A stretch of 64,000 nucleotides of DNA, taken from assembly GCA_944320885.1 (NCBI GenBank), contig CALUJE010000002.1, positions 62,001 through 126,000 on the forward strand. Reading direction: 5' to 3'. The stretch is from an uncultured Phocaeicola sp. Its GTDB lineage: Bacteria > Bacteroidota > Bacteroidia > Bacteroidales > Bacteroidaceae. Made by a program: the position numbers and the translations under genes. This document shows, in pieces, positions 1 through 64,000 of the stretch. Under the pieces are notes generated by a model. The model was given only the letters and a program-made list of their open reading frames with translations, was not told where the DNA came from and made no database searches. How positions within the stretch are numbered: position 1 is the first letter of the stretch; every line of letters starts with the position of its first letter.

Positions 1-11
1 TTATTATTTTT

Positions 12-1868
12 CTATCGGTTATACAGCTTATTGATTAAGTCTTTACGTCCGATCTTTTTGAGTTCTGCTATAATTTTCTGACGCTCTTCTGGCTTATACC
101 AGAAAAAGAACATGCGTTGTGCCAGCTTTTCACGGGGCGTTTTTGCAGAGAAAACCGGTTCTAGTGTGTAAGGATGGTAGCCTGTGTACCATGCCTCCGT
201 ACTTATGGTCATGGGAGTGGGAGTGAAATCCTGCACCTGTTCCAAATGAAAATCCAGCTGTTTGGTAATAACTGCTAATTCGGCCATATCTTCTTCTGTG
301 CATCCAGGATGACTGGATATGAAATAAGGAATAATCTGCTGTTTCAAACCGGCTTCCTTGTTTATTTTATCAAAAATCTTCTTGAACTGATAAAACTGTT
401 CAAAAGGTGGTTTCCGCATAAGGTAGAGGACTTTGCTGCTGGTATGTTCGGGAGCTACCTTCAAACGTCCGCTTACATGCCTTTTTATCAGTTCTTCGGT
501 ATATTTACGGATACCTTCGTCTGTTTCCTTGTCATTGGTCTTATGTAAAAGAAGATCGTATCGGACTCCACTGCCGATGAAGCTTTTTTTGATACCTGAC
601 AATGCGTCTACCGATTTGTATATGTCAAGCAACGGACGATGGTCTGTATTCAGATTAGGACATATTTGAGGATGTATACACGACGGACGTTTGCACTTGT
701 GGCACAACTCCTGTTTTTTTCCGCCCATTGCATACATGTTGGCCGACGGGCCTCCCAAATCAGATAAATATCCTTTGAAATCGGGAAGTTGCGTAATAGC
801 TTTTACTTCTTTCAGAATGCTTTCCTTACTGCGGCTCATGATAAATTTTCCCTGATGGGCCGATATGGTGCAAAAAGCGCATCCACCGAAACACCCCCGA
901 TGAATATTGACTGAGAATTTAATCATTTCATATGCCGGAATTCGTTTCCCTTTATATTTGGGATGAGGCAGACGGGTGTATGGCAGGTCGAATGAATGGT
1001 CCAGTTCTTCCTGAGTCATGGGAGGGTATGGCGGATTTACAATGACAGCTTTCCTGTCAACTTCCTGTATGATGCGTTGTGCAGCATATTTGTTTGATTC
1101 TTCTTCAATATGCCGTACATTGGATGCCTGTTTTTTCTTGTCGGCAACGCATTCTTCATGCGAGTACAGACAAAGGTCAGATGCTGTTTTTATGTCGGCC
1201 TCCTGATTTTTGTCTATAAGATAAGCTGTTTGTGGAATATCAGTCGGCAGTGAATATCTGTGTAGTGAGAATTCGTCTGTACTGTTACCTATGATTTCCG
1301 TCATTTTGTGACAGAGCTCAACAACAGGCTTTTCACCCATACCATAAATCAGCATGTCTGCTCCCGATTCAATCAAAATGCTTTTTTTCAATTTTTCCTG
1401 CCAGTAATCATAATGAGTGAGTCGTCGCATGGAAGCTTCTATACCGCCAAGAATAACGGGTGTGTCTGGATATAGTTTTTTTAGTATTTGTGTATATACG
1501 ATAGTCGGATATTCAGGCCGTAAGTCATGACGCCCGTCTGGAGTGTATGCATCCTCAGAGCGTAGTCGTCGGTTGGCAGTGTACTTATTGACCATGGAAT
1601 CCATGCATCCGGGCGATATGCCGAAGAAAAGACGTGGGCGTCCCAGTTTCTTGAAATCGCGTAAATCATCGCGCCAGTTGGGTTGCGGTATGATTGCTAT
1701 TTTCAATCCTTCCGCTTCAAGAATTCGTCCGATAACGGCTGCTCCAAATGAAGGATGATCAACGTATGCGTCGGCACTGAAAATGATTACATCAAGTACA
1801 TCCCAATGGCGTAAGTCTGTTTCTTTTTTAGTGGTAGGTAACCAGTCTGTAAGTTTGTATTCTTGCAT
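12..1868 (-). CDS. YgiQ family radical SAM protein
   Basis: Predicted radical SAM enzyme of the YgiQ family; its substrate is not established. The 618-residue protein has the iron-sulfur motif CFGGCAFC near residue 325, an N-terminal YgiQ domain with the motif DVLDVIIFSADAYVDHPSFG, and a Cys-rich stretch (CHKCKRPSCIHPQICP) near residue 400 that is usual in this family. The start at 1868 (MQEYKLTDWLP) was chosen because the longer reading frame to 1934 adds 22 residues that run through a perfect inverted repeat and do not resemble the family N terminus. It is the last gene visible on this strand and lies downstream of a small unknown gene. Family assignment is sure; function is not. Confidence 0.93.
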   Translation of the reverse strand: MQEYKLTDWLPTTKKETDLRHWDVLDVIIFSADAYVDHPSFGAAVIGRILEAEGLKIAIIPQPNWRDDLRDFKKLGRPRLFFGISPGCMDSMVNKYTANRRLRSEDAYTPDGRHDLRPEYPTIVYTQILKKLYPDTPVILGGIEASMRRLTHYDYWQEKLKKSILIESGADMLIYGMGEKPVVELCHKMTEIIGNSTDEFSLHRYSLPTDIPQTAYLIDKNQEADIKTASDLCLYSHEECVADKKKQASNVRHIEEESNKYAAQRIIQEVDRKAVIVNPPYPPMTQEELDHSFDLPYTRLPHPKYKGKRIPAYEMIKFSVNIHRGCFGGCAFCTISAHQGKFIMSRSKESILKEVKAITQLPDFKGYLSDLGGPSANMYAMGGKKQELCHKCKRPSCIHPQICPNLNTDHRPLLDIYKSVDALSGIKKSFIGSGVRYDLLLHKTNDKETDEGIRKYTEELIKRHVSGRLKVAPEHTSSKVLYLMRKPPFEQFYQFKKIFDKINKEAGLKQQIIPYFISSHPGCTEEDMAELAVITKQLDFHLEQVQDFTPTPMTISTEAWYTGYHPYTLEPVFSAKTPREKLAQRMFFFWYKPEERQKIIAELKKIGRKDLINKLYNR

Positions 1869-1895
1869 GAATATCCGGTATATGACAATATTTAT

Positions 1896-1944
1896 CAGAC
1901 ACGAATTGCAGATTTTGGCGTGTATAATTTGCAATTCGTGTCTG
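1896..1944. repeat. 15-bp perfect inverted repeat, 19-nt loop
   Basis: CAGACACGAATTGCA at 1896-1910 is the exact reverse complement of 1930-1944. It lies between the 3' end of the small gene at 1977 and the start of the YgiQ gene, both on the minus strand. No T-run follows on the minus strand, so it is not a classical terminator. It could be an RNA processing hairpin, an operator or a small mobile repeat. Confidence 0.7.
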
Positions 1945-1976
1945 CTCTATATAAAGTATATCAATATGTTTTTTAT

Positions 1977-2303
1977 TTATTCGTTAGTCGGTTCAGCAGT
2001 TTCTTCTCGTTTGCCTTCTTCCCATTTTGCATATAATTGCAGCAGTTGGTTCAGACCGAATGCCTTCATGTTGTTATGATAAATAACATCGATACACAAG
2101 TCAAGCAAGTCTTTGCAATTTGTTTCGGAAGAGGCAATGAGTGAGCGGATGTTTAGTTTAAGCTTGTCCAAAACGCTTTCATCAACGATTCCGTTACTGT
2201 CTATCAAATGTTGAAAAAGAGAATATTTTTCAATTGTTTTCAAGTGTTCTTCACTAATCTCCATACTTCTTGTTCCTGAAGTGTTTGTTTGGATTGTATA
2301 CAT
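1977..2303 (-). CDS. Conserved-looking small acidic protein, function unknown
   Basis: A 108-residue soluble, acidic, mostly helical protein without signal peptide or membrane segment. I do not recognise a family. The body (from MEISEEHLKTIEKYS, residue 14) looks like a compact helical domain and ends in a charged tail. A -7 box (TACATTTG on the minus strand, 2335-2342) sits about 30 nt upstream of the 2303 ATG and supports that start, although Met14 is an alternative. It precedes the YgiQ gene on the same strand, with an inverted repeat between them. Confidence 0.6.
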   Translation of the reverse strand: MYTIQTNTSGTRSMEISEEHLKTIEKYSLFQHLIDSNGIVDESVLDKLKLNIRSLIASSETNCKDLLDLCIDVIYHNNMKAFGLNQLLQLYAKWEEGKREETAEPTNE

Positions 2304-2334
2304 AGTCGTTTAAGTTTTGTCATTGTTATATTCG

Positions 2335-2342
2335 CAAATGTA
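2335..2342 (-). promoter_or_regulatory. Predicted -7 box for the small gene at 2303
   Basis: TACATTTG on the minus strand matches the Bacteroidetes TAnnTTTG box. No convincing -33 TTTG is present. Confidence 0.45.
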
Positions 2343-2427
2343 TAAAATAACTTTGATTAAAATGTCTTTTATGTGATAAATGTATGGAATAAATGTACGA
2401 AACTTTTCAAAAAATGGCTTTTTTGAT

Positions 2428-2435
2428 TATTTTTG
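2428..2435 (+). promoter_or_regulatory. Predicted -7 box for the GH105 gene
   Basis: TATTTTTG matches TAnnTTTG. It places transcription start near 2442, inside the longest open frame, which argues that translation starts at 2469 and not at 2433. Confidence 0.5.
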
Positions 2436-2468
2436 CTCTCGAAAAACAATTATAGATTAATTTACACT

Positions 2469-3716
2469 ATGAGAACTATTTTTATGACCGTTTGCCTTTT
2501 TATGGCAACGATTTCTGTTTCTGCCCAAACAATTTATTCGAAAGAAATGTCACGTTCGCACGGTGAACATTGGACTGAAAAAGGGTGGGATTATGTTAAT
2601 GGATTGGTTGCAAAGGCATTATTGAAAGTATGTAATGAAAGCAACTATGATGATTCTACAGCCGATTTTTATAAATGGGCAAAATCGTATGCCGATAAGG
2701 CAATCAATGAGGATGGCTCTTTCAAGAATTTCAAGAAGGGAAATATTGACAATATAGCATCGGGTAAGGTTTTGTTTGAACTTTACAAGCATGAAACTGA
2801 TTTGGATAAGAAAAACGGAACAAACAACGCACAGCGTTATAAAGTTGCAGCCGATTATCTGTACAATTATCTGCGTTATGAATATTCACGTATTCCGGAG
2901 GGAGATGCAAAAGGTGGTTTCTTCCATAAGGATATATATCCACAACAGATGTGGCTTGACGGTTTGTACATGGGAGCTGCCTTTTATGCAGAATGGTTGC
3001 ATAACTTTGCTGCCAATGATATGGACGGATGGAGCGATATAGCCAACCAGTTTATTATTATCCACCGTCATACTTATGATGACAATAAACAGTTGAATTA
3101 TCATGCTTGGGCTGCTGATCCGAATGATGTAAATGCATTCTGGGCAAATAAGAAGGAGCCTTTCCTTGGATGTTCCAAAGAGTTCTGGGGACGTGGTATG
3201 GGATGGTTCTTTGCAGCATTGGTAGATGTTCTTGAGGTTATGCCGCAATCACATCCGGATTATCAGAAACTGGTTAAGATAACCAATGAAGTAGCAGCAG
3301 GTCTGGCACGTTGGCAAGATAAGAAGAGTGGAGTCTGGTATCAGCTATTGCAGTATGACAATTCTTATATGAGTCATTGTGGTATTGCCAATTATTTGGA
3401 ATCTTCTGCATCGAGCATGTTTACATATGCTTATTTGAAAGGTCTTCGTATAGGTGTGTTACCTGCAAAATACAAAAAGGTTGCTGATAAAGCATATAAA
3501 GGACTTTTGAAAACATTCATTACTAAGAATGAAGATGGAACGCTGAATATTAACCAAAGTTGTCGTTCGGCTGGTGTAGGTCCGGCAAAGAGTCCTGATC
3601 GTGATGGTTCAGCTGATTATTATTTGTGTGGAGGTGATGTTCGTATTGTGTTCAATGAAGGAAAGGCGATAGGTCCGTTTATTATGGCAAGTCTTGAATA
3701 CGAAAAAGTAAAATAA
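2469..3716 (+). CDS. GH105 unsaturated rhamnogalacturonyl hydrolase-like protein
   Basis: A 415-residue exported hydrolase of the GH88/GH105 (alpha/alpha)6-barrel type. The family removes the unsaturated uronic acid left at oligosaccharide ends by pectin or related polysaccharide lyases. A signal peptide ends at SVSAQ. The motif MWLDGLYMG near residue 170 carries the Asp expected to be catalytic, and FWGRGMGWF near residue 240 is a family hallmark. The start at 2469 follows the promoter position. It stands alone, with no SusCD pair or lyase beside it, so the glycan cannot be named. A MITE-like inverted-repeat element follows and may terminate it. Confidence 0.85.
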   Translation: MRTIFMTVCLFMATISVSAQTIYSKEMSRSHGEHWTEKGWDYVNGLVAKALLKVCNESNYDDSTADFYKWAKSYADKAINEDGSFKNFKKGNIDNIASGKVLFELYKHETDLDKKNGTNNAQRYKVAADYLYNYLRYEYSRIPEGDAKGGFFHKDIYPQQMWLDGLYMGAAFYAEWLHNFAANDMDGWSDIANQFIIIHRHTYDDNKQLNYHAWAADPNDVNAFWANKKEPFLGCSKEFWGRGMGWFFAALVDVLEVMPQSHPDYQKLVKITNEVAAGLARWQDKKSGVWYQLLQYDNSYMSHCGIANYLESSASSMFTYAYLKGLRIGVLPAKYKKVADKAYKGLLKTFITKNEDGTLNINQSCRSAGVGPAKSPDRDGSADYYLCGGDVRIVFNEGKAIGPFIMASLEYEKVK

Positions 3717-3742
3717 TCACAGGCTTTCAATAGTTTATATTC

Positions 3743-3935
3743 AATAAAGAGGCTGTCTCAAAATAGAATTGCAAAAGTAAAAATCTTATAGATTGAAACT
3801 TAGAAGTAAAAAAACTCCTGATTTAGCCCTTGTTTATTGCAATTATAGGACTAAAAGCAGGAGATTTTTATGTTGTAGCTTATAGATTGTAAGTAAGCTT
3901 ATCTCTATTTTTTATTTTGAGACAGCCTCTTTATT
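3743..3935. mobile_element. MITE-like element with 23-bp terminal inverted repeats
   Basis: The 193-bp element is bounded by 23-nt perfect inverted repeats (3743-3765 and 3913-3935) with the core GAGGCTGTCTCAAAA, which resembles the ends of Bacteroides insertion sequences. It has no open frame. Inside is a second dyad: CTCCTGATTTAG around 3814 pairs imperfectly with CTAAAAGCAGGAG around 3852. It lies exactly between two convergent genes and ends 4 nt before the stop codon of the YihY gene, so it probably also works as a bidirectional terminator. No transposase is present in the window. Confidence 0.7.
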
Positions 3936-3939
3936 ATTG

Positions 3940-5268
3940 TTACAGGTCTTTAAGTAAAACGTGACTGACATCTTTAAAATAATTATTTTTTGCATCCTCC
4001 AGCGTTTGCCATGGACGTTCATATTTATTTTCCTTATCAATCTTAAAGTTTTCGTTTCCTGCAGAATCCAAGCGTGTCATTAAGGTTGCTACGTTTAGAT
4101 GGTTGATGTCTTCAGATGGAGTATAGAATGTTGGTTCGTCTTTGTCTGTGTTACATTCATATAAAAGCCGTAAATCAACCAGTTCATAAAGAATTTGTTT
4201 AGTCATTCGAATAGGTATATTATGCTTGTGTGCCAATGACTCAGCGGTATAGGGACGTTCTCCTTTTTCAAACCGTTTGCATATGAGAGACATGATAAGA
4301 ATACATAAGAAATCATGATAGCGTCGACTTATGTTTTTGGTTTCCCGTGCAAAATTGTAGTTTTCAAAATTTTGGTTGCAGTAGCTGAGTTCAGCTCCGA
4401 ACAGGCAGATACTCCATGAGATCTGTGTCCATAACAGGAAGAGAGGAATGGCTGCAAAACTACCATATATGGCATTATAGTTTGATACCCATATCTGACT
4501 GTTTATATAAAAGTACTGTAAAATCTGAAATGCTGCACCGGCCAAGAAGCCTGGAAAAACGGCATTTTTGAAGCGAACCCTGGTATTGGGCATGAATATG
4601 TACAATCCGGTAAACATTAAACCGGTGAACAGGTATGGAATTGTACGAACCATAAATTTGGCAAACGATGAAAGGATAAGATAACTTTCCAAATCTTTCA
4701 TCATGGTAGTCATAAATATGGAGAGACCGCCGGATATGACAATTACAATAGGTAATAATAGAAAAATAGAAAAATAATCAGTTATTTTTCTGAATGGAGT
4801 TCGTTGTTTTTTAACTTGCCATATCTGGTTAAATGCGCGTTCGATATTTCCCGTCAATGTCAATACGGCCCATAAGAGTACAATCAGACCGATACCGATA
4901 AATATTCCGCTTTGGGCATGTGCCAGATATGAGTCTGTAAGTTGTATGATGACGTCTACGGCTACAGTTTGTCCTTCCAGTCCTTTTCGAACTTGTTCTT
5001 CCATCATGTCAGCAAAACCTAATCCTCTGGCAACGGCAAATAAAATGGCAAGGATCGGAACGATAGAAAGCAATGTATTGTATGTCAGAGCTGATGCTTT
5101 ATTTACAATACGGTCTTCATTAAAACGTCGTATGGAAAGTAACAGTGATTTGAGTATATTATAAAATAAGTATTGGAAACGTCCTACTTCGTTTTCTGTA
5201 ACTCGCCATATTCCTTCTGTGAGGAATCGCCTGGTTAATTTGATTCGTGTACGGATGTGGAGGTTCAT
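3940..5268 (-). CDS. YihY/BrkB family inner-membrane protein
   Basis: A 442-residue polytopic membrane protein of the YihY/virulence factor BrkB family. The hallmark KASALTYNTLLSIVPILAIL lies near residue 57, and about six hydrophobic segments fill residues 65-290. The C-terminal 140 residues are soluble and contain a winged-helix-like stretch (YTAESLAHKHNIPIRMTKQILYELVDLRLL), an extension known in many Bacteroidetes members. The molecular role of the family is unsettled, and the old ribonuclease BN label is not supported. The start lies only about 22 nt beyond the RNase P RNA 3' end on the same strand, so read-through from the rnpB promoter is likely. Confidence 0.88.
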   Translation of the reverse strand: MNLHIRTRIKLTRRFLTEGIWRVTENEVGRFQYLFYNILKSLLLSIRRFNEDRIVNKASALTYNTLLSIVPILAILFAVARGLGFADMMEEQVRKGLEGQTVAVDVIIQLTDSYLAHAQSGIFIGIGLIVLLWAVLTLTGNIERAFNQIWQVKKQRTPFRKITDYFSIFLLLPIVIVISGGLSIFMTTMMKDLESYLILSSFAKFMVRTIPYLFTGLMFTGLYIFMPNTRVRFKNAVFPGFLAGAAFQILQYFYINSQIWVSNYNAIYGSFAAIPLFLLWTQISWSICLFGAELSYCNQNFENYNFARETKNISRRYHDFLCILIMSLICKRFEKGERPYTAESLAHKHNIPIRMTKQILYELVDLRLLYECNTDKDEPTFYTPSEDINHLNVATLMTRLDSAGNENFKIDKENKYERPWQTLEDAKNNYFKDVSHVLLKDL

Positions 5269-5290
5269 ATGCTGGATGGTTTATATAAAA

Positions 5291-5645
5291 ACAGAGGGTC
5301 TGTAAGCCGGGTTCTGTTCCTTATATAAATAAGGTGTCTGTCATTTATCTACGCCCATTGTTACCAATAGGCTCTAGCAATCCACCCTCCGACTGGGGCG
5401 AGCAACCCTCTTTGCGCCGGTATACATGATCTTACAGCTCCCAAGATGCACAGCTCAATATGTCACCATATGACTGGTGAGCTCTTACCTCACCTTCTCA
5501 CCCTTACCTCTTCGAGAAGAGGCGGTTATTTTCTTCTGCATAGCTCTACTCTCGCGAATAGCTTTCTGTTAGGAAGTGGGATGCTCTGCGCTGCCCGGAC
5601 TTTCCTCCTTCGACTGATGTCGACGGCGACAGACCGACCTTCTGT
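5291..5645 (-). ncRNA. rnpB: RNase P RNA (class A)
   Basis: The catalytic RNA of ribonuclease P, which matures tRNA 5' ends. On the minus strand the 5' part contains the conserved GGAGGAAAGTCCGGGC block (about 5590-5606), and the 3' part contains the conserved AGAACCCGGCTTACAG (about 5299-5316). The ends GGTCTG and CAGACC pair as helix P1. Boundaries are accurate to about 5 nt. The YihY gene follows almost directly. Confidence 0.95.
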
Positions 5646-5657
5646 TTTTCATTTTTG

Positions 5658-5665
5658 CAAAGGTA
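5658..5665 (-). promoter_or_regulatory. Predicted -7 box for rnpB
   Basis: TACCTTTG on the minus strand matches TAnnTTTG and lies 13-20 nt upstream of the predicted RNA 5' end. Confidence 0.6.
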
Positions 5666-5909
5666 TGAAAAATTCCTTATGGAAGGGAAAAAAGTTTCAA
5701 AAAATACCTTATAGTCATATTTGTCAGTAAGATATAACGAATGCAAATTTGGCAGATTTTAGGCTTAACTGCTGTTAATCGAAAAACACCTCTGTTAAAA
5801 GATGGCAAAATATAGTGACAAAGCTTTTTTACGAATATTTTTTGTTATTACTTTAACGACGTAAATGTTAAACAAACATGGAATTTTAACAAATTAAATA
5901 CTGATAGTT

Positions 5910-7400
5910 ATGAAAACGAGAAGTAAAATGTTGCTAGGAGCAGCGGCTATTGTGTTGTTCAGTTCCGCAGTAGCAGGAGTTACCACTTATTCTTTAATGA
6001 CTAAAAATGAAACTCCGGAATCTTTCAATGAGTTGTTTTCACCGAATCCGAATGTAAAACTGGCTTCAATGAACACTATGGCTGCTCAGCCTGTTGATTT
6101 GACTCAGGCTGCCGATATGTCATTGCATGCGGTAGTGCATATTAAATCTACTCAAAATGGAAAAGAACAGGTAGTAAGAACGCCTTCAGATATATTTGAT
6201 TTCTTTTTTGGAGACGGTTATGGAGGACGCACCCAACGAGTACGTACTCAGCCGAAGATTGGTATCGGTTCGGGTGTGATTATTAGTAAGGATGGTTATA
6301 TTGTTACCAATAATCATGTAATTGATAAAGCTGATGAAATTGATGTAACTTTAAATGATAGCCGTAAATTTAAGGGTCGTTTAATTGGTACTGATGCTGA
6401 TACCGATTTGGCGCTTATCAAGATTGAAGGTGATGATTTCCCGACAATTCCTATCGGTGATTCTGATGCCCTGAAAGTTGGAGAATGGGTATTGGCTGTA
6501 GGTAATCCGTTTAATCTGACTTCTACGGTTACCGCTGGTATCGTAAGTGCGAAAGCACGTACATTGGGTGTATATAATGGTGGAATAGAATCGTTTATAC
6601 AGACTGATGCCGCAATCAATGAAGGTAATAGTGGTGGTGCATTGGTAAATGCAAGAGGTGAATTGGTAGGTATAAACTCAGTTTTGACATCGCCTACGGG
6701 TACTTACACCGGTTATGGTTTTGCAATTCCTACTTCCATTATGGTAAAGGTTGTTTCTGATATCAAACAATATGGCGCTGTACAACGTGCTGTACTTGGC
6801 ATAGGCGGAAGTGATGTAAACAGTGATCCGGAATTGGAAGGTAAAGATTTTGGAACTGTTGACGGAGTCTATGTAAAACAAGTTATAGAAGGTTCTTCTG
6901 TTGCCGGTTCGGATATTAAGGTTGGTGATGTCATTGTAGCTCTTGATGGAAAAGCTATGAAAAATATGGCAGAGTTACAGGAGGCATTGGCTAAACATCG
7001 TCCAGGTGATAAAGTGAAAATCACAGTTATGCGTGATAAGAAGAAACATACTGTTGAGGTTGTGTTGCGCAATACTCAAGGAAATACCAAAGTTGTAAAG
7101 AATGTAGGTATGGAAATTCTGGGTGCAGCGTTCCAGGAACTTCCTGCAGATTTGAAACAACAGTTGCATCTGGGCTATGGATTGCAGGTAACAGGAGTAA
7201 CAAGTGGCAAGATGGCAGATGCCGGTATACGTAAAGGATTTATTATCTTGCGTGCTAACGGAGAAACAATGCGTACGGTTGAGGATTTGGAAAATGTGAT
7301 GAGATCTGCTTCTCAGTCTCCTGATCAGGTATTGTTCCTTAGCGGTGTGTTCCCGTCAGGCAAGCGTGGAAACTTTGCAGTAGATTTAAGTCAGGAATAA
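5910..7400 (+). CDS. htrA: Do/DegP-type periplasmic serine protease (HtrA)
   Basis: A 496-residue envelope quality-control protease. It has an N-terminal signal or anchor segment (LLGAAAIVLFSSAVAG). The trypsin-like domain has catalytic His in NNHVID (about 135), Asp in DTDLALIK (about 165) and Ser in GNSGGAL (about 240). Two PDZ domains follow at about residues 290-390 and 400-490. Length and order match the family. It is monocistronic: rnpB is divergent upstream and a strong terminator follows. The 5' region is AT-rich with several GTTAA repeats, but no TAnnTTTG box is clear, so a stress sigma factor is possible and unproven. Confidence 0.95.
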   Translation: MKTRSKMLLGAAAIVLFSSAVAGVTTYSLMTKNETPESFNELFSPNPNVKLASMNTMAAQPVDLTQAADMSLHAVVHIKSTQNGKEQVVRTPSDIFDFFFGDGYGGRTQRVRTQPKIGIGSGVIISKDGYIVTNNHVIDKADEIDVTLNDSRKFKGRLIGTDADTDLALIKIEGDDFPTIPIGDSDALKVGEWVLAVGNPFNLTSTVTAGIVSAKARTLGVYNGGIESFIQTDAAINEGNSGGALVNARGELVGINSVLTSPTGTYTGYGFAIPTSIMVKVVSDIKQYGAVQRAVLGIGGSDVNSDPELEGKDFGTVDGVYVKQVIEGSSVAGSDIKVGDVIVALDGKAMKNMAELQEALAKHRPGDKVKITVMRDKKKHTVEVVLRNTQGNTKVVKNVGMEILGAAFQELPADLKQQLHLGYGLQVTGVTSGKMADAGIRKGFIILRANGETMRTVEDLENVMRSASQSPDQVLFLSGVFPSGKRGNFAVDLSQE

Positions 7401-7445
7401 TAAAATAGAGATTCATTATAAAGGATTAGTTTTTAGGTAGAAAGT

Positions 7446-7479
7446 AAGGGGATGTACCATATGGTTCATCCCCTTTTTT
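7446..7479. terminator. Terminator after htrA
   Basis: AAGGGGATG (7446-7454) pairs with CATCCCCTT (7467-7475), with an inner ACCAT/ATGGT stem, followed by a T-run. It separates htrA from the convergent AraC gene. Confidence 0.85.
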
Positions 7480-7491
7480 CGTATATGTATG

Positions 7492-8418
7492 TTATTTGTG
7501 GATGGTTGTTTTTTTCCATAAGGTTCTATATTCATAAGGCGTCTTTCCTGTCATCTTGCGGAAAAACTTGCAGAAGAATGACGGATTGGGAAAATTTAAT
7601 TCGTCAGAAATCTGATATATAAGTTTGTTGCTGTGGTAGAGTTGCAGTTTGGCTTCCTGAGTTATAGCCTCATTTATCCATTCCATTACGGTGCGGTTAC
7701 TGCTTTGCTTGATAACAGTACTTAGATAACGTGGGGTGAGAAACAGATGATTGGCATAAAATGCCAGATGACGTTCTTTTATGGCATATTTATTGACAAG
7801 ATCTATGAAACGGTTGAATATGTCGTTTTGCCTGGTATTGTTATTATTATTTTCCGGATTGTCAAAAGAGTGCGTACAGGATATTTGTATCAATAATGCA
7901 TATATAAGATGTTGTATGGTTGTACGGCTGAAAGTATGGCTGTTTACGATTTTCCATATTAATTCGAAAAGCTCCTCAAAGATACTTCTTTCAGTGTCGG
8001 TTATTGGAATATTTTGATTGAGTTGTCTGTTCAGATATCGTTGCAGAATGTTGTTTCTGTGTTCCTGAGGTAGAAATTCTTCAGTAAAGGCAAGCATCAT
8101 GAAGTCACAGTCTGGACTCAGGTAACATACCTCCATGATTGTTCCGGGAGATACAATTGCTATATGATTGGCTTTTAGTTTATATTCTCTCAGATTGACA
8201 ATTGCAGAAATAGTGCCCGATTTCATTAATACAATTCTTCCTTCACTCAGGCGATAGGGATGATTCAGTTTAAAAAAGAATTTTCCTACATCATGTATTC
8301 CCTTTATAGTATGTACTATGCCGAAATCTGATGAGAGAAAGCGGTATTTGTTTAACGGTATCTCAATAAAATTCTGAATCTGGTCAATCCTCAAGTCGGA
8401 AAATTCTTTTTGTCTCAT
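7492..8418 (-). CDS. AraC family transcriptional regulator
   Basis: A 308-residue regulator with an N-terminal cupin-like sensor region and a C-terminal AraC double helix-turn-helix (about residues 215-300, with PNPSFFCKFFRKMTGKTPYEYR typical of the second motif). It is divergent from the TolC-type efflux operon that starts about 150 bp away and is the obvious candidate to control it. This arrangement is common for Bacteroides efflux systems. The effector is unknown. Confidence 0.9.
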   Translation of the reverse strand: MRQKEFSDLRIDQIQNFIEIPLNKYRFLSSDFGIVHTIKGIHDVGKFFFKLNHPYRLSEGRIVLMKSGTISAIVNLREYKLKANHIAIVSPGTIMEVCYLSPDCDFMMLAFTEEFLPQEHRNNILQRYLNRQLNQNIPITDTERSIFEELFELIWKIVNSHTFSRTTIQHLIYALLIQISCTHSFDNPENNNNNTRQNDIFNRFIDLVNKYAIKERHLAFYANHLFLTPRYLSTVIKQSSNRTVMEWINEAITQEAKLQLYHSNKLIYQISDELNFPNPSFFCKFFRKMTGKTPYEYRTLWKKTTIHK

Positions 8419-8541
8419 AACGTATCCATATTTCCGGTAAAGGTAATAAATAAAGCTTTTGATATGTCATATTTGAAGAGTTATCGGAATAACAGGACAT
8501 TTTTGCATACAGCTGGAACTTATATGCATGCGGAAAGTATA

Positions 8542-8549
8542 TATCTTTG
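8542..8549 (+). promoter_or_regulatory. Predicted -7 box for the efflux operon
   Basis: TATCTTTG matches TAnnTTTG. Transcription start near 8556 supports translation from 8575 and excludes the longer frame from 8410. Confidence 0.5.
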
Positions 8550-8574
8550 TCATGTTAAAAATGTTATACGTATT

Positions 8575-9831
8575 ATGAAACGGTTATTGACTCTTATTCT
8601 TTGGGCTGGATTTGCAGGAAAAGTTTTTGCTCAGCTGTCGCTTGATATCTGTTTGAAAAAGGCTCAGGCAAATTATCCTCTTGTCAGGCAGTACGAACTG
8701 ATTTCTATGACAGAAAACTATGATTTGTCGAATGCGGCTAAAGGTAATCTTCCACAAGTGGCAATGTCAGGAAAGGCATCTTATCAGAGTGATGTGACAA
8801 CAATTCCTCTAAACATTCCTGGTTATACTATCGAGTCTCTTCCAAAAGATCAGTATCAGATAATGGTGGAGGTAAATCAGAATATATGGGATGGAGGACA
8901 GATATATCATAATAAGCAAAAGGTAAAAGCTGCATCTGACGAAAACAGGCGTCAGGCAGATGTTTCGATGTATGCCTTGAATGAAAGGGTAAATCAAATC
9001 TTTTTCGGCATACTTCTTATAGATGAGCAGCTTCGTCAGAATAATTTGCTTGAGACAGATTTGACCAGAAATCTGAAAAATGTTACAGCGTATCGTGAGA
9101 ACGGATTGGCCAACAATGCAGACGTGGATGCTGTGAATGTAGAGATTCTGAATACACGGCAGAAGCGCCTGGAGTTGGAAAATAACAGACTGGCTTATGT
9201 GAGAATGCTATCTTTACTTATAGGTGAGGAAATAAAATCTGATACCGAGTTTATGAAACCAGTGGCAGAAGAGAATCTGGCCACTGAAATAAGAAGGCCT
9301 GAGCTGGCTTTGTATGCAGCTCAGGAGCATCGTCTGGATGTCGCTTCGCAAGCGTTGAAAGCCGGATATATGCCTCGATTCAGTATCTTTCTTCAAGGTG
9401 CTTATGGAAATCCGGGACTGAATATGTTAAAGAATGAATTTGAGCCTTATTATATGGTGGGGGCAAGATTAAATTGGAATTTCGGTACCTTGTATACCTT
9501 GAAGAATGACCGGAAAAAACTGGAAGCAGAACGCAGGCAGGTATACATGAATCGTGATTTGTTTCTTCTCAATACGCGTGTGAATCTTTCGGAACAGGAA
9601 GCTGCGATAAAGACTCTCCGTAAGCAGATGGAAACAGATGATGAGATTATCCGTATGCGTACCAATATACGGTGTTCGGCAGAAGCCAAGGTTGCAAACG
9701 GTACTCTTACGGTAACAGAAATGTTACGTGAACTTACCAATGAAAGTCTGGCCAGACAAAACAAGGCTTTTCATGAAATTAGTTTATTGATGGAAATATA
9801 TAAACACAAGCAGCTGACGAATACTTATTAA
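8575..9831 (+). CDS. TolC family outer-membrane efflux protein
   Basis: A 418-residue outer-membrane channel of the TolC/OEP family, first gene of a tripartite efflux operon. A signal peptide ends at GKVFAQ. The mature part begins with LSLDICLKKAQANYPLVRQ, the usual family opening, and then has long helical segments rich in Gln and Asn. The start was placed at 8575 because the in-frame upstream extension overlaps the promoter and the divergent regulator. Membrane fusion, ATPase and two permease genes follow on the same strand. Confidence 0.9.
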   Translation: MKRLLTLILWAGFAGKVFAQLSLDICLKKAQANYPLVRQYELISMTENYDLSNAAKGNLPQVAMSGKASYQSDVTTIPLNIPGYTIESLPKDQYQIMVEVNQNIWDGGQIYHNKQKVKAASDENRRQADVSMYALNERVNQIFFGILLIDEQLRQNNLLETDLTRNLKNVTAYRENGLANNADVDAVNVEILNTRQKRLELENNRLAYVRMLSLLIGEEIKSDTEFMKPVAEENLATEIRRPELALYAAQEHRLDVASQALKAGYMPRFSIFLQGAYGNPGLNMLKNEFEPYYMVGARLNWNFGTLYTLKNDRKKLEAERRQVYMNRDLFLLNTRVNLSEQEAAIKTLRKQMETDDEIIRMRTNIRCSAEAKVANGTLTVTEMLRELTNESLARQNKAFHEISLLMEIYKHKQLTNTY

Positions 9832-9893
9832 GGTAGGTAGAAAACAACTGGTTAAATGTATATAGATAAATATTCATATAAATAGAAATCAAT

Positions 9894-10787
9894 ATGATGA
9901 AATTGGAGAATTTATTGTTGGGTGCTGCAGCATTCTTGTTGGTCTCATGTGGATCAGACATGAAATATGATGCAACCGGTGCATTTGAAGCAACAGAAGT
10001 TTTGATATCGGCCGAGGGAAATGGACGTCTTATGCAGTTCTGTGCAGACGAAGGTATGGTAGTCAAGGCAGGACAGGAGGTAGGAATTATAGATACTGTG
10101 CAGCTTTATTTGAAGAAACTTCAGCTTGCTGCTACCCGTAAATCGGTCGACAGTCAGAAACCTGATATGAACAAGCAGGTGGCTGCGTTGCAGCAACAGC
10201 TTAATACTGCTGTTCGTGAGCGGAACAGGGTAATGAATTTGCTGAAAGAAGATGCGGCTAACCGTAAACAGCTTGATGACTGGGAAGCGCAGATAACCTT
10301 GCTTGAAAAGCAGATAGACGCTCAACGTTCTACATTGGACAACAGCCTGGGAAGTCTTACTGAGCAAAGTTCTTCAGTCAATATTCAGATTGCGCAGATA
10401 GAGGACCAATTGCAGAAATGTCATGTCGTATCTCCAATAACAGGAACTGTTTTGGCTAAATATGCCGAAGCCGGTGAACTGATGGCTGTAGGGAAACCTT
10501 TGTTTAAAGTTGCCGATTTGGATAAGGTGTATATTCGAGCCTATATAACTTCCGCCCAACTGGAAAAGGTGAAACTGGGTCAGAAAGCCAAGGTTTATGC
10601 AGATTATGGGGATGGCATTCATAAGGAATATGAAGGTACGGTAACCTGGATTTCAGAAACTTCAGAGTTTACTCCCAAAACAATTCTGACAGAAGATGAA
10701 CGTGCTGATCTGGTCTATGCCATTAAGGTCTCTGTAAAGAATGACGGTTCTATAAAAATAGGAATGTATGGAGGGGTATGTTTCTGA
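9894..10787 (+). CDS. HlyD-type membrane fusion lipoprotein
   Basis: A 297-residue periplasmic adaptor that should link the inner-membrane ABC transporter to the TolC channel. The N terminus has a lipobox (LLVSC, Cys19), so it is predicted to be a lipoprotein. A biotinyl-lipoyl half (EATEVLISAEGNGRL), a coiled coil of about 100 residues rich in Gln and Leu, and the second half-motif CHVVSPITGTVLAKYAEAGE follow. The 3' end overlaps the ATPase gene by 20 nt, suggesting translational coupling. ATG codons at 9894 and 9897 are both possible starts. Confidence 0.9.
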   Translation: MMKLENLLLGAAAFLLVSCGSDMKYDATGAFEATEVLISAEGNGRLMQFCADEGMVVKAGQEVGIIDTVQLYLKKLQLAATRKSVDSQKPDMNKQVAALQQQLNTAVRERNRVMNLLKEDAANRKQLDDWEAQITLLEKQIDAQRSTLDNSLGSLTEQSSSVNIQIAQIEDQLQKCHVVSPITGTVLAKYAEAGELMAVGKPLFKVADLDKVYIRAYITSAQLEKVKLGQKAKVYADYGDGIHKEYEGTVTWISETSEFTPKTILTEDERADLVYAIKVSVKNDGSIKIGMYGGVCF

Positions 10788-12252
10788 TTCTGAATCTCCG
10801 ATGGTGGAGATCAGTGGAATTGGCAAGACGCTTGGGAAGACAGTGGCTCTTCAGGATGTCTCCTTATCAGTCAGGCGCGGTGAGCTGTTTGGATTCGTCG
10901 GCCCTGATGGAGCCGGGAAAACTACACTCTTTCGCATATTGGCTACTTTGCTGATGCCGGATAAGGGAAAAGCCGTTATTGATGGAATGGATGTAGTGAC
11001 AGATTTTCGCCGTTTACGCTCAAGAATAGGGTATATGCCCGGACGGTTTTCGCTTTATTCTGATTTGACGGTAGAAGAAAACCTGCAATTTTTTGCTACG
11101 GTATTTCATACTACGGTAAAGGAAAACTACGAACGTATCCGTGATATTTATTCGCAAATAGAACCTTTCCGAAACAGACGTGTGGCTGCGCTTTCTGGAG
11201 GAATGAAACAGAAACTGGCTTTGAGCTGTGCATTGGTTCATTGTCCGGACATTCTCTTGCTTGACGAACCCACTACTGGAGTAGACCCGGTATCGCGTCG
11301 GGAGTTTTGGGAGATTCTGCATCGGTTGAAGGAGCAGGGCATAACAATCCTGGTTTCTACTCCGGTGATGGAAGATGCCCGTATGTGTGACCGCATTGCA
11401 TTTATGTATGAGGGCAAGATAATGGCAGTAGATAGTCCGGATGTCGTATTACACCGTTTTCGTTCCATTCTTTGTCCTGATGCCTTGGATTCGGTTCCGG
11501 TCATATCAGAAGAAGAACCGGCTATCTGTGTTGAAGGCCTGACTAAGTGTTTTGGTGATTTTACGGCGGTTGATCATATTTCCTTCAGTGTAAAACGAGG
11601 TGAAGTATTTGGCTTTTTAGGTGCGAATGGAGCGGGTAAGACTACTGCCATGCGCATGCTTTGTGGCTTAAGTATTCCCACTTCGGGAAAAGGAACTGTG
11701 GCCGGTTTTGATATACTTACCGAAACAGAGAAGATAAAACAGAATATCGGTTATATGAGTCAGCGCTTTTCGCTTTATGACGACCTGAAAGTTTGGGAAA
11801 ACATACGGCTCTTTGCTGGTATTTACGGTATGGACGAGAATACTATTCGCCGGCGTACGGATGAGATATTAGAGGAAATCGGTCTGACATCGGAACGGGA
11901 CTCTTTTGTAGGAGAACTCCCTTTGGGCTGGAAACAGCGACTGGCCTTTTCGGTAGCTGTCTTCCATCGGCCTCAGATTGTTTTTCTTGATGAGCCTACA
12001 GGAGGAGTTGACCCGGCTACCCGCCGCCAGTTTTGGGAATTGATATATCAGACGGCACAAAGTGGAATAACGGTCTTCGTTACTACACATTATATGGATG
12101 AGGCCGAATACTGCCATCGTATATCGATGATGGTTGACGGAAAGATTGTAGCATTGGATACTCCGGATGTTCTGAAAAAGACATATGGAGCCGCAAATTT
12201 GGATGATGTTTTTCAACAATTGGCACGGAAATCTGTGCGTAAAGCTGATTGA
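10768..12252 (+). CDS. Fused double ABC ATPase (YbhF-like)
   Basis: A 494-residue protein with two tandem ATP-binding domains, as in YbhF/RbbA-type exporters. Domain 1 has Walker A GPDGAGKTT, signature LSGGMKQ and Walker B ILLLDEP. Its Q-loop region reads GYMPGRFSLY, without Gln, and its H-loop region VSTPVMEDA, without His. Domain 2 has Walker A GANGAGKTT, Gln in GYMSQRFSLY and His in VTTHYMDEA, but its signature is LPLGWKQ. One composite site therefore looks catalytic and the other degenerate. It overlaps the HlyD gene. Met12 (10801) is an alternative start. Two permease genes follow. Confidence 0.92.
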   Translation: MEGYVSDSESPMVEISGIGKTLGKTVALQDVSLSVRRGELFGFVGPDGAGKTTLFRILATLLMPDKGKAVIDGMDVVTDFRRLRSRIGYMPGRFSLYSDLTVEENLQFFATVFHTTVKENYERIRDIYSQIEPFRNRRVAALSGGMKQKLALSCALVHCPDILLLDEPTTGVDPVSRREFWEILHRLKEQGITILVSTPVMEDARMCDRIAFMYEGKIMAVDSPDVVLHRFRSILCPDALDSVPVISEEEPAICVEGLTKCFGDFTAVDHISFSVKRGEVFGFLGANGAGKTTAMRMLCGLSIPTSGKGTVAGFDILTETEKIKQNIGYMSQRFSLYDDLKVWENIRLFAGIYGMDENTIRRRTDEILEEIGLTSERDSFVGELPLGWKQRLAFSVAVFHRPQIVFLDEPTGGVDPATRRQFWELIYQTAQSGITVFVTTHYMDEAEYCHRISMMVDGKIVALDTPDVLKKTYGAANLDDVFQQLARKSVRKAD

Positions 12253-12255
12253 ATT

Positions 12256-13365
12256 ATGGTGAAACAATGGTTGGCTTTTATTAAGAAGGAATTTTGTCAT
12301 ATCTTTCGTGACAAGCGTACAATGCTTATTCTGTTAGGTATGCCGGTAGTTCAGATTCTGTTGTTCGGCTTTGCCATCACTACAGAAGTACAGAATGTGA
12401 AGGTTGGTATTCTCAGTCCTTCATATGATGTGTGGACCAATCGTCTTATCCAGCGGGTTGATGCCAGCGAATATTTCGATGTCGTTTCCATGTTTGCTTC
12501 ACAAGATGAGGTCAATGAAGCCTTCCGTCGTGGAAAGGTTGATATGGTTGTGTCTTTTCAGCACGGTTTTGGCGATGCGTTGGAGCGGGATGAAGGTGCC
12601 GTGCAACTGATAGCCGATGCTACGGACCCCAATATGTCGGTTATGCGTTCCGCATATATGTCTGGTATACTTTCATCATTCAGAGAAGATTTGATGAAGG
12701 GCGAGAACTTGTCATCATCCGGCATTGATACACAGGTTAAGTTACTTTATAATCCTCAGATGAAAAGCTCCTATAACTTTGTACCGGGAGTGATGGGATT
12801 GATACTGATGCTTATTTGTGCCATGATGACTTCTATTTCTATTGTTCGTGAGAAGGAAACCGGAACGATGGAGTTATTGCTGGTTTCTCCCGTGAAGCCG
12901 GTATTTGTTATATTGTCAAAGACGGTTCCGTATTTTGTCTTGTCATTGGTTAATCTGGTTACCATTCTGTGTCTTGCTGTGTGGGTCCTTCATGTGCCGA
13001 TTGCCGGTAATCTGTTGTGGATTATACTGGTCTCGTTGCTCTATATATTTGTATCTCTTTCGCTGGGATTGCTCATTTCATCGGTTGCCCGAACACAGGT
13101 TGCAGCCATGTTGGGAGCCGGTATGATATTGATGTTGCCTACAGTCTTGTTGTCGGGACTGATATTTCCCATAGAAAGTATGCCTTCATTATTGCAGGGA
13201 ATCTCTGTATTGCTTCCCGCCCGCTGGTATATCTCACTTATCCGCAAACTGATGATTGAAGGTGTTCCTCTTTTTTATGCCTGGAAGGAGTTGGCTATTT
13301 TGTTATGTATGGCAGTGGCGTTGCTGTTGGTAAGTTTGAAACTGTTTAAGAATCGCTTGGAGTAA
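12256..13365 (+). CDS. ABC-2 type permease, first of pair (YbhS/YbhR-like)
   Basis: A 369-residue ABC-2 membrane subunit. One N-terminal membrane helix (MLILLGMPVVQILLFGFAIT) is followed by a periplasmic domain to about residue 170, then five hydrophobic segments. The motif SIVREKETGTMELLLVSPVKP is the family hallmark. It starts 3 nt after the ATPase stop codon. It should pair with the next gene as a heterodimer that exports drugs or other hydrophobic compounds to the TolC channel. Confidence 0.92.
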   Translation: MVKQWLAFIKKEFCHIFRDKRTMLILLGMPVVQILLFGFAITTEVQNVKVGILSPSYDVWTNRLIQRVDASEYFDVVSMFASQDEVNEAFRRGKVDMVVSFQHGFGDALERDEGAVQLIADATDPNMSVMRSAYMSGILSSFREDLMKGENLSSSGIDTQVKLLYNPQMKSSYNFVPGVMGLILMLICAMMTSISIVREKETGTMELLLVSPVKPVFVILSKTVPYFVLSLVNLVTILCLAVWVLHVPIAGNLLWIILVSLLYIFVSLSLGLLISSVARTQVAAMLGAGMILMLPTVLLSGLIFPIESMPSLLQGISVLLPARWYISLIRKLMIEGVPLFYAWKELAILLCMAVALLLVSLKLFKNRLE

Positions 13366-13379
13366 TAGGAGGTTGTGCT

Positions 13380-14486
13380 ATGATACTGAAGTTTTTACTT
13401 GAAAAAGAATTCAAGCAGCTGTTCAGAAATTCTTTTTTGCCGCGTTTGATTGTTGTGTTTCCGTGTATGATTCTTCTGGTATTGCCTTGGGCGGCCAATC
13501 TGGAAATCCGGAATATTGATTTATTGGTAGTAGACAAAGATTGTTCATCGTTGTCAAAACGGTTTATTCATAAAATAGAAGCGTCAGATTATTTTCGTTT
13601 GAAAGGCATTTCAACATCTTACGATGAAGCTATACTCCGTTTGGAAAAGGGAGAGGCCGATGCTGTCTGTGAGATATCACGCCAATTTGAAGAAAAGTGG
13701 ATAAGAAAAGAAAATCCCGATATTCTTGTAGTTGTAAATGCGGTAAACGGAACGAAAGGCAGTGTGGCGCTTTCATATATCCGTCAGATAATTGCCGACT
13801 ATGCAGAAGAACTAGCTCTTGAAAATGCGACGTCAAAAATTGTTCCCAAATTTACGGTGAACGTGCATAACCGTTATAATCCGCATCTGGACTATAAAAT
13901 ATATATGCTTCCTGCGCTGATGGTTACATTGCTGACCATGCTTTGTGGCTTCCTGCCGGCATTGAATGTGGTGAGTGAGAAAGAAAGAGGTACTATCGAG
14001 CAGATAAATGTTACCCCTGTGGGACGGTGGATTTTCATTTTAGGCAAGATGATTCCTTATTGGATAATCGGTTTTGTAGTACTTACGTTAGGAATTGTTC
14101 TTTCCGGACTGGTTTATGGATTGTTCCCGGCCGGTTCATTAGTAGTGTTGTATTTATTGTCCATCGTTTTTGTACTGGCAATTGCTGGTTTAGGACTGAT
14201 TATTTCCAACTATTCAGCCACTATGCAACAGGCAATGTTTGTCATCTTTTTCTGTATGCTTATCTTTATTTTGATGAGTGGCATGTTTACTCCTGTTGAA
14301 AGTATGCCCCAATGGGCCCAGTTCATAACGATATTCAATCCTCTGAAATATCTGGTACAGGTCATGCGGGCCATATATCTGAAAGGAGCAGGATTGGCCG
14401 ACCTGTCAGTGCAGGCGGGGGCGTTGCTTGCTTTTGCAACCGTTTTTGACAGCTTGGCTGTATGGAGCTATCGGAAAAAGTCATAG
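13380..14486 (+). CDS. ABC-2 type permease, second of pair
   Basis: A 368-residue paralogue of the preceding permease with the same layout: N-terminal helix, periplasmic domain (about 45-170) and five C-terminal helices. It carries NVVSEKERGTIEQINVTPVGRW as its version of the ABC-2 motif. It ends the efflux operon. The 3' end faces the cytidine deaminase gene at a distance of 13 nt, and a small hairpin covers both stop codons. Confidence 0.92.
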   Translation: MILKFLLEKEFKQLFRNSFLPRLIVVFPCMILLVLPWAANLEIRNIDLLVVDKDCSSLSKRFIHKIEASDYFRLKGISTSYDEAILRLEKGEADAVCEISRQFEEKWIRKENPDILVVVNAVNGTKGSVALSYIRQIIADYAEELALENATSKIVPKFTVNVHNRYNPHLDYKIYMLPALMVTLLTMLCGFLPALNVVSEKERGTIEQINVTPVGRWIFILGKMIPYWIIGFVVLTLGIVLSGLVYGLFPAGSLVVLYLLSIVFVLAIAGLGLIISNYSATMQQAMFVIFFCMLIFILMSGMFTPVESMPQWAQFITIFNPLKYLVQVMRAIYLKGAGLADLSVQAGALLAFATVFDSLAVWSYRKKS

Positions 14487-14501
14487 TGAAGACCATGACT
14501 T
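14478..14501. terminator. Short hairpin over convergent stop codons
   Basis: AAGTCAT (14478-14484) pairs with ATGACTT (14495-14501). It spans the permease stop and the end of cdd. A weak bidirectional terminator is possible. Confidence 0.35.
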
Positions 14502-14967
14502 ATAATTCGAAGGTGAGAGGAAGCAGCTCGCGTGCATCATCAATGATGTATATGCTTTCTGTGCCATAAAGAATGACTTGCATTGTAGCCTTATTCTTTC
14601 CTGCATATTCAGCCATTACTTGTCTGCAGGCTCCACACGGGGTTACCGGAAGGTGTGTGAATTTTTCGTTCTGGCATGCGGCTATGGCTATCTTGCGTAT
14701 AGGTGTTTGGGGGTGTTGTGCATGAGCATAAAATAATGCGGTACGTTCTGCGCAGAGCCCTGAAGGATAAGCGGCATTTTCCTGATTGCTTCCTTTTATT
14801 ATAGTACCGTCATCAAGCATGACAGCTGCTCCTACATGAAAGTTGGAGTACGGTGCATAACTGGTGCTGGCAGCCTGTTTGGCTTCAGCAATAAGATGAA
14901 GTGTTTCAGCGTCAAGCTCTTCGGGAGCATATACTTTTACGTTGGTTTTTAATGTGAGTTCTTTCAT
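14500..14967 (-). CDS. cdd: Cytidine deaminase
   Basis: Hydrolyses cytidine and deoxycytidine to the uridine forms in pyrimidine salvage. The 155-residue protein has the zinc and proton-shuttle motif CAERTA (Cys about 69, Glu 71) and the second zinc pair PCGAC (about 110), plus SNFHVGAAV for substrate contact. Length fits the homotetrameric class. It is monocistronic, with a -7 box about 35 nt upstream. Confidence 0.95.
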   Translation of the reverse strand: MKELTLKTNVKVYAPEELDAETLHLIAEAKQAASTSYAPYSNFHVGAAVMLDDGTIIKGSNQENAAYPSGLCAERTALFYAHAQHPQTPIRKIAIAACQNEKFTHLPVTPCGACRQVMAEYAGKNKATMQVILYGTESIYIIDDARELLPLTFEL

Positions 14968-14999
14968 TAAAGGTGCTTTTAATAGTTGATGACTGCTTA

Positions 15000-15007
15000 C
15001 AAATGTA
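15000..15007 (-). promoter_or_regulatory. Predicted -7 box for cdd
   Basis: TACATTTG on the minus strand, 33 nt before the cdd start codon. The -33 region is not recognisable. Confidence 0.45.
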
Positions 15008-15206
15008 CTAAAAATGCAACCATTAATGTAGCGTATTTAAGAATATTGTTTTTCAAATAAGGATTACTGTGCGAGTATGCATCCCTGATGAGATGTGGTT
15101 CGGGACTTTCGGTGAAAGGAAACATCTTTTTTCTTCTAGCACAAACAGGGAGAGGGAATAATAAGGATTTTACTCAAAAGTCATAAAGATGCCGTCTTCT
15201 GCTTTT

Positions 15207-15310
15207 TGCATACGAGGATGCACTGTTGTGCATAAGGCGGTGCAGTGTAGTGCATGCCGCGATGCACTGTGTTGCACAGGGCGGTGCACTATTTTGCATA
15301 GCCGCATGCA
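15207..15310. repeat. Phased TGCA array, 22-bp period (copy 1)
   Basis: TGCA begins at 15207, 15219, 15229, 15241, 15251, 15263, 15273, 15285, 15295 and 15307, that is spacings of 12 and 10 in strict alternation. Units such as TGCACTGTTGTGCA are separated by variable 8-mers. The array is a near-copy, in reverse orientation, of the one at 29051-29176; a stretch of about 49 nt matches with one difference. Because 22 is not a multiple of 3, it is not a coding repeat. Confidence 0.9.
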
Positions 15311-15435
15311 CAAAACTGTGTGTCTTTTCCTGATTAAACAGACACTTTGAAAAGGCCTCTCTGTTGCTTTTTCGTTTTTTATCGGCCGTAATAAAAAAGA
15401 ATCTTACTTCATAACATGTATATCCTTAAATGCAT

Positions 15436-15443
15436 TATCTTTG
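15436..15443 (+). promoter_or_regulatory. Predicted -7 box for the glucosaminidase gene
   Basis: TATCTTTG, 33 nt before the start codon, matches TAnnTTTG. Confidence 0.5.
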
Positions 15444-15476
15444 CATCATTACGTTTAGAAATACCCTAAAAGAACT

Positions 15477-16364
15477 ATGCATACCCGTAAACTAGTCGTA
15501 ACCCTTTTCTGTTTGATGTCTTTTACCTTATCTTTTTCGCAGACGCGGAATAAATTGTACGAAGATTATATTCGTAAGTATAAAGAAATGGCTATTGAAC
15601 AGATGGAGCGTTATCGCATACCTGCCAGTATTACTATGGCCCAGGGATTGCTTGAGAGTGGTGCCGGACGCAGTGAACTGGCAAGAAAATCTAATAATCA
15701 TTTTGGCATTAAGTGTGGGGGAAACTGGACCGGGCGTACTACTTATCATGACGATGACCGTCGGGGAGAATGTTTTAGAGCCTATAAAAGTGTGCGTGAA
15801 TCGTATGAAGACCATTCACGCTTTCTTACTACGCGTGGCCGTTATTCGTTCTTGTTTAAGTTGAGCTCGACCGATTATAAGGGATGGGCACGTGGTTTGA
15901 AGAAGGCCGGTTATGCAACCAATCCCCGTTATGCCGACCAGTTGATTTCCATTATCGAACTTTATGATTTGGATGAGCTGGATACCAAGAAAGGGCGTAA
16001 ACGTTATGACAAGCCCGTTCAGTTTGTGCATCAGCCCTATAAGGCCAATGACTTGCTTTATATTATAGCCCGTGCAGGCGATACTTTTGAATCGATATCC
16101 AATGAGTTTGAAATATCAGAACGTAAGATACGAATTTATAATGACTTGTATAAAGGCTATCGTTTTAAGGACGGCGATATCGTATATTTGGAGAAAAAGC
16201 ATAAGCGTGCGCAGAAGCCTCATATAATCCATCGTGTAAAAGAGGGAGAGTCAATGTATTCTATAGCACAGATGTATGGTATCCGTTTGAAGAATCTTTA
16301 TAAGCTTAATAAAAAAGACGAGGATTATTCACCTCGGGTTGGAGATTATTTACGATTACGTTAA
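15477..16364 (+). CDS. Exported glucosaminidase (GH73) with LysM repeats
   Basis: A 295-residue peptidoglycan hydrolase expected to cut between N-acetylglucosamine and N-acetylmuramic acid during wall remodelling. A signal peptide (LVVTLFCLMSFTLSFSQ) is followed by a glucosaminidase domain at about residues 25-165, with the motif ASITMAQGLLESGAGRSELA that contains the expected catalytic Glu. Two LysM-like wall-binding modules follow, at about 190-240 and 250-295 (HRVKEGESMYSIAQMYGI). It may be cotranscribed with the mutarotase gene 18 nt downstream. Confidence 0.92.
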   Translation: MHTRKLVVTLFCLMSFTLSFSQTRNKLYEDYIRKYKEMAIEQMERYRIPASITMAQGLLESGAGRSELARKSNNHFGIKCGGNWTGRTTYHDDDRRGECFRAYKSVRESYEDHSRFLTTRGRYSFLFKLSSTDYKGWARGLKKAGYATNPRYADQLISIIELYDLDELDTKKGRKRYDKPVQFVHQPYKANDLLYIIARAGDTFESISNEFEISERKIRIYNDLYKGYRFKDGDIVYLEKKHKRAQKPHIIHRVKEGESMYSIAQMYGIRLKNLYKLNKKDEDYSPRVGDYLRLR

Positions 16365-16382
16365 CTATAAAACAAGAAGACT

Positions 16383-16706
16383 ATGGAACGTTATGGAAGT
16401 GTTATTAAGGTAGCTCCGGGAATGTTGGAGGAGTATAAACGTTTGCATGCTGCCGTATGGCCCTCTGTGGCAAAAATGATAAAGGAATGTAATCTGCAGA
16501 ATTACAGCATTTATCATAAAGATGGCTATCTGTTCAGTTATTATGAGTATACAGGCTCTGATTATGAGGCAGATATGGCGAAGATGGCGGCAGACCCTGA
16601 AACTCAGCGCTGGTGGACATTCTGTAATCCATGTCAGCAGCCTCTTGAAACCCGCAAGGAAGGTGAATGGTGGGCTTCTATGGAAGAGGTTTTTCATCTG
16701 GATTAA
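16383..16706 (+). CDS. rhaM: L-rhamnose mutarotase
   Basis: A 107-residue RhaM/YiiL (DUF718) protein that interconverts the alpha and beta anomers of L-rhamnose. Conserved features are the N-terminal strand MERYGSVIKV, the segment EEYKRLHAAVWPSV with its His, and the aromatic C-terminal part WWTFCNPCQ. No other rhamnose gene lies nearby, so its position after the glucosaminidase looks fortuitous. A strong terminator follows. Confidence 0.9.
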   Translation: MERYGSVIKVAPGMLEEYKRLHAAVWPSVAKMIKECNLQNYSIYHKDGYLFSYYEYTGSDYEADMAKMAADPETQRWWTFCNPCQQPLETRKEGEWWASMEEVFHLD

Positions 16707-16721
16707 GAATATTGTATATAG

Positions 16722-16765
16722 AAAAAACCGGGGAAACATCTTATAGGACGTTTCTCCGGTTTTTT
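16722..16765. terminator. Bidirectional terminator between rhaM and the RNase G gene
   Basis: AAAAAACCGGGGAAAC (16722-16737) pairs with GTTTCTCCGGTTTTTT (16750-16765). A-run and T-run on either side allow use in both directions. Confidence 0.85.
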
Positions 16766-16785
16766 GTTTATAGCTTCGATATTTC

Positions 16786-18360
16786 TTATTTGATCTCGAT
16801 TTCCTCTTTCATATCGATTTCTTCTCCTTTAACGTCGTAGAATTCATATTGGAGAAGAGCAAGTTTTTGATTTGGGATGATTTTTATTCCAAACCCATAC
16901 TTCAATTGCCATTGCCTTTTTAGAGAAACAAGGCCTTGATTGATATAGGCTGCTACATATGGGTGTATGTGTAATTTAAACTTTTTCACTCCCAGTTTGT
17001 TTACCAGATAATCTATTTTGTTTTCGAGCGTGTCAGTAAACAGAATGGAAGGTTTAATCGTTCCTTTACCAAAACATGTAGGACAGGTTTCTTCTGTATT
17101 GACATCCATTGCAGGACGTACCCTTTGGCGGGTTATTTGCATTAATCCGAATTTGCTGAGGGGTAATATATTATGCTTGGCTCTGTCCTTTTGCATGTTC
17201 TGGCACATGCGTTCATACAGTTTCTGTCTGTTTTCAGCTAAGTTCATGTCTATGAAGTCTACAACGATGATTCCTCCCATATCACGCAGGCGGAGTTGTC
17301 TTGCCAGTTCGTCAGCAGCACCAAGATTTACATCCATAGCGTTGGCTTCCTGTCCATTGTTGGCTTTAGAACGGTTGCCGCTGTTTACATCCACTACATG
17401 TAAAGCTTCTGTATGTTCTATGATGAGGTATGCTCCGTTTTTGTATGAAACGGTCTTTCCGAATGAAGACTTGATTTGCTTGGTGATAGCAAAATTGTCA
17501 AATATTGGAAGTTGTCCTTTATAAAGCTTTACGATGTTGGCTTGTTCCGGTGCAATGAGCGATACGTAATCTTTTATTTCATGGAATACATTTTCGTCAT
17601 TGACATGAATACTTGTGAACGAAGGGCTGAACAGATCACGTAAAAGTGCTACGGTCCGGCTGGTTTCTTCATAAACCAGTTGGGGTAATTTGCTGGACTT
17701 TTGCGCTCTTGTAATGCTTTCTTCCCAATGCTTTAATAAGATTTTAAGCTCTGCGTCAAGTTCTGCAACTCTTTTTCCTTCGGCGACTGTGCGTACGATT
17801 ACTCCAAAATTCTTAGGTTTGATACTTTGCAGCAGTTGCTTAAGGCGGGCGCGTTCTTCACTTGATTTAATTTTTTGTGAGACTGATACCTTGTCATTAA
17901 AAGGTATCAATACCAAATATCGTCCGGCAAATGACAGCTCGCATGTCAGACGCGGACCTTTGGTTGATATCGGTTCCTTTACGATTTGCACCATTAATTC
18001 CTGTCCTACCTGAAGTACATTTGATATACTTCCGTCTTTGTCAATGTCAGGCTGTATGGTTGCTTTTGAAATGGGATAAAGTTTCTTCCGGTCGCTTAAA
18101 ACCTGTTTTAAGTACTTTTGATAAGAATGAATTTGAGGTCCGAGATCAAGATAATGTAAAAATGCGTCGCGTTCATAACCGACATCTACGAAGCATGCGT
18201 TTAGCCCCGGCATGATTTTTTTTACACGGGCCAGATAAATATTGCCTACGGAGAATGAAAGATTGCGTGCTTCCTTTTGGAATTCTACAAGATTCTTGTC
18301 TTCAAGCAGGGCAATAGAAATATCTTTTGCTTGTACGTCAACTACTAATTCGCTTGTCAT
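16786..18360 (-). CDS. rng: Ribonuclease G/E family protein
   Basis: A 524-residue endoribonuclease for rRNA and mRNA processing. An S1 domain near residues 35-120 (NIYLARVKKIMPGLNACFVD) is followed by the RNase E/G catalytic domain, with DVNSGN near 320 and VVDFIDM near 355 carrying the metal-binding Asp residues, and the zinc-link motif CPTC near 425. The start at 18360 (MTSELVVDV) is preferred over 18393. It is the terminal gene of a cluster with the AURKAIP1-type ribosomal protein and HU, all on the minus strand. Confidence 0.92.
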   Translation of the reverse strand: MTSELVVDVQAKDISIALLEDKNLVEFQKEARNLSFSVGNIYLARVKKIMPGLNACFVDVGYERDAFLHYLDLGPQIHSYQKYLKQVLSDRKKLYPISKATIQPDIDKDGSISNVLQVGQELMVQIVKEPISTKGPRLTCELSFAGRYLVLIPFNDKVSVSQKIKSSEERARLKQLLQSIKPKNFGVIVRTVAEGKRVAELDAELKILLKHWEESITRAQKSSKLPQLVYEETSRTVALLRDLFSPSFTSIHVNDENVFHEIKDYVSLIAPEQANIVKLYKGQLPIFDNFAITKQIKSSFGKTVSYKNGAYLIIEHTEALHVVDVNSGNRSKANNGQEANAMDVNLGAADELARQLRLRDMGGIIVVDFIDMNLAENRQKLYERMCQNMQKDRAKHNILPLSKFGLMQITRQRVRPAMDVNTEETCPTCFGKGTIKPSILFTDTLENKIDYLVNKLGVKKFKLHIHPYVAAYINQGLVSLKRQWQLKYGFGIKIIPNQKLALLQYEFYDVKGEEIDMKEEIEIK

Positions 18361-18461
18361 TATTTTAATTTTTAGTAACCTCACTTTAAACAAAGAACAA
18401 ACCTGAAAACGTATGTGCTTTACAAGTTTGTTCTTTATTTCTGCTAATGACAGACTAAAAT

Positions 18462-18551
18462 TTATTTACTTTTATGTCTGTTCTTTCTCAGTCTTTTTTT
18501 ACGTTTATGAGTAGACATTTTATGTCTTTTCTTTTTCTTTCCGCTTGGCAT
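18462..18551 (-). CDS. AURKAIP1/COX24 domain ribosomal protein, 29 residues
   Basis: A very short frame, easily missed. The 29-residue product begins MPSGKKKKRHKMSTHKRKK, is almost entirely Lys, Arg and His, and ends HKSK. This matches the small Bacteroidetes proteins annotated as AURKAIP1/COX24 domain, related to mitochondrial ribosomal protein mS38. It should bind rRNA of the small subunit. It lies between HU and RNase G on the same strand, a location that fits a translation-linked gene. Confidence 0.78.
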   Translation of the reverse strand: MPSGKKKKRHKMSTHKRKKRLRKNRHKSK

Positions 18552-18592
18552 AGCTTCAAAATTTTAATGGTTAATAACTCTATATAATGTTT

Positions 18593-18868
18593 TTACTTTT
18601 TTACCTGAAGTGTAAAGGTTTTGGCTGGCTTGAATGCCGGGATATTATGTTCAGGGATAATAATGGTAGTATTTTTTGAAATGTTACGAGCTGTTTTCTG
18701 TGCTCTCTTCTTTACAATAAAGCTACCAAATCCACGAAGATATACATTTTCCTCGTTTGATAAAGACTCTTTTACAGACTCCATGAATGCTTCTACTGTA
18801 GTTAATACAGTTGCTTTGTCAATACCGGTCTTTTTGGCAATTTCGTTTACAATATCTGCTTTAGTCAT
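18593..18868 (-). CDS. HU family DNA-binding protein
   Basis: A 91-residue nucleoid protein of the HU/IHF family that bends DNA as a dimer. It opens MTKADIVNEIAKKTGIDKATV, has the core GFGSFIVKKRAQKTARNISK and a beta-arm ending in IPAFKPAKTF, which includes the intercalating Pro. Length is standard. It shares a divergent promoter region with mutY. Confidence 0.95.
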   Translation of the reverse strand: MTKADIVNEIAKKTGIDKATVLTTVEAFMESVKESLSNEENVYLRGFGSFIVKKRAQKTARNISKNTTIIIPEHNIPAFKPAKTFTLQVKK

Positions 18869-18915
18869 CTTGATAAGTAATTATTGTTATATGTTTATCT
18901 TAATTTTTTGGTCTG

Positions 18916-18923
18916 CAAATATA
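18916..18923 (-). promoter_or_regulatory. Predicted -7 box for the HU gene
   Basis: TATATTTG on the minus strand, about 48 nt before the HU start codon. Confidence 0.5.
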
Positions 18924-18978
18924 TAGCTTTTCTTGCTCTTAGAAAAATATATTCTGAACAATTTTCTAAAAAAACGTT

Positions 18979-19008
18979 TTTGCAGTTATCATTTCTTATT
19001 TACCTTTG
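18979..19008 (+). promoter_or_regulatory. Predicted promoter for mutY
   Basis: TTTG at 18979-18982 and TACCTTTG at 19001-19008 with an 18-nt spacer, close to the Bacteroidetes -33/-7 pattern. Confidence 0.6.
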
Positions 19009-19036
19009 TATTTCGGTTATTTTTATATAAATATTA

Positions 19037-20095
19037 GTGGAACAATTTGCTTATATTATTGAGAATTGGTATAATACGCATAAACGTGATTTGCCTTGGC
19101 GACGGGTATCAGATCCTTATTTAATATGGATTTCAGAGATTATCCTTCAGCAGACAAGGGTTATTCAGGGATATGATTATTTTATGCGTTTTACAAAATC
19201 ATTTCCTACGGTTGAGGCTTTGGCGTGTGCTTCAGAGGATGAAGTCATGAAGGTTTGGCAGGGATTGGGATATTATTCGCGTGCGCGTAATCTGCACGAA
19301 GCTGCCCGTACAGTCTGGGCTAATGGAGGAAAGTTTCCTGATACTTATGAGGGAGTGCGTGCCCTTAAGGGAGTAGGCGATTATACGGCAGCTGCCATTT
19401 GTTCCATAGCTTACAATCTTCCGTATGCCGTGGTCGATGGCAACGTATATCGGGTGCTGTCCCGTTGGAAAGGCCTGGAAATTCCTGTTGATACTACGGA
19501 AGGGAAAAAGATTTTTGCAAAGTTGGCCAATGATTTGCTCGACAGGGAAAATCCTTCAGTTTACAATCAGGCTCTTATGGATTTTGGAGCATTGCAATGT
19601 ACTCCACAGAAACCGGAGTGCACAGCATGTCCGTTGGCAACAACTTGCGAAGCCTATAAAAATGCCAAGACAGATTTATTGCCGATAAAAAGCCATAAGG
19701 TGAAGGTTTCCGTTCGTTTCTTTAATTATATATATGTCCGCGCGGGCGAATATACCTATATTTACCAGCGTCCTGCCGGTGATATCTGGCATAATTTATA
19801 TGAATTCCCGATGATTGAGACAGAACAGGAATTAAATGAAGATGAATTGCTGGTTTCTTCCCGTCTGAATGAATGGGTAGCGGGTAAAACGGCATCCGTT
19901 TCATTGCGTTGCTTGGATAGGAATGTAAAGCATGTTCTGTCGCACCGTGTTCTGTATGCCACATTTTATGAACTGATACTTCCTGAAGATACGTCGGCAT
20001 TTGCGGGTTTTGAACGCGTAAATGTGGATGATTTGAAGAAATATCCTGTCTCTCGTTTGATAGACAGGTTCTTAAAGAAGTTTGTTTTTTCTTAG
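19037..20095 (+). CDS. mutY: A/G-specific adenine glycosylase
   Basis: Removes adenine mispaired with 8-oxoguanine. The 352-residue protein has the catalytic Glu in WISEIILQQTRV (about 36), the helix-hairpin-helix KGVGDYTAAAI followed by the catalytic Asp in VVDGNVYRV, a [4Fe-4S] site with the exact spacing C-x6-C-x2-C-x5-C (about 192-208), and a C-terminal NUDIX-like 8-oxoG recognition domain. It starts with GTG. It is upstream of ssb, a common Bacteroidetes order. Confidence 0.95.
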   Translation: MEQFAYIIENWYNTHKRDLPWRRVSDPYLIWISEIILQQTRVIQGYDYFMRFTKSFPTVEALACASEDEVMKVWQGLGYYSRARNLHEAARTVWANGGKFPDTYEGVRALKGVGDYTAAAICSIAYNLPYAVVDGNVYRVLSRWKGLEIPVDTTEGKKIFAKLANDLLDRENPSVYNQALMDFGALQCTPQKPECTACPLATTCEAYKNAKTDLLPIKSHKVKVSVRFFNYIYVRAGEYTYIYQRPAGDIWHNLYEFPMIETEQELNEDELLVSSRLNEWVAGKTASVSLRCLDRNVKHVLSHRVLYATFYELILPEDTSAFAGFERVNVDDLKKYPVSRLIDRFLKKFVFS

Positions 20096-20155
20096 CAACT
20101 TCGTCATATATGTCTAATTTATGGATGTTTATTGTAGAAAAATATATTCATAATG

Positions 20156-20187
20156 TTTGCGCTTTATTGTAAAACGCGTTATCTTTG
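20156..20187 (+). promoter_or_regulatory. Canonical Bacteroidetes promoter of ssb
   Basis: TTTG at 20156-20159, exactly 20 nt, then TATCTTTG at 20180-20187. This is one of the best consensus promoters in the window. Confidence 0.75.
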
Positions 20188-20214
20188 AAACAAAAAATTT
20201 AATATATTGTAAAA

Positions 20215-20655
20215 ATGTCAGTAAATAAAGTTATTTTAATAGGAAATGTAGGTAAAGAACCGGATATCAGATATCTTGATGGAGGAGTGGCTGTTGCAAC
20301 TTTCCCCCTTGCTACAACCGAACGAGGATATACGCTTCCCAATGGAACACAGGTTCCTGACAGGACCGATTGGCATAATATTGTTCTGTGGCGCGGACTG
20401 GCGCAGTTGGTCGAGAAATATGTTCATAAGGGAGACAAATTATATATTGAAGGGAAATTGCGTCCACGTACTTATGAAGATCAGAATGGCCAGAGAAAAT
20501 ATGTGGTTGAGATTTATGCGGAAAATATGGAAATGCTGTCTTCACGCCCTTCCGGCACGAATGTGAGTGCTGCACATGATGCTTCGTCTGCTGCATCTGC
20601 AGTGAAACAGACAGTTTCCGAAGAATCTCATTCGTCAGAAGATCTTCCGTTTTGA
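20215..20655 (+). CDS. ssb: Single-stranded DNA-binding protein
   Basis: A 146-residue SSB. The OB fold occupies about residues 1-110 (MSVNKVILIGNVGKEPDIRY at the start, WHNIVLWRGLA in the middle). A short Ser/Ala-rich linker leads to the acidic tip SSEDLPF, the usual docking peptide for repair partners. gldE follows 45 nt downstream. Confidence 0.95.
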   Translation: MSVNKVILIGNVGKEPDIRYLDGGVAVATFPLATTERGYTLPNGTQVPDRTDWHNIVLWRGLAQLVEKYVHKGDKLYIEGKLRPRTYEDQNGQRKYVVEIYAENMEMLSSRPSGTNVSAAHDASSAASAVKQTVSEESHSSEDLPF

Positions 20656-20700
20656 CCTTTATGTGAATGATAAATAGATTGTTTAACTAAATTCTGTATT

Positions 20701-22047
20701 TTGGACCCTGATTCGTTTGTCTGCCAATGGGCAGACGCTTTTAATCAAATATCATTGACTGTTCCCGATATGGGCGCATGGGCAGCTCTTGTTTTGGGAA
20801 TATTTTTATTGTTTGTATCCGGTTTTGTTTCAGCATCTGAAATTGCTTTCTTTTCTTTGACTTCCGCAGATCATCTGAAGATTGAGCAAGGCGAGAAGAA
20901 AGCAGACCGGGAGATACACAGATTACTGAACGATAGTGAAAGGCTGATGGCGACAATCCTGATAGCCAATATCTTTGTAAACATAACAATAGTAGTATTA
21001 TGTGACTATTTTTTTGCCCAGTTGATAAATTGGGGAATACTGGAAGGACTGCGATTGGTTTTTGTTGTAGTGGTTTTGGCTTTCCTTTTATTATTGTTTG
21101 GTGAAATTACTCCTAAGGTTTATTCCGTTCAGCAACCTTTGTCCTTCTGTCGCAGAGCCGTTCGTGGAATTTCTTTTTTCAGCAAGTTGTTTTATCCGTT
21201 ATCAAGCATATTGAAACGTTCGTCTTGGATCGTAGGCAAATTGCTTACGAAAGAGAATTATAATATTTCGGTTGATGATTTGTCGCAGGCTTTGGAGTTG
21301 ACAAACAAGGATGAAATTCTGGATGAGCAGAATATCCTGAAAGGAATTATACGTTTTGGAGGAGAAACAGCCAAGGATGTAATGACTTCACGGGTAGATA
21401 TTGTCGATTTGGAAATCAGTACACCGTTTCGTGAAGTGATGCATAGTATCATTGAAAATGTATATTCAAGAATACCTGTTTATCAGGAAAACAGAGATAA
21501 TATAAAAGGAATATTGTATATCAAGGACCTTTTGCCTTATCTTGATAAAGGCGATAATTTTAAATGGCAGTCACTGATTCGTCCGGCATATTTTGTTCCC
21601 GAAACCAAAATGATTGATGCGCTGTTGCGCGATTTTCAGAAAAACAAGATACATATTGCCATTGTTGTGGATGAGTTCGGAGGTACTTCAGGACTTGTGA
21701 CAATGGAAGATATTATTGAAGAGATTGTCGGAGAAATTAATGATGAATATGATGAGGATGAACGCAATTATGTGAAACTGAACGATAAGGAGTATATTTT
21801 TGAGGCCAAGACATTGCTGACGGACTTTTATAGAGTGCTTAAGATTGATGAAGACCTTTTTGAATCCGTCGAAGGTGAGGCCGATACGCTTGCAGGATTG
21901 CTCTTGGAACTGAAGGGTGAGTTTCCTCAGTTACATGAAAAAATCCTGTATGGAAACTATGAGTTTGAAGTACTTAAAATGGATAACCGGCGCATATTGA
22001 AAGTAAAGGTTACCGTTCTGTCAGACAATCCTATAACAACAGATTGA
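20701..22047 (+). CDS. gldE: GldE-like CNNM/CBS-domain membrane protein
   Basis: A 448-residue protein with an N-terminal CNNM (DUF21) membrane domain of four hydrophobic segments (about 25-180), two CBS domains (about 215-335, containing VMTSRVDIVDLE and YSRIPVYQE) and a C-terminal CorC/HlyC domain. Position between ssb and a phosphopantetheinyl transferase is typical of the gene called gldE in Bacteroidetes, which persists in non-gliding Bacteroides; ion transport is an alternative role. The start is TTG at 20701. An ATG at residue 24 would cut close to the first helix and is less likely. Confidence 0.85.
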   Translation: MDPDSFVCQWADAFNQISLTVPDMGAWAALVLGIFLLFVSGFVSASEIAFFSLTSADHLKIEQGEKKADREIHRLLNDSERLMATILIANIFVNITIVVLCDYFFAQLINWGILEGLRLVFVVVVLAFLLLLFGEITPKVYSVQQPLSFCRRAVRGISFFSKLFYPLSSILKRSSWIVGKLLTKENYNISVDDLSQALELTNKDEILDEQNILKGIIRFGGETAKDVMTSRVDIVDLEISTPFREVMHSIIENVYSRIPVYQENRDNIKGILYIKDLLPYLDKGDNFKWQSLIRPAYFVPETKMIDALLRDFQKNKIHIAIVVDEFGGTSGLVTMEDIIEEIVGEINDEYDEDERNYVKLNDKEYIFEAKTLLTDFYRVLKIDEDLFESVEGEADTLAGLLLELKGEFPQLHEKILYGNYEFEVLKMDNRRILKVKVTVLSDNPITTD

Positions 22048-22048
22048 C

Positions 22049-22672
22049 ATGTCGTTATATAGGAAGGAACTTTTTCCGGACGGGGGAGGATGGGCTGTAT
22101 GGCATGTTACGGAAAGCCCGGCAGAATTGATGGAGATGTTGCCTTCTGGCGGTTGTTACCAGAAGGAGATATCATCCTTTAAAGCTTCATCATCACGTAT
22201 GAAAGAACGTTTGGCTACACGTGTATTGATGTTTGACTGCTGGGGAAAAGAATATGAAGTAGCATATACCGCTGCAGGAAAACCCTATCTGTCGGGTAAT
22301 GTATTTCATATAAGCATTTCTCATACGAAAGGTTATGTTGCTGTATGCTGGCATCCTTCTAGGGCAGTAAGTATTGATATAGAAATGATTCGTCCGAAAG
22401 CATTAAGTCTCAAAGAGCGTTTTGTACATCCCGATGAGCAGGTTGAAGGCGATGAGATGCATGCATCCCTGCTGCTATGGAGTATGAAAGAAACTCTTTT
22501 TAAGATAATTGATAATCAAGAGGCTGTAAATTTCTGTTCTCATTTGTTCATCAATCCTTTTAAGATATCCCCCGAAGGGATGTCTTACGGACTTGATCGC
22601 AGGAATCCCGATATGCTTTATAAGTTGGATTACTGGGTCGATTCGGATTTTGTATTGACCCGTATCGGATAA
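22049..22672 (+). CDS. 4'-phosphopantetheinyl transferase superfamily protein
   Basis: A 207-residue Sfp-type enzyme expected to load phosphopantetheine from CoA onto carrier proteins. The magnesium-binding motif SIDIEMIRPK (about 110) and the downstream WSMKETLFK (about 150) match the superfamily. It starts 1 nt after the gldE stop codon, so the two are cotranscribed. No polyketide or peptide synthetase is nearby. A fatty-acid acyl carrier protein is a possible substrate. Confidence 0.88.
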   Translation: MSLYRKELFPDGGGWAVWHVTESPAELMEMLPSGGCYQKEISSFKASSSRMKERLATRVLMFDCWGKEYEVAYTAAGKPYLSGNVFHISISHTKGYVAVCWHPSRAVSIDIEMIRPKALSLKERFVHPDEQVEGDEMHASLLLWSMKETLFKIIDNQEAVNFCSHLFINPFKISPEGMSYGLDRRNPDMLYKLDYWVDSDFVLTRIG

Positions 22673-22752
22673 TTTTGAAGGTAAGATACATACAGTCTTT
22701 CCGCTTTTTTCGTAAACAGTGTTAATACCTGCGTCCTCTGTCTGAAATTTAT

Positions 22753-22760
22753 TACTTTTG
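22753..22760 (+). promoter_or_regulatory. Predicted -7 box upstream of the gene at 22786
   Basis: TACTTTTG, 26 nt before the start codon, matches TAnnTTTG. Confidence 0.5.
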
Positions 22761-22785
22761 CATACATTAATCATTATAATTTATT

Positions 22786-23187
22786 ATGAAAACTATAAAG
22801 ACTACAGGTATATTGTTTTTGCTGTTCGTTTTAATGTCAGCTTTTACCGTGAATAAAGGAGAGATAAAACCAGTATATGTAATGGGGGTATCTTTATGTT
22901 TTGGAGATTCTGTTGTTTATTTTACCGATATACAGCAGATTGACAGTGTACGTCTGACGAAGGAAGGCTTTTTGCCAAGTCGTGAAGGTTACAGTGAACA
23001 GTTGAAATCATATCTTATGAATAAAGACGGAAACATGAACCATACATGTATTACTTATTTTTCCGAGAAGAAGGCTGATTTGCAGAAGAAGGCAACCAAG
23101 CTGATAAAACGTTATCAGACCAATGGTACTGCAATCATAAACCAAATCTCATTGAATGAATTCCGTTTTGTACGTCCAGAAGAATAA
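22786..23187 (+). CDS. Exported protein of unknown function
   Basis: A 133-residue protein with a signal peptide (GILFLLFVLMSAFT) and a mature part of about 110 residues that begins near KPVYVMGVSLCFGDSVVYFTD. The mature part has alternating strands and a Lys-rich helix (EKKADLQKKATKLIKRYQ). I recognise it only as a conserved type of Bacteroidetes exported protein without a name. It has its own -7 box and ends 6 nt before the clostripain-like gene, so the two probably form an operon. Confidence 0.75.
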   Translation: MKTIKTTGILFLLFVLMSAFTVNKGEIKPVYVMGVSLCFGDSVVYFTDIQQIDSVRLTKEGFLPSREGYSEQLKSYLMNKDGNMNHTCITYFSEKKADLQKKATKLIKRYQTNGTAIINQISLNEFRFVRPEE

Positions 23188-23193
23188 AAAAAT

Positions 23194-24399
23194 ATGAAGC
23201 TTTTTCAGGGTTTTCTTTTAGCTTGCAGCATGCTGATGTTTATAGCATGTAGCAGTGATGATGCTCCGGAACCTGAACCGGCCCATCGTACGGTGCTGGT
23301 TTATATTGGTGGTGAGAATTCTCTTTATGACTTTGTATCGGATGATTTGGATGAGATGATACAAGGGGCAGGAGATATTCCGGCGTCCGATAACCTATTG
23401 GTTTATGTTGACGACTGTTCAAATCCGACAAGGATATACAGAATCGAAATGAGGAGCGGTAAAGGAGTGGCAACTGTTGTCAAAGAATATTCTACTGATT
23501 TGTGTTCGTCAGACCCGGCTGTGTTGCGTGACGTATGCCGCTGGGCTATAACAAATTATCCGGCCAGTAGTTATGGACTGGTTTTATGGTCACACGGCAG
23601 TGGATGGCTTCCTGCGCAAGAAGTACGCGATACGCGTTCCATAATTATAGATAATAACGGAAATAAAACAAATATAGAAGAATCCAATTCCGGACCGCAA
23701 ATGGAGATTCCTGCACTGAAAGAAGTCTTGCTGGAAGTATTTGGTAATAAAGGACTTGATTTCTTATTATTCGATGCTTGTTTCATGCAGTCTGTAGAAG
23801 TAGCATATGAACTCCGCAATACGACTCAATGGCTGGTTGCAACTCCGGCTGAAATGCCGGGAACAGGTTCTCCTTATGATAAACTTATAAAATCGATTTT
23901 TGCATCCTCGGTTGATGTTGAAGGTATTGTAAATACCTATTATAATGAATATATAGACGATTCCGATTATGAGGGGATTATTATTTCTGCTGTAAAAACA
24001 TCCGAACTGGATGCTTTTGCCGAAATTTCGGCTCCATTGATACAACATTATTTGTTGAACGATGCTATAACAGAAGGAGTCTTCAAATATCTTCCAAGAG
24101 CCATAAATGATTATCCTTTCTTCCATGATATGAAAGGACTGATGATGAAAAATGTTCCCGAGTATGAGTCGCAGGAATGGATGATACAACTGCAAAAGAC
24201 TGTACCCTATTTAAAAGCTACAGATGCCTGGTATACTAATTTAATATGGGGAGGAGGTACATGTCGTGTTGACCATGAGCAATGCAGCGGATTGTCTATG
24301 TATATTACCTCACAGATGTCGGGCTCAGCTGTGAATAAAGAATTTTGGAATGAATATCTGAAAACATTGGAATGGTATAAAGATGTATGTTGTCAATAA
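23194..24399 (+). CDS. Clostripain-related (C11) cysteine peptidase lipoprotein
   Basis: A 401-residue predicted lipoprotein (lipobox MFIAC, Cys20) of peptidase family C11, which cuts after basic residues. The catalytic His lies in WSHGSGW (about 133) and the nucleophile in LLFDACFMQSVEVAYE (Cys about 195). Both come in the order and spacing of the clan CD fold. The acidic region SDDAPEPEPA follows the lipid anchor. It is the second gene of a two-gene operon with an unknown exported protein, and a strong terminator follows. Confidence 0.9.
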   Translation: MKLFQGFLLACSMLMFIACSSDDAPEPEPAHRTVLVYIGGENSLYDFVSDDLDEMIQGAGDIPASDNLLVYVDDCSNPTRIYRIEMRSGKGVATVVKEYSTDLCSSDPAVLRDVCRWAITNYPASSYGLVLWSHGSGWLPAQEVRDTRSIIIDNNGNKTNIEESNSGPQMEIPALKEVLLEVFGNKGLDFLLFDACFMQSVEVAYELRNTTQWLVATPAEMPGTGSPYDKLIKSIFASSVDVEGIVNTYYNEYIDDSDYEGIIISAVKTSELDAFAEISAPLIQHYLLNDAITEGVFKYLPRAINDYPFFHDMKGLMMKNVPEYESQEWMIQLQKTVPYLKATDAWYTNLIWGGGTCRVDHEQCSGLSMYITSQMSGSAVNKEFWNEYLKTLEWYKDVCCQ

Positions 24400-24429
24400 G
24401 ACAATACTTCTTTTGTGCATACAATATAA

Positions 24430-24469
24430 AAACAGCCCCCGAATGAAACCTGTCATTCGGGGGCTGTTT
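24430..24469. terminator. Bidirectional terminator between convergent genes
   Basis: AAACAGCCCCCGAATGA (24430-24446) pairs perfectly with TCATTCGGGGGCTGTTT (24453-24469). Confidence 0.9.
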
Positions 24470-24488
24470 GTGTAGTATGTCGGTATGC

Positions 24489-25679
24489 TTATCTGTCTTC
24501 CTTTAAGCGGTCGGCCATTGCTTTTGCCAGTTCGCGGCATGCAATTCTTGTACATTCCTTCATTCCCTGTTTCATCTCAACCGGGGCACCAACTGTTTCA
24601 AAGCTAACTTTTTCGCTGAAAACAGAGAGTTTCTTTGTTGAGTGACATGCCCAGCTGAACGAACCGAAATATCCCAGATAATGATTTTTTATTTCACGCA
24701 TTTCTATTTCGCTCATCAGCATTTCCATTTGCGGATAGATAGATGCATTGTATGTAGGAGCACCCAGTATCAGTCCTTTATAACGGAAAATGTCTGCAAG
24801 GATAAATGAGTGGTTTATTCTGGAAACATCGTGCATTACAATCTTGCGGATACCTTCTTTTGCCAGTTCCTCAGCAATGGTTTCTGCCATTTGCTGGGTG
24901 TTTCCATACATAGAGCCATAGGCAATGACAACACCCTCTTCCGTTGCATACCGGCTCAGACGGTCATATACGTCGATGACTTTTGAAATGTTTTCTCCTG
25001 TCCATACCGGACCGTGAGTAGAGCAAATCATTTCCAGTTCCAGTCCTCCCAGTTTCTGCAATGCTTTCTGTACGGGAGCTCCGTATTTGCCTACGATATT
25101 TGAATAATATCTTTCCATTTCACTCCAATATACGGTAGTATCCATCATGCTGTCAATAGGAGTACCGTTCATGGCTCCGAAGCAGCCAAAGGCATCACCG
25201 GCAAAGAGAATATGTTCGGTTGTATCATAGCTGACCATAGTTTCCGGCCAGTGTACCATGGGAATCATATGGAATTTGAGGGTGTGGTGACCTAATTCCA
25301 GACTTCCTCCTTCGGCGATGACCTGAGTCTGTGCTCCTGTTCCATAGAAGCCTTCTACCATGTCGAGTGCTTTTTTGTTGCTCACCAGTGTGATGTTAGG
25401 GTAGAATTGGCGCAACAGGCGTATAGAGCCGGAGTGGTCTGGTTCCATGTGGTTGATAACCAGATAGTCAATAGGACGTTCTCCTATGACTTCTTTTATT
25501 TTTTTCAGGAATAAGTCGAAATAATTGACATCAACGGTGTCAATTAATGCTATTTTTTCATCGGCAATCAAATATGAGTTATAAGTAACTCCATAAGGTA
25601 ACGGCCATAATCCTTCGAATAATGTTTTCGTACGGTCGTTAATACCAACATAATGTACTTTTCCTTTTAGTGTAATCAT
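24489..25679 (-). CDS. Flavodiiron protein (FprA-type A flavoprotein)
   Basis: A 396-residue two-domain enzyme that reduces oxygen or nitric oxide in anaerobes. The N-terminal metallo-beta-lactamase-like domain carries the diiron motif HMEPDHSGS near residue 80. The C-terminal flavodoxin domain starts near 255 with the FMN loop YGSMYGNTQQ. It is cotranscribed with the radical SAM gene 7 nt upstream. It fits oxygen detoxification in a gut anaerobe. Confidence 0.94.
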   Translation of the reverse strand: MITLKGKVHYVGINDRTKTLFEGLWPLPYGVTYNSYLIADEKIALIDTVDVNYFDLFLKKIKEVIGERPIDYLVINHMEPDHSGSIRLLRQFYPNITLVSNKKALDMVEGFYGTGAQTQVIAEGGSLELGHHTLKFHMIPMVHWPETMVSYDTTEHILFAGDAFGCFGAMNGTPIDSMMDTTVYWSEMERYYSNIVGKYGAPVQKALQKLGGLELEMICSTHGPVWTGENISKVIDVYDRLSRYATEEGVVIAYGSMYGNTQQMAETIAEELAKEGIRKIVMHDVSRINHSFILADIFRYKGLILGAPTYNASIYPQMEMLMSEIEMREIKNHYLGYFGSFSWACHSTKKLSVFSEKVSFETVGAPVEMKQGMKECTRIACRELAKAMADRLKEDR

Positions 25680-25686
25680 TGTATTT

Positions 25687-26619
25687 TTATTTAATTGATT
25701 GATATAATTTTCCTTGATAAGTATTTCTTTCCCGCATTCTTTTTTTCATTTTATCGGTAAATTCATAGTTCTTCACTCCCCAGTCGGGTGCTATCAGCAG
25801 ATGATGGGGCGACTGTGAAATAAAGCGGTCCAGAATGATATCCGGTCGTAGCTTCTCTATATAATCTATTACCAGTTCAATATATTCGTCGGCAGTATAC
25901 AGATGAAACTGTTCCGGATGTTTCTGGTATTCATCAGCCATTCTGGTACCTTTTATGAGTTGCAACTGATGTAGTTTCAGTGTGGTCAGTGGCAGTTGGG
26001 ATATAATTTCAGTCTGTTTTATGAGTTCATCATGCTCTTCTCCGGGCAGTCCCAATATGATATGTGCGCCGGTCATGATACCTGCTTGGGCTGTTTTTTC
26101 TATCGTTTCTCTGGCTGTTTCGAACGAATGTCCGCGATTGATGCGTTGCAGTGTCTGGTTGTTGATACTTTCAACCCCGTATTCTACGAGGAGGAATGTT
26201 TTTCTGTTCAGTTCGCTCAGGTATTCCAGCAGGGCATCCGGCATGCAGTCCGGCCGGGTACCGATTACAAGGCCTTCCACATCTTTTACGGACAAGGCCT
26301 CCTCATATTTTTTCTTCAGGCTCTCAAGTTGTCCGTAAGTATTTGTATACGCCTGGAAATAGGCCAGGTATTTCATTTCCGGATATTTTTTTGAAAAGAA
26401 AACCTTTCCCTCTTCCAGTTGTTGTGTGATGGATTTGTCTGTATGGCAATATTCCGGATTAAAGGTCTGATTATTGCAGTATGTACAGCCGCCATAACCA
26501 ACCGAGCCGTCACGATTGGGGCATGAAAACCCTGCATTTAAAGAAATTTTCTGTACCTTTTCTTTGAAATGTTTTTTCAGGAATGAGTTGAAATCATTGT
26601 ATAAAAAAGTGTGTTCCAT
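25687..26619 (-). CDS. TIGR01212 family radical SAM protein (YhcC-like)
   Basis: A 310-residue radical SAM protein. The Fe-S motif lies in FSCPNRDGSVGYGGCTYCNN (about residues 28-47), with the long first spacing (C-x11-C-x2-C) typical of TIGR01212 and ELP3-like enzymes. A B12-independent core with GTRPDCMPDALL and GLPGEEHDELI follows. The substrate is unknown; ELP3-like proteins act on tRNA. It leads an operon with the flavodiiron protein. Confidence 0.9.
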   Translation of the reverse strand: MEHTFLYNDFNSFLKKHFKEKVQKISLNAGFSCPNRDGSVGYGGCTYCNNQTFNPEYCHTDKSITQQLEEGKVFFSKKYPEMKYLAYFQAYTNTYGQLESLKKKYEEALSVKDVEGLVIGTRPDCMPDALLEYLSELNRKTFLLVEYGVESINNQTLQRINRGHSFETARETIEKTAQAGIMTGAHIILGLPGEEHDELIKQTEIISQLPLTTLKLHQLQLIKGTRMADEYQKHPEQFHLYTADEYIELVIDYIEKLRPDIILDRFISQSPHHLLIAPDWGVKNYEFTDKMKKRMRERNTYQGKLYQSIK

Positions 26620-26641
26620 ACAGATTTTTTCAGCGTGTCTG

Positions 26642-26649
26642 CAAAATTA
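26642..26649 (-). promoter_or_regulatory. Predicted -7 box for the radical SAM / flavodiiron operon
   Basis: TAATTTTG on the minus strand, 23 nt before the start codon. Confidence 0.5.
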
Positions 26650-26682
26650 GCAATTTTAAGTGGAAAAACCGTTTTAAACAAT

Positions 26683-26690
26683 TACATTTG
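26683..26690 (+). promoter_or_regulatory. Predicted -7 box for the DPP-IV gene
   Basis: TACATTTG, 31 nt before the start codon. It is divergent to the box at 26642-26649. Confidence 0.5.
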
Positions 26691-26720
26691 CATTATTAGA
26701 TATTATAATTAACCTATTAT

Positions 26721-28934
26721 ATGAAAAAACTAACGATTTTTTTTGCATTGTTTCTGATTTGTGCGATGTCGCCTCATCTTCGTGCGGCCGATAAGCTGGA
26801 AATCAGAGATGTTGTTTCGGGCAAGTATGCTGCCCAGCGTGTTTATGGTGTGAATCCCTTGCTTGACGGTGAGCATTATGCGCAAATAAGTAATGATGGA
26901 AAGCGTATAGTGAAATATTCGTTCAAGGATGGAAAGGAGGTAGGTACCATTTTTGATGTGACTACTGCGCGTAATGTCAAGCTTGACAGACTTGACGGCT
27001 ATATCATGTCGCCCGATGAAAGCCGTATTCTTATTCAGACGAAGACTCAGAAAATATACCGTCGTTCGTTTACGGCAGAATATTATATTTATTCCGTACG
27101 AAACAATACATTGGAGCCCTTGTCAGAGAACGGTCCTCAACAAGTACCTATGTTTTCGCCCGACGGTAACAACATTGCCTTTGTGCGTGACAACAATATC
27201 TTCCTTGTAAAGCTGCTGTTCAATAACAGCGAGTCACAGGTAACCAAGGACGGTAAGTTTAATGAGGTTCTGAACGGTATTCCTGACTGGGTAAATGAAG
27301 AAGAGTTCGGTTACAACTGTGCTTATGACTTTAGCGCCGACAGCAAGATGATTGCTTTTATCCGTTTTGACGAGTCAAAGGTGCCTATGTTCTCATTTCC
27401 GATGTATAAAGGTATGGCACCCTCATATGAGCAGTTTGCCGAATATCCCGGAGCCTATTCCTATAAATATCCGGTAGCTGGAGCTGTCAATTCCGAAGTC
27501 AGCGTGATGACTTATGACATCAAGAGCCGCGTAACCCGGAAGGTCGACTTGCCTTTGGACAAAGACGGATATATTCCTCGTATCAAGTTTACCAGTGACC
27601 CCAACGGACTGGTGATTACTACCTTAAACCGTAACCAGAACCGTCTGGAGCTGTATATGGCCAATCCACGTTCATGTGTATGCCGCTTGCTGGTTCGTGA
27701 TGAAGCCCCGCAATATATCAAGGAGACGGCCTATGAAAATCTTCAGTTCTTTGATGACTCATTTATACTGATGAGTGAACGTGACGGTTACAATCATATT
27801 TATCTCTATTCACTGAATGGAAATCTGCAGCGTCAGGTAACCAAAGGCGCATACGAAGTTACTTCATTTATCGGATGGGACAGAAAGGCAAATGTATTCT
27901 ATTATGAAAGTAATGAAGAGAGTCCTTTGTGCAATGCGGTATATAAGATTGATGCCAAGGGACGCAAGACCAAACTGAGTACTCATAAAGGAACCAACAA
28001 TTCGATTTTCAGTACAGATTTGCGCTATTTTATGAATACTTACAGTAATCTGGACACTCCTCCGGTTATTACCCTGAACGACAATAAGGGTAAGGTTTTG
28101 AAAACATTGGTCGACAATGCCCAGTTGAAGGCAAAGCTTGACAATATGAATCTTGGAAAGCGTGAACTTTTCTCATTCAAGACAACCGATGGGGTAGAGT
28201 TGAACGGATGGATGGTGAAGCCTGCCGATTTTGATCCTGCAAAGAAATATCCGGTAGTGATGTATCAGTACAGCGGTCCGGGCTCACAGATGGTAACCGA
28301 CAGCTGGAATAACGGATGTCGCGGCAACGGCTGTCTGTGGGAAATGTATATGGCTCAGAAAGGATATATCTGTGTTTGTGTAGACGGACGCGGAACCGGC
28401 GGAAGAGGTGCGGAGTTTGAAAAATGCACATATATGCAGCTGGGTGTAAAAGAGTCGCATGACCAGGTTGAGGCTGCCAAATATCTGGGTTCTCTGCCTT
28501 ATGTCAAGAAAGAAGCCATTGGTATATGGGGATGGAGTTTCGGAGGTTACAATACATTGATGTCCATGAGTGAAGGTACGCCGGTGTTCGCTGTAGGCGT
28601 GGCTGTTGCTCCTCCTACATGCTGGCGTTATTATGATACGGTTTATACCGAACGTTTCATGCGTACACCGAAAGAGAATGCCGACGGTTACCGTGTTTCT
28701 TCAGCCATGGAACGTGTTGACAAGTTGCATGGAAAGCTCCTGCTGGTACATGGATTGGCCGATGATAATGTACACTTCCGCAATGTTGCCGAATATAGCG
28801 AGGCTCTTGTTCAGGCAGGTATATTCTTTGATATGCATGTATATACCAACCGCAATCACAGCATTTACGGCGGAAATACCAGCTGGCATGTTTATTCTGT
28901 AATAGCCAATTATTTTATTGATAATTTGAAATAA
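26721..28934 (+). CDS. Dipeptidyl peptidase IV-type S9 peptidase
   Basis: A 737-residue exported peptidase that should release X-Pro or X-Ala dipeptides in the periplasm. A signal peptide (FFALFLICAMSPHLRAA) is followed by an eight-bladed propeller with the DPP-IV motif DWVNEEEF (about 190), where the Glu pair binds the substrate N terminus. The alpha/beta hydrolase domain has Ser in GWSFGGYN (about 605), Asp in GLADDNVHF (about 680) and His in NRNHSIYGG (about 712). Length matches DPP-IV. It stands alone, with a strong terminator after it. Confidence 0.95.
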   Translation: MKKLTIFFALFLICAMSPHLRAADKLEIRDVVSGKYAAQRVYGVNPLLDGEHYAQISNDGKRIVKYSFKDGKEVGTIFDVTTARNVKLDRLDGYIMSPDESRILIQTKTQKIYRRSFTAEYYIYSVRNNTLEPLSENGPQQVPMFSPDGNNIAFVRDNNIFLVKLLFNNSESQVTKDGKFNEVLNGIPDWVNEEEFGYNCAYDFSADSKMIAFIRFDESKVPMFSFPMYKGMAPSYEQFAEYPGAYSYKYPVAGAVNSEVSVMTYDIKSRVTRKVDLPLDKDGYIPRIKFTSDPNGLVITTLNRNQNRLELYMANPRSCVCRLLVRDEAPQYIKETAYENLQFFDDSFILMSERDGYNHIYLYSLNGNLQRQVTKGAYEVTSFIGWDRKANVFYYESNEESPLCNAVYKIDAKGRKTKLSTHKGTNNSIFSTDLRYFMNTYSNLDTPPVITLNDNKGKVLKTLVDNAQLKAKLDNMNLGKRELFSFKTTDGVELNGWMVKPADFDPAKKYPVVMYQYSGPGSQMVTDSWNNGCRGNGCLWEMYMAQKGYICVCVDGRGTGGRGAEFEKCTYMQLGVKESHDQVEAAKYLGSLPYVKKEAIGIWGWSFGGYNTLMSMSEGTPVFAVGVAVAPPTCWRYYDTVYTERFMRTPKENADGYRVSSAMERVDKLHGKLLLVHGLADDNVHFRNVAEYSEALVQAGIFFDMHVYTNRNHSIYGGNTSWHVYSVIANYFIDNLK

Positions 28935-28958
28935 TCAACCTGCTGTCAGGTTAGACCA

Positions 28959-29003
28959 AAACAGGAATCACCCGAATTTACGTTTGGGTGATTCCTGTTT
29001 TTT
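28959..29003 (+). terminator. Terminator after the DPP-IV gene
   Basis: AAACAGGAATCACCC (28959-28973) pairs perfectly with GGGTGATTCCTGTTT (28986-29000), followed by a T-run. Confidence 0.9.
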
Positions 29004-29050
29004 TAATTTGTTGTCCGTTGGTGATTTTCTTAACCCTCATAAAAACTTTG

Positions 29051-29176
29051 TGCACTGCCCGGTGCAGCACAGTGCATCCCTGTGTGCAGTGTAGTGCACC
29101 GCCCGATGCACTACACTGCACCGCCTTGTGCACAACAGTGCATCCTCGTATGCACTCTTCTGCACGGCCGTATGCA
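29051..29176. repeat. Phased TGCA array, 22-bp period (copy 2)
   Basis: TGCA begins at 29051, 29063, 29073, 29085, 29095, 29107, 29117, 29129, 29139, 29151, 29161 and 29173. Spacings of 12 and 10 alternate without exception over twelve copies. The reverse complement matches the array at 15207-15310, including the 8-mer spacers TACGAGGA and AAGGCGG. Confidence 0.92.
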
Positions 29177-29206
29177 CAAGACAGACAATCCGTTGGTTTT
29201 TGCTTT

Positions 29207-29238
29207 ATTTACAATAATATGTTATTTTTGTTGTAAAT
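29207..29238 (+). promoter_or_regulatory. Promoter with flanking 8-bp dyad, propeller gene pair
   Basis: The -7 box TATTTTTG (29223-29230) is enclosed by ATTTACAA (29207-29214) and its reverse complement TTGTAAAT (29231-29238). The dyad looks like an operator at the start of transcription. Confidence 0.5.
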
Positions 29239-29256
29239 TCTAATACCTGTTTTAAT

Positions 29257-30333
29257 ATGAAGTATGGTTTATTTTGGGGAAGCTTATTGTTATTAACGGC
29301 CTTCTCATGTAGTAATGATGTCAATAAAAGTATGACAGATTTATTTAAAGACAAGGAGTCTTCACTAAAAACTGAATGCTTTACATCGCTTGAAAAAGAC
29401 AGTATAGGAGAACCTTATATGTTTGCGTGTTTAAAGAATAAGCTGTTATTTGCAGATATGCATCAGGAATCCTTCCTTTCCGAGTTCGACAAAAATACGG
29501 GAAAATGGATTGGCAATAGTTTGACTCGTGGCAATGGACCGGGCGAATATATTCATTTATCAAATATGTCGGTTGTAAACAATAAACTGTTTGTATGGGA
29601 TTCCGGTAAATCTTTTGTTGATATATTGAAGTCGGAAGGCGATACTCTTGCAGGAGAGAAGCATATATATATTGGTTCCGATTCATGCCTTGTTTCAGCC
29701 TTTCAGGTTTGTCCTGTCGATGAAAACTATTTTATAGCATCGGGCATTATAAAAAACAATCGTTTGGCAGTCTTGGATTCTCGTGGCAAAATCTGTAGTT
29801 CTTTTGGAAATTATCCCTTTTCAGGAGAAGATGATAAGGAGAATTATATAACGCAGGCTTTTGTGCATCAGGGAAGTATTGCCTGTTCTCCGGACAAGAA
29901 AAGATTAGCCGTTGGCAATATGATGGGAGATGCTGTTTCATTTTTTGATATATCAGATTTGAAGTCGCCTAAATTATGTAAGGAATATAATTATGCAGTT
30001 CCTCAATACAGAAAAGTGGAAAACAATTCTGTAGCTTTTGATAAAGAATGCATGGTTGGTTTTATCGGTTTGGTCGCATCCTCCCGATACTGTATAGGTT
30101 TATATGATGGAGAGAAGTCTCTCTCTTCACAAGATTCTTTTGGTGGAAATAAATTGTTGTTTTTTGATTGGGATGGAACTCCCTTGTCTTTAGTTCGATT
30201 AGATATGAAGTATTCATATATGGCAATGGATAATGAGAATGAAAGACTTTATTTATTGGGTATTGATCCGGAATCATTGGAATATAAAGTAGATATGATT
30301 GACTTGGATAAATTGTCATTCAGTGAAGAATAG
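29257..30333 (+). CDS. BF3164-type (TolB-like) propeller lipoprotein
   Basis: A 358-residue predicted lipoprotein (lipobox LTAFSC, Cys18) with the repeated beta-strand pattern of the TolB-like six-bladed propeller family known from BF3164. It carries RGNGPGEY near residue 90, a version of the G-x-GP-x-E motif shared by the propeller proteins at 53-64 kb. The function of the family is unknown. It pairs with the DUF4221 gene downstream, and its own promoter carries a dyad. Confidence 0.82.
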   Translation: MKYGLFWGSLLLLTAFSCSNDVNKSMTDLFKDKESSLKTECFTSLEKDSIGEPYMFACLKNKLLFADMHQESFLSEFDKNTGKWIGNSLTRGNGPGEYIHLSNMSVVNNKLFVWDSGKSFVDILKSEGDTLAGEKHIYIGSDSCLVSAFQVCPVDENYFIASGIIKNNRLAVLDSRGKICSSFGNYPFSGEDDKENYITQAFVHQGSIACSPDKKRLAVGNMMGDAVSFFDISDLKSPKLCKEYNYAVPQYRKVENNSVAFDKECMVGFIGLVASSRYCIGLYDGEKSLSSQDSFGGNKLLFFDWDGTPLSLVRLDMKYSYMAMDNENERLYLLGIDPESLEYKVDMIDLDKLSFSEE

Positions 30334-30423
30334 AATTTCTTGAAAGATATTTTTATACCGTTTGGTCTTAAAGGTTTGGACTGTAAAGTTCTGTATTGGT
30401 AACAAGTAATAAAAAGTTGTGCT

Positions 30424-31587
30424 ATGAAAAAATTTTGGATATGTCTTTTTGCCGTAGCCTTGTTCTGTTCCTGCGGAAATAAAGGAAAGAATTATTCTTA
30501 TACGTTACAGACGGTGGATACATTTTTGAACTATCATTTGGCATCGGATGTAAAAGTACCGTTGATGATACGTAGCTGCACGGATAATGCCGGTAAGGAA
30601 TATGTTTATTTTCAGAACGGCATATTGCCGGACTTACTGATATATGACATTCACAATGAGACTTTGGTGAAAAGAGTTAAATTCGAAATAGAAGGCCCCG
30701 ATGCGATAGGAGGTGGTTTCTTGTATGGATTCATGATGACAGGCTGTAATCATATTTATATTTCAAGTAAGGTTAAGCCTGAACTTTATGTAACCGATAC
30801 GACCGCTTACATAAAACGGAAGATAAGCTATGCAGAAACGGCTGATGGATACAAGCCAGAGTCTTGTTGTATGGATGATGGTGCTTTCCAGTTTCTAGAT
30901 GGAAAACTTTATCTGCCACAAGGTATCAATTTCAGCTTTGGAAAGGAGGTGATGGAGAAAAGTGCGTTGTTGTGCAGTCTGGATACTTTGTCGGGTGAGG
31001 TGGAAGCGCTTCCAGTCAAGTTTCCCCCGGTTGGCGGTGTTATCGGTAGAGGTTCGTCAGGCAATGTCAATGCTAATTATAAATTTTGTTTTAATGGTCA
31101 GGAGTTCGTCTATTCGTTTGCTTATATGGATGATTTGATGGTGGTGAATCCGTTGACGCATCAAGTGGAATATAAGGAGGTAAAGAGCAGGTATATAGGT
31201 GAGATGAAACCTTTTTCTGCCCAGAGTACAAATGATGCGGCATTACAAAAAGAACTCTGTGAGTATCCGGCTTATTCAAACATAATGTACGATTCATACA
31301 ATAAGGTCTATTACCGCATGGTGTATGTACCTCAGGAAATAGACAGAAAGGTAGATATTCTTTCTTTATATCGTACTGGAAGGAAACAGTTTTCCATAAT
31401 GATTTTGGACGAAGATTTCAATGTGATAGGCGAGCACCTATTCCCGCCCTATACATACAATCCACGATTAAGCTTTGTTTCGAAGGGTAAGTTATACATC
31501 AGTCTGAATAATATAATGAACCCCGATTATAGTGATGATGTTATCAGATTCCAGATGGTAGAGCTGATAAAGGATATACAGAAATAG
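30424..31587 (+). CDS. DUF4221 family lipoprotein
   Basis: A 387-residue predicted lipoprotein (lipobox ALFCSC near residue 17) of the DUF4221 type. Typical traits are EIEGPDAIG (about 80) and the C-terminal segment MILDEDFNVIGEHLFPPYTY, both also seen in the proteins at 59463 and, diverged, 56081. It follows the BF3164-type gene by 90 bp, giving the same pairing that recurs in the 56-64 kb operon. Function is unknown; a surface or periplasmic propeller is inferred. Confidence 0.8.
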   Translation: MKKFWICLFAVALFCSCGNKGKNYSYTLQTVDTFLNYHLASDVKVPLMIRSCTDNAGKEYVYFQNGILPDLLIYDIHNETLVKRVKFEIEGPDAIGGGFLYGFMMTGCNHIYISSKVKPELYVTDTTAYIKRKISYAETADGYKPESCCMDDGAFQFLDGKLYLPQGINFSFGKEVMEKSALLCSLDTLSGEVEALPVKFPPVGGVIGRGSSGNVNANYKFCFNGQEFVYSFAYMDDLMVVNPLTHQVEYKEVKSRYIGEMKPFSAQSTNDAALQKELCEYPAYSNIMYDSYNKVYYRMVYVPQEIDRKVDILSLYRTGRKQFSIMILDEDFNVIGEHLFPPYTYNPRLSFVSKGKLYISLNNIMNPDYSDDVIRFQMVELIKDIQK

Positions 31588-31673
31588 TTCACCCAAAACT
31601 GATGATTAGATTATCGAGGTTATCATTATAGCCATTCATAACAAATGCCATCTTTAATCCGTATTTTCCTGTC

Positions 31674-31767
31674 GGGGACAAACGACTTCCTCGTGGGGGA
31701 CTAACGGGATGCCCGTGGGGGACAAGCGAGGCCCTCGTCGGGGACAAACGACAAGGTTGTGGAGGCT
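31674..31767. repeat. GGGGAC array with exact 22-bp period
   Basis: GGGGAC begins at 31674, 31696, 31718 and 31740, each 22 bp apart, with a decayed copy (GAGGCT) at 31762, again 22 bp on. Spacer sequences vary (for example AAACGACTTCCTCGTG). The period equals that of the TGCA arrays, but the sequence is unrelated. Confidence 0.88.
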
Positions 31768-31878
31768 GAAAGATAACCGGCTGTAAAACAGTAAATTAAA
31801 AAAAAGAGGGTTAAAGAATAGAGAAGAAAAATATAATATTTCAATTGTATGCTTTTTGGGGAAAAGCTACAAACAAAC

Positions 31879-31933
31879 ATTCAAGCGTCACTGATATTCC
31901 GTAAGAATCAGAATATATCGGTGACGCTTGAAT
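31879..31933. terminator. Long hairpin after uvrA
   Basis: ATTCAAGCGTCAC (31879-31891) pairs with GTGACGCTTGAAT (31921-31933), and the stem extends inward with few mismatches. It lies 22 nt beyond the uvrA stop codon, with T-rich sequence after it on the minus strand. Confidence 0.75.
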
Positions 31934-31954
31934 CTCAATCAGCATTTAAGAAGT

Positions 31955-34723
31955 TTAATCTTCTGCCATTTTCTCTTTCAGGAACTGTCCTGTATACGAA
32001 GCGGCGCAGGCAGCTACTTCTTCCGGAGTTCCGGCTATTACCAGATTACCGCCTCTGTTTCCTCCTTCCGGTCCCATATCGATTACATAATCGGCACATT
32101 TGATAACGTCCATATTGTGCTCAATGATGACTACCGTATGTCCTCTGCTGATAAGAGCGTCGAAAGCTTCGAGCAGTTTCTTGATATCGTGAAAATGCAG
32201 GCCGGTGGTAGGTTCGTCAAATACAAAAATCGTCGGGGCAACCTTTTCCTGGCTCAGGTAGTAGGCCAGTTTGACACGTTGGTTCTCACCTCCCGACAGT
32301 GTGGAAGACGACTGTCCCAGTTTGATATATCCCAGTCCCACACTTTGCAGCGGAAGCAGTTTCTTTACAATCTTTGTCTGCTTGTTTTCCGTAAAGAATT
32401 CTATCGCCTGGTTTACGGTCATTTCCAGAATATCATAGATACTCTGATCCTTATATTTTACTTCCAGTACCTCATTCTTGAAACGTTTTCCGTGACACGA
32501 TTCACATTCCAGCACAAGGTCGGCCATGAACTGCATCTCTACGGTTATGGTTCCTTCTCCCTTACATTCTTCACAACGTCCTCCTTCCGTATTGAAAGAG
32601 AAGTATCCCGAAGTGTAACCCATCTGTTTGGCCAGAGGCTGTTCGGCATACAGCTTGCGTATTTCGTCGTAAGCCTTGATATAAGTTACCGGATTGCTTC
32701 GTGATGATTTTCCGATAGGATTCTGGTCTACAAATTCAATGTTGCTTACAGCTTTGATGTCTCCTCCCAGTGAAACAAATTCTCCCGGACGCTCGCTGCT
32801 TTCGCTGTATTCACGTTTGAGTGCGCGGTAGAAGATGTCACGCACGAGTGTCGACTTGCCCGAGCCGCTCACGCCCGTAACAACCGTCATTACGTTGAGC
32901 GGAAACTTGACGTCCACTCCACGCAGGTTATTCTCACGTGCGCCTTTTATTTCGATGTAATTGTTCCATGGGCGGTGACTGAGTGGCAATGGAATCTTTT
33001 CTTCTCCCAGAAGATAGCGCACCGTATAACTGTTGCTTCCTTTCTTCAGGTCTTTCATGTCGCCTTCATATACAATTTCTCCTCCCAGTCGTCCGGCTTT
33101 GGGGCCGATGTCGATGATGTAGTCGGCAGCCCGTATGATTTCCTCGTCATGTTCCACTACCACCACCGTATTTCCCAACTGCTGCAGTTGGCGCAATACC
33201 TTTATCAGGCGGTCCGTATCCCGGCTGTGAAGGCCTATGCTCGGCTCGTCAAGAATATAGAGTGAGCCCACCAGGCTGCTTCCCAATGAAGTGGCCAGGT
33301 TGATACGCTGGCTTTCACCTCCCGAAAGCGTATTGCTCAGCCGGTTCAGTGTAAGATATCCCAGTCCTACGTCAAGCAGGAACTGGAGCCGGTTGTTTAT
33401 TTCGGTCAGGATACGCTTGGCAATCAGCATATCATGCTCATCAAGTTGCAGATGATCGAAGAAATTCTTCAGGTCGGCAATGGATAAGTCTACAAGCTGT
33501 GAGATGGAGCGTCCGCCCACCTTTACATAGTTGGCTTCTTTTTTCAGGCGGGTTCCATGACATAGCGGGCATGTTGTCTTTCCTCTGTAGCGTGCCAGCA
33601 TGACCCTGTATTGTATTTTATATTGATTTTCTTCAAGCATCTTGAAGAATGAGTCAATGCAGACTTTTTCTCTGGGTCCGTGCCACAGGTAATCTTTCTG
33701 CTCCTGTGTCAGTTCGTAATAAGGCGTAAATATCGGGAAGTTTACCTTTGCGGCTTCATGGATAAATTCATCAAGCCATGCACTCATCTTTTCTCCCCTC
33801 CAGCACACTACTGCTCCGTCGTATACGCTAAGTGCACGGTTCGGAACCACCAGGCTTTCGTCTATACCTATTACCTTGCCGAATCCTTCACATTCGGGGC
33901 AGGCTCCGAGTGGAGAATTGAACGAGAACATCTGGTCGTTTGGTTCTTCGAAAGTGATACCGTCGGCTTCAAACTTCTTGGAGAACGTATGCATGATTTG
34001 CGAAGGATAGAAGCGCAGGATGCATGTGCCGTCGCCTTCGTAGAAAGCCGTTTCGGCCGAATCAATCAGCCGGCTTATGCTGTCTTTGCTGTCATCGCAG
34101 GCCATGCGGTCGATAAGCAGGTTAACCGTATCTCCCTCTTTGGGCTCGTATTCTTCGATGCGCACGATTTCTCCGTTTACTTCTATGCGGGTGAATCCCT
34201 GTTTCAGGTCTATGTCGAGCTGCTCTTTCAGGCTGCGTCCGTCGCGCAGGCGCATAGGGGTAAGTATGGTATAACGCGTACCTTTCGAGTAGGAGAGCAT
34301 ACAGTTTACAATGTCTTCTACGGTATGTTTCTTCACGAGCTGTCCGCTTACGGGCGAATAGGTTTTTCCCACCCGTGCATACAGCAGACGCAAGTATTCA
34401 TAAATTTCGGTCGAGGTGCCTACGGTAGAGCGGGGATTACGGCTGTTTACCTTCTGTTCTATGGCAATAGCCGGCGGAATACCTTTTATGAAATCGCATT
34501 CCGGTTTGCTCATACGCCCCAGAAACTGCCGGGCATACGATGAAAGACTTTCCACATAGCGTCGCTGTCCTTCTGCATAGAGAGTATCAAAAGCCAGTGA
34601 TGATTTTCCGGAACCAGACAGTCCGGTGATTACGATTAGCCTGTTGCGTGGTATCTTTACATTTATATTTTTCAGGTTGTTCACCCGAGCACCTTTTATT
34701 TCAATATATTTGCTTTCTGCCAT
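31955..34723 (-). CDS. uvrA: Excinuclease ABC subunit A
   Basis: The 922-residue damage sensor of nucleotide excision repair. Two ABC ATPase modules are present: Walker [17 protein letters not shown] (about 31) with signature [12 protein letters not shown], and [13 protein letters not shown] (about 625) with [12 protein letters not shown]. Zinc-finger Cys pairs are present, for example CPLCHGTRL and CEECKGEG...CESCHGKRF. Length is near the family norm. It is monocistronic, with a -7 box inside an inverted repeat upstream. Confidence 0.96.
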
Positions 34724-34767
34724 AAAGCTTGTTTTAAAAAGTATTAGTCTCGTTGTTCTGCCGTTAA

Positions 34768-34808
34768 AGCCGTAAAAACGTGACTACAAAGATACTTCAT
34801 TTACGGCT
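34768..34808 (-). promoter_or_regulatory. uvrA promoter inside a 9-bp inverted repeat
   Basis: TATCTTTG on the minus strand (34787-34794) is a -7 box. AGCCGTAAA (34768-34776) and its reverse complement (34800-34808) flank it. The dyad could be an operator of uvrA or the terminator of the upstream gene, which ends at 34815. Confidence 0.5.
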
Positions 34809-34814
34809 ATTGCT

Positions 34815-37619
34815 TTAGCTTTCTCCGTTATTTTTTCCTCTAAACAAGTTGAAACGGTAGTTAAATGAAAATAAGAAATAACTGTTTACGCCTTCCGAAC
34901 GTGATTGCGAGCTTCCGAATTCATTCACATAAGAGTCAAAGTTTGTGGAGCGTTGCAGTATATCATAAATTTCAAACTTGATGCTTGCCTGTTTCTTTTT
35001 CAGGAAGCTGTATGATGCGTACGCGTTCCATTGCAGTTCAGAGTGATTCATTTCACTGGAGAGAAAGCCGTGTCTTACGATACATTGTATGCTGGAGCTC
35101 AGTTTAATGTCGTAAGGGAGATAGAAAGTGGTTTCTCCTATAAACCGGAATGTCTTGTTGAAATCTTTGGATGATTGCTGAAGCTTGTTCCGGTTATAAT
35201 TCAGGGTAGCTTCTCCCGACAGAATGAATTCTCCCCATTCCGGATTGTAGATACCTTTTAAATATTGGCTGAAATTATGGCTTTGTATAGTATTTTTCCG
35301 TTCGTTATTGTCAATGGTTATATAGCTTACATAGTTATTGTATCCATAGTTCGTACTTGATTCAAAGGAAAAGCGTTCCCAGTCTTTGCTGATGCCTCCG
35401 ATCAGGTTGGCGTTCCAGTTTCCGTTAATGTTGTCGGGAGTGTTGGTACGTACTCCGCTTACCGGGTCATACGTGCTTCGTTGCGTGATATTGTTGAACG
35501 TTTGCTGGAAGTTCAGGTTTACCCATGTTGTTCCTTTTCGCAGACTGGCCATTATGCTATGCGAGTAAGACGATTTAAGATTGGGATTTCCCTTGTTTAT
35601 ATACAGCGGGTCATTGTTATTGGTAAGCGGAAGAAGCTCGTTGGCGCTTGGCTGACGGGTATATCCGTTGTAATACATGCTGATTGAAGTATCGTCCTTA
35701 TAATAGAAAATGGAAATGTTGGGATTGAAGTTGGTGTAGTGCAGGGTCGTATCGGTTACCGTATTTTCGCGCAGCATGGATATGTGTTGTGATTGTGGTA
35801 TGAACGATACTCCAGCTATGATATTCAGTTCATTGAATGTCATTTGTGCTCTTATGCCTATATTATGCCGTTCTTCTCTTGAGTTGTTCTTGTTGCTCAG
35901 ACTGTCTATTTTCCCTTTCTCATAATCTTCAGGCAGAAAGCCGAGAGGATGGTCTGTTTGCCCGATGTTGAACAGGTCTTCTTTTGAGTTCTGATTACTG
36001 GTTTCATATTGATAAGACAAGTCCAGATTAAGGTTCTCGGTTATAGGTTCGTTATATGATGCGCCTATAGTGAAGTTCCAGTTCTTGGTGGGCGACAGGG
36101 TATAGCGGTTCTGAAACAGCAGAGAGTCTCCCAGCTGGTAATAGCGTGTATATGATTGCTGGAAATTTTTTGAAATACTGTTGTCTTTCGATACGTTGAT
36201 GTCAAAACTCAGATGGCGCTTTTCCTTTTCGAATTTTCTTATGATAGATACCGAACCGGACATGTTTTCTGTATTGCTTCTTGACAATCCACTCTGAATG
36301 GTACGGTTTATGCGTTCTTCGTTGGGAACTGCATCTTCCTCGTCCAGCGGGTTGTTGGTATAGTTGTACGGATTTTTGTTGAACGAGGCACTTCGGTTGT
36401 CATTCATGCCGTTATGGTCATACTTCCCGTAATTGAAAAAACTGTTTATACTCAGCTTTTCTGTGATGTCACCCGAAATCATGAGATGTCCTCTGATATT
36501 TTTGCTTCGTGACGAGTTTTTTGCTGATTGGTCTGAATATGTGTTTCCGGTCGGCAGATAGTTTTCGGAAGTAGTATAGTTACGGTTTTCTATTTCGTAG
36601 TCATTGTAGTCGATGTTGCCGTTTATTCTTATTTTCTTTATGTTCTTTCCAATGCTTATCCCGGTCTCCCTGTTGAGCTGCCATGCCGGGTTTCCTCCGC
36701 TGTTGAAAGAAGACGACATGTCCATTATGTTGGTACTTAGGTCATTGGGCGTGTTCCGCTGATTGGCCAGAACGGTATATTGCTCATCATTTTTCAGATA
36801 ATTCAGCATGCCGTTTATTCCATACAGATTCTGGTCACCTGCTCCTGCACTGATGTTGGCCAACAGTGCATTGTTTATATCCTTTTTGGTTTTCAGGTCC
36901 ATTACGGTAGTGCGTGTACCGTCGTCTACTCCCGTAGTCTCGCTTTTCTCTGATTTCTTGTCATAGATGCGCACCTCCTTAAGCAGGTTTACAGGCATGT
37001 TCTGCAAGGCTATCCGTATGTCGTTCGAGAAGAATTTCTCGCCGTTGAGCAGTATTTCCGATATGTTCTTCCCCTGATAAGTCATTTTTCCATCAGATAT
37101 TCTCAGTCCGGGCATTTTTCTTACCAGTTCCAGAAGTATGGCACCTTCCGATACTTTGAAGGCATCGGTATTGAAAATGGTGGTATCTCCCAGAATACGC
37201 ATTTTCTTCAGGCGTGCCACGATAACCGCCTCTTCCATTGTGATGGGTTTCTCGGTAAGGGTAACCGTTCCTATTTTTATGATGTTGGCGCGGTTCAGTT
37301 TCTGTTTGTAGGTATCTGTACCCAGATAGGAAATCTGGAGTTCGTATTGTTTTCCCATATCAAGATAAGAGTGAAACTTGAATTTTCCTATTGAGTCGGT
37401 TACGGTCTGGAAGTAGGTATAGGTAGAGTCTGTGAGACAGAAGATACGTACTCCTGCACTTTGTAACGGAGCTATCTTTTGCGTTTCGCTTTCTTTCAGT
37501 TGTACGGTACCTTCAACGGTTGTTTCCTTTCCGCTGAAATAATGCGTCACGAATTGCGCCCAGCTTATCTGTATGATTGCAAATAAAAAAAGTGTTGCAA
37601 AAACAATCTTCTTTCCCAT
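34815..37619 (-). CDS. Outer-membrane beta-barrel protein with carboxypeptidase-like N domain
   Basis: A 934-residue predicted outer-membrane protein of the TonB-dependent receptor-like, PF14905-type group. A signal peptide (FATLFLFAIIQISWAQ) is followed by a carboxypeptidase-like regulatory domain (about 35-115), a plug-like region with KMPGLRISDGKMTYQGKNISEILLNGEKFF (about 165-195), and a long barrel rich in Asn, Tyr and Ser ending in YRFNLFRGKNN. No SusD partner is present. The start at 37619 was chosen because the -7 box covers the alternative at 37649. It shares a near-identical promoter and operator with the GHL10 gene at 41.5 kb. Confidence 0.85.
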   Translation of the reverse strand: MGKKIVFATLFLFAIIQISWAQFVTHYFSGKETTVEGTVQLKESETQKIAPLQSAGVRIFCLTDSTYTYFQTVTDSIGKFKFHSYLDMGKQYELQISYLGTDTYKQKLNRANIIKIGTVTLTEKPITMEEAVIVARLKKMRILGDTTIFNTDAFKVSEGAILLELVRKMPGLRISDGKMTYQGKNISEILLNGEKFFSNDIRIALQNMPVNLLKEVRIYDKKSEKSETTGVDDGTRTTVMDLKTKKDINNALLANISAGAGDQNLYGINGMLNYLKNDEQYTVLANQRNTPNDLSTNIMDMSSSFNSGGNPAWQLNRETGISIGKNIKKIRINGNIDYNDYEIENRNYTTSENYLPTGNTYSDQSAKNSSRSKNIRGHLMISGDITEKLSINSFFNYGKYDHNGMNDNRSASFNKNPYNYTNNPLDEEDAVPNEERINRTIQSGLSRSNTENMSGSVSIIRKFEKEKRHLSFDINVSKDNSISKNFQQSYTRYYQLGDSLLFQNRYTLSPTKNWNFTIGASYNEPITENLNLDLSYQYETSNQNSKEDLFNIGQTDHPLGFLPEDYEKGKIDSLSNKNNSREERHNIGIRAQMTFNELNIIAGVSFIPQSQHISMLRENTVTDTTLHYTNFNPNISIFYYKDDTSISMYYNGYTRQPSANELLPLTNNNDPLYINKGNPNLKSSYSHSIMASLRKGTTWVNLNFQQTFNNITQRSTYDPVSGVRTNTPDNINGNWNANLIGGISKDWERFSFESSTNYGYNNYVSYITIDNNERKNTIQSHNFSQYLKGIYNPEWGEFILSGEATLNYNRNKLQQSSKDFNKTFRFIGETTFYLPYDIKLSSSIQCIVRHGFLSSEMNHSELQWNAYASYSFLKKKQASIKFEIYDILQRSTNFDSYVNEFGSSQSRSEGVNSYFLFSFNYRFNLFRGKNNGES

Positions 37620-37645
37620 TTCACTATATGTAGTTGTGTTATTTT

Positions 37646-37701
37646 GCAAATATAAGCAAAGGCGGGTACCGCGACAAACGAAAATACAGTTTTCATGTTT
37701 G
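37646..37701 (-). promoter_or_regulatory. Promoter with GAAAAC dyad, shared with 41556-41611
   Basis: On the minus strand -33 TTTG (37675-37678), 20-nt spacer and -7 TATATTTG (37647-37654) fit the consensus exactly. Upstream and overlapping the -33 box is the dyad CGAAAATACAGTTTTCA. The 56 nt align without gaps to the GHL10 promoter, with 44 identities. Confidence 0.7.
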
Positions 37702-37796
37702 TTATGTAAAATAGCATTCTATCTTGCTTAAAGATTGCGAAATCTGTATATGAATCTTTTTTATAGTTAATAGTTGTGTTTTGTCAGTGAAAATAT

Positions 37797-37883
37797 AAAA
37801 AAGAAGGATATGTTTTCTGAGGTCATAAGTTATAAACTTGTCAAATGTCCGTTATGAAAAAATAATTCATATCCTTCTTTTTT
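37797..37883. terminator. Long-loop terminator after the TIGR03915 gene
   Basis: AAAAAAGAAGGATATG (37797-37812) pairs perfectly with CATATCCTTCTTTTTT (37868-37883). The loop is about 55 nt. Confidence 0.65.
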
Positions 37884-37887
37884 ATTT

Positions 37888-38664
37888 TTATAACTTATTC
37901 TTTTCGGTAAGATATTTCCAGTAACGTACCGGCATATCCTTTCTTTGTTTTTTCGGATTGATGCGTTCCTTTATGCAGATAGCCTTGAAGTAGGTACGCC
38001 ACAGGTCCTGAAACAGTTTTTCGTCTTCAGCCATGAGCTGTTCATCCAGCTTCCCGGTGACAAAGTGGGGGAGGCTTTCGTCAAAGGTTACCTGAGTGAT
38101 TTCTTTCCGGTCGTAATAATATCCGTAATGTCTTTTCTTGTCGTATATTACGAAAGGCTGGTCGGCAAAGCGGTCTTTGAAATGCGCTATGGCCAGCGGC
38201 AATACATTATATTGGGGTTCCATTATGCCGAAATAGGTTCCGTCGGCAGCTTTCTGAAAGCGGATAAACTGCATCATACGCAAACGTTCATACCGTACCT
38301 TTCGGAAAGTATCCGTTACAAACAGAATATCTTCGTCGGCAAAGTTGCGTTCAAGGCCTACGGCACTGTTTATGTTTTTGCAGATGTATCTGAACAGATG
38401 CATGTCCAGTTCCGGAAGCTCCGACAGATAGCTTACGGTGAGGCATGAAAGCGCTTCTTTTGAAAGTTTTTTTTCAAGTGCCTTCCATACCCGTCCGGCT
38501 TTCTCCTCATCGGTTATCACCTCATGCACTTCATCATAAAACAAGGGGAGCGGCTCGTTCGGACTCTGGATAAGCTGCGGAAACGAGCGGCGTGCATAGG
38601 CGTCAAAGACAGCGGTAAGCATTCCGTCGAACGTACGGTCATATTGGAAGATTATCATGGGCAT
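37888..38664 (-). CDS. TIGR03915 family putative DNA repair protein
   Basis: A 258-residue protein of the TIGR03915 (DUF4130) family, seen next to or fused with uracil-DNA-glycosylase-like domains in other bacteria. Recognisable segments are FQYDRTFDGMLTAVFDAY at the N terminus and MMQFIRFQKAADGTYFG in the middle. Here it is free of a glycosylase domain. It starts 9 nt after the TIGR03916 radical SAM gene, its constant partner. The reaction is not established. Confidence 0.88.
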   Translation of the reverse strand: MPMIIFQYDRTFDGMLTAVFDAYARRSFPQLIQSPNEPLPLFYDEVHEVITDEEKAGRVWKALEKKLSKEALSCLTVSYLSELPELDMHLFRYICKNINSAVGLERNFADEDILFVTDTFRKVRYERLRMMQFIRFQKAADGTYFGIMEPQYNVLPLAIAHFKDRFADQPFVIYDKKRHYGYYYDRKEITQVTFDESLPHFVTGKLDEQLMAEDEKLFQDLWRTYFKAICIKERINPKKQRKDMPVRYWKYLTEKNKL

Positions 38665-38673
38665 GGCAGTCTG

Positions 38674-39939
38674 TCATTCGTTTGAAAAAGGCAATAAAAG
38701 CTGTTGTTCGTCTCTTTTCTTCTTAGACGGTGCAACCAGTATCCGTCTCACGTTCTCAGGGTGCAGCTCCTGAATGGTGGGCGAAACCAGTTCACCGCAG
38801 GTTATGAAAAACTTGGCCTTTTTCATGACCACTCCCATTTTTTTCAGATGATAACCGGTAACCCGTCCGAAGCGCCGTGAGTTGACAATCAGCGTAGCCG
38901 ATTTTACTCCGATACCGGGAACACGGAGAATGAGTTCATAAGGAGCCTTGTTGATGTCAACCGGAAACATTTCCGGATGTCTCAGGGCCCATGCCAGTTT
39001 CGGGTCGATTTCCAGATTCAGGTCCGGATTCATATCGTCTACAATCTCATCCACCTTGAACTGGTAAAAGCGCAGGAGCCAGTCGGCCTGGTAAAGGCGG
39101 TTTTCGCGTACCAGCGGCGGCTGTTTCAGTATGGGGAGCCGTTTGTCGTATGTATTTACGTGGATGTATCCCGAGTAATATACCCTCCGCATGGTAGGTC
39201 TTGCGTAGAGAGCCGATGACAGTCGCAGAATATCGCGGTCATGGTCGGGAGTGGCCCCTACAATCATCTGCGTGCTTTGTCCGGCCGGTACGAAGCGGGG
39301 CGCATGTCTGAACCGTTTGCGTTCTTCTTTCGATTCAAGTACCTGCTGCTGTATGTACGACATCGGTTCGTAAACACTCTTGAAGTCTTTTTCAGGAGCA
39401 AGCAGTTTCAGCGAGCATTCATTGGGTATTTCTATGTTGACGCTCATACGGTCGGCATATTTTCCGGCTTCGTTCACCAGTTCCCGGCTTGCTCCCGGAA
39501 TACTTTTCAGGTGTATGTATCCGTTGAAGCGGTGTATGGTACGCAGGTCTTTTACAATCCGCACCAGTCGCTCCATCGTATAGTCCGGATTGCGTACCAC
39601 TCCGGAGCTGAGAAACAGTCCTTCAATATAGTTCCGTCTGTAAAATTCCATAGTGAGTTCCACCAGTTCCCTTACCGAAAACGTAGCCCGCGGGATGTCG
39701 TTGCTCCGTCGGTTTATGCAGTAGGCACAGTCATACATGCACGAGTTGGTAAGCATGGTTTTCAGCAGTGAGATGCATCGTCCGTCATCGGCGAAGCTGT
39801 GGCATATGCCAATCCCGCCTACCGTATTGCCTACTCCTCCCTTCCGGTTGGAACGTACGGTTCCGCTCGACGAACATGATACGTCATATTTCGCCGATTC
39901 TGTAAGTATCTGCAGTTTTTTCAGGGTTTCCTCGGTCAT
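38674..39939 (-). CDS. TIGR03916 radical SAM DNA modification/repair protein
   Basis: A 421-residue radical SAM protein with the motif CMYDCAYCINR (about residues 68-78) and a C-terminal helix-hairpin-helix DNA-binding part (ILRVPGIGVKSATLIVNSRRFG, about 335-356). The combination and the TIGR03915 neighbour identify the family annotated as putative DNA modification/repair. It leads the two-gene operon. The substrate lesion or base is unknown. Confidence 0.9.
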   Translation of the reverse strand: MTEETLKKLQILTESAKYDVSCSSSGTVRSNRKGGVGNTVGGIGICHSFADDGRCISLLKTMLTNSCMYDCAYCINRRSNDIPRATFSVRELVELTMEFYRRNYIEGLFLSSGVVRNPDYTMERLVRIVKDLRTIHRFNGYIHLKSIPGASRELVNEAGKYADRMSVNIEIPNECSLKLLAPEKDFKSVYEPMSYIQQQVLESKEERKRFRHAPRFVPAGQSTQMIVGATPDHDRDILRLSSALYARPTMRRVYYSGYIHVNTYDKRLPILKQPPLVRENRLYQADWLLRFYQFKVDEIVDDMNPDLNLEIDPKLAWALRHPEMFPVDINKAPYELILRVPGIGVKSATLIVNSRRFGRVTGYHLKKMGVVMKKAKFFITCGELVSPTIQELHPENVRRILVAPSKKKRDEQQLLLPFSNE

Positions 39940-39964
39940 ATTTTGAACTCCTTGTCATAAACAA

Positions 39965-40006
39965 AAGCCGCACCTGCCGGCAAAAGATGCCATGCCGGTG
40001 CGGCTT
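39965..40006. terminator. Terminator after the GHL10 gene
   Basis: AAGCCGCACC (39965-39974) pairs with GGTGCGGCTT (39997-40006), with an inner GCCGGCA/TGCCGG stem. A T-rich stretch follows on the minus strand. Confidence 0.8.
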
Positions 40007-40030
40007 CCGTGTCCTTATCCTGTTCGCTTG

Positions 40031-41524
40031 TCAAAGCTTTATCTTTTTCTTTATGGCTTTCGATTCATTCTGTAGACGGTCAAGGGCTGTAATTACGTAG
40101 TAGTAAGTTGTTTCTCCGTCTTCATACGGGAGCTTGTAGAATGTATCCCGGGTGATGCATACTATTTTTGAAGCATCCTCGATATCCCGTTTTTCACCTT
40201 TCTTGAAGCGGTATACTACATATTCTATAGCCTTGTCCATTTCAGTCTTTGCCTTAGGTGCGGTCCAGAAGAGCACATATCCGTCAGACATCCATATGTC
40301 TTTTACCTTTCTCACTTTGCCCGGTGCCTTCTTGTCGATAAAAGGATACAAGGGTTGCAGGGCCAGATAGCGGTGATAATAGCGTGTCAGGGTAGTGCGG
40401 TAGTTGCCGGGATTGTCCACCACGGCAGCAGCATACCACTGGCAGCTTCCTTCGATGGCCGGGTAAGAGCGTTGCAGCTGCATCTTTCTGGCCTGCTGAT
40501 GAATGTTGGGATTTTGCAAATCGGCTTTCTTTACAGTGCGCATCACGTCCTGTCCTATAAACAGCGGGCGGTTGTCGGCATGAGTAGCCCACCATTTTAC
40601 CAGTTCCTGATAGTCGGCAGCCGGATGGCCGATTTCCCAATATACCTGTGGTATGTTGTAGTCTACCCATCCATTGTTTACCCAAAGCAGGATGTCAGCA
40701 TACAAGTCATCGTAGTTCTGCAGTCCGTTGGTCTGGCTTCCGTTCGGGTCATTCTTCTGGTTGCGATAGATACCGAAGGGAGAGATACCGAATTTTACCC
40801 AAGGCTTGGTGGCGCGTATGGTCTCGTGCATTTCCTTTATCAGCTGGTTCACATTATTGCGTCGCCAGTCTTCACGGTTGGCATAGCCTGTTCCGTACTG
40901 TGCGAAACTGACATCATCGCGGATAGTCTTTCCCGGAGAAGGGTAAGGGTAGAAGTAGTCATCCATATGGATGGCATCCACATCATAACGTTCAAGGATA
41001 TCTTTCACTATCCGGCATATGTATGCACGGTTCTCGGGAAATCCCGGGTCAAAATACAACTGTCCGTCATATTCAATGAAACGGTCCGGATACAGCTTGG
41101 TAGGATGATTTCCCGCAACACTGACAGTACCTTTCGTTTTTGCACGGTAAGGATTTATCCAGGCATGCAGTTCCATATTCCGTTTATGGCATTCGTCAAT
41201 CATGAATTGTAAGGGGTCCCAGTACGGATTGGGAGCTTTACCCTGGACACCGGTCAGGAAGCGGCTCCATGGCTCATACTTTGAAGCGTACAATGCATCG
41301 GCTTCCGGTCGTATCTGGAATATGATGGCATTGATGCCGGCCTCTTGCAGTATGTTCAACTGACTGATTAAAGTTTCCTGCATCTTTTGTGGAGACATTC
41401 CCTGGAATTGTCCGTTTACAGCCTGAATCCACGCTCCGCGGAATTCGCGTTTGGGGTATTCCTGTGCATGAAGCACAAGGATTGCGCATGCGAATAATAG
41501 GGTGAGTAATGTTTTTATTTTCAT
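40031..41524 (-). CDS. GHL10/DUF187-type glycoside hydrolase
   Basis: A 497-residue exported hydrolase-like protein. A signal peptide ends at LVLHAQ. The TIM-barrel domain starts at FRGAWIQAVNGQF and includes DAIHMDDYFYPYP near residue 200, both hallmarks of the GHL10 (YddW-like) family. A fibronectin-like C-terminal domain covers about 405-497. Some relatives act on peptidoglycan-derived or other glycans; the substrate here is unknown. The start at 41524 (MKIKTLL) or 41530 lies just downstream of the promoter. The promoter is shared with the outer-membrane protein gene at 37.6 kb. Confidence 0.85.
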   Translation of the reverse strand: MKIKTLLTLLFACAILVLHAQEYPKREFRGAWIQAVNGQFQGMSPQKMQETLISQLNILQEAGINAIIFQIRPEADALYASKYEPWSRFLTGVQGKAPNPYWDPLQFMIDECHKRNMELHAWINPYRAKTKGTVSVAGNHPTKLYPDRFIEYDGQLYFDPGFPENRAYICRIVKDILERYDVDAIHMDDYFYPYPSPGKTIRDDVSFAQYGTGYANREDWRRNNVNQLIKEMHETIRATKPWVKFGISPFGIYRNQKNDPNGSQTNGLQNYDDLYADILLWVNNGWVDYNIPQVYWEIGHPAADYQELVKWWATHADNRPLFIGQDVMRTVKKADLQNPNIHQQARKMQLQRSYPAIEGSCQWYAAAVVDNPGNYRTTLTRYYHRYLALQPLYPFIDKKAPGKVRKVKDIWMSDGYVLFWTAPKAKTEMDKAIEYVVYRFKKGEKRDIEDASKIVCITRDTFYKLPYEDGETTYYYVITALDRLQNESKAIKKKIKL

Positions 41525-41555
41525 AATCATTTCTGTTGTTTGCAGTTTAATGGAT

Positions 41556-41611
41556 GCAAATATAGTGAAAGGCGAGAGCAGAGACAAACGAAAACGCAGT
41601 TTTCGTATTTG
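41556..41611 (-). promoter_or_regulatory. Promoter with GAAAAC dyad, shared with 37646-37701
   Basis: Minus strand: -33 TTTG (41585-41588), 20-nt spacer, -7 TATATTTG (41557-41564). The dyad CGAAAACGCAGTTTTCG (41589-41605) has perfect 7-bp arms and abuts the -33 box. Confidence 0.7.
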
Positions 41612-41630
41612 GCTATGCCGGGACCGCCTT

Positions 41631-42209
41631 TTACAAAGAATATACGATTCCTCCGATAGCTCCGCAGATAATGATGAGCGTGATAGGATTCATCTTGTAG
41701 CGATAAGTAGCAATAAAAGTTCCGATGAACAGCACAATGCTTATGATAAACTGCATGACCGATTCATCGGGCGTACCGAAGTTCTCCGGTTTGAGCAACA
41801 GCAAAGCCGATGCAGCCAGCAAGCCCACCACGGCAGGACGCAATCCTCTGAAGACAGCCTCTACGGCCGGATGCTTCTGGTATTTCAGGAAATACTTGCT
41901 TATCAGCAGCATCAGAATGAAAGAAGGAAGGCACACGGCAAAGGTAGCGATGATACTTCCTATCACTCCGATACCGGGTGAATATCCGGCGCCTACTATG
42001 GATGAATATCCCACATACGTTGCAGAGTTTATTCCGATAGGGCCCGGAGTCATCTGGCTTAATGCCACGATATCGGTAAATTCGGAACTGCTTATCCATC
42101 CATAGCGTGTTACCACTTCGCCTTGTATCATGGAAAGCATGGCATATCCGCCACCGAATCCGAACAGTCCTATTTTGAAGAAAGTATAGAATAATTGCAG
42201 AAATATCAT
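41631..42209 (-). CDS. Chromate transporter half-protein, second of pair
   Basis: A 192-residue CHR-family half-transporter. It has FGFGGGYAMLSMIQGEVVTRYGW near residue 15 and six or so hydrophobic segments. Two short adjacent CHR genes form a heterodimer in place of the long ChrA protein. The gene starts 2 nt after the upstream half. Whether it exports chromate or a natural anion in this organism is open. Confidence 0.9.
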   Translation of the reverse strand: MIFLQLFYTFFKIGLFGFGGGYAMLSMIQGEVVTRYGWISSSEFTDIVALSQMTPGPIGINSATYVGYSSIVGAGYSPGIGVIGSIIATFAVCLPSFILMLLISKYFLKYQKHPAVEAVFRGLRPAVVGLLAASALLLLKPENFGTPDESVMQFIISIVLFIGTFIATYRYKMNPITLIIICGAIGGIVYSL

Positions 42210-42211
42210 AG

Positions 42212-42766
42212 TTATTGTTTTTTAGATTGAATGCGCTGTTTGTAACGTCCCCATACATATCCGCCAATACCGGCAAGTATGATAATATATATAGGTGAAA
42301 ATCCCCAAACCCAGATGAGCAGGGCACCGAGAACCGGAATCCAAATGTTGTAGCGGTTTATTTTACTCGATTTGGCTACGGTAAATGTAGGTGCTGCAAT
42401 AAGAGCTACTACAGCCGGGCGTATCCCTTTGAAGATGTTCTCAACGATGGTAATCTCCTTGAAACTGTGAAAAAACAGGGCTATCAGAAGCATGATGAGG
42501 AACGAGGGCATGATGGCACCCAGTGCACAGGCATAGCTTCCGCGGCTCCCTTTCAGCTTGTATCCGATAAATATGGCAATGTTGACTGCAAAAATTCCCG
42601 GTGAAGATTGTGCCACGGCCATGAGGTCGACAAAATCTTCCTGACTGATCCATTTCTTTTTTCTGATAAGTTCGTCTTCAATCAGCGGAATCATGGCATA
42701 TCCTCCGCCTATGGTAAACAGGCCTATTCTGAAAAAAAGCAGAAATATGCGTATGTAGAAATTCAT
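42212..42766 (-). CDS. Chromate transporter half-protein, first of pair
   Basis: A 184-residue CHR-family half-transporter, paralogous to the next gene, with the same motif (FTIGGGYAMIPLIEDELIRKKKW). The start at 42766 (MNFYIRIFLLFFRIG) was chosen; the longer frame begins inside the purL terminator. With its neighbour it forms a two-gene operon. Confidence 0.9.
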   Translation of the reverse strand: MNFYIRIFLLFFRIGLFTIGGGYAMIPLIEDELIRKKKWISQEDFVDLMAVAQSSPGIFAVNIAIFIGYKLKGSRGSYACALGAIMPSFLIMLLIALFFHSFKEITIVENIFKGIRPAVVALIAAPTFTVAKSSKINRYNIWIPVLGALLIWVWGFSPIYIIILAGIGGYVWGRYKQRIQSKKQ

Positions 42767-42793
42767 AAATATGTTCTGTTCGTCTGAATAATT

Positions 42794-42839
42794 TTCAAGC
42801 TTGGCCGTCTGAATATGCCATTCAGGAGCCAAGCTTGAA
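42794..42839. terminator. Terminator after purL
   Basis: TTCAAGCTTGGC (one base flexible at 42794-42805) pairs with GCCAAGCTTGAA (42828-42839), and the inner TCTGAAT/ATTCAG arms extend the stem. It stands 20 nt beyond the purL stop codon. Confidence 0.85.
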
Positions 42840-42859
42840 TAATGGTTTATATAGCGCGT

Positions 42860-45800
42860 TTAAGCTTTATGTTCTTCAACCCATTTGCGGGCATTGACAA
42901 ATGCTTCAAACCACGGAGTAATCTGGTCTTCATGCTTTCTGTCTGCCGGATAGTAAGCATTCTGCCATGGGTAGAACGCACGTTCAAGGTGCGGCATGAT
43001 AGCTACATGACGGCCGTCGGCGCTGGCGATACCGGCAACGGAGTAGTCAGAACCGTTCGGGTTGCCCGGATATTCGTCATAGCTGTATTTGGCAATCACG
43101 TTATATTTGTCTTCGTCATACGGCAAAGAGAACTTGCCTTCTCCGTGAGCTACCCAGATACCCAGCTTGCATCCGCTCAGTGAGCCGAACATTACGCTGC
43201 GGTTCATCGGGATGGTCAGACCCACAAAGGCCGATTCGAATTTGTGTGAATCGTTGTGAAGCATCTTTCCTCGTTTGGGGAATTCCGGATTGATAAGGTT
43301 GAGCTCCATCATTAACTGACAACCGTTGCATACACCCAGTGACAGCGTGTCTTTGCGTGCATAGAACTTGTCGAGTGCTTCCTTGGCTTTCGGGTTGAAC
43401 AGGAATGCGCCGGCCCATCCTTTGGCAGAACCCAGAACGTCCGAATTGGAGAATCCGCCGCAGAATACAATCATGTTGACATCTTCCAGCGTTTCGCGTC
43501 CGCTGATAAGGTCGGTCATGGTGACGTCTTTTACGTCAAATCCTGCCAGATACAGCACGTAAGCCATTTCGCGTTCGCCGTTGGTTCCCTTTTCACGGAT
43601 GATGGCAGCATGTACACCGCTCGGTGTGCGGCGGTTCGGGTCAACACCATATTGTGAGAACTTGCCGGTAAAGTCTTTGTTGAATACCATTTCGAGCGGC
43701 TGTTTCTTGTAGTTTTCGAAACGTGCCTTGGCACATCCGTTCATGCTTTGCTTGCAGTCAAGCAGGTAAGACGAATAATACCATACGTCACGCAGATAAT
43801 CGATGCCGAACTGGTAAACAGCTCCATCCTGTTCTACAAGAATGTGGCGCTCGTCGGTAGGAGTACCTATTTTTACATATCCCACACCGGCGTCTTCGAG
43901 AATCTTCTTGACCTCTTCCTTGTGCTTGTCTTTTACCTGGATTACTACACCCGGATTCTCGGCAAACAATACCTTTACAATATCTTTTTCCTTAATCTTG
44001 TCGAGGTTGATTGACAGACCGCCTTCAGTATTTGCAAAGCACATTTCGAGCAGTGTAGTAATCAGACCACCGGCAGAGATATCGTGTCCGGCAAGAATCA
44101 GTCCTTTGTTTACAAGTTCCTGAACAGCCAGGAATGCGTCGCGGAAGTATTCCGGATTTTTTACGGTCGGCACATCGTCGCCTACCTTATATAATGACTG
44201 TGCAAAAGCCGAACCACCCAAAGCAAGTTTGTCAAAGCTGAAGTCAATGTGATAAAGTGTAGTCTTCGGATTGTTTACCAATACCGGTGATACCACTTTC
44301 TTGATATCAGAAACCTCACCTCCAGCCGAAACAATGACTGTTCCCGGGCTGATTACTTTTTCACCGTCGGGATATTTCTGAGTCATTGACAGAGAGTCTT
44401 TGCCTGTAGGTACATTGATTTGCAGTGCGCAGCAGAAGTCTGACAACGCTTTTACAGCGGTATACAGACGTGCGTCTTCACCTTCCTGTGAGCGGCAGGG
44501 CCACATCCAGTTGGCCGAAAGTGATATGCTGTCCATACCGTCGGCAAACGGAGCCCATACAATGTTGGTCAGTGCTTCAGATACAGCCAGTACTGAACCG
44601 GCAGCAGGATTGGCCAGTGCAGCCTGAGGTGCGTGACCTATAGAAGTAGCGATACCTTTTTCGCCTTTGTAGTCGAGAGCTACTACACCACAGTCGCTCA
44701 GCGGGAGCTGGATTTCGCCCTGACATTGCTGGCGGGCTACCTTTCCTGTTACGGAACGGTCCACCTTGTTGGTCAACCAGTCCTTACAAGCCACAGCTTC
44801 CAGTTGCAGCACCTGTGATACATATTCGTTCAATTTGGCAGAGTCGTAGGTTACGTTCTCATAATGGCGTTCTACGGTCTTGTCTACCATGTATGTTTTT
44901 GGAGAAGAACCGAACATCTGGTCTACTGCGAGGTCAAACGGGCGTACGCCGTCAGCCTGTTCGAATGCGAAACGGTGGTCGCCGGTTGTTTCACCTACCA
45001 CATACATCGGGGCACGTTCACGCTCGGCAATCTTCTTCACATGTTCGATAGCTTTTTCGTCAATCAGCAGTCCCATACGTTCCTGACTCTCGTTGGCAAT
45101 GATTTCCTTGGCAGAAAGAGTCTTGTCTCCAATCGGGAGTTTTGCCATGTCGATAAGTCCTCCACATTCCTCAACAAGTTCAGACAGACAGTTTACGTGT
45201 CCGGCAGAACCGTGGTCGTGGATAGATACAATCGGGTTGTTGTCCTCTTCGCACAATGCGCGCACCACGTTATTGGCACGTTTCTGCATTTCAGCGTTGG
45301 CACGTTGTACGGCATTCAGCTCGATACCTGAAGAATAGCGTCCGGTATCAACTGATGATACGGAACCTCCACCCAGTCCGATGCGGTAGTTGTCTCCACC
45401 GATAACCACAATCTTGTTTCCTTTTTCCGGTGCTCCTTTCAGGCAGTCACGTTGTGTTCCGTATCCTACACCGCCGGCAAGCATGATAACCTTGTCGTAT
45501 CCGTAGAAAGTATCCTGTTCTTTGTGTTCGAAAGTCAGTACAGAACCGCAGATCAGCGGCTGTCCGAATTTGTTTCCGAAGTCAGAAGCTCCGTTTGAAG
45601 CCTTGATAAGTATCTGTTCCGGAGTCTGGTACAGCCATTTGCGCACGGGTAACATCTTCTCCCATGAGCGGTTGGCTTCTGTACGTGGGTACGAAGTCAT
45701 GTATACGGCGGTTCCGGCAATAGGCCAGGAACCTTTTCCACCGCCCATACGGTCACGGATTTCTCCTCCGGTTCCGGTAGAAGCACCGTTAAACGGTTCA

Positions 45801-46564
45801 ACCGTAGTCGGGAAGTTGTGTGTTTCCGCTTTCAGTGAAATGACGGTTTTGATATCCTTGATAACGAAATAGTCGGAGGTCGAGTGGTCGGCCGGTGCGA
45901 ACTGTTCTACGACAGGACCTTCGGCAAAAGCCACATTGTCTTTATAGGCAGATATGATTTTATTCGGGTTTTCGGCAGTGGTTTTCTTTATCATCTGGAA
46001 GAGGGAAGATTCCATTTCCTTTCCATCGATGATGAATGTACCGCCGAATATTTTGTGACGGCAGTGTTCTGAGTTGATTTGTGCAAAACCGAATACCTCA
46101 GAGTCAGTGAGCTTGCGTCCCAGATCTTTTTCTACCTTCAGCAGATAATCCATTTCTTCACGTGAGAGAGCCAGACCTTCCTTCTCATTATACTCTTCAA
46201 GGTTATCAATATAGATGATAGGCTGTGGCTTGATGTTGGTAGTGAATATATCTTGGTTCAGTCCCTTATACATGCGTTGCAGCATAGGGTCATATTCTGC
46301 TTTTTCATCTTTTACTGGGAAATATTCTTCTATACGGAGAATTCCTTCAATACCCATGTTTTGGGTAATTTCTACAGCGTTGGTACTCCACGGGGTAATC
46401 ATTTCCTTGCGCGGACCGATGAAATAACCCTGAAGGTTGGCTTCTTTTTCAACGGTTGCTTCGCCATAAAGCCAGCAAAGTTTCTGGATGTCTTCCGAAT
46501 TTAATTCGTGATTGGCTTCTGTAGCAATTACGGTGTTTGTTGATGTTCTGAAAAATAAAATCAT
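42860..46564 (-). CDS. purL: Phosphoribosylformylglycinamidine synthase
   Basis: The 1234-residue single-chain FGAM synthase, fourth step of purine synthesis: FGAR plus glutamine and ATP gives FGAM. The N-terminal linker is followed by the two AIRS-like halves, with KAETHNFPTTVEPFNGASTGTGGEIRDR near residue 285. The C-terminal glutaminase has the nucleophile in GVCNGCQLM (about 1105). Length equals the large PurL class. The start at 46564 (MILFFRTST) is preferred to 46603. The -7 box lies 150 nt upstream, so the mRNA has a long leader. Confidence 0.96.
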   Translation of the reverse strand: MILFFRTSTNTVIATEANHELNSEDIQKLCWLYGEATVEKEANLQGYFIGPRKEMITPWSTNAVEITQNMGIEGILRIEEYFPVKDEKAEYDPMLQRMYKGLNQDIFTTNIKPQPIIYIDNLEEYNEKEGLALSREEMDYLLKVEKDLGRKLTDSEVFGFAQINSEHCRHKIFGGTFIIDGKEMESSLFQMIKKTTAENPNKIISAYKDNVAFAEGPVVEQFAPADHSTSDYFVIKDIKTVISLKAETHNFPTTVEPFNGASTGTGGEIRDRMGGGKGSWPIAGTAVYMTSYPRTEANRSWEKMLPVRKWLYQTPEQILIKASNGASDFGNKFGQPLICGSVLTFEHKEQDTFYGYDKVIMLAGGVGYGTQRDCLKGAPEKGNKIVVIGGDNYRIGLGGGSVSSVDTGRYSSGIELNAVQRANAEMQKRANNVVRALCEEDNNPIVSIHDHGSAGHVNCLSELVEECGGLIDMAKLPIGDKTLSAKEIIANESQERMGLLIDEKAIEHVKKIAERERAPMYVVGETTGDHRFAFEQADGVRPFDLAVDQMFGSSPKTYMVDKTVERHYENVTYDSAKLNEYVSQVLQLEAVACKDWLTNKVDRSVTGKVARQQCQGEIQLPLSDCGVVALDYKGEKGIATSIGHAPQAALANPAAGSVLAVSEALTNIVWAPFADGMDSISLSANWMWPCRSQEGEDARLYTAVKALSDFCCALQINVPTGKDSLSMTQKYPDGEKVISPGTVIVSAGGEVSDIKKVVSPVLVNNPKTTLYHIDFSFDKLALGGSAFAQSLYKVGDDVPTVKNPEYFRDAFLAVQELVNKGLILAGHDISAGGLITTLLEMCFANTEGGLSINLDKIKEKDIVKVLFAENPGVVIQVKDKHKEEVKKILEDAGVGYVKIGTPTDERHILVEQDGAVYQFGIDYLRDVWYYSSYLLDCKQSMNGCAKARFENYKKQPLEMVFNKDFTGKFSQYGVDPNRRTPSGVHAAIIREKGTNGEREMAYVLYLAGFDVKDVTMTDLISGRETLEDVNMIVFCGGFSNSDVLGSAKGWAGAFLFNPKAKEALDKFYARKDTLSLGVCNGCQLMMELNLINPEFPKRGKMLHNDSHKFESAFVGLTIPMNRSVMFGSLSGCKLGIWVAHGEGKFSLPYDEDKYNVIAKYSYDEYPGNPNGSDYSVAGIASADGRHVAIMPHLERAFYPWQNAYYPADRKHEDQITPWFEAFVNARKWVEEHKA

Positions 46565-46888
46565 ATTATAAAAATATATGTTGGTTTTTATTATATTTTT
46601 CACGCTTAGTTATGTAACAAATGGATAAGAGTGTGCGCCAAAAAGCTTTATTTGTTTGTAAATACTTGTCAAATAAAACGTTATATAATGCACCCGTTCT
46701 GCTCTTAACCTTTGCAAAGGTAGCTAAAATCTGTCATATGACAATACAGGCTGTCTATCTTTTTTCTTCATCATTTATATATTGTTGATTATACATATAG
46801 GGGTATAAAAGTATGAAAGCGTACATTCAATGTTAAAAAGTGTAAGTATCCTAGTATCTCTTTGACAAAAAAGTAGCATCTTTGCAGT
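46565..46888. other. 324-bp divergent region between purL and the LysE gene
   Basis: It contains the purL promoter (46715-46722) and an untranslated purL leader of about 145 nt. I could not match the leader to a purine riboswitch. No other gene is visible. Confidence 0.5.
46715..46722 (-). promoter_or_regulatory. Predicted -7 box for purL
   Basis: TACCTTTG on the minus strand, with ATTG 19 nt further upstream as a weak -33 box. Confidence 0.5.
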
Positions 46889-47566
46889 ATGAATTTAAAC
46901 TATGCTTGGTTAGAACAGTTTTCACTCCTTGAGTTCCTGATAAAGGGATTTATTATCGGAGTAGTGGTATCGGCTCCTTTAGGCCCGGTAGGAGTGTTGT
47001 GTATCCAACGGACTTTGAACAAAGGTCGCTGGTATGGCTTTGTTACAGGTTTGGGCGCGTCATTGAGTGATATCATATACAGTCTGATTACGGGATATGG
47101 CATGAGTTTCATCTATGATTTTCTGCAGCGTCCGTCCAACATATTCTATTTGCAGCTTATCGGTAGCATCATGCTGTTCTTTTTCGGACTCTATACGTTC
47201 CGCAGCAATCCGGTGCATGCATTACGGCCGATATCTACCAACAAGGGCACATTGGTGCATAATTTCATAACCGCATTTCTTGTAACACTTTCCAATCCAT
47301 TGATAATATTCCTGTTTATCGGATTCTTTGCCCGCTTTTCTTTTGTGCTTCCCGGCATTCCCATATACGAGCAGACGTTGGGATATCTTGCCATATTGTG
47401 CGGTGCGGTGACATGGTGGTTTGGAATAACTTATTTCGTGAACAAGGTTCGTACGCGTTTCAATCTGCGTGGAATCTGGATATTGAACAGGGTGATAGGA
47501 GGTATTGTTATCATCGCTTCTATCGCAGGATGTTTTGGAACATTATTGGGTAAATCGATATATTAA
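46889..47566 (+). CDS. LysE family exporter
   Basis: A 225-residue inner-membrane protein with six hydrophobic segments. The motif VVSAPLGPVGVLCIQRTLNKGRWYG in the first third is the LysE/RhtB hallmark. It probably exports an amino acid or related metabolite. It is followed after 6 nt by a DUF4924 gene and is probably cotranscribed with it. Confidence 0.88.
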   Translation: MNLNYAWLEQFSLLEFLIKGFIIGVVVSAPLGPVGVLCIQRTLNKGRWYGFVTGLGASLSDIIYSLITGYGMSFIYDFLQRPSNIFYLQLIGSIMLFFFGLYTFRSNPVHALRPISTNKGTLVHNFITAFLVTLSNPLIIFLFIGFFARFSFVLPGIPIYEQTLGYLAILCGAVTWWFGITYFVNKVRTRFNLRGIWILNRVIGGIVIIASIAGCFGTLLGKSIY

Positions 47567-47572
47567 TCTGTT

Positions 47573-48130
47573 ATGTTTATAGCCAGGCAACTAAAAAACA
47601 ACAATATAGCCGAATATCTTCTGTATATGTGGCAGGTAGAAGATTTGATCCGTGCCAACCGGCTGGATATGGAAAAGATAGAAGCCAGCATTATTCAGCC
47701 TTATCAGATAGATGAGGAGCAGAAGAAGAGTTTGCGTCAGTGGTATGAAGAACTGATAGACATGATGAGACTGGAAGGAGTAACCCAAAGCGGACACTTG
47801 CAGATAAACAAGAATATCATAGTCCTGTTGAACGACCTGCATTTGCAGCTGCTTCGTTCTCCGAAAGTTCCCGCATACAGCGCATGCTATTATAAAGTAC
47901 TGCCTTATATTGTAGAGATCAGGGCCAAGGGCGACAAGAAAGATGTATCGGAAATAGAAAACTGTTTCGATGCGTTATACGGAGTGATGCTGCTGAAGCT
48001 TCAGAAAAAGGAAATCGGCAAAGACACGGCAGAAGCTATAGCAGAGATAAGCCGTTTTATCGCTCTCCTTGCCGCATACTATCAGAAAGACAAGAAAGGA
48101 GAGCTCGACGAGATTCTGGGCGACAGCTAG
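47573..48130 (+). CDS. DUF4924 family protein
   Basis: A 185-residue all-helical cytosolic protein of the Bacteroidetes family DUF4924. Recognisable segments are FIARQLKNNNIAEYLLYMWQVEDLIRA at the N terminus and a C-terminal helical pair ending KGELDEIL. No catalytic motif is visible and the role is unknown. Close spacing suggests an operon with the LysE gene. Confidence 0.8.
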   Translation: MFIARQLKNNNIAEYLLYMWQVEDLIRANRLDMEKIEASIIQPYQIDEEQKKSLRQWYEELIDMMRLEGVTQSGHLQINKNIIVLLNDLHLQLLRSPKVPAYSACYYKVLPYIVEIRAKGDKKDVSEIENCFDALYGVMLLKLQKKEIGKDTAEAIAEISRFIALLAAYYQKDKKGELDEILGDS

Positions 48131-48280
48131 ATAAGGTAATAAGAATAAGCTTTTTTTGATGATTATGGCTGTTTCAGCATCATGTGTTGCCTCGCAATGG
48201 ATGGGTAATCAGGTGAAAGTGTCACTTTGTTTGAGAAGCTGAGAGAGTCTTTCAAATGAATAAAAAATTAAATAAGATAT

Positions 48281-49846
48281 ATGAACGAAATAGAAAGAAG
48301 ACGCACATTTGCAATTATTGCTCATCCGGATGCCGGTAAGACCTCGTTGACAGAGAAGCTTCTGCTTTTTGGAGGACAGATACAGGTGGCCGGTGCCGTA
48401 AAATCAAACAAGATAAAGAAGACGGCTACATCCGACTGGATGGATATAGAGAAACAGCGTGGTATTTCGGTTACCACTTCAGTGATGGAGTTCGACTATC
48501 ACGATTATAAGATCAATATTCTGGATACTCCCGGACACCAGGATTTTGCCGAAGATACATACAGAACCCTGACCGCTGTAGATAGCGTTATTATTGTGGT
48601 CGATGGTGCAAAGGGTGTGGAAACGCAGACCCGGAAACTGATGGAAGTATGCCGTATGCGCAACACTCCGGTTATTATTTTCGTAAACAAGATGGACCGT
48701 GAGGGAAAAGACCCGTTTGATTTGCTCGATGAGCTGGAAGACGAGCTTCACATTTCTGTTCGTCCGCTGTCATGGCCTATAGACCAGGGTCAGCGTTTTA
48801 AGGGTGTGTATAATATCTATGAGCAAAATCTGAATCTTTTTCAGCCGTCGAAGCAGGTTGTTACCGAGAAAGTACAGGTTGACATCCATACCGATGAGCT
48901 GAACAGGCATATTGGCGACAATCTGGCCGAGAAGCTTCGTGCCGACTTGGAACTCATTGAGGGCGTATATCCGGAGTTCAGCGTTGAAGATTATCTGAAG
49001 GGAGAACTTGCTCCGGTATTTTTCGGTTCTGCATTGAATAACTTTGGAGTACAGGAACTGCTTGACTGCTTTGTTGAGATAGCCCCGAGTCCCCGTCCGG
49101 TAAAGGCCGAAGAGCGTGAAGTCAATCCGGAAGAGCCGAAGTTTACAGGCTTTGTCTTCAAGATAACGGCCAATATTGACCCCAATCACCGTTCATGTGT
49201 AGCTTTCTGCAAGGTATGTTCCGGCAAGTTTGTGCGCAATGCTCCCTATTTGCATGTGCGTCACGGAAAGACCATGCGTTTTTCTTCTCCTACACAGTTT
49301 ATGGCACAGCGGAAGACTACGGTCGATGAGGCTTGGGCAGGTGATATAATCGGTTTGCCGGACAACGGAACCTTTAAGATTGGCGATACACTGACCGAAG
49401 GTGAGAACCTGCATTTCAAGGGACTTCCCAGCTTTTCGCCCGAAATGTTCAAGTATATTGAGAATGCCGATCCGATGAAGACCAAACAGCTGAACAAGGG
49501 TATAGACCAGTTGATGGACGAAGGTGTGGCACAGCTTTTTGTAAACCAGTTTAACGGACGTAAAATCATCGGAACCGTAGGGCAATTGCAGTTTGAGGTT
49601 ATACAATATCGTCTGGAGAACGAATACAATGCAAAGTGCCGGTGGGAGCCGGTCAGTCTGTATAAGGCATGTTGGATAGAAAGTGATGACCCGGCCGAAC
49701 TGGAAGCTTTCAAGAAGCGTAAATATCAGTTTATGGCAAAAGACCGGGACGGACGTGATGTGTTCCTGGCCGACAGTAATTATGTGCTTCAGATGGCACA
49801 GATGGATTTTAAGCATATCAAATTCCATTTTACTTCAGAATTCTGA
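48281..49846 (+). CDS. prfC: Peptide chain release factor 3
   Basis: The 521-residue GTPase that recycles RF1 and RF2 from the ribosome. G1 is [14 protein letters not shown] (about 14), G3 DTPGHQDF (about 85) and G4 NKMDR (about 142). The RF3-specific C-terminal domain ends with [13 protein letters not shown]. Length is near the family norm. A terminator follows. Confidence 0.95.
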
Positions 49847-49878
49847 TACAGAAACATTGTTTTGATACAGGTATACAT

Positions 49879-49918
49879 TCCCGATACTATCTTTCAAAAG
49901 ATTTTATCGGGATTTTTT
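49879..49918 (+). terminator. Terminator after prfC
   Basis: TCCCGATA (49879-49886) pairs with TATCGGGA (49905-49912), with inner ATCTTT/AAAGAT, then a T-run. Confidence 0.88.
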
Positions 49919-50026
49919 ATATCCAAGTGTGTCGGTCTCCGGAGTTGCAAAATCACTATTTTTAGGTATTTCAAGTATTTGGCATACTTTGTTACTTTGT
50001 GCTGTACAAAAATCAAAAATGACATT

Positions 50027-50527
50027 ATGAAGAAAATTGGTATTTTTTACGGTTCCTCTACCGGAACTACCGAAGGTGTGGCTAAGGTAATAGCAGAAAA
50101 ACTGAATGTGTCGGCCGACAATGTATTTGATGTGTCCCGTTTAAGTGAAGAACTGGTAAATCAATATGACCTTCTGATATTGGGAACGTCAACATGGGGA
50201 GATGGTGAATTGCAGGATGACTGGTATGATGCATTGAAACAATTGAAGAAAATGGATCTCAGTACGAAAGAGGTTGCCCTTTTCGGTTGTGGCGATTCAG
50301 ATTCATACAGTGATACATTCTGTGACGGCATAGGCATTCTTTATGAAGAACTGAAACATTCGGGATGTGTTTTTGTAGGCAATCATGTACCTGTTTCTGA
50401 TTACAGATATTCTTCTTCCGTATCCGTGAAAGACGGATGTTTTGTTGGGCTTCCCATTGACGAAATGAACGAATCCTCAAAAACGGAGGAGCGTATAGTG
50501 AACTGGATAAAAGATTTAGGAATTTGA
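50027..50527 (+). CDS. fldA: Flavodoxin
   Basis: A 166-residue FMN electron carrier. The FMN phosphate loop GSSTGTTEGVA is near residue 8, and the isoalloxazine loops STWGDGELQDDW (about 55) and CGDSDSYSDTFCDG (about 87) follow. The start at 50027 (MKKIGIFYG) was chosen; the longer frame from 49862 runs back into the prfC terminator. The DUF2023 gene lies 18 nt downstream. Confidence 0.94.
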   Translation: MKKIGIFYGSSTGTTEGVAKVIAEKLNVSADNVFDVSRLSEELVNQYDLLILGTSTWGDGELQDDWYDALKQLKKMDLSTKEVALFGCGDSDSYSDTFCDGIGILYEELKHSGCVFVGNHVPVSDYRYSSSVSVKDGCFVGLPIDEMNESSKTEERIVNWIKDLGI

Positions 50528-50545
50528 TGATGCTGTAATAATCTT

Positions 50546-50896
50546 ATGACTCTCCCAGATAATATTCATCCGTTGGAACTAAAGGTCTTTCTGAACCATA
50601 TTTATGAATATAAGAAAGGTGTTCGTAATATGGTGTTGTATACAACAAACAAAAAGTATGAGAAATATGCTGTCAAGCGCCTGACAAGTCAGCATATTGA
50701 TTTTTACATTCAGTATATTGATAGCAACAAGATAAACCTGTTTTTCGGTCGTCCGGAGTGTATAAAATTGATTCGGCATATGACGCAGCGTCCGCTGAAC
50801 GAATTGACTCCGGAAGAGGATTTTATATTGGGAGCCATGTTAGGGTATGATATCTGTGGGCAGTGCCGACGTTATTGCAAACGGAAAATGCAATAA
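50546..50896 (+). CDS. DUF2023 family protein, flavodoxin partner
   Basis: A 116-residue protein of family DUF2023, known almost only beside flavodoxin genes in Bacteroidales. It has a compact alpha/beta body and a Cys-rich C-terminal tip (CGQCRRYCKRK) that could bind a metal or cluster. The conserved pairing suggests a role in maturing or docking flavodoxin, but no function is established. Confidence 0.85.
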   Translation: MTLPDNIHPLELKVFLNHIYEYKKGVRNMVLYTTNKKYEKYAVKRLTSQHIDFYIQYIDSNKINLFFGRPECIKLIRHMTQRPLNELTPEEDFILGAMLGYDICGQCRRYCKRKMQ

Positions 50897-50936
50897 AGGG
50901 ACTGCCGCTTTGTAAACGGAAAAATTGGGACTTTAA

Positions 50937-50976
50937 AAACGACGTGTTCTTCTTTGGGAAGAGCGCGTCGTTTTTT
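50937..50976 (+). terminator. Hairpin terminator after DUF2023, ACGACG family
   Basis: AAAACGACG pairs with CGTCGTTTT, and the inner TCTTC pairs with GAAGA, followed by a T-run. The sequence is similar to the hairpins at 54371-54453. Confidence 0.75.
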
Positions 50977-50988
50977 ATGAGAAATGAC

Positions 50989-50996
50989 TATATTTG
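50989..50996 (+). promoter_or_regulatory. Predicted -7 box for the first membrane regulator
   Basis: TATATTTG. Transcription start near 51003 supports the ATG at 51019 as start and excludes the frame opening at 50863. Confidence 0.55.
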
Positions 50997-51018
50997 CGAT
51001 GTAAAAAGAATAGAAATC

Positions 51019-52038
51019 ATGATGCGTCTTCAAAAATATGGTGATTGTAAGGTTGTGTTGTTTTTTCTCGTACTTGCGGGATGCATGCTGACTTTGTGCG
51101 TATTGTATTATAATAAAGAAAAAGAGGCAACGTTATCTGATGTTCAGGCTTGCGTGAAGGGGATGTTGCAGCAGGAGATGAGAACCCGTGCGCAGATAAT
51201 TCAGTCAACCAAGAAGATATATACTAGTGGAAAAGGACATACTCGTATATTCAAGCCTTATCCTTTTTACGTAACAATCAATGTAGGACGAGGTGAGGAA
51301 CGTTTCCTGATGGATTCTCTTTCAAGCATGAAAAACATTGCATTCACATCAAACGAACGTACTTTACATACAATATCATTGGTAGAGACTCCGTTCAGGC
51401 TCGATTCTTTCCGGATGGCATGTATTGATTCTTTGTCTCAAAGGGGAGTTTATGCCCGTCTGTTTTTTGATTTCCGTGATCGGGAAGAGCATACCACATC
51501 GGGCGACAGCCTTTCTTCCAAGCTGGTGATGGATTATAACATAGGAAACGGTAATGAATACAGCTTAAAGGCCTATGCCCATATCCCTTTCTTTTTTAAG
51601 GACCATGTTAATTTCCTGATGGGAGCGACCTTCCTGTTTGTTGTTTTATTATTATTCTATTGTTATCGCAGGCTGAAACGAGTAACCAATGTGGTGGGTC
51701 AAAAAGAGGAATTAGGTGATAAGTCAGAATCAGGCATACGTTATGTGTGTCCTCACAAGGCTTTTTATCTGTCAGGAGCCAGTTCCGTTCATCTGACATC
51801 TCGCGAGGCAGAAATATTTGAGTCATTGTATTTTGCTCCGGAACATACAATGTCTTCTTCCGATTTGAAGATGAAACTTTTCGGCGATTCTTCCATACAG
51901 ACAAGTGCCTTGGCAACCCGTTTGGGTGATATCCGGAAGAAACTAAGAGAAGTAGGTGATTTCAGAATAGAATACAATAAGACTTCGCGTTGCTATACAT
52001 TGTCATTCCCGGCCGGTTGTATAGAAGTGATAAGTTAA
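51019..52038 (+). CDS. Two-pass membrane winged-helix regulator R1
   Basis: A 339-residue putative ToxR/CadC-like one-component regulator with inverted order. It has a short cytosolic N terminus, a first membrane helix (about 11-30), an extracytoplasmic domain of about 165 residues without Cys pairs, and a second helix (about 196-216). A cytosolic C-terminal winged helix of the OmpR type follows (about 240-335, with LTSREAEIFESLYFAPEHTMSS). No kinase or receiver domain is present. It is convergent with R2. The target is unknown; R2 and R3 neighbours suggest propeller genes. Confidence 0.78.
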   Translation: MMRLQKYGDCKVVLFFLVLAGCMLTLCVLYYNKEKEATLSDVQACVKGMLQQEMRTRAQIIQSTKKIYTSGKGHTRIFKPYPFYVTINVGRGEERFLMDSLSSMKNIAFTSNERTLHTISLVETPFRLDSFRMACIDSLSQRGVYARLFFDFRDREEHTTSGDSLSSKLVMDYNIGNGNEYSLKAYAHIPFFFKDHVNFLMGATFLFVVLLLFYCYRRLKRVTNVVGQKEELGDKSESGIRYVCPHKAFYLSGASSVHLTSREAEIFESLYFAPEHTMSSSDLKMKLFGDSSIQTSALATRLGDIRKKLREVGDFRIEYNKTSRCYTLSFPAGCIEVIS

Positions 52039-52073
52039 ATGAGATATGTATATATAAATCAATAGGAAAACAG

Positions 52074-53057
52074 TTATGGATTGTCCGGTAATTTCAATTT
52101 ATATCCTTTCTCTTTGACTGTGATAAGCTCGTAATCGGTATTTTTCAGAACTTTTCGTATAAAGCTGATATGTGTGTTTATATTCTGTTCTGCATTGATG
52201 CTGTTTGGCCAGAACTTCTCTTTGATTTCCTGTCGGGTAATAGCGTAATGATTCTGTTCCTGAAACATAGCTAATATCTGCATATCCAGTTTACTCATGT
52301 TGTAGGGAATTCCCTGAATGATAATTTCTTTATTATCCCAATCAAATAAGATAGAAGTTGACACAGACTGTCTGTCATCTTCTCCCATTCTGTCAGAGAA
52401 AGATGTTTGTTGCTTCCGGTATATGACGCTCAGACCAGCTATGACAAGCAGTTCCAGAATCAATATATACCATAAACCGTACGGCATATATCTGATGGGA
52501 GCCAGAAAATCATAATTTACCCATCCCTGTATGCGGATATGTCCCAGAAAATCGACCGGTTTAACAGGGGTGCGATAGGCTGTCTGAGGGCTAATCGAAT
52601 CATTTTGGTTGTATTGCACATGGCCTTTATACCGGTAGATGATGCCGCTTGGATATTCTTTAGCCGATAGTTTTTCCCGAAAGATCTGTGCCAGTTCATC
52701 CGGGCAGATGGCATAAGAGGTTTTGGCCATTTGCAGTTGATGGACATATTTGTCTGCCGTGCTGGTATATATGCTGTCTTTAAACGTGATGTGATAGATT
52801 GAATCTGCTGTAACCAGTTTATATCGCTTTATTTTCCTGTTATAATGTGAATTGTTGTAACTGGAATGTTGTGATATAATCGAATTTCGATTATGATAGT
52901 CTATGTCAATGGCATCGGTCAAGGCATTGCAAGTTTGCTGTTTGAGCATGGAATATGAATATAAGTATAGTCCTGTGCCTGATAAAATGAAAACTAAGAC
53001 ACCTGTCAGTAGCAGATGGATATAGGATATTCTCTTTAATTTTCGTTTTGATACCAT
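52074..53057 (-). CDS. Two-pass membrane winged-helix regulator R2
   Basis: A 327-residue paralogue in architecture of R1 and R3. The first helix lies at about 8-32 (YIHLLLTGVLVFILSGTGLYLYS), an extracytoplasmic domain at about 33-188 and the second helix at about 190-212. The C-terminal OmpR-type winged helix (about 235-325) has ITRQEIKEKFWPNS and the recognition helix region NINTHISFIRKVL. It is divergent from the propeller gene at 53280, whose promoter carries the 35-nt element. Signal reception outside the membrane and DNA binding inside is inferred. Confidence 0.82.
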   Translation of the reverse strand: MVSKRKLKRISYIHLLLTGVLVFILSGTGLYLYSYSMLKQQTCNALTDAIDIDYHNRNSIISQHSSYNNSHYNRKIKRYKLVTADSIYHITFKDSIYTSTADKYVHQLQMAKTSYAICPDELAQIFREKLSAKEYPSGIIYRYKGHVQYNQNDSISPQTAYRTPVKPVDFLGHIRIQGWVNYDFLAPIRYMPYGLWYILILELLVIAGLSVIYRKQQTSFSDRMGEDDRQSVSTSILFDWDNKEIIIQGIPYNMSKLDMQILAMFQEQNHYAITRQEIKEKFWPNSINAEQNINTHISFIRKVLKNTDYELITVKEKGYKLKLPDNP

Positions 53058-53083
53058 GCCGTTGTATTAATTATATAGTTTTA

Positions 53084-53091
53084 CAAAGGTA
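53084..53091 (-). promoter_or_regulatory. Predicted -7 box for R2
   Basis: TACCTTTG on the minus strand, 27 nt before the R2 start codon. Confidence 0.55.
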
Positions 53092-53163
53092 TGAAAAACG
53101 TTTGATATTTAAATTTGGCATAATGTAAAATGTAATACCGCATTGGTAATTTGAATGGTAAAT

Positions 53164-53198
53164 ATCTTAAATAAAGATTTAAGGTGAATTTTAATGTA
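53164..53198 (+). promoter_or_regulatory. 35-nt conserved element, copy 1
   Basis: It begins ATCTTAAATA and ends TTTAATGTA. It contains the perfect dyad CTTAAAT-AAAG-ATTTAAG and two TTTAA half-sites 12 bp apart (TTTAAGGTGA and TTTAATGTA). Copy 2 at 55918-55952 matches at 30 of 35 positions. Both end 29 nt before a -7 box, as expected for an activator site. Confidence 0.75.
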
Positions 53199-53227
53199 GT
53201 AATGTATCTTTTTTTACAGGAAAGATG

Positions 53228-53235
53228 TATATTTA
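53228..53235 (+). promoter_or_regulatory. Predicted -7 box for the propeller gene at 53280
   Basis: TATATTTA, one mismatch from TAnnTTTG, with no -33 TTTG. This fits a promoter that needs an activator. Confidence 0.5.
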
Positions 53236-53279
53236 GTCACTAATCGGAATGTATATATGAAAATGTAAGATATTGAGTT

Positions 53280-54338
53280 ATGAGAAGGCATATTTATTTG
53301 ATTTGTATCCTTTTTCTGTTGACGGCATGTCAGAAGAAGAATCTTTCTAATGAAGTGAATGTAGAATTCAGCAATGCGGTATCAGAAATCAATTATTCTA
53401 CGTTTGTAAAATCAGCAGAGTATCTTTCGCTTCACCTTCCGGACAGTGTACTGATAAATACAGTCGAGGCTCTGTATTTTGATGATGGTAAGATTTTTGT
53501 CAAAGACAGTAAGAGAGAAGGAATTTTCATCTTTGATGAAAAGAGTGGGCAATTCATTCACCGGTTGAAAGCTTATGGTGAGGGACCGAGAGAAATTAAG
53601 CGAATAGGAAGTTTCTGTCTGGATAGTTACCATAAGCATATCTGTATTTTTGATAGCGGTGATAATAAAATAAAGAGATATGATTATTCGGGTAACTATG
53701 TATCATCGTGCGCTGTTGATTATTTTGTATTGGATATGGTTCAGCTGCAAAATGATGGAATGATTTGCTTTTATCCGGTATATGCCTATCAGGAGCAGCC
53801 AAGTGGTATTTGGTCTGTCGATTCATTGAATAATTTTAGAAAACAGCTTTATGCCCATGTTACGGAAGACTGTAAATTCCACTATTTTCCAATGATGTAT
53901 AATTGGAATGATACGTGTGCCTATTATTATGACCGCAATTGGAATGAATTGTTGCAAGTTTCTGCGGACACTGTTCGTCTGTTGTATACTTTCAATATAG
54001 AGAATGCACTTCCCTTATCGAAGAAAGGGATAAGAAACTTGTCGCCTTCGGATTTGGATGGATATAATATTGTTCATCATTTTGCCTATTCGGAACATTT
54101 CATTTTATTGTCTGTTCATACTTTCAATAAAAATGATATGTTATCAAAAAATATAACATGGATTTTATTTGATCAAAAAACAGCCACAACAGTTGTATCC
54201 GAATCATTGCGGAATGATTTGGTTTCAAACCATGACATAGGAAATAACACCCTGTTTTACAAGAATAATAGCACATGGGTTCGTATAGATGACTCTTCGG
54301 ATAGTATAATTCGTTTGGAATTGTTGTATTTGTTGTAA
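53280..54338 (+). CDS. Six-bladed beta-propeller lipoprotein (PF17170-like)
   Basis: A 352-residue predicted lipoprotein (lipobox LLTAC, Cys17). The mature part resembles the Bacteroidales six-bladed propeller family PF17170: a region like INYSTFVKSAEYLSLHLPD, a first blade DDGKIFVKD, then GEGPREIKRIG (about 105), the G-x-GP-x-E motif. It is similar to the proteins at 62704 and 63771. It is monocistronic and divergent from R2. Function is unknown; ligand or glycan binding at the surface is only a guess. Confidence 0.82.
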   Translation: MRRHIYLICILFLLTACQKKNLSNEVNVEFSNAVSEINYSTFVKSAEYLSLHLPDSVLINTVEALYFDDGKIFVKDSKREGIFIFDEKSGQFIHRLKAYGEGPREIKRIGSFCLDSYHKHICIFDSGDNKIKRYDYSGNYVSSCAVDYFVLDMVQLQNDGMICFYPVYAYQEQPSGIWSVDSLNNFRKQLYAHVTEDCKFHYFPMMYNWNDTCAYYYDRNWNELLQVSADTVRLLYTFNIENALPLSKKGIRNLSPSDLDGYNIVHHFAYSEHFILLSVHTFNKNDMLSKNITWILFDQKTATTVVSESLRNDLVSNHDIGNNTLFYKNNSTWVRIDDSSDSIIRLELLYLL

Positions 54339-54370
54339 TGTGTTTATAATCAAATAAATAACAATGGGTA

Positions 54371-54453
54371 AAAACGACGTGTCCTTTTTGAAAAAGCACA
54401 CGTCGTTTTCATTGAAAGCACCCGTCCTTTTTAAAAAAGCACACGTGCTTTTT
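54371..54453. terminator. Two tandem hairpins between convergent genes
   Basis: AAAACGACGTGT pairs perfectly with ACACGTCGTTTT (54371-54409), with CTTTTT/AAAAAG inside. A second hairpin (AAAGCAC/GTGCTTT, with CTTTTT/AAAAAG, about 54415-54451) follows. The CGT motifs start at 54378, 54401, 54423 and 54444, about 22 bp apart. The first hairpin resembles the one at 50937-50976. Confidence 0.8.
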
Positions 54454-54484
54454 TACGAATGAATATATAGTTATACGCTGTTTT

Positions 54485-55450
54485 TTACAGCAGAGCTGTG
54501 TTTTCAATGAATCCTAATTGAAGTTGGTAACCGTTTTGTATGGAAACGATATTAATTTCTTGTATGCAATTCAATGATTTTCTCAGTCTTGCTATGGCTT
54601 GACCTATTCTTTGTTTTTCTGTTCTGTTTACTTCATTTTCATCTTCATATGATATATGATATATCTGTTTGCAGATGTCCGTGTATTTCAGTTTATGCTC
54701 TTCCGCTTTAAGAAAGGCAGTTATATAAAGTGTCTCCGTATAAGTCAGTTTGATTTCATTGCTCTCATTCTTTAAAATATGTTTGTCTGGATATAGTTTC
54801 CATCCATTTGATAATGGAATTTTTTCATATTCATTATCATTTGTAATAGATAGTTCTTTGTTACCATTTGGCTTATGAGCCTTTTTCTCAATATAAAATG
54901 TAATACAGATAAGGTATAAGATACATCCACCAGTGATTAGTAATATGTAAGGATAGTTAAGCCATTGTGATACTGTAATGTTTATATATGGTTGCAAAAT
55001 AATATCTTTTTTTCTGTCATTATCAAAACGATACACAACCGGAAGTAATGGCGTATATTGTTTTATTTGTTCTGGAGTTCCTGTAGAATTCGTGTTTTTA
55101 TTATAAGTACAGGACACAAATGATTCCGTTTGAATATTTTCTTCAAGCAATAATGCTGAGAATGTAGAATCCAAATAGATTCTGGTAGGATCTTCCATAT
55201 TTATATAAAGTTGTTTTATCCATTCTTCTTTTTCTGTTAATGATACGCTTTTATCTTCTGTTGTATCAGTTTTATGTATGGAGATACTTCTTTTTATATA
55301 ATGGAGCTTTTCTCTTTCCAGTGATTCCTTAAAAGTTAAATTGGCTTTTTCGGCCAGATTGTGTCTGTAAATACCATATCCTATCAGGTTGGCTATTCCC
55401 CATATGATTATTGTTATGCATATGTATTTATGTAAGCGCTTTATTTTCAT
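54485..55450 (-). CDS. Two-pass membrane winged-helix regulator R3
   Basis: A 321-residue protein of the same design as R1 and R2. The first helix lies at about 8-26 (YICITIIIWGIANLIGYGIY), an extracytoplasmic domain at about 27-160, and the second helix at about 163-182. The C-terminal winged helix (about 215-315) has LTYTETLYITAFLKAEEHKLKYTDI and IGQAIARLRKSLNCI. It is divergent from the propeller operon that starts at 56081 and is the likely controller of that operon. TGTCAACA motifs near its own promoter suggest autoregulation. Confidence 0.82.
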   Translation of the reverse strand: MKIKRLHKYICITIIIWGIANLIGYGIYRHNLAEKANLTFKESLEREKLHYIKRSISIHKTDTTEDKSVSLTEKEEWIKQLYINMEDPTRIYLDSTFSALLLEENIQTESFVSCTYNKNTNSTGTPEQIKQYTPLLPVVYRFDNDRKKDIILQPYINITVSQWLNYPYILLITGGCILYLICITFYIEKKAHKPNGNKELSITNDNEYEKIPLSNGWKLYPDKHILKNESNEIKLTYTETLYITAFLKAEEHKLKYTDICKQIYHISYEDENEVNRTEKQRIGQAIARLRKSLNCIQEINIVSIQNGYQLQLGFIENTALL

Positions 55451-55494
55451 ATAAGATTCTTGTTGTTAAGTAGAATAAATATTCTTGTAGCAGA

Positions 55495-55548
55495 CAAAAG
55501 TATAGTATTTTATAGAAATGTCAACAGTCAACAATCAAAATGTCAACA
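55495..55548 (-). promoter_or_regulatory. R3 promoter with TGTCAACA repeats
   Basis: Minus strand: -7 TACTTTTG (55495-55502), -33-like GTTG (55522-55525). TGTCAACA occurs at 55519-55526 and 55541-55548, exactly 22 bp apart, with another TCAACA at 55528. The first copy overlaps the -33 region. Confidence 0.5.
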
Positions 55549-55780
55549 AAAAAATTTATACTACTTACAAGAATAGCATATTTTTGCTGCAACATCTAAA
55601 TATGATATATGCAGACAAATGTGAAAGAAATCCATGATAGTTGCAGTTTTCTCCGTGATGTAAAAGTGCATTTATACTTTAACGGAAGGAACTTTATCTG
55701 TGAAGTTTGCTTTTAGATTGTATGATAATATGGCTTATCAGACCTGGAAAATTTTACATTTTTCATGTATAATATGAAAA

Positions 55781-55842
55781 GTGAGTAAAAAGTGATAGTA
55801 AAGTGAGCTAAAAGTGATAGTAAAAGTAGGAGAAAAATAGGA
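55781..55842. repeat. 11-bp phased GTGA repeats
   Basis: GTGA starts at 55781, 55792, 55803 and 55814, exactly 11 bp apart, each preceded by an A-run; every second unit is GTGATAGTAAA. Two further related units (GTAGGAG at 55826 and ATAGGAG at 55837) are 11 bp apart. The pattern fits tandem winged-helix sites or phased A-tract bending. Confidence 0.85.
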
Positions 55843-55917
55843 GAGCTTACTTAATTTTGTGTTCAGAATATTTGTGCTGGTTAGTGATTGAAAACTTAGA
55901 TATTGAATATTAAATCA

Positions 55918-55952
55918 ATCTTAAATAGATTTTTAAGGTGAGATTTAATGTA
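55918..55952 (+). promoter_or_regulatory. 35-nt conserved element, copy 2
   Basis: It matches copy 1 (53164-53198) at 30 of 35 positions without a gap, including ATCTTAAATA, TTTAAGGTGA and TTTAATGTA. The -7 box follows after 29 nt, as in copy 1. Confidence 0.75.
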
Positions 55953-55981
55953 AGAAAAGGATGAATGATGAAAGAATGCAA

Positions 55982-55989
55982 TACATTTG
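55982..55989 (+). promoter_or_regulatory. Predicted -7 box of the propeller operon
   Basis: TACATTTG matches TAnnTTTG, with no -33 TTTG. The leader to 56081 is about 85 nt and contains an ATATCTG/CAGATAT hairpin (56028-56047) followed by a T-rich run. Confidence 0.5.
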
Positions 55990-56080
55990 CTTTAAACATA
56001 AATATTATCTGGAAGATTACAGACCGGATATCTGTATTGCCAGATATATGTCATACGGTATGTTAATTTTTTATTGAAAC

Positions 56081-57274
56081 ATGATGAAGTCAATACTAAT
56101 GAAAAATACAGTTGCTGGAATAATTTTAGCCTTGATTGCTATGACGGTATACGGGTGTGATCAAAAGAAGAAAACCTGTGAAGAAAAAAATGCGGTGACA
56201 TGCCATATCGTTGAAAAGCATATTCCGGCGTCTGATGTGTTGTATCTAAAAGCTTATCCTCTTTCAGCTTCCTATCAGACAAGTAAAGATACAATCATTT
56301 TGGGATATAATTATCGTTCGCATGCCTTGGATGTAATAGATTGTCGGACGGATAGTGTTCGTGAAATACGGTTTGAAAAAGAGGGAAACAATGCTGTAAC
56401 GGGACGTTTGACATCTCTGTATGTCCATAATATGGATTCCATCTGGATTTATTCAGAATCGATGCAGGCATATTTGGTAGACCAAACAGGAAGTATTCGG
56501 CAGAAACTGAATTTGAATGATTATCTTCAGGATGGCGAAGAACTGTTGCTAATGAATAATCATGCTGTTTGTACTTCCCGTTTATATTATGATGCGTTAC
56601 GTGGCACATTGCTATATGGCATTGTGAACAGGAATTCGTCTCCGTGCACATTTAAGGTTTGCGAATTGGATTTGAAATCACTTGAAATAGTGAATGAATA
56701 TTCTTTGCAGGCTTCTCTTGCAGATAAAGATGTAAGTAGCGGATATGCAAATATGAATAATGCCGTGAATATAGCTTTTCACGACAGTCTGATTGTATAT
56801 AATTATCCTATAGAATCACATATATATGTACTTAATCGCCTTACGGGAAGTTTCCGAGCCTTAGAGGCCGACAGTCGTTATACAAAAAACTGTGCTGAAA
56901 AATGCCTTTCAAAAGATTATTCTTTATGGGAAAGACATCAGATAGAGAACCCTCATTTCTTTGATGTGATGTATCTCTCTGAAGTTGGCATATATGCACG
57001 TCTGCATTTGGGAGGGGTGGCATACAGGCAGGATACAGACTTGGGTCAGTTGTCCGACTCACGTTCTTTATATGTGTCTTTTTATGATACTGATTTTCAT
57101 AAACTGGGAGAACAGATGTTACCGGAACGCCGTTACAGTTACTATACAGGATGGTGTGGCATGAACGATGGAATTTTGCTGTTTGTAGATAATGCACTGG
57201 CCGATTATGATTTTTCTGAAGATTTGTATGTTGACAAGGTTTATCCTGTTAAAACTGGCTTGAAAACGGAATAA
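56081..57274 (+). CDS. DUF4221-like propeller lipoprotein
   Basis: A 397-residue predicted lipoprotein (lipobox TVYGC near residue 26), first gene of a run of at least eight propeller genes. It resembles the DUF4221 proteins at 30424 and 59463, for instance in the C-terminal FYDTDFHKLGEQMLPERRY, but the EGPDA motif is changed to EGNNA. The mature protein has several extra Cys residues. Met1, Met2 and Met7 are all possible starts. The 35-nt element and phased repeats upstream suggest control by R3. Confidence 0.75.
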   Translation: MMKSILMKNTVAGIILALIAMTVYGCDQKKKTCEEKNAVTCHIVEKHIPASDVLYLKAYPLSASYQTSKDTIILGYNYRSHALDVIDCRTDSVREIRFEKEGNNAVTGRLTSLYVHNMDSIWIYSESMQAYLVDQTGSIRQKLNLNDYLQDGEELLLMNNHAVCTSRLYYDALRGTLLYGIVNRNSSPCTFKVCELDLKSLEIVNEYSLQASLADKDVSSGYANMNNAVNIAFHDSLIVYNYPIESHIYVLNRLTGSFRALEADSRYTKNCAEKCLSKDYSLWERHQIENPHFFDVMYLSEVGIYARLHLGGVAYRQDTDLGQLSDSRSLYVSFYDTDFHKLGEQMLPERRYSYYTGWCGMNDGILLFVDNALADYDFSEDLYVDKVYPVKTGLKTE

Positions 57275-57319
57275 TGATGAATGGATGATTATGAGGATTG
57301 ATATAAATTGGAAATAGTT

Positions 57320-58372
57320 ATGAAAATGAAATATATCTTGATATTCAGTTTGTTTTTGCTAGGTTGTGCTTCCGGCCCAAAACAACAAAAAATGAGTTTA
57401 GAAAAGATTGAAGAATCAAGTGTTGATTCTTTGGTTTTACATCCGGTTCCCGGCATGGAGTTGTGGTGTAGTGACGGGCTGTCTGTTTGTGACAGTTGTC
57501 TTCTAATTCTGGATCGTTGTCAAGATAAGAAGTTGTATGTCTATAGATTGAACGATTTCAAATGTGTCGCCAATATCGGAGCTGTGGGACAGGGACCGGA
57601 AGATATGATTTTTCCTTTCTTCCTTCACAATAATATCTCTTCTTCAAATCAGCAAACAATATATGATGTGAATATGGCCCGTATTAAAACCATTGATATC
57701 CATTCCTTGTTGAGCGGTTCAAAGGAGATTATCAAACAGAATATTCCTTTACCGGCAGAAGTGATAGGATCTACAGACATGTCACAGATCGGTGATTCGT
57801 ATTATGGGACAAAAGATTCTAATGAAGGCCTGTTTTTCATATATTCACAAACAGACAGTATTATGAAATGGATTCCTTATTCCAAGTCGGTGCAACCATC
57901 TGAAGGAAATAAGCTGACAACTGTCGGTCAGAGTCGTATCACGGTTCATCTTAATCAGAAACTTGTTGCCGTAGCCATGCGGTATTATAATCAGATTTTT
58001 TTGTATGACAATAAGGGAGAATTCTTAAAAGGAGTCACTTTAGGTAAAGAAATAGAGCCCGTTTATGAAAGTCCTGAAAAATTAAGTACATCATCTGAGC
58101 TATTTTTCTCACAAATTAGTTCTACTGATAATTATATTTATTTGGTAACGGCCAATCAATATTATAAGGATACCCGTCCGGCCAGTCAACGTCCAAGAGA
58201 TATCGTTGTTTTTGATTGGGAATTGAATCATGTGAAAACATTTAAGACAAATAAATGTATTCAGCAGTTGATAGTAGATCCTGTTTATCGTCGTTTATTG
58301 CTTTTGTGCATAAATGATGAGGAAGAACCGGAACTGTATTATGCTGATTTTCAGGAAAGTCAACTCATATGA
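57320..58372 (+). CDS. BF3164-type propeller lipoprotein
   Basis: A 350-residue predicted lipoprotein (lipobox FLLGC, Cys16). The ATG at 57320 was chosen over a TTG at 57308. GAVGQGPEDMIFP near residue 90 is the propeller motif. It is clearly paralogous to the protein at 61663: both share LLILDRC/LLLIDRC, a GS-x-D motif followed by YYGT/YWGT, and AMRYYN/GMRYYN. This points to duplication within the operon. Function is unknown. Confidence 0.82.
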   Translation: MKMKYILIFSLFLLGCASGPKQQKMSLEKIEESSVDSLVLHPVPGMELWCSDGLSVCDSCLLILDRCQDKKLYVYRLNDFKCVANIGAVGQGPEDMIFPFFLHNNISSSNQQTIYDVNMARIKTIDIHSLLSGSKEIIKQNIPLPAEVIGSTDMSQIGDSYYGTKDSNEGLFFIYSQTDSIMKWIPYSKSVQPSEGNKLTTVGQSRITVHLNQKLVAVAMRYYNQIFLYDNKGEFLKGVTLGKEIEPVYESPEKLSTSSELFFSQISSTDNYIYLVTANQYYKDTRPASQRPRDIVVFDWELNHVKTFKTNKCIQQLIVDPVYRRLLLLCINDEEEPELYYADFQESQLI

Positions 58373-58422
58373 AATAGGAAACAATGTTAGAATTATGTAA
58401 CATTTTTAGAATTGAAATAACT

Positions 58423-59436
58423 ATGAAAAAGGGAATTTTATTGTTGATATCTTTTGTTGTTTTTAGTTGTGCTTCTCATGAACCTTCTTCTAAAGTTTTA
58501 GAACTGGATGAAGGAATTCCTGTTGTAGCAAAGGAATATAAAAATGAGTTGATTATTACCAATCCATTGGATTTGGCTGTAATAGACAATAAATTAGTAT
58601 TGTTTATGCATTCCGGTGAAAAACCGCTTTTAATTGTAAATCCGGATGACGGTACACTTACAGGTAGCTGGGGAGAGTTTGGAAACGGACCGGATGAATT
58701 TACAGCGCCAACATATTGGGGGCATGATAAGTCGAAACAGGAGCTTTACTTATACGATGTAAATTATCGTGTATTACGTGTATATCGTTACCAGGCTGCG
58801 GGTGACAGTTTGTCGTTCAATAGAATTAGAGAAGTTGCAATGTCAGATGAAATTATGGTAAATTGTGGAACAGTATTAGATAATAGCAATATAGTTACCT
58901 CAGTCTTGTTTTTTGGAAATGCGCCCATACAGTTATTGGATAAGGATTTAAGGACGCTGTCTGGATTCGGTTGGTTATCAGAACAAGGTGATTCATCAAC
59001 AGATATGCGTACATTTAAAGGAAGACTTTCGTCTTATAAAAATTCATTTGCATTTGGTATGGATGGAATAGGATATTTGGCATTTTATAATCAAACAGAT
59101 ACAACAGCATATAAAGAATGGGAGGTTTATTTGGATAAACCTTTATATGTAGGTGATAGACTTGATTTGAAAAAAGTAAAACAAGGGTTTCTTGATATAG
59201 AAGTGACCAAACACTACGTTATATGTAGCTATTGCGGTAAGCCTTATTCGCGTGAAGATGGAGGTTTTTATGGTTATAATATCCTTGTATTTGACCATGA
59301 CGGTGATTTGGTTCACAACTTGAAATTAGATAGGGAGATTGGTCGCATAGCTGTATCGGATGATGAAAAGACTGTTTATGCAGTAGCTTATGAACCGGAT
59401 ATATGTATTGTCAGATATACATTAAATGACTTATAA
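58423..59436 (+). CDS. BF3164-like propeller lipoprotein
   Basis: A 337-residue predicted lipoprotein (lipobox VFSC near residue 16 from the ATG at 58423; the frame opens at 58384 but its extra residues spoil the signal peptide). GEFGNGPDEFTAP near residue 85 is the shared motif, followed by ELYLYDVNYRVLRVY. It is part of the 56-64 kb operon. Function is unknown. Confidence 0.8.
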   Translation: MKKGILLLISFVVFSCASHEPSSKVLELDEGIPVVAKEYKNELIITNPLDLAVIDNKLVLFMHSGEKPLLIVNPDDGTLTGSWGEFGNGPDEFTAPTYWGHDKSKQELYLYDVNYRVLRVYRYQAAGDSLSFNRIREVAMSDEIMVNCGTVLDNSNIVTSVLFFGNAPIQLLDKDLRTLSGFGWLSEQGDSSTDMRTFKGRLSSYKNSFAFGMDGIGYLAFYNQTDTTAYKEWEVYLDKPLYVGDRLDLKKVKQGFLDIEVTKHYVICSYCGKPYSREDGGFYGYNILVFDHDGDLVHNLKLDREIGRIAVSDDEKTVYAVAYEPDICIVRYTLNDL

Positions 59437-59443
59437 TTTTATT

Positions 59444-59482
59444 TATAGAAATTCTATAGAGTATGAAAAAGGTAATGTATTT
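59444..59482 (+). repeat. Duplicated start region, copy 1
   Basis: The palindrome TATAGAAATTCTATA (59444-59458) lies 4 nt before the start codon at 59463. The palindrome, spacer and first codons recur almost unchanged at 60627-60664. Confidence 0.75.
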
Positions 59483-60620
59483 TCGTTTGTTCCTTATTAT
59501 GCTGTGTCTTGTTTCATTATATGTAGATGGAAAAACTATTTCTAAGCATATAGTGTCGTTAGCGGCAACAGGGAAGATTAAAAGTTTTCAATTGGACTCA
59601 GATACAAGATATAATGCTTTCTATTTGTATCCTTTTGAGGATAAGACAGGTAAAGAATATCTTTCTTTTTTAAATTATGGAAGTAACCAAATACTTTTTT
59701 ATGATTTAGAAACCGCTAATTTTATTTTTAAAATTAACTTGCCATCTGATGGGCCAGACGCTATAGTCCGATTGTCTGGTTATTATATTGAGAATTTTGA
59801 AAATATATATTTAACTTCTTACTCTTATAAAGGGATTATAAAAGTGGATACGACTTCACATATTATAAGTAAAATTCCGTATGCAAGAACAGTTTCGGGA
59901 TTCGACTTTTTGCCTTCGTATGTTTCATCTTCTCATCCATATACAGCTCCATATTTTATTGATGGATATCTATTTTTGATGCCACCTTTAGTAAAACGTT
60001 CTAATCCGGCAGAAAAAACACCACTTTGTGTTTGTATTGATACTCTGTCTAATAAGATTTTTGAGTCTAGAATTACGTATGGAGATGTATTATCAGAAGA
60101 AGAAATGGCAACAAACGATACTAGATGTAGTAGAATTTTTGATGGTGAAAATTTTGTTTATTCCTTTTATGTAAATAATGATATTATAGTAACGGATAAA
60201 AAGCATAAAGAGATAAAGAGATTTGCAGCAAAAAGTGCGTATATAAAATCTTCTAGAGAGAAACAAGAAGTAGGTTTAAATGGGGCTAAATCAAATTTGG
60301 AAATTCCTCGTTATGGTGACTTGATATATGATAAATATAGGGAAGTTTATTATAGGTTTGCTTATCATAAAACAGAATTGGATGATGATATGGAGTGGAG
60401 AGGAAAAGCTGTTTATGGAAGAAAGAAATTTTCTGTAATCATATTAGATAAAGAGTTTAATGTGATAGGTGAAACATTGTTTCCAGAATCTATATATAAT
60501 TCATATGTCTTTTTTGTCAAAAGAGAAGGCTTATATATAAGTAGAGATTATCGGATAGGGATTGGTAAGCAATCTGAAAATTATTTAACATTTGAACTTT
60601 TTGAATTAAGATATAGTTAA
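59463..60620 (+). CDS. DUF4221-like propeller protein without lipobox
   Basis: A 385-residue exported protein with DUF4221 traits: PSDGPDAIVRLSG near residue 95 and VIILDKEFNVIGETLFPESIYN near the C terminus. The signal region (YFRLFLIMLCLVSLYVDGKTIS) has no lipobox Cys, unlike the other propeller genes here, so a soluble periplasmic or secreted form is likely. The gene is visibly more AT-rich than its neighbours in 30-50 kb. It starts right after a 13- to 15-nt palindrome shared with the next gene. Confidence 0.75.
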   Translation: MKKVMYFRLFLIMLCLVSLYVDGKTISKHIVSLAATGKIKSFQLDSDTRYNAFYLYPFEDKTGKEYLSFLNYGSNQILFYDLETANFIFKINLPSDGPDAIVRLSGYYIENFENIYLTSYSYKGIIKVDTTSHIISKIPYARTVSGFDFLPSYVSSSHPYTAPYFIDGYLFLMPPLVKRSNPAEKTPLCVCIDTLSNKIFESRITYGDVLSEEEMATNDTRCSRIFDGENFVYSFYVNNDIIVTDKKHKEIKRFAAKSAYIKSSREKQEVGLNGAKSNLEIPRYGDLIYDKYREVYYRFAYHKTELDDDMEWRGKAVYGRKKFSVIILDKEFNVIGETLFPESIYNSYVFFVKREGLYISRDYRIGIGKQSENYLTFELFELRYS

Positions 60621-60626
60621 ATATTA

Positions 60627-60664
60627 ATAGAAATTCTATAGAGTATGAATAAGGTAATATATCT
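60627..60664 (+). repeat. Duplicated start region, copy 2
   Basis: ATAGAAATTCTAT (60627-60639), then TAGAGT and the ATG at 60645, followed by nearly the same first codons as copy 1 at 59444-59482. Only about three bases differ over 38. Confidence 0.75.
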
Positions 60665-61646
60665 TTTATTGATTGTATTTTGTTTTGCTTGTAGTTCACA
60701 AAATACGGAAAAGGAAAGAATTTACAATTCCTGGGATAAGGAGGCAGATGTAAAAGATGCCGTTCGTGAATTAAGTTTGGAAGACGTAATGGTTCATGAT
60801 AATTCTTCACTATATGTAAATGGAAATTATATATTAATAGTAGACCATAGTTCAATGGATAACCAAATCTTTGTTATTGGTAAGAATGATTTTCATTATG
60901 CAGGTAGTTTTGCACATAAGGGAGGAGGTCCAAACGAAATTACTAATATTGGAGATTTAGCTTTTAATGAATCACAGCAATTAGTTTACATTACTGATTT
61001 CGGTAAACAGAAAATTCTATCATGTAACATTGATAGTGTCTTGATGGATTCATCATATACATTTAAGGAAGTTGCCTCATTAGAGAAATCTCAATTTCCC
61101 AGTGAATATACTTATATAAACGACACACTGTGTGTTGGTCGATTTATTTTTCCGATAGGAAATAATAATTATCGTCCGCAAGTGGCTAAATGGAATATGC
61201 TTACAGGCGAATATAAACTAATGGGGTACGAGCATCCTGGTATTGAAAGTAAGCGTATGACTTGTGCGGTGTCTGCAGAGAAACAATTGTATGCAGAATG
61301 TTATAGTAATCATGATTTACTCACGATTGGTGATTTTGATGGTAATTTGAAATGTAATATCTATGGCCCCAAATGGAAAGAAAGTACAAGAGGAGTCAAT
61401 TATTACGGTAAAGCTGTATTCCGTAATAATCAGATTATTGTACCTTACTCTGGAGGCACCCGTAAAAACGATACTTATGAGCCGATCAAATTTCATGTAT
61501 TCGATATAGATGGAAATTATCTGAAAACATTAAATATAGGTTATAAGATTATCAGATATTGTTATGATAAAGATAATGATCGTTTAATTATGTGTTTTAA
61601 TGATGAAATTCAGTTTGGATATTTGGACTTGAAAGATTTGATATAG
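60645..61646 (+). CDS. Six-bladed beta-propeller lipoprotein
   Basis: A 333-residue predicted lipoprotein (lipobox FCFAC, Cys16). HKGGGPNEITNIGDLAF near residue 95 is the shared G-x-GP-x-E motif. The protein body does not resemble the preceding gene closely, although their start regions are nearly identical, so the repeat there reflects recombination or a shared control site more than whole-gene duplication. It is AT-rich. Function is unknown. Confidence 0.78.
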   Translation: MNKVIYLLLIVFCFACSSQNTEKERIYNSWDKEADVKDAVRELSLEDVMVHDNSSLYVNGNYILIVDHSSMDNQIFVIGKNDFHYAGSFAHKGGGPNEITNIGDLAFNESQQLVYITDFGKQKILSCNIDSVLMDSSYTFKEVASLEKSQFPSEYTYINDTLCVGRFIFPIGNNNYRPQVAKWNMLTGEYKLMGYEHPGIESKRMTCAVSAEKQLYAECYSNHDLLTIGDFDGNLKCNIYGPKWKESTRGVNYYGKAVFRNNQIIVPYSGGTRKNDTYEPIKFHVFDIDGNYLKTLNIGYKIIRYCYDKDNDRLIMCFNDEIQFGYLDLKDLI

Positions 61647-61662
61647 AAACAAATATATTCTT

Positions 61663-62685
61663 ATGAAATATCTATCCCTGTTAATCATAGTGACTGCTTT
61701 TTGGTGCTGCTCTCGGAAAGAATCTGCAGAAAAAAGTGTGGTTCGTCAGGAACAGATTGTGGAAACAAAACCTGTAGAAATAATTTTGAAGGACTTGTTT
61801 TGTCTGGAGCAGGTATGCATAAAAGATTCATTTCTGTTACTGATTGATCGTTGCGATTCTTGCATGTTTCATGTGTATGATATGAAGCGCGACAGTCTGG
61901 TAGTTTCTTTTGGAGTAAGAGGGCAGGGACCCAATGATTTTTTATATCCTATGTTTTTATCAGGTACAGATGTGAAAGACTGTGATTCTGTATATTGTTA
62001 TGATGTGAATTCACGTATGATAAAGTCTTTTGCATGGAAATACATTACATCTGGTAAGACTTCTGATATGGGGAGGTTTGATCTTTCCGAAAAGATTGCC
62101 GGTTCTCCAGATCTGACTAAGATAGATGAGGAATATTGGGGAACATTAGACTATATTCAATCTGGTATATATTTTAAATATGCTGAATATGAAGATTCGT
62201 TGGTATGGACAGCATATCCGGAGAGTTTATTGAAATATTCCCAGGGTTTGGGTCTGCAATCAAGAATCGGAGTTCATCCAACCCGAAAGACTCTAGTGGC
62301 AGGTATGAGATATTATAATAAATTGTTCTTATACACTTCTGCCGGGACATTGCAGCGAGAAGTACAAATAGGATATGATGATATATTTCCGGTAGTGGAT
62401 GAAAAGAAAAAGACCGTATTGGAACAAAGTACACTTTGCTGTCAGGCTATTCGGATAACAGAAAATGAGGTGTATGTATTGTATTGCGGATGGCCGCTCA
62501 ATGAGGCGCCAAATGAAAAAAGTACCTCCCGAATATTGGTTTTTGACCAGGAATTGAATTATCAGAGAACTTATATATTGCCTTATAAGGCTGTTTCATT
62601 TGCGGTAGACAATGACTCCCGAATACTGGCATATATAGGGCTAAAAGGAGAGCAATTCATAGTAGGAATTATTCAAACAATGTAG
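61663..62685 (+). CDS. BF3164-type propeller lipoprotein, paralogue of 57320
   Basis: A 340-residue predicted lipoprotein (lipobox AFWCC near residue 15). GVRGQGPNDFLYP near residue 85 is the propeller motif. Strand-by-strand similarity to the 57320 protein is clear (LLLIDRC, YWGT, GMRYYNKLFLY). It starts 17 nt after the preceding stop codon. Function is unknown. Confidence 0.82.
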   Translation: MKYLSLLIIVTAFWCCSRKESAEKSVVRQEQIVETKPVEIILKDLFCLEQVCIKDSFLLLIDRCDSCMFHVYDMKRDSLVVSFGVRGQGPNDFLYPMFLSGTDVKDCDSVYCYDVNSRMIKSFAWKYITSGKTSDMGRFDLSEKIAGSPDLTKIDEEYWGTLDYIQSGIYFKYAEYEDSLVWTAYPESLLKYSQGLGLQSRIGVHPTRKTLVAGMRYYNKLFLYTSAGTLQREVQIGYDDIFPVVDEKKKTVLEQSTLCCQAIRITENEVYVLYCGWPLNEAPNEKSTSRILVFDQELNYQRTYILPYKAVSFAVDNDSRILAYIGLKGEQFIVGIIQTM

Positions 62686-62703
62686 TTTATCATAAAGTAA
62701 ATT

Positions 62704-63759
62704 ATGAAAAGTAATATTCTGTATATAGTAATGACACTTATGTTGTGTTACGCCTGCGCCGACAATTCTGCTACGAAAATGAAGTCGGGAACTCTTCTTT
62801 CAATAAATTTGGAATTGGCACAACCCGTTATGGAAGTTCTGGAGAAAACAGGTAGTATTTCTTTGGAAAATGAAGGAGATACTTTTCCCGGACAGATTCA
62901 TAAAATGCTGATAGATAAGGATGCATTATATTTATTGGATACATATCGTGCACCAGGACTTTATAAGTATGATAGAAATGGTCGTTTTCTTACTGTTTAC
63001 AATCGGCTAGGTCAAGGAAATGGAGAATTTATCGGATTGTCTGATTTTCAGATCTATGGTGACACGATCTATTTGTTAGATTCTTCGGGAAAGAAAATTA
63101 TCAAACTCGACAAGCAGTGCCGATTTCATTCTTCAACCAATCTTTCGGTTATGCCGCTTGCTTTTGCAAAAGACAGTTTGGACGGTACTTGGATAGATAC
63201 AGGAAACACTGCTTTATCAGAGAAGGCTTACACGCTGCTTTATGAACATGAACACACAATGCAGAATGTTCTTTCCATTCCTTTTGAGTTACGTAATATG
63301 ACGTATGCCCCTTATTTTACACTGATAAATGTAGGGAATGCAGTTCATTTTCTTCCTGAAATGCAAAATAAGATTTATAGTTGCGAGAATGGAGAGGCTG
63401 TTCTGATTTATTATTTGGATTTTGGTAAACATTGGTTCACATCCGATTTTTTGGAAGAAAACAAAAATACGAATTCAATGATTTTTTTCCGTAAAATGAA
63501 GGAAGCCGGGTATGTCAATGAGTTAAATTATCTGGAATCGGAAAGTTTGTTATTGCTGTCTTTCAACTGTAATGCAGAATCATACTTGTTCGTATATGAT
63601 AAGGATGACCAAAAACAGGTATTATGTGTGAAAGAAAACGATGAATTGTTTCGCCCGTTGGCAATTAGCGGAGAAGAAATCTTATTTGTTGAAATGACCG
63701 ATTCATGCAATATTATCAATAAATATCGTATCAAAGGCTATAATGACAAGAATCTTTAA
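62704..63759 (+). CDS. Six-bladed beta-propeller lipoprotein (PF17170-like)
   Basis: A 351-residue predicted lipoprotein (lipobox CYAC near residue 19). It has a blade DKDALYLLDTYRAPGLYKYDRNG, then LGQGNGEFIGLSDF, in which GP is replaced by GN, and DTIYLLDSSGKKIIKLD. It is most like the proteins at 53280 and 63771. It is part of the long operon. Confidence 0.8.
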   Translation: MKSNILYIVMTLMLCYACADNSATKMKSGTLLSINLELAQPVMEVLEKTGSISLENEGDTFPGQIHKMLIDKDALYLLDTYRAPGLYKYDRNGRFLTVYNRLGQGNGEFIGLSDFQIYGDTIYLLDSSGKKIIKLDKQCRFHSSTNLSVMPLAFAKDSLDGTWIDTGNTALSEKAYTLLYEHEHTMQNVLSIPFELRNMTYAPYFTLINVGNAVHFLPEMQNKIYSCENGEAVLIYYLDFGKHWFTSDFLEENKNTNSMIFFRKMKEAGYVNELNYLESESLLLLSFNCNAESYLFVYDKDDQKQVLCVKENDELFRPLAISGEEILFVEMTDSCNIINKYRIKGYNDKNL

Positions 63760-63770
63760 AGAGGAGTATA

Positions 63771-64000
63771 ATGAGAAAAGCAATTATAAAGAAAACAATG
63801 ATAACTCTGGTAATTTTATTACTTGTCAGTTCTTCATGTACAAAGCAAACTTCTGATGCGATTTCTGTTGATTTACAGCAGGGGAATAATGATTTACTGT
63901 ATTCTTCTTTTGTAGACAAATTGGACTATGTTCATTTAAAAGCCGGAAAGGAATGCTTGTTGACAGGAATTAAAAAGATTTATTTTGATAATGATACTAT
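63771..64000 (+). CDS. Six-bladed beta-propeller lipoprotein, partial
   Basis: The 3' end lies outside the window. The 76 visible codons show a lipobox (LVSSSC near residue 22) and a start of the propeller like that of the 53280 protein (YSSFVDKLDYVHLKAG compared with YSTFVKSAEYLSLHLP). A clear Shine-Dalgarno-like AGAGGAG lies 5 nt upstream of the ATG, unusual in this window. It continues the operon. Confidence 0.8.
   Translation, partial: MRKAIIKKTMITLVILLLVSSSCTKQTSDAISVDLQQGNNDLLYSSFVDKLDYVHLKAGKECLLTGIKKIYFDNDT

Follow-up and report, generated by a model that had tools for sequence, protein, structure and literature searches.

Two-pass membrane winged-helix regulators, propeller lipoprotein genes and NVEALA-family peptides in a Phocaeicola gene array

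Introduction

The closest described systems to the regulators considered here are ToxR and CadC, in which an N-terminal winged helix is joined to a single membrane pass. Systems of this type encode a small partner protein nearby, as ToxR does with ToxS, and other ToxS-like small partner proteins exist. Peptide signalling in Bacteroidales is, to our knowledge, poorly known. Membrane-bound winged-helix regulators as such are a known and widespread kind (PMC10269533).

Here we analyze a stretch of 64,000 nucleotides (the window; C2:62001-126000 of a 2.99-Mb draft genome, G000) from an uncultured Phocaeicola sp., in which three regulators, R1-R3, neighbor a long array of propeller genes. Judged by domain content and layout, R1-R3 are probably transmembrane one-component transcription factors resembling ToxR and CadC; they belong to a Bacteroidales group in which many regulators neighbor a gene for one exported cysteine peptide of the NVEALA family. 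Combining surveys of related genomes with an analysis of the intergenic regions and of the array beyond the window, we propose a mechanism that includes a fourth regulator, R4, and a small peptide of the NVEALA family, both located outside the window and hence missing from the initial annotation.

Results

Architecture of the regulators

The three regulators first noted at 51019, 52074 and 54485 are present with the layout originally described, as judged from their coordinates, hydropathy, Pfam and a profile of relatives (Table 1). R1 occupies an open reading frame at 50863-52038 on the plus strand with possible ATG starts at 50977 or 51019. Each protein is predicted from hydropathy to contain two hydrophobic helices flanking an external segment of about 140-165 residues, giving the order helix, external domain, helix and, at the C-terminus, a winged helix of the OmpR type. 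In the Pfam scan, R2 passes the PF00486 cut-off of 26.2 bits (35.7 bits), R1 stays under it (21.1 bits) and R3 gave no winged-helix match; the winged helix of R3 differs from that of R2 and R4. A profile of relatives devoid of own-genome proteins nevertheless matches all three over their full length (R2 185, R3 108 and R1 103 bits), with zero matches at E 10 among 60 shuffled copies and other control proteins. Neither a receiver nor a kinase domain was found in R1-R3 by Pfam and NCBIfam scans, in agreement with the first description.

In an AlphaFold model of R2, built from four sequences, the winged helix is confident, with block means of about 75-90, and the external domain has a pLDDT below 50. 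Foldseek searches with this winged helix retrieved the response-regulator DNA-binding domains of SaeR, AdeR and PhoP, with ToxR (8b4b) at rank 12 and CadC (5ju7) at rank 17, and the best sequence match of R2 among solved structures is CadC. Taken together, the winged helix, the membrane helices and the external domain support the ToxR/CadC-like layout suggested for these proteins at the outset.

Table 1. Coordinates of regulators, promoter elements and propeller genes (window numbering unless prefixed by the contig, C2).
Feature	Position	Strand	Remark
R1	50977..52038	+	two-pass membrane regulator, C-terminal winged helix
R2	52074..53057	-	two-pass membrane regulator whose winged helix is best conserved
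32-bp element, R2/53280 divergent intergenic region	53166..53197	+	
TATATTTA, -7-like box	53228..53235	+	element start to box end 70 bp
Propeller lipoprotein, PF17170	53280..54338	+	Pfam
R3	54485..55450	-	two-pass membrane regulator; winged helix seen by relatives' profile, not Pfam
32-bp element, R3/56081 divergent intergenic region	55920..55951	+	
TACATTTG, -7-like box	55982..55989	+	element start to box end 70 bp
Propeller lipoprotein, PF13970 (DUF4221)	56081..57274	+	Pfam; first gene of run
Propeller lipoprotein, PF15869	57308..58372	+	Pfam
Propeller lipoprotein, PF15869	58384..59436	+	Pfam
Exported propeller, PF13970, PDB relative 3s9j	59463..60620	+	without lipobox cysteine
Propeller lipoprotein, PF17170 (weak)	60645..61646	+	Pfam
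Propeller lipoprotein, PF15869	61663..62685	+	Pfam
Propeller lipoprotein, PF17170, weak PDB relative 4raa	62704..63759	+	Pfam
Ninth propeller	63771..64000, ends 64835 in window numbering	+	leaves window
R4	C2:136495-137559		about 21 kb downstream of R2; divergent from 77-residue NVEALA-family peptide gene

Propeller genes

The nine propeller genes counted in the initial annotation were recovered, eight of them complete and the ninth (63771) leaving the window. R2 and R3 are indeed each divergent from a propeller gene, with gaps of 222 and 630 bp, respectively; that the regulators alternate with propeller genes was overstated, as 53280 alone stands between regulators. The run from 56081 to 67249 has intergenic gaps of 11-75 bp. 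Elsewhere in the window, a further two propeller genes are found at 29257-31587.

A lipobox in most of these proteins agrees with their description as exported lipoproteins, which does not extend to 59463, where the lipobox cysteine is missing. Surface lipoproteins of B. fragilis carry an SDDDD-like export signal after the lipid cysteine (PMC5080379). Such an acidic stretch is absent from the window propellers, whose lipid cysteines were checked by eye, and the surface location first assigned to them is not supported; it is more likely that they face the periplasm or use another export signal. An exception, at 67514 outside the window, has the acidic stretch TSDDND.

A shared promoter element

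The R2/53280, R3/56081 and R4/peptide intergenic regions have CTYAAATANANWTTTRAGGTGARWTTTRATRT in common, in each case with the orientation of the propeller or peptide gene. Counted from the element start, a TANATTT[GA] box ends after 70, 70 and 71 bp, respectively, with little sequence conservation in between; these boxes presumably represent the Bacteroides -7 consensus, which they fit. The chance of three further promoters falling within one base of a given distance is about 2e-5, as calculated post hoc from the local box density. Allowing for up to 3 mismatches, the element has 2 matches in the window and 0 in 100 shuffles. Its 20-bp core occurs exactly at 3 sites only in the 3-Mb genome, a count that reflects rarity and not discovery because the pattern was derived from those same three sites; when as many as 3 mismatches are tolerated, the core yields 20 sites versus 7 for its reversed control. 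A looser element is found at 69 bp in the peptide promoter of another Phocaeicola species, beside an R2-type regulator.

Two element-like sites with 2 mismatches each were considered and set aside, one at C2:135193 before a BF3164-type propeller, with no -7-like box in the intergenic region, and one at C2:177981, which precedes no gene of this system. Most inverted repeats in the remaining intergenic regions did not surpass those of shuffled sequence. The early proposal that the regulators control the propeller promoters is thus rendered plausible by the common element, the putative binding site of R2 and R4.

The array beyond the window and a fourth regulator

The array extends about 20 kb past the window. 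Besides R4 and further propellers, this part encodes two other lipoproteins, one with DUF1573 and one long, as well as a signal peptidase S26 and a Wzy_C-type protein, whose gene is followed by genes for large membrane proteins the size of RND pumps (Pfam names in this extension were assigned on these proteins themselves or on relatives). The peptide encoded next to R4 matches PF14055 at C2:137753-137908 with 32.6 bits against a cut-off of 27, and two further NVEALA genes follow it, each preceding a DUF4221 propeller. In B. thetaiotaomicron, an iron study lists BT0662 as O-antigen ligase, BT0664 as propeller, BT0667 as signal peptidase and BT0669 as RND adaptor, with scattered changes (PMC10434189), and a similar gene set therefore seems to be present in a laboratory species.

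R2 and R4 are unevenly related along their length. The external domains are 95% identical with a dS of 0.064, the winged helices 74.5% identical with a dS of 0.737, and the first-helix region has a dS of 0.54. Purifying selection at the protein level would not cut synonymous change eleven-fold in one segment. Because dS is low in the external domain only, the plain reading is gene conversion or replacement of the sensor domain, and from the combination of near-identical external domains and diverged winged helices it follows that R2 and R4 have one sensor in common.

An NVEALA peptide partner

Peptides linked to regulators form a subtype of the NVEALA family with the tail pattern C-x3-G-[S/C/D/T/N]-x2-C. 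The narrower form C-x3-G-[SCD]-x2-C is present in 10 of 13 NVEALA frames less than 1 kb from a regulator versus 1 of 82 others, and ten aligned peptides have N-[VI]-E-A-L-A, one glutamate, two cysteines and one glycine in common. No peptide gene of this subtype lies beside R1-R3.

A peptide-first search with a profile of ten regulator-adjacent peptides across 241 genomes of the family returned 25 matches at E 1e-12 or better, 6 of them training rows. A family regulator is located within 1 kb in 18 of the 19 new strong matches, in a search that was blind for regulator presence though its queries had been picked for regulator adjacency; the 19th (G619:C44:70050) sits between two regulator-peptide pairs, and one of the 18 regulator frames (L250, 7300-8232) has no first helix. 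Weaker matches among the 20 loci examined occur with a regulator (L261 and L262) or without one (L263 and L264).

Across 30 collected pairs the regulator, by reading, is always 5' of the peptide, with 20 divergent and 10 tandem arrangements, and a BF3164-type propeller was assigned in the locus for 21 of them. NVEALA peptides without an adjacent regulator are plentiful in the same islands. A signal peptidase S26 gene recurs in many regulator-peptide loci, and the enzyme may release the peptide. The recurrence of regulator and peptide suggests a peptide-linked switch.

Clustering with propellers across genomes

An earlier regulator profile (A1) identified one locus only among the named genomes, and its matches in 393 genomes were mostly winged helices of response-regulator size. 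In an order-level survey of the same number of genomes, in which five candidates per genome were scored with profile A4, 9 of the 15 full-length two-pass matches listed have an NVEALA or propeller match no more than 12 kb away, versus 0 of 130 winged-helix-only rows (p 8e-11), a count that is not blind because A4 was partly built from regulators found via NVEALA loci. Excluding the own genome, the numbers are 5 of 10 listed two-pass matches (p 6e-7). Some weaker NVEALA and PF15869 rows were omitted from the count; by reading, these are on contigs without a winged-helix-only row. Clustering of two-pass regulators with propeller/NVEALA genes is hence supported, with a profile that was not blind.

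Related two-pass regulators without propellers exist. In a genus search, one regulator outside the search profile (G001:C1:384253) is placed inside a propeller array, and the others examined are not near propellers. The regulators of G005, G013, G011 and G012 (two) and the shorter ones of G000:C31, G003 (two), G017 and G019 have no propeller in the stretches examined.

Evolutionary distances and tree

Distances were compared for 28 of the 30 pairs, two near-copies having been dropped, with propeller tests on 20 of these 28. Peptide distances correlate with those of both the external domain (r 0.50) and the winged helix (r 0.56). The distances do not show the external domain to co-evolve with the peptide more than the remainder of the regulator does, with a partial Mantel r=0.09 (p=0.075) given the winged helix; the winged helix and the peptide, given the external domain, yield r=0.29. 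The correlation of external domain and peptide remains at r=0.50 given the propeller, and that of external domain and propeller, given the winged helix, is r=-0.06. These values indicate that regulator and peptide are inherited as a unit, which the propeller follows less closely, and they weigh against the initial notion of the propellers as the signal.

The paired regulators do not form a single clade in a tree of 49 (10 changes, and 3 for the unpaired). R2 groups with R4 (100/100), R3 joins a G128 regulator that has a peptide partner (98/76, on a long branch with odd composition), and R1 is found among long branches. Profile score was also tried as a means of splitting paired from unpaired regulators and was discarded, 11 unpaired ones scoring 64-111 bits against 103-108 for R1 and R3.

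Discussion

Based on the architecture of the regulators, their recurrent peptide partner and the common promoter element, we propose, with a probability of roughly 0.5, that these proteins are one-component activators like ToxR and CadC, that they are coupled to an exported peptide dedicated to them and that their targets include propellers. The external domains of R2 and R4 would respond to one common cue, for which the peptide whose gene adjoins R4, or whatever that peptide reports on, is the most likely candidate. The winged helix would then bind the common element while anchored in the membrane, activating the peptide gene (R4), the PF17170 propeller 53280 (R2) and the run from 56081 (R3 region), where the 56081 promoter would drive the propellers up to 67249. 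The propellers would serve as outputs of the switch and not as its sensor. Counting against this explanation, the R3 intergenic region has the element despite an R3 winged helix unlike that of R2 and R4, R1-R3 lack a neighboring peptide gene of the subtype, and the external domain does not stand out as the part of the regulator that tracks the peptide.

Alternatively, instead of a free signal the peptide may be to the regulator what ToxS is to ToxR, a small partner in the membrane or periplasm that stabilizes or silences the external domain, with envelope stress or a nutrient as the real cue. A hydrophobic N-terminus preceding a short cysteine loop would suit such a role, as would the peptide gene adjoining the regulator in 30 of 30 pairs, albeit pairs collected on that basis, and the literature provides precedents in ToxR/ToxS and PsaE/PsaF. 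However, the recurrent S26 gene fits release by cleavage, and the same islands abound in NVEALA peptides that have no regulator next to them, leaving this a possible but rather doubtful account. A bolder form of the peptide-coupled switch, which we consider tentative and somewhat unlikely, is that the secreted, disulfide-looped NVEALA peptide is an autoinducer sensed directly by a kinase-free membrane winged-helix receptor, inducing its own gene as well as the propeller/NVEALA island, the sensor being copied by gene conversion so that one peptide could drive several promoters. If true, this would amount to a Bacteroidales circuit for peptide-based quorum sensing or kin recognition.

The role of the propellers may be read differently, too. 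The targets of the regulators could be limited to the peptide gene or the regulators themselves, the propellers having become adjacent through array growth and the element belonging to another factor. Two-pass regulators without propellers, the element near R3 with its deviating winged helix, and the confinement of the element to a single genome, apart from a loose match in a second one, are in line with this, yet the BF3164-type propeller in 21 of 30 pair loci and an element that faces the propeller or peptide side at constant spacing to the -7-like box make it an unlikely scenario. Least probable, and in our view improbable, is that the regulators sense the propeller lipoproteins, which would present or bind a signal at the cell surface: clustering of regulators with propeller and NVEALA genes speaks for it, but with the winged helix held constant regulator distances do not follow those of the propeller (r=-0.06), and the window propellers are devoid of the surface-export signal. 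The peptide-coupled activator with propellers as outputs is the reading we favor.

Our literature search on NVEALA found nothing, and one on combinations of regulator, peptide and propeller found nothing fitting, in both cases with most subscription journals outside the coverage. As far as the literature was searched, the reversed two-pass order, the recurrent peptide partner and the copying of the sensor are undescribed. The pairing of regulators with a peptide subtype and the element at fixed spacing turn an array of functionally unassigned genes into a testable circuit with named parts.

The propellers of the window belong, by Pfam cut-off, to the BF3164-type/TolB-like (PF15869), DUF4221 (PF13970; 3s9j is a solved member) and DUF5128 (PF17170) families, which here form a run of at least nine genes. 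The regulator-linked peptide shares with the NVEALA family (PF14055) a hydrophobic leader, the N[VI]EALA motif and a cysteine-containing tail, and differs from other members by its C-x3-G-x3-C tail, all subtypes being matched alike by the PF14055 model. In contrast to two-component response regulators and hybrid sensors, R1-R3 are without receiver or kinase domains. As in ToxR and CadC, a cytoplasmic OmpR-type winged helix is connected through a membrane helix to an external sensor with no kinase involved, and R1-R3 may work in a similar way although the architecture is not the same: the winged helix is C-terminal, the membrane is passed twice and, for many of the Bacteroidales two-pass regulators, the neighbor is an NVEALA peptide.

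A single island in a related genome of the order (G001) holds more than 12 matches to NVEALA, a family of small exported peptides (PF14055), together with two of the two-pass membrane winged-helix regulators and many propellers, and is an array with strong diversification. Genes for signal peptidase S26, for a long lipoprotein that is transglutaminase-like or similar, for a DUF1573 lipoprotein and for a TPR membrane protein of the Wzy_C (O-antigen ligase) type recur in such NVEALA/propeller islands across the order; this set may serve as machinery for peptide export or ligation.

In the genome under study, four highly alike DUF4221 propellers of 387 residues are scattered over approximately 53 kb, two of them directly 3' of NVEALA peptide genes that are themselves near-identical. 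An apparent remnant of a broken NVEALA peptide gene lies 5' of a propeller gene.

Shorter two-pass winged-helix regulators form a second group, adjoining a protein of approximately 700 residues, which in L070 matches no Pfam family; the surroundings of these regulators in L070, L072, L089 and L090 are free of propellers. At a contig end, L154 carries a tandem pair of such regulators, with no propellers across 8 kb on the side away from that end.

In L178, the gap between regulator and peptide gene contains TGGAAACATT three times as direct copies and also an inverted repeat, which represent a candidate operator of this pair.

Positions of the features in the window and fetched loci (L009, own-genome continuation past the window)
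Feature	Locus	Positions
Diversified array	L053-L055	G001:C1:365000-408000
Accessory set	L009	15756-17702, 19542-20000
Accessory set	L073	542-3155
Accessory set	L067, L055, L195	
DUF4221 propeller	window	30424-31587
DUF4221 propellers	L009	2086-3249, 13617-14780, 18207-19370
NVEALA remnant	L009	3282-3426 (window-numbered 67282-67426)
Shorter regulator and neighbour	L070	8955-11999
Shorter regulator and neighbour	L072, L089, L090	
Tandem regulators	L154	8583-11214
Candidate operator	L178	12685-12821

Follow-up and report, generated by a model that had tools for sequence, protein, structure and literature searches.

The locus described here lies in a stretch of 64,000 nucleotides (the window) from an uncultured Phocaeicola sp., and it raises the question of what a 35-nt element might do that stands at the same distance ahead of two promoters of propeller genes, P1 and P2, and which of the regulators encoded beside it, R2 or R3, would read it.

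Table 1. Features of the locus, in window positions except where L016 is given.
Feature	Position	Strand	Basis or remark
Predicted membrane protein R2: two membrane helices, periplasmic domain, OmpR/PhoB-type winged helix at the C-terminus	52074..53057	-	Pfam, AlphaFold, Foldseek
Possible -7 box of R2, TACCTTTG	53084..53091	-	read from sequence
E1, 35-nt element, ATCTTAAATAAAGATTTAAGGTGAATTTTAATGTA	53164..53198	+	upstream of P1, divergent from R2
-7 box of P1, TATATTTA	53228..53235	+	29 nt past E1; one base (the last) off TAnnTTTG
P1, 6-bladed beta-propeller lipoprotein-like gene	53280..54338	+	DUF5128, E 1.3e-27
R3, predicted membrane winged-helix regulator	54485..55450	-	AlphaFold, Foldseek
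Possible -7 box of R3, TACTTTTG	55495..55502	-	read from sequence
Three GTCAACA heptamers, probable R3 site	55520..55548		adjoin R3 promoter; common to closest R3 homolog (L054)
Six 11-bp AAAAGTGA-type units	55777..55844	+	27 nt from the end of its conserved part to TAATTTTG
-7 box TAATTTTG, probable upstream P2 promoter	55852..55859	+	27 nt past the conserved part of the 11-bp array
E2, second element copy, ATCTTAAATAGATTTTTAAGGTGAGATTTAATGTA	55918..55952	+	upstream of P2
-7 box of P2, TACATTTG	55982..55989	+	29 nt past E2; exact TAnnTTTG
P2 and six further propeller genes	56081..63759	+	first 7 of a same-strand run of 16
R2', close R2 paralog outside the window	L016:10995-12125	-	83% identical to R2

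Two elements at a fixed distance from -7 boxes

The original prediction was that E1 and E2 match at 30 of 35 positions without gaps and that each ends 29 nt before a -7 box, and both points were borne out at the same positions, the distance being exact for both copies. When the two intergenic regions were shuffled 1000 times with their dinucleotides preserved, the best 35-mer match was 22.8 on average (sd 0.97) and 27 at most, compared to 30 in the actual regions. The flanks are unrelated, as had been claimed, and the likeness is confined to the element. Chance or simple duplication as the origin of the pair was rejected on the basis of the shuffles together with the flanks. With up to 3 mismatches allowed, the consensus of the pair was found 2 times in the 64-kb window against 0 expected, only as E1 and E2 across the 2.99-Mb genome, and not at all in 200 other genomes of the family. 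E1 consists of three TTTAA-type half-sites of which the first is inverted. The 12-bp step between TTTAA half-sites and the CTTAAAT dyad (CTTAAAT/ATTTAAG), both noted earlier, can be seen in the sequence, and the dyad holds at 8/9 positions in E1 and 7/9 in E2.

TAnnTTTG is the -7 consensus of Bacteroides primary-sigma promoters (PMC7366714), and the boxes named here are matches to this consensus only, that of P1 being imperfect. A TTTG near -33, which is a further feature of Bacteroides primary-sigma promoters, is missing from both 29-nt spacers, in agreement with the original prediction. The promoter-proximal half-site of E1 begins 38 nt before the -7 box, so that a protein bound there would cover the place of the missing -33 element.

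A third copy, ACCTCAAATAAAAATTTGAGGTGAGATTTGATATG (L016:12142-12176), was found outside the window between R2' and a divergent gene for an NVEALA peptide, 30 nt ahead of TATATTTG, a -7 box which fits TAnnTTTG exactly. At the 30 positions common to E1 and E2 this copy has 6 differences, 3 of which fall on the corresponding base of the three half-sites, TTTAA having become TTTGA and, in the inverted one, CTTAA having become CTCAA, and its dyad is 9/9. The probability that six random changes would include those three positions is about 0.005. Such a coordinated change would be expected if the protein reading this operator had a slightly different recognition domain. Identity between R2 and R2' is 89% in the first 223 residues and 69% in the DNA-binding part, where they differ most, and this divergence taken together with the TTTAA/TTTGA change fits a co-drift of the regulator and its predicted operator.

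A sequence model made from the three copies gave E values of 3e-7, 3e-7 and 8e-7 for them when the genome was scanned, and nothing further below E 0.1. Since the three copies were recovered by construction, the informative outcome is the absence of others. The strong copies genome-wide are therefore three, all in this one gene cluster within a span of 22.5 kb and none elsewhere, a non-random placement that agrees with the original prediction. A weak match at C2:177971 (E 0.14) was rejected as a further copy, having neither a correctly placed -7 box nor a suitable gene, and a search of plasmids gave no match. A weak candidate for a fourth copy, TTTGATGTAAAATTTGATGT (L016:9688-9712), lies in the intergenic space ahead of the last propeller gene; the distance from the start of its last half-site to GAATTTTG is 38 nt, as it is in E1.

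The regulators and their relatives in other genomes

The AlphaFold models of R2 and R3 (pLDDT 85.5 and 76.7, respectively) begin with a long helix and end with a winged helix, and between the two lie an alpha/beta domain and then another long helix; the membrane orientation of both proteins is inferred. Foldseek matched both winged helices to CadC, ToxR, PhoB-like and SaeR domains, the fold being close to that of CadC, SaeR, AdeR and ToxR in the PDB, and thus by AlphaFold and Foldseek both proteins have an OmpR/PhoB-type winged-helix fold. Pfam detected Trans_reg_C in R2 (E 9e-9) and did not detect it in R3, and neither Pfam nor NCBIfam found a kinase or receiver domain in either protein. No sequence similarity between R2 and R3 could be detected (BLASTP E 0.4; 16% in a forced alignment).

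Relatives of the R2 type were present in 21 of the 398 genomes searched, its own genome counted, mostly of one genus, and those of the R3 type in 3 other genomes; a scan of a wider collection with an R2 alignment returned one relative only. Most of the relatives are divergent from an NVEALA gene that is often followed by a DUF1573-type gene, and some face other genes. The divergent region of each relative has a repeat sequence of its own. When 24 regulator regions were matched against themselves, the mean z peaked at 2.98 for lag 11 and at 2.80 for lag 22 and stayed below 1 for every other lag, and in 25 control intergenic regions its value for lag 11 was 0.02. Thus, at the level of the family, a tandem operator-type period of 11 bp is present in the 24 regions as compared to the 25 controls. 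E1, E2 and the third copy do not contain such an 11-bp direct repeat, their step being 12 bp and their first half-site inverted. The relatives L033 and L042 have CTTAAG/TTTAAGG arrays that closely resemble E1.

The signal at lag 22 was discarded as evidence for the family because it is present in the controls too, where it comes from unrelated GC-richer repeats. Intergenic arrays of this 22-bp period lie in the window at 15204-15301, 29062-29177 and 31671-31751 and outside it at L018:10892-11005 and L016:15406-15544; they are made of alternating palindromic units (e.g. GTGCA/TGCAC) without an 11-bp signal and are possibly terminators or REP-like repeats.

Fifteen arrays were clear, and 8 of them are followed at 27-33 nt by a -7 box of relaxed consensus, compared to 0.87 expected; with the strict consensus the count in the same range is 5, compared to 0.61 expected. 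These figures overstate independence because the 27-33 range was set post hoc and some of the regions are related to each other. That the arrays of the relatives often end at this distance suggests that the 29-nt rule is a rule of the family.

Which protein would read the elements

It is very probable that a membrane-anchored regulator of propeller lipoprotein genes docks at E1 and E2, and the explanation that we consider reasonably likely is that these elements are the operator of R2, which would activate P1 and the 16-gene propeller run that begins with P2. Copies one and three stand beside R2 and its paralog R2' (83% identity), and for this reason the element is best read as R2-type and E2 as a site of R2 on the P2 promoter, R2 being the probable reader of both E1 and E2. 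R2 would be anchored in the inner membrane by an N-terminal membrane helix and, after a periplasmic domain, a second membrane helix, with the C-terminal winged helix in the cytoplasm. Several winged helices would bind side by side on the half-sites and, through contact with RNA polymerase, recruit it. OmpR/PhoB activators contact RNA polymerase from such positions. R2 would in this way switch on the adjoining P1 and, via E2, the propeller run next to R3, while R2' would act on its own NVEALA peptide operon through the recoded copy, in which TTTGA replaces TTTAA; related genomes would have this arrangement too, each regulator with a repeat sequence of its own. Two points go against R2 as the reader: the 12-bp step and the inverted first half-site of the elements are unlike the 11-bp direct repeats of most relatives, and E2 adjoins R3 and not R2.

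The latter point leads to an explanation in which R2 would read E1 and R3 would read E2, each the element beside its own gene, R3 having retained this DNA specificity or converged on it. The divergent region between R3 and P2 is indeed where a cognate site usually lies in this family. However, R2 and R3 have no detectable sequence similarity, as described above, and the regions of the R3 homologs contain no E-like element. What R3 shares with its closest homolog (L054, 39% identical) is repeated GTCAACA in both regions, a shared repeat to which a comparable one arose in 3 of 1000 shuffles, and these heptamers lie upstream of the possible -7 box that faces R3. The same region offers an alternative site in the 11-bp array at 55777-55844, which has a -7 box of its own and is likely the operator of another winged-helix regulator, R3 or other; R1 homologs, which were examined for the owner of this array, were uninformative. 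R3 thus probably reads other repeats nearby and not E2, and reading by own neighbours appears unlikely. Given the GTCAACA repeats and the array with its own box, P2 is probably served by two promoters and receives several inputs, from R2 via E2 and, via the other sites, from R3 and perhaps one more regulator.

The protein and the sign of regulation are both deduced from sequence, which leaves some room for a soluble regulator encoded elsewhere or for a repressor site instead of an activator site. We consider this quite unlikely, as the strong copies are confined to this cluster and include those at R2 and R2', relatives of the same regulator have similar arrays beside them, and the position upstream of a -7 box without the -33 TTTG suits activation. 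The closeness of paralogous regulators and of paralogous propeller genes shows that local duplication has occurred here, and the elements could be its functionless remnants. This is very improbable given that the likeness ends at the element and yet the spacing to the box is kept, that no shuffle reached 30/35, and that the changes in the third copy are coordinated. The evidence thus favours binding by R2 alone over R2 together with R3, and activation by it over repression. Of the earlier proposal that the element is the activator site of the R2/R3 family, what holds is a predicted operator at a fixed distance from -7 boxes and its likely use by neighbouring winged-helix regulators; the part concerning R3 is not supported, since R3 has no detectable sequence similarity to R2, the regions of its homologs lack the element, and its own region shares GTCAACA with that of its closest homolog.

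R2 and R3 are like the transmembrane regulators of the ToxR/CadC type as one-component regulators in which a membrane protein combines a periplasmic domain with a winged helix of the OmpR/PhoB type. The proposed ToxR site is a repeat, TNAAA-N5-TNAAA (PMC8517210). ToxR and CadC, however, have the winged helix at the N-terminus, a single membrane helix and a C-terminal periplasmic domain, a layout that is absent from the models of R2 and R3, where the winged helix is C-terminal and two membrane helices are predicted; the targets here, propeller and NVEALA genes, also differ. With OmpR/PhoB response regulators they share the winged-helix fold, the 11-bp-period repeats upstream of the promoter in most relatives and a site that occupies the place of an upstream promoter element, but R2 and R3 are predicted to be membrane-anchored and have no Pfam receiver domain, and E1-E3, the third copy being E3, have a 12-bp step and an inverted first half-site. 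The hybrid two-component systems of Bacteroides, which are reported to make up about 72% of its transmembrane regulators (PMC10269533), resemble them as locally encoded membrane regulators beside surface-protein operons, but differ by the kinase and receiver domains that Pfam and NCBIfam do not find in R2 and R3. What the sequences point to is a set of membrane-anchored regulators with OmpR-type operators, here with a C-terminal winged helix, a three-half-site operator with a 12-bp step, and peptide and propeller targets that we did not find in the literature searched.

Propeller and NVEALA genes of the cluster

The run of consecutive same-strand propeller-type lipoprotein-like genes extends from window position 56081 to L016:10982 (C2:118081-136482) and is terminated by the convergent R2' gene. 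All 16 genes match a propeller-type Pfam family or DUF4221, a few of these matches being below the curated cut-off. The gene beside the third copy encodes a 77-residue NVEALA peptide (PF14055, E 6e-8), which Pfam matched and NCBIfam did not, and it is followed by a DUF1573 gene. No established role is known to us, either for NVEALA peptides or for these Bacteroidaceae propeller lipoproteins; NVEALA was mentioned in none of the papers searched, and nothing direct turned up on this type of regulator in Bacteroides. With a predicted regulator and its short recognisable operator, these genes would gain a regulatory context that can be tested directly. The layout that recurs, in which an array ends about 30 nt before a -7 box, may allow pairs of regulator and target to be read from sequence across the family, and R2 and R2', with their paired TTTAA/TTTGA change within a single genome, would be a ready case for the study of specificity drift in winged helices.

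A more tentative idea, unlikely as a whole, is that the periplasmic domain senses an NVEALA-type peptide (or propeller lipoprotein) under its own control, that duplicated pairs of regulator and operator diverge from TTTAA to TTTGA so that parallel circuits become insulated, and that E2 wires one of them to the large propeller operon. Feedback from the peptide or propeller as the periplasmic signal is a guess.

Two more NVEALA genes lie at about L016:13687-13850 and L016:18277-18440 (PF14055, E 2e-15 and 5e-16, respectively), each followed by a DUF4221-like propeller gene; their leaders are near-identical and upstream of neither is there a copy of the 35-nt element. In the relative G008, a second NVEALA-like frame (ALASGEG) lies downstream of the NVEALA gene, at L018:9060-9215, and is apparently interrupted by a frame change. 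Finally, between the convergent P1 and R3 a 21-bp repeat in 3.4 copies (GTCCTTTTTAAAAAAGCACAC, window 54381-54453) resembles stacked terminators.
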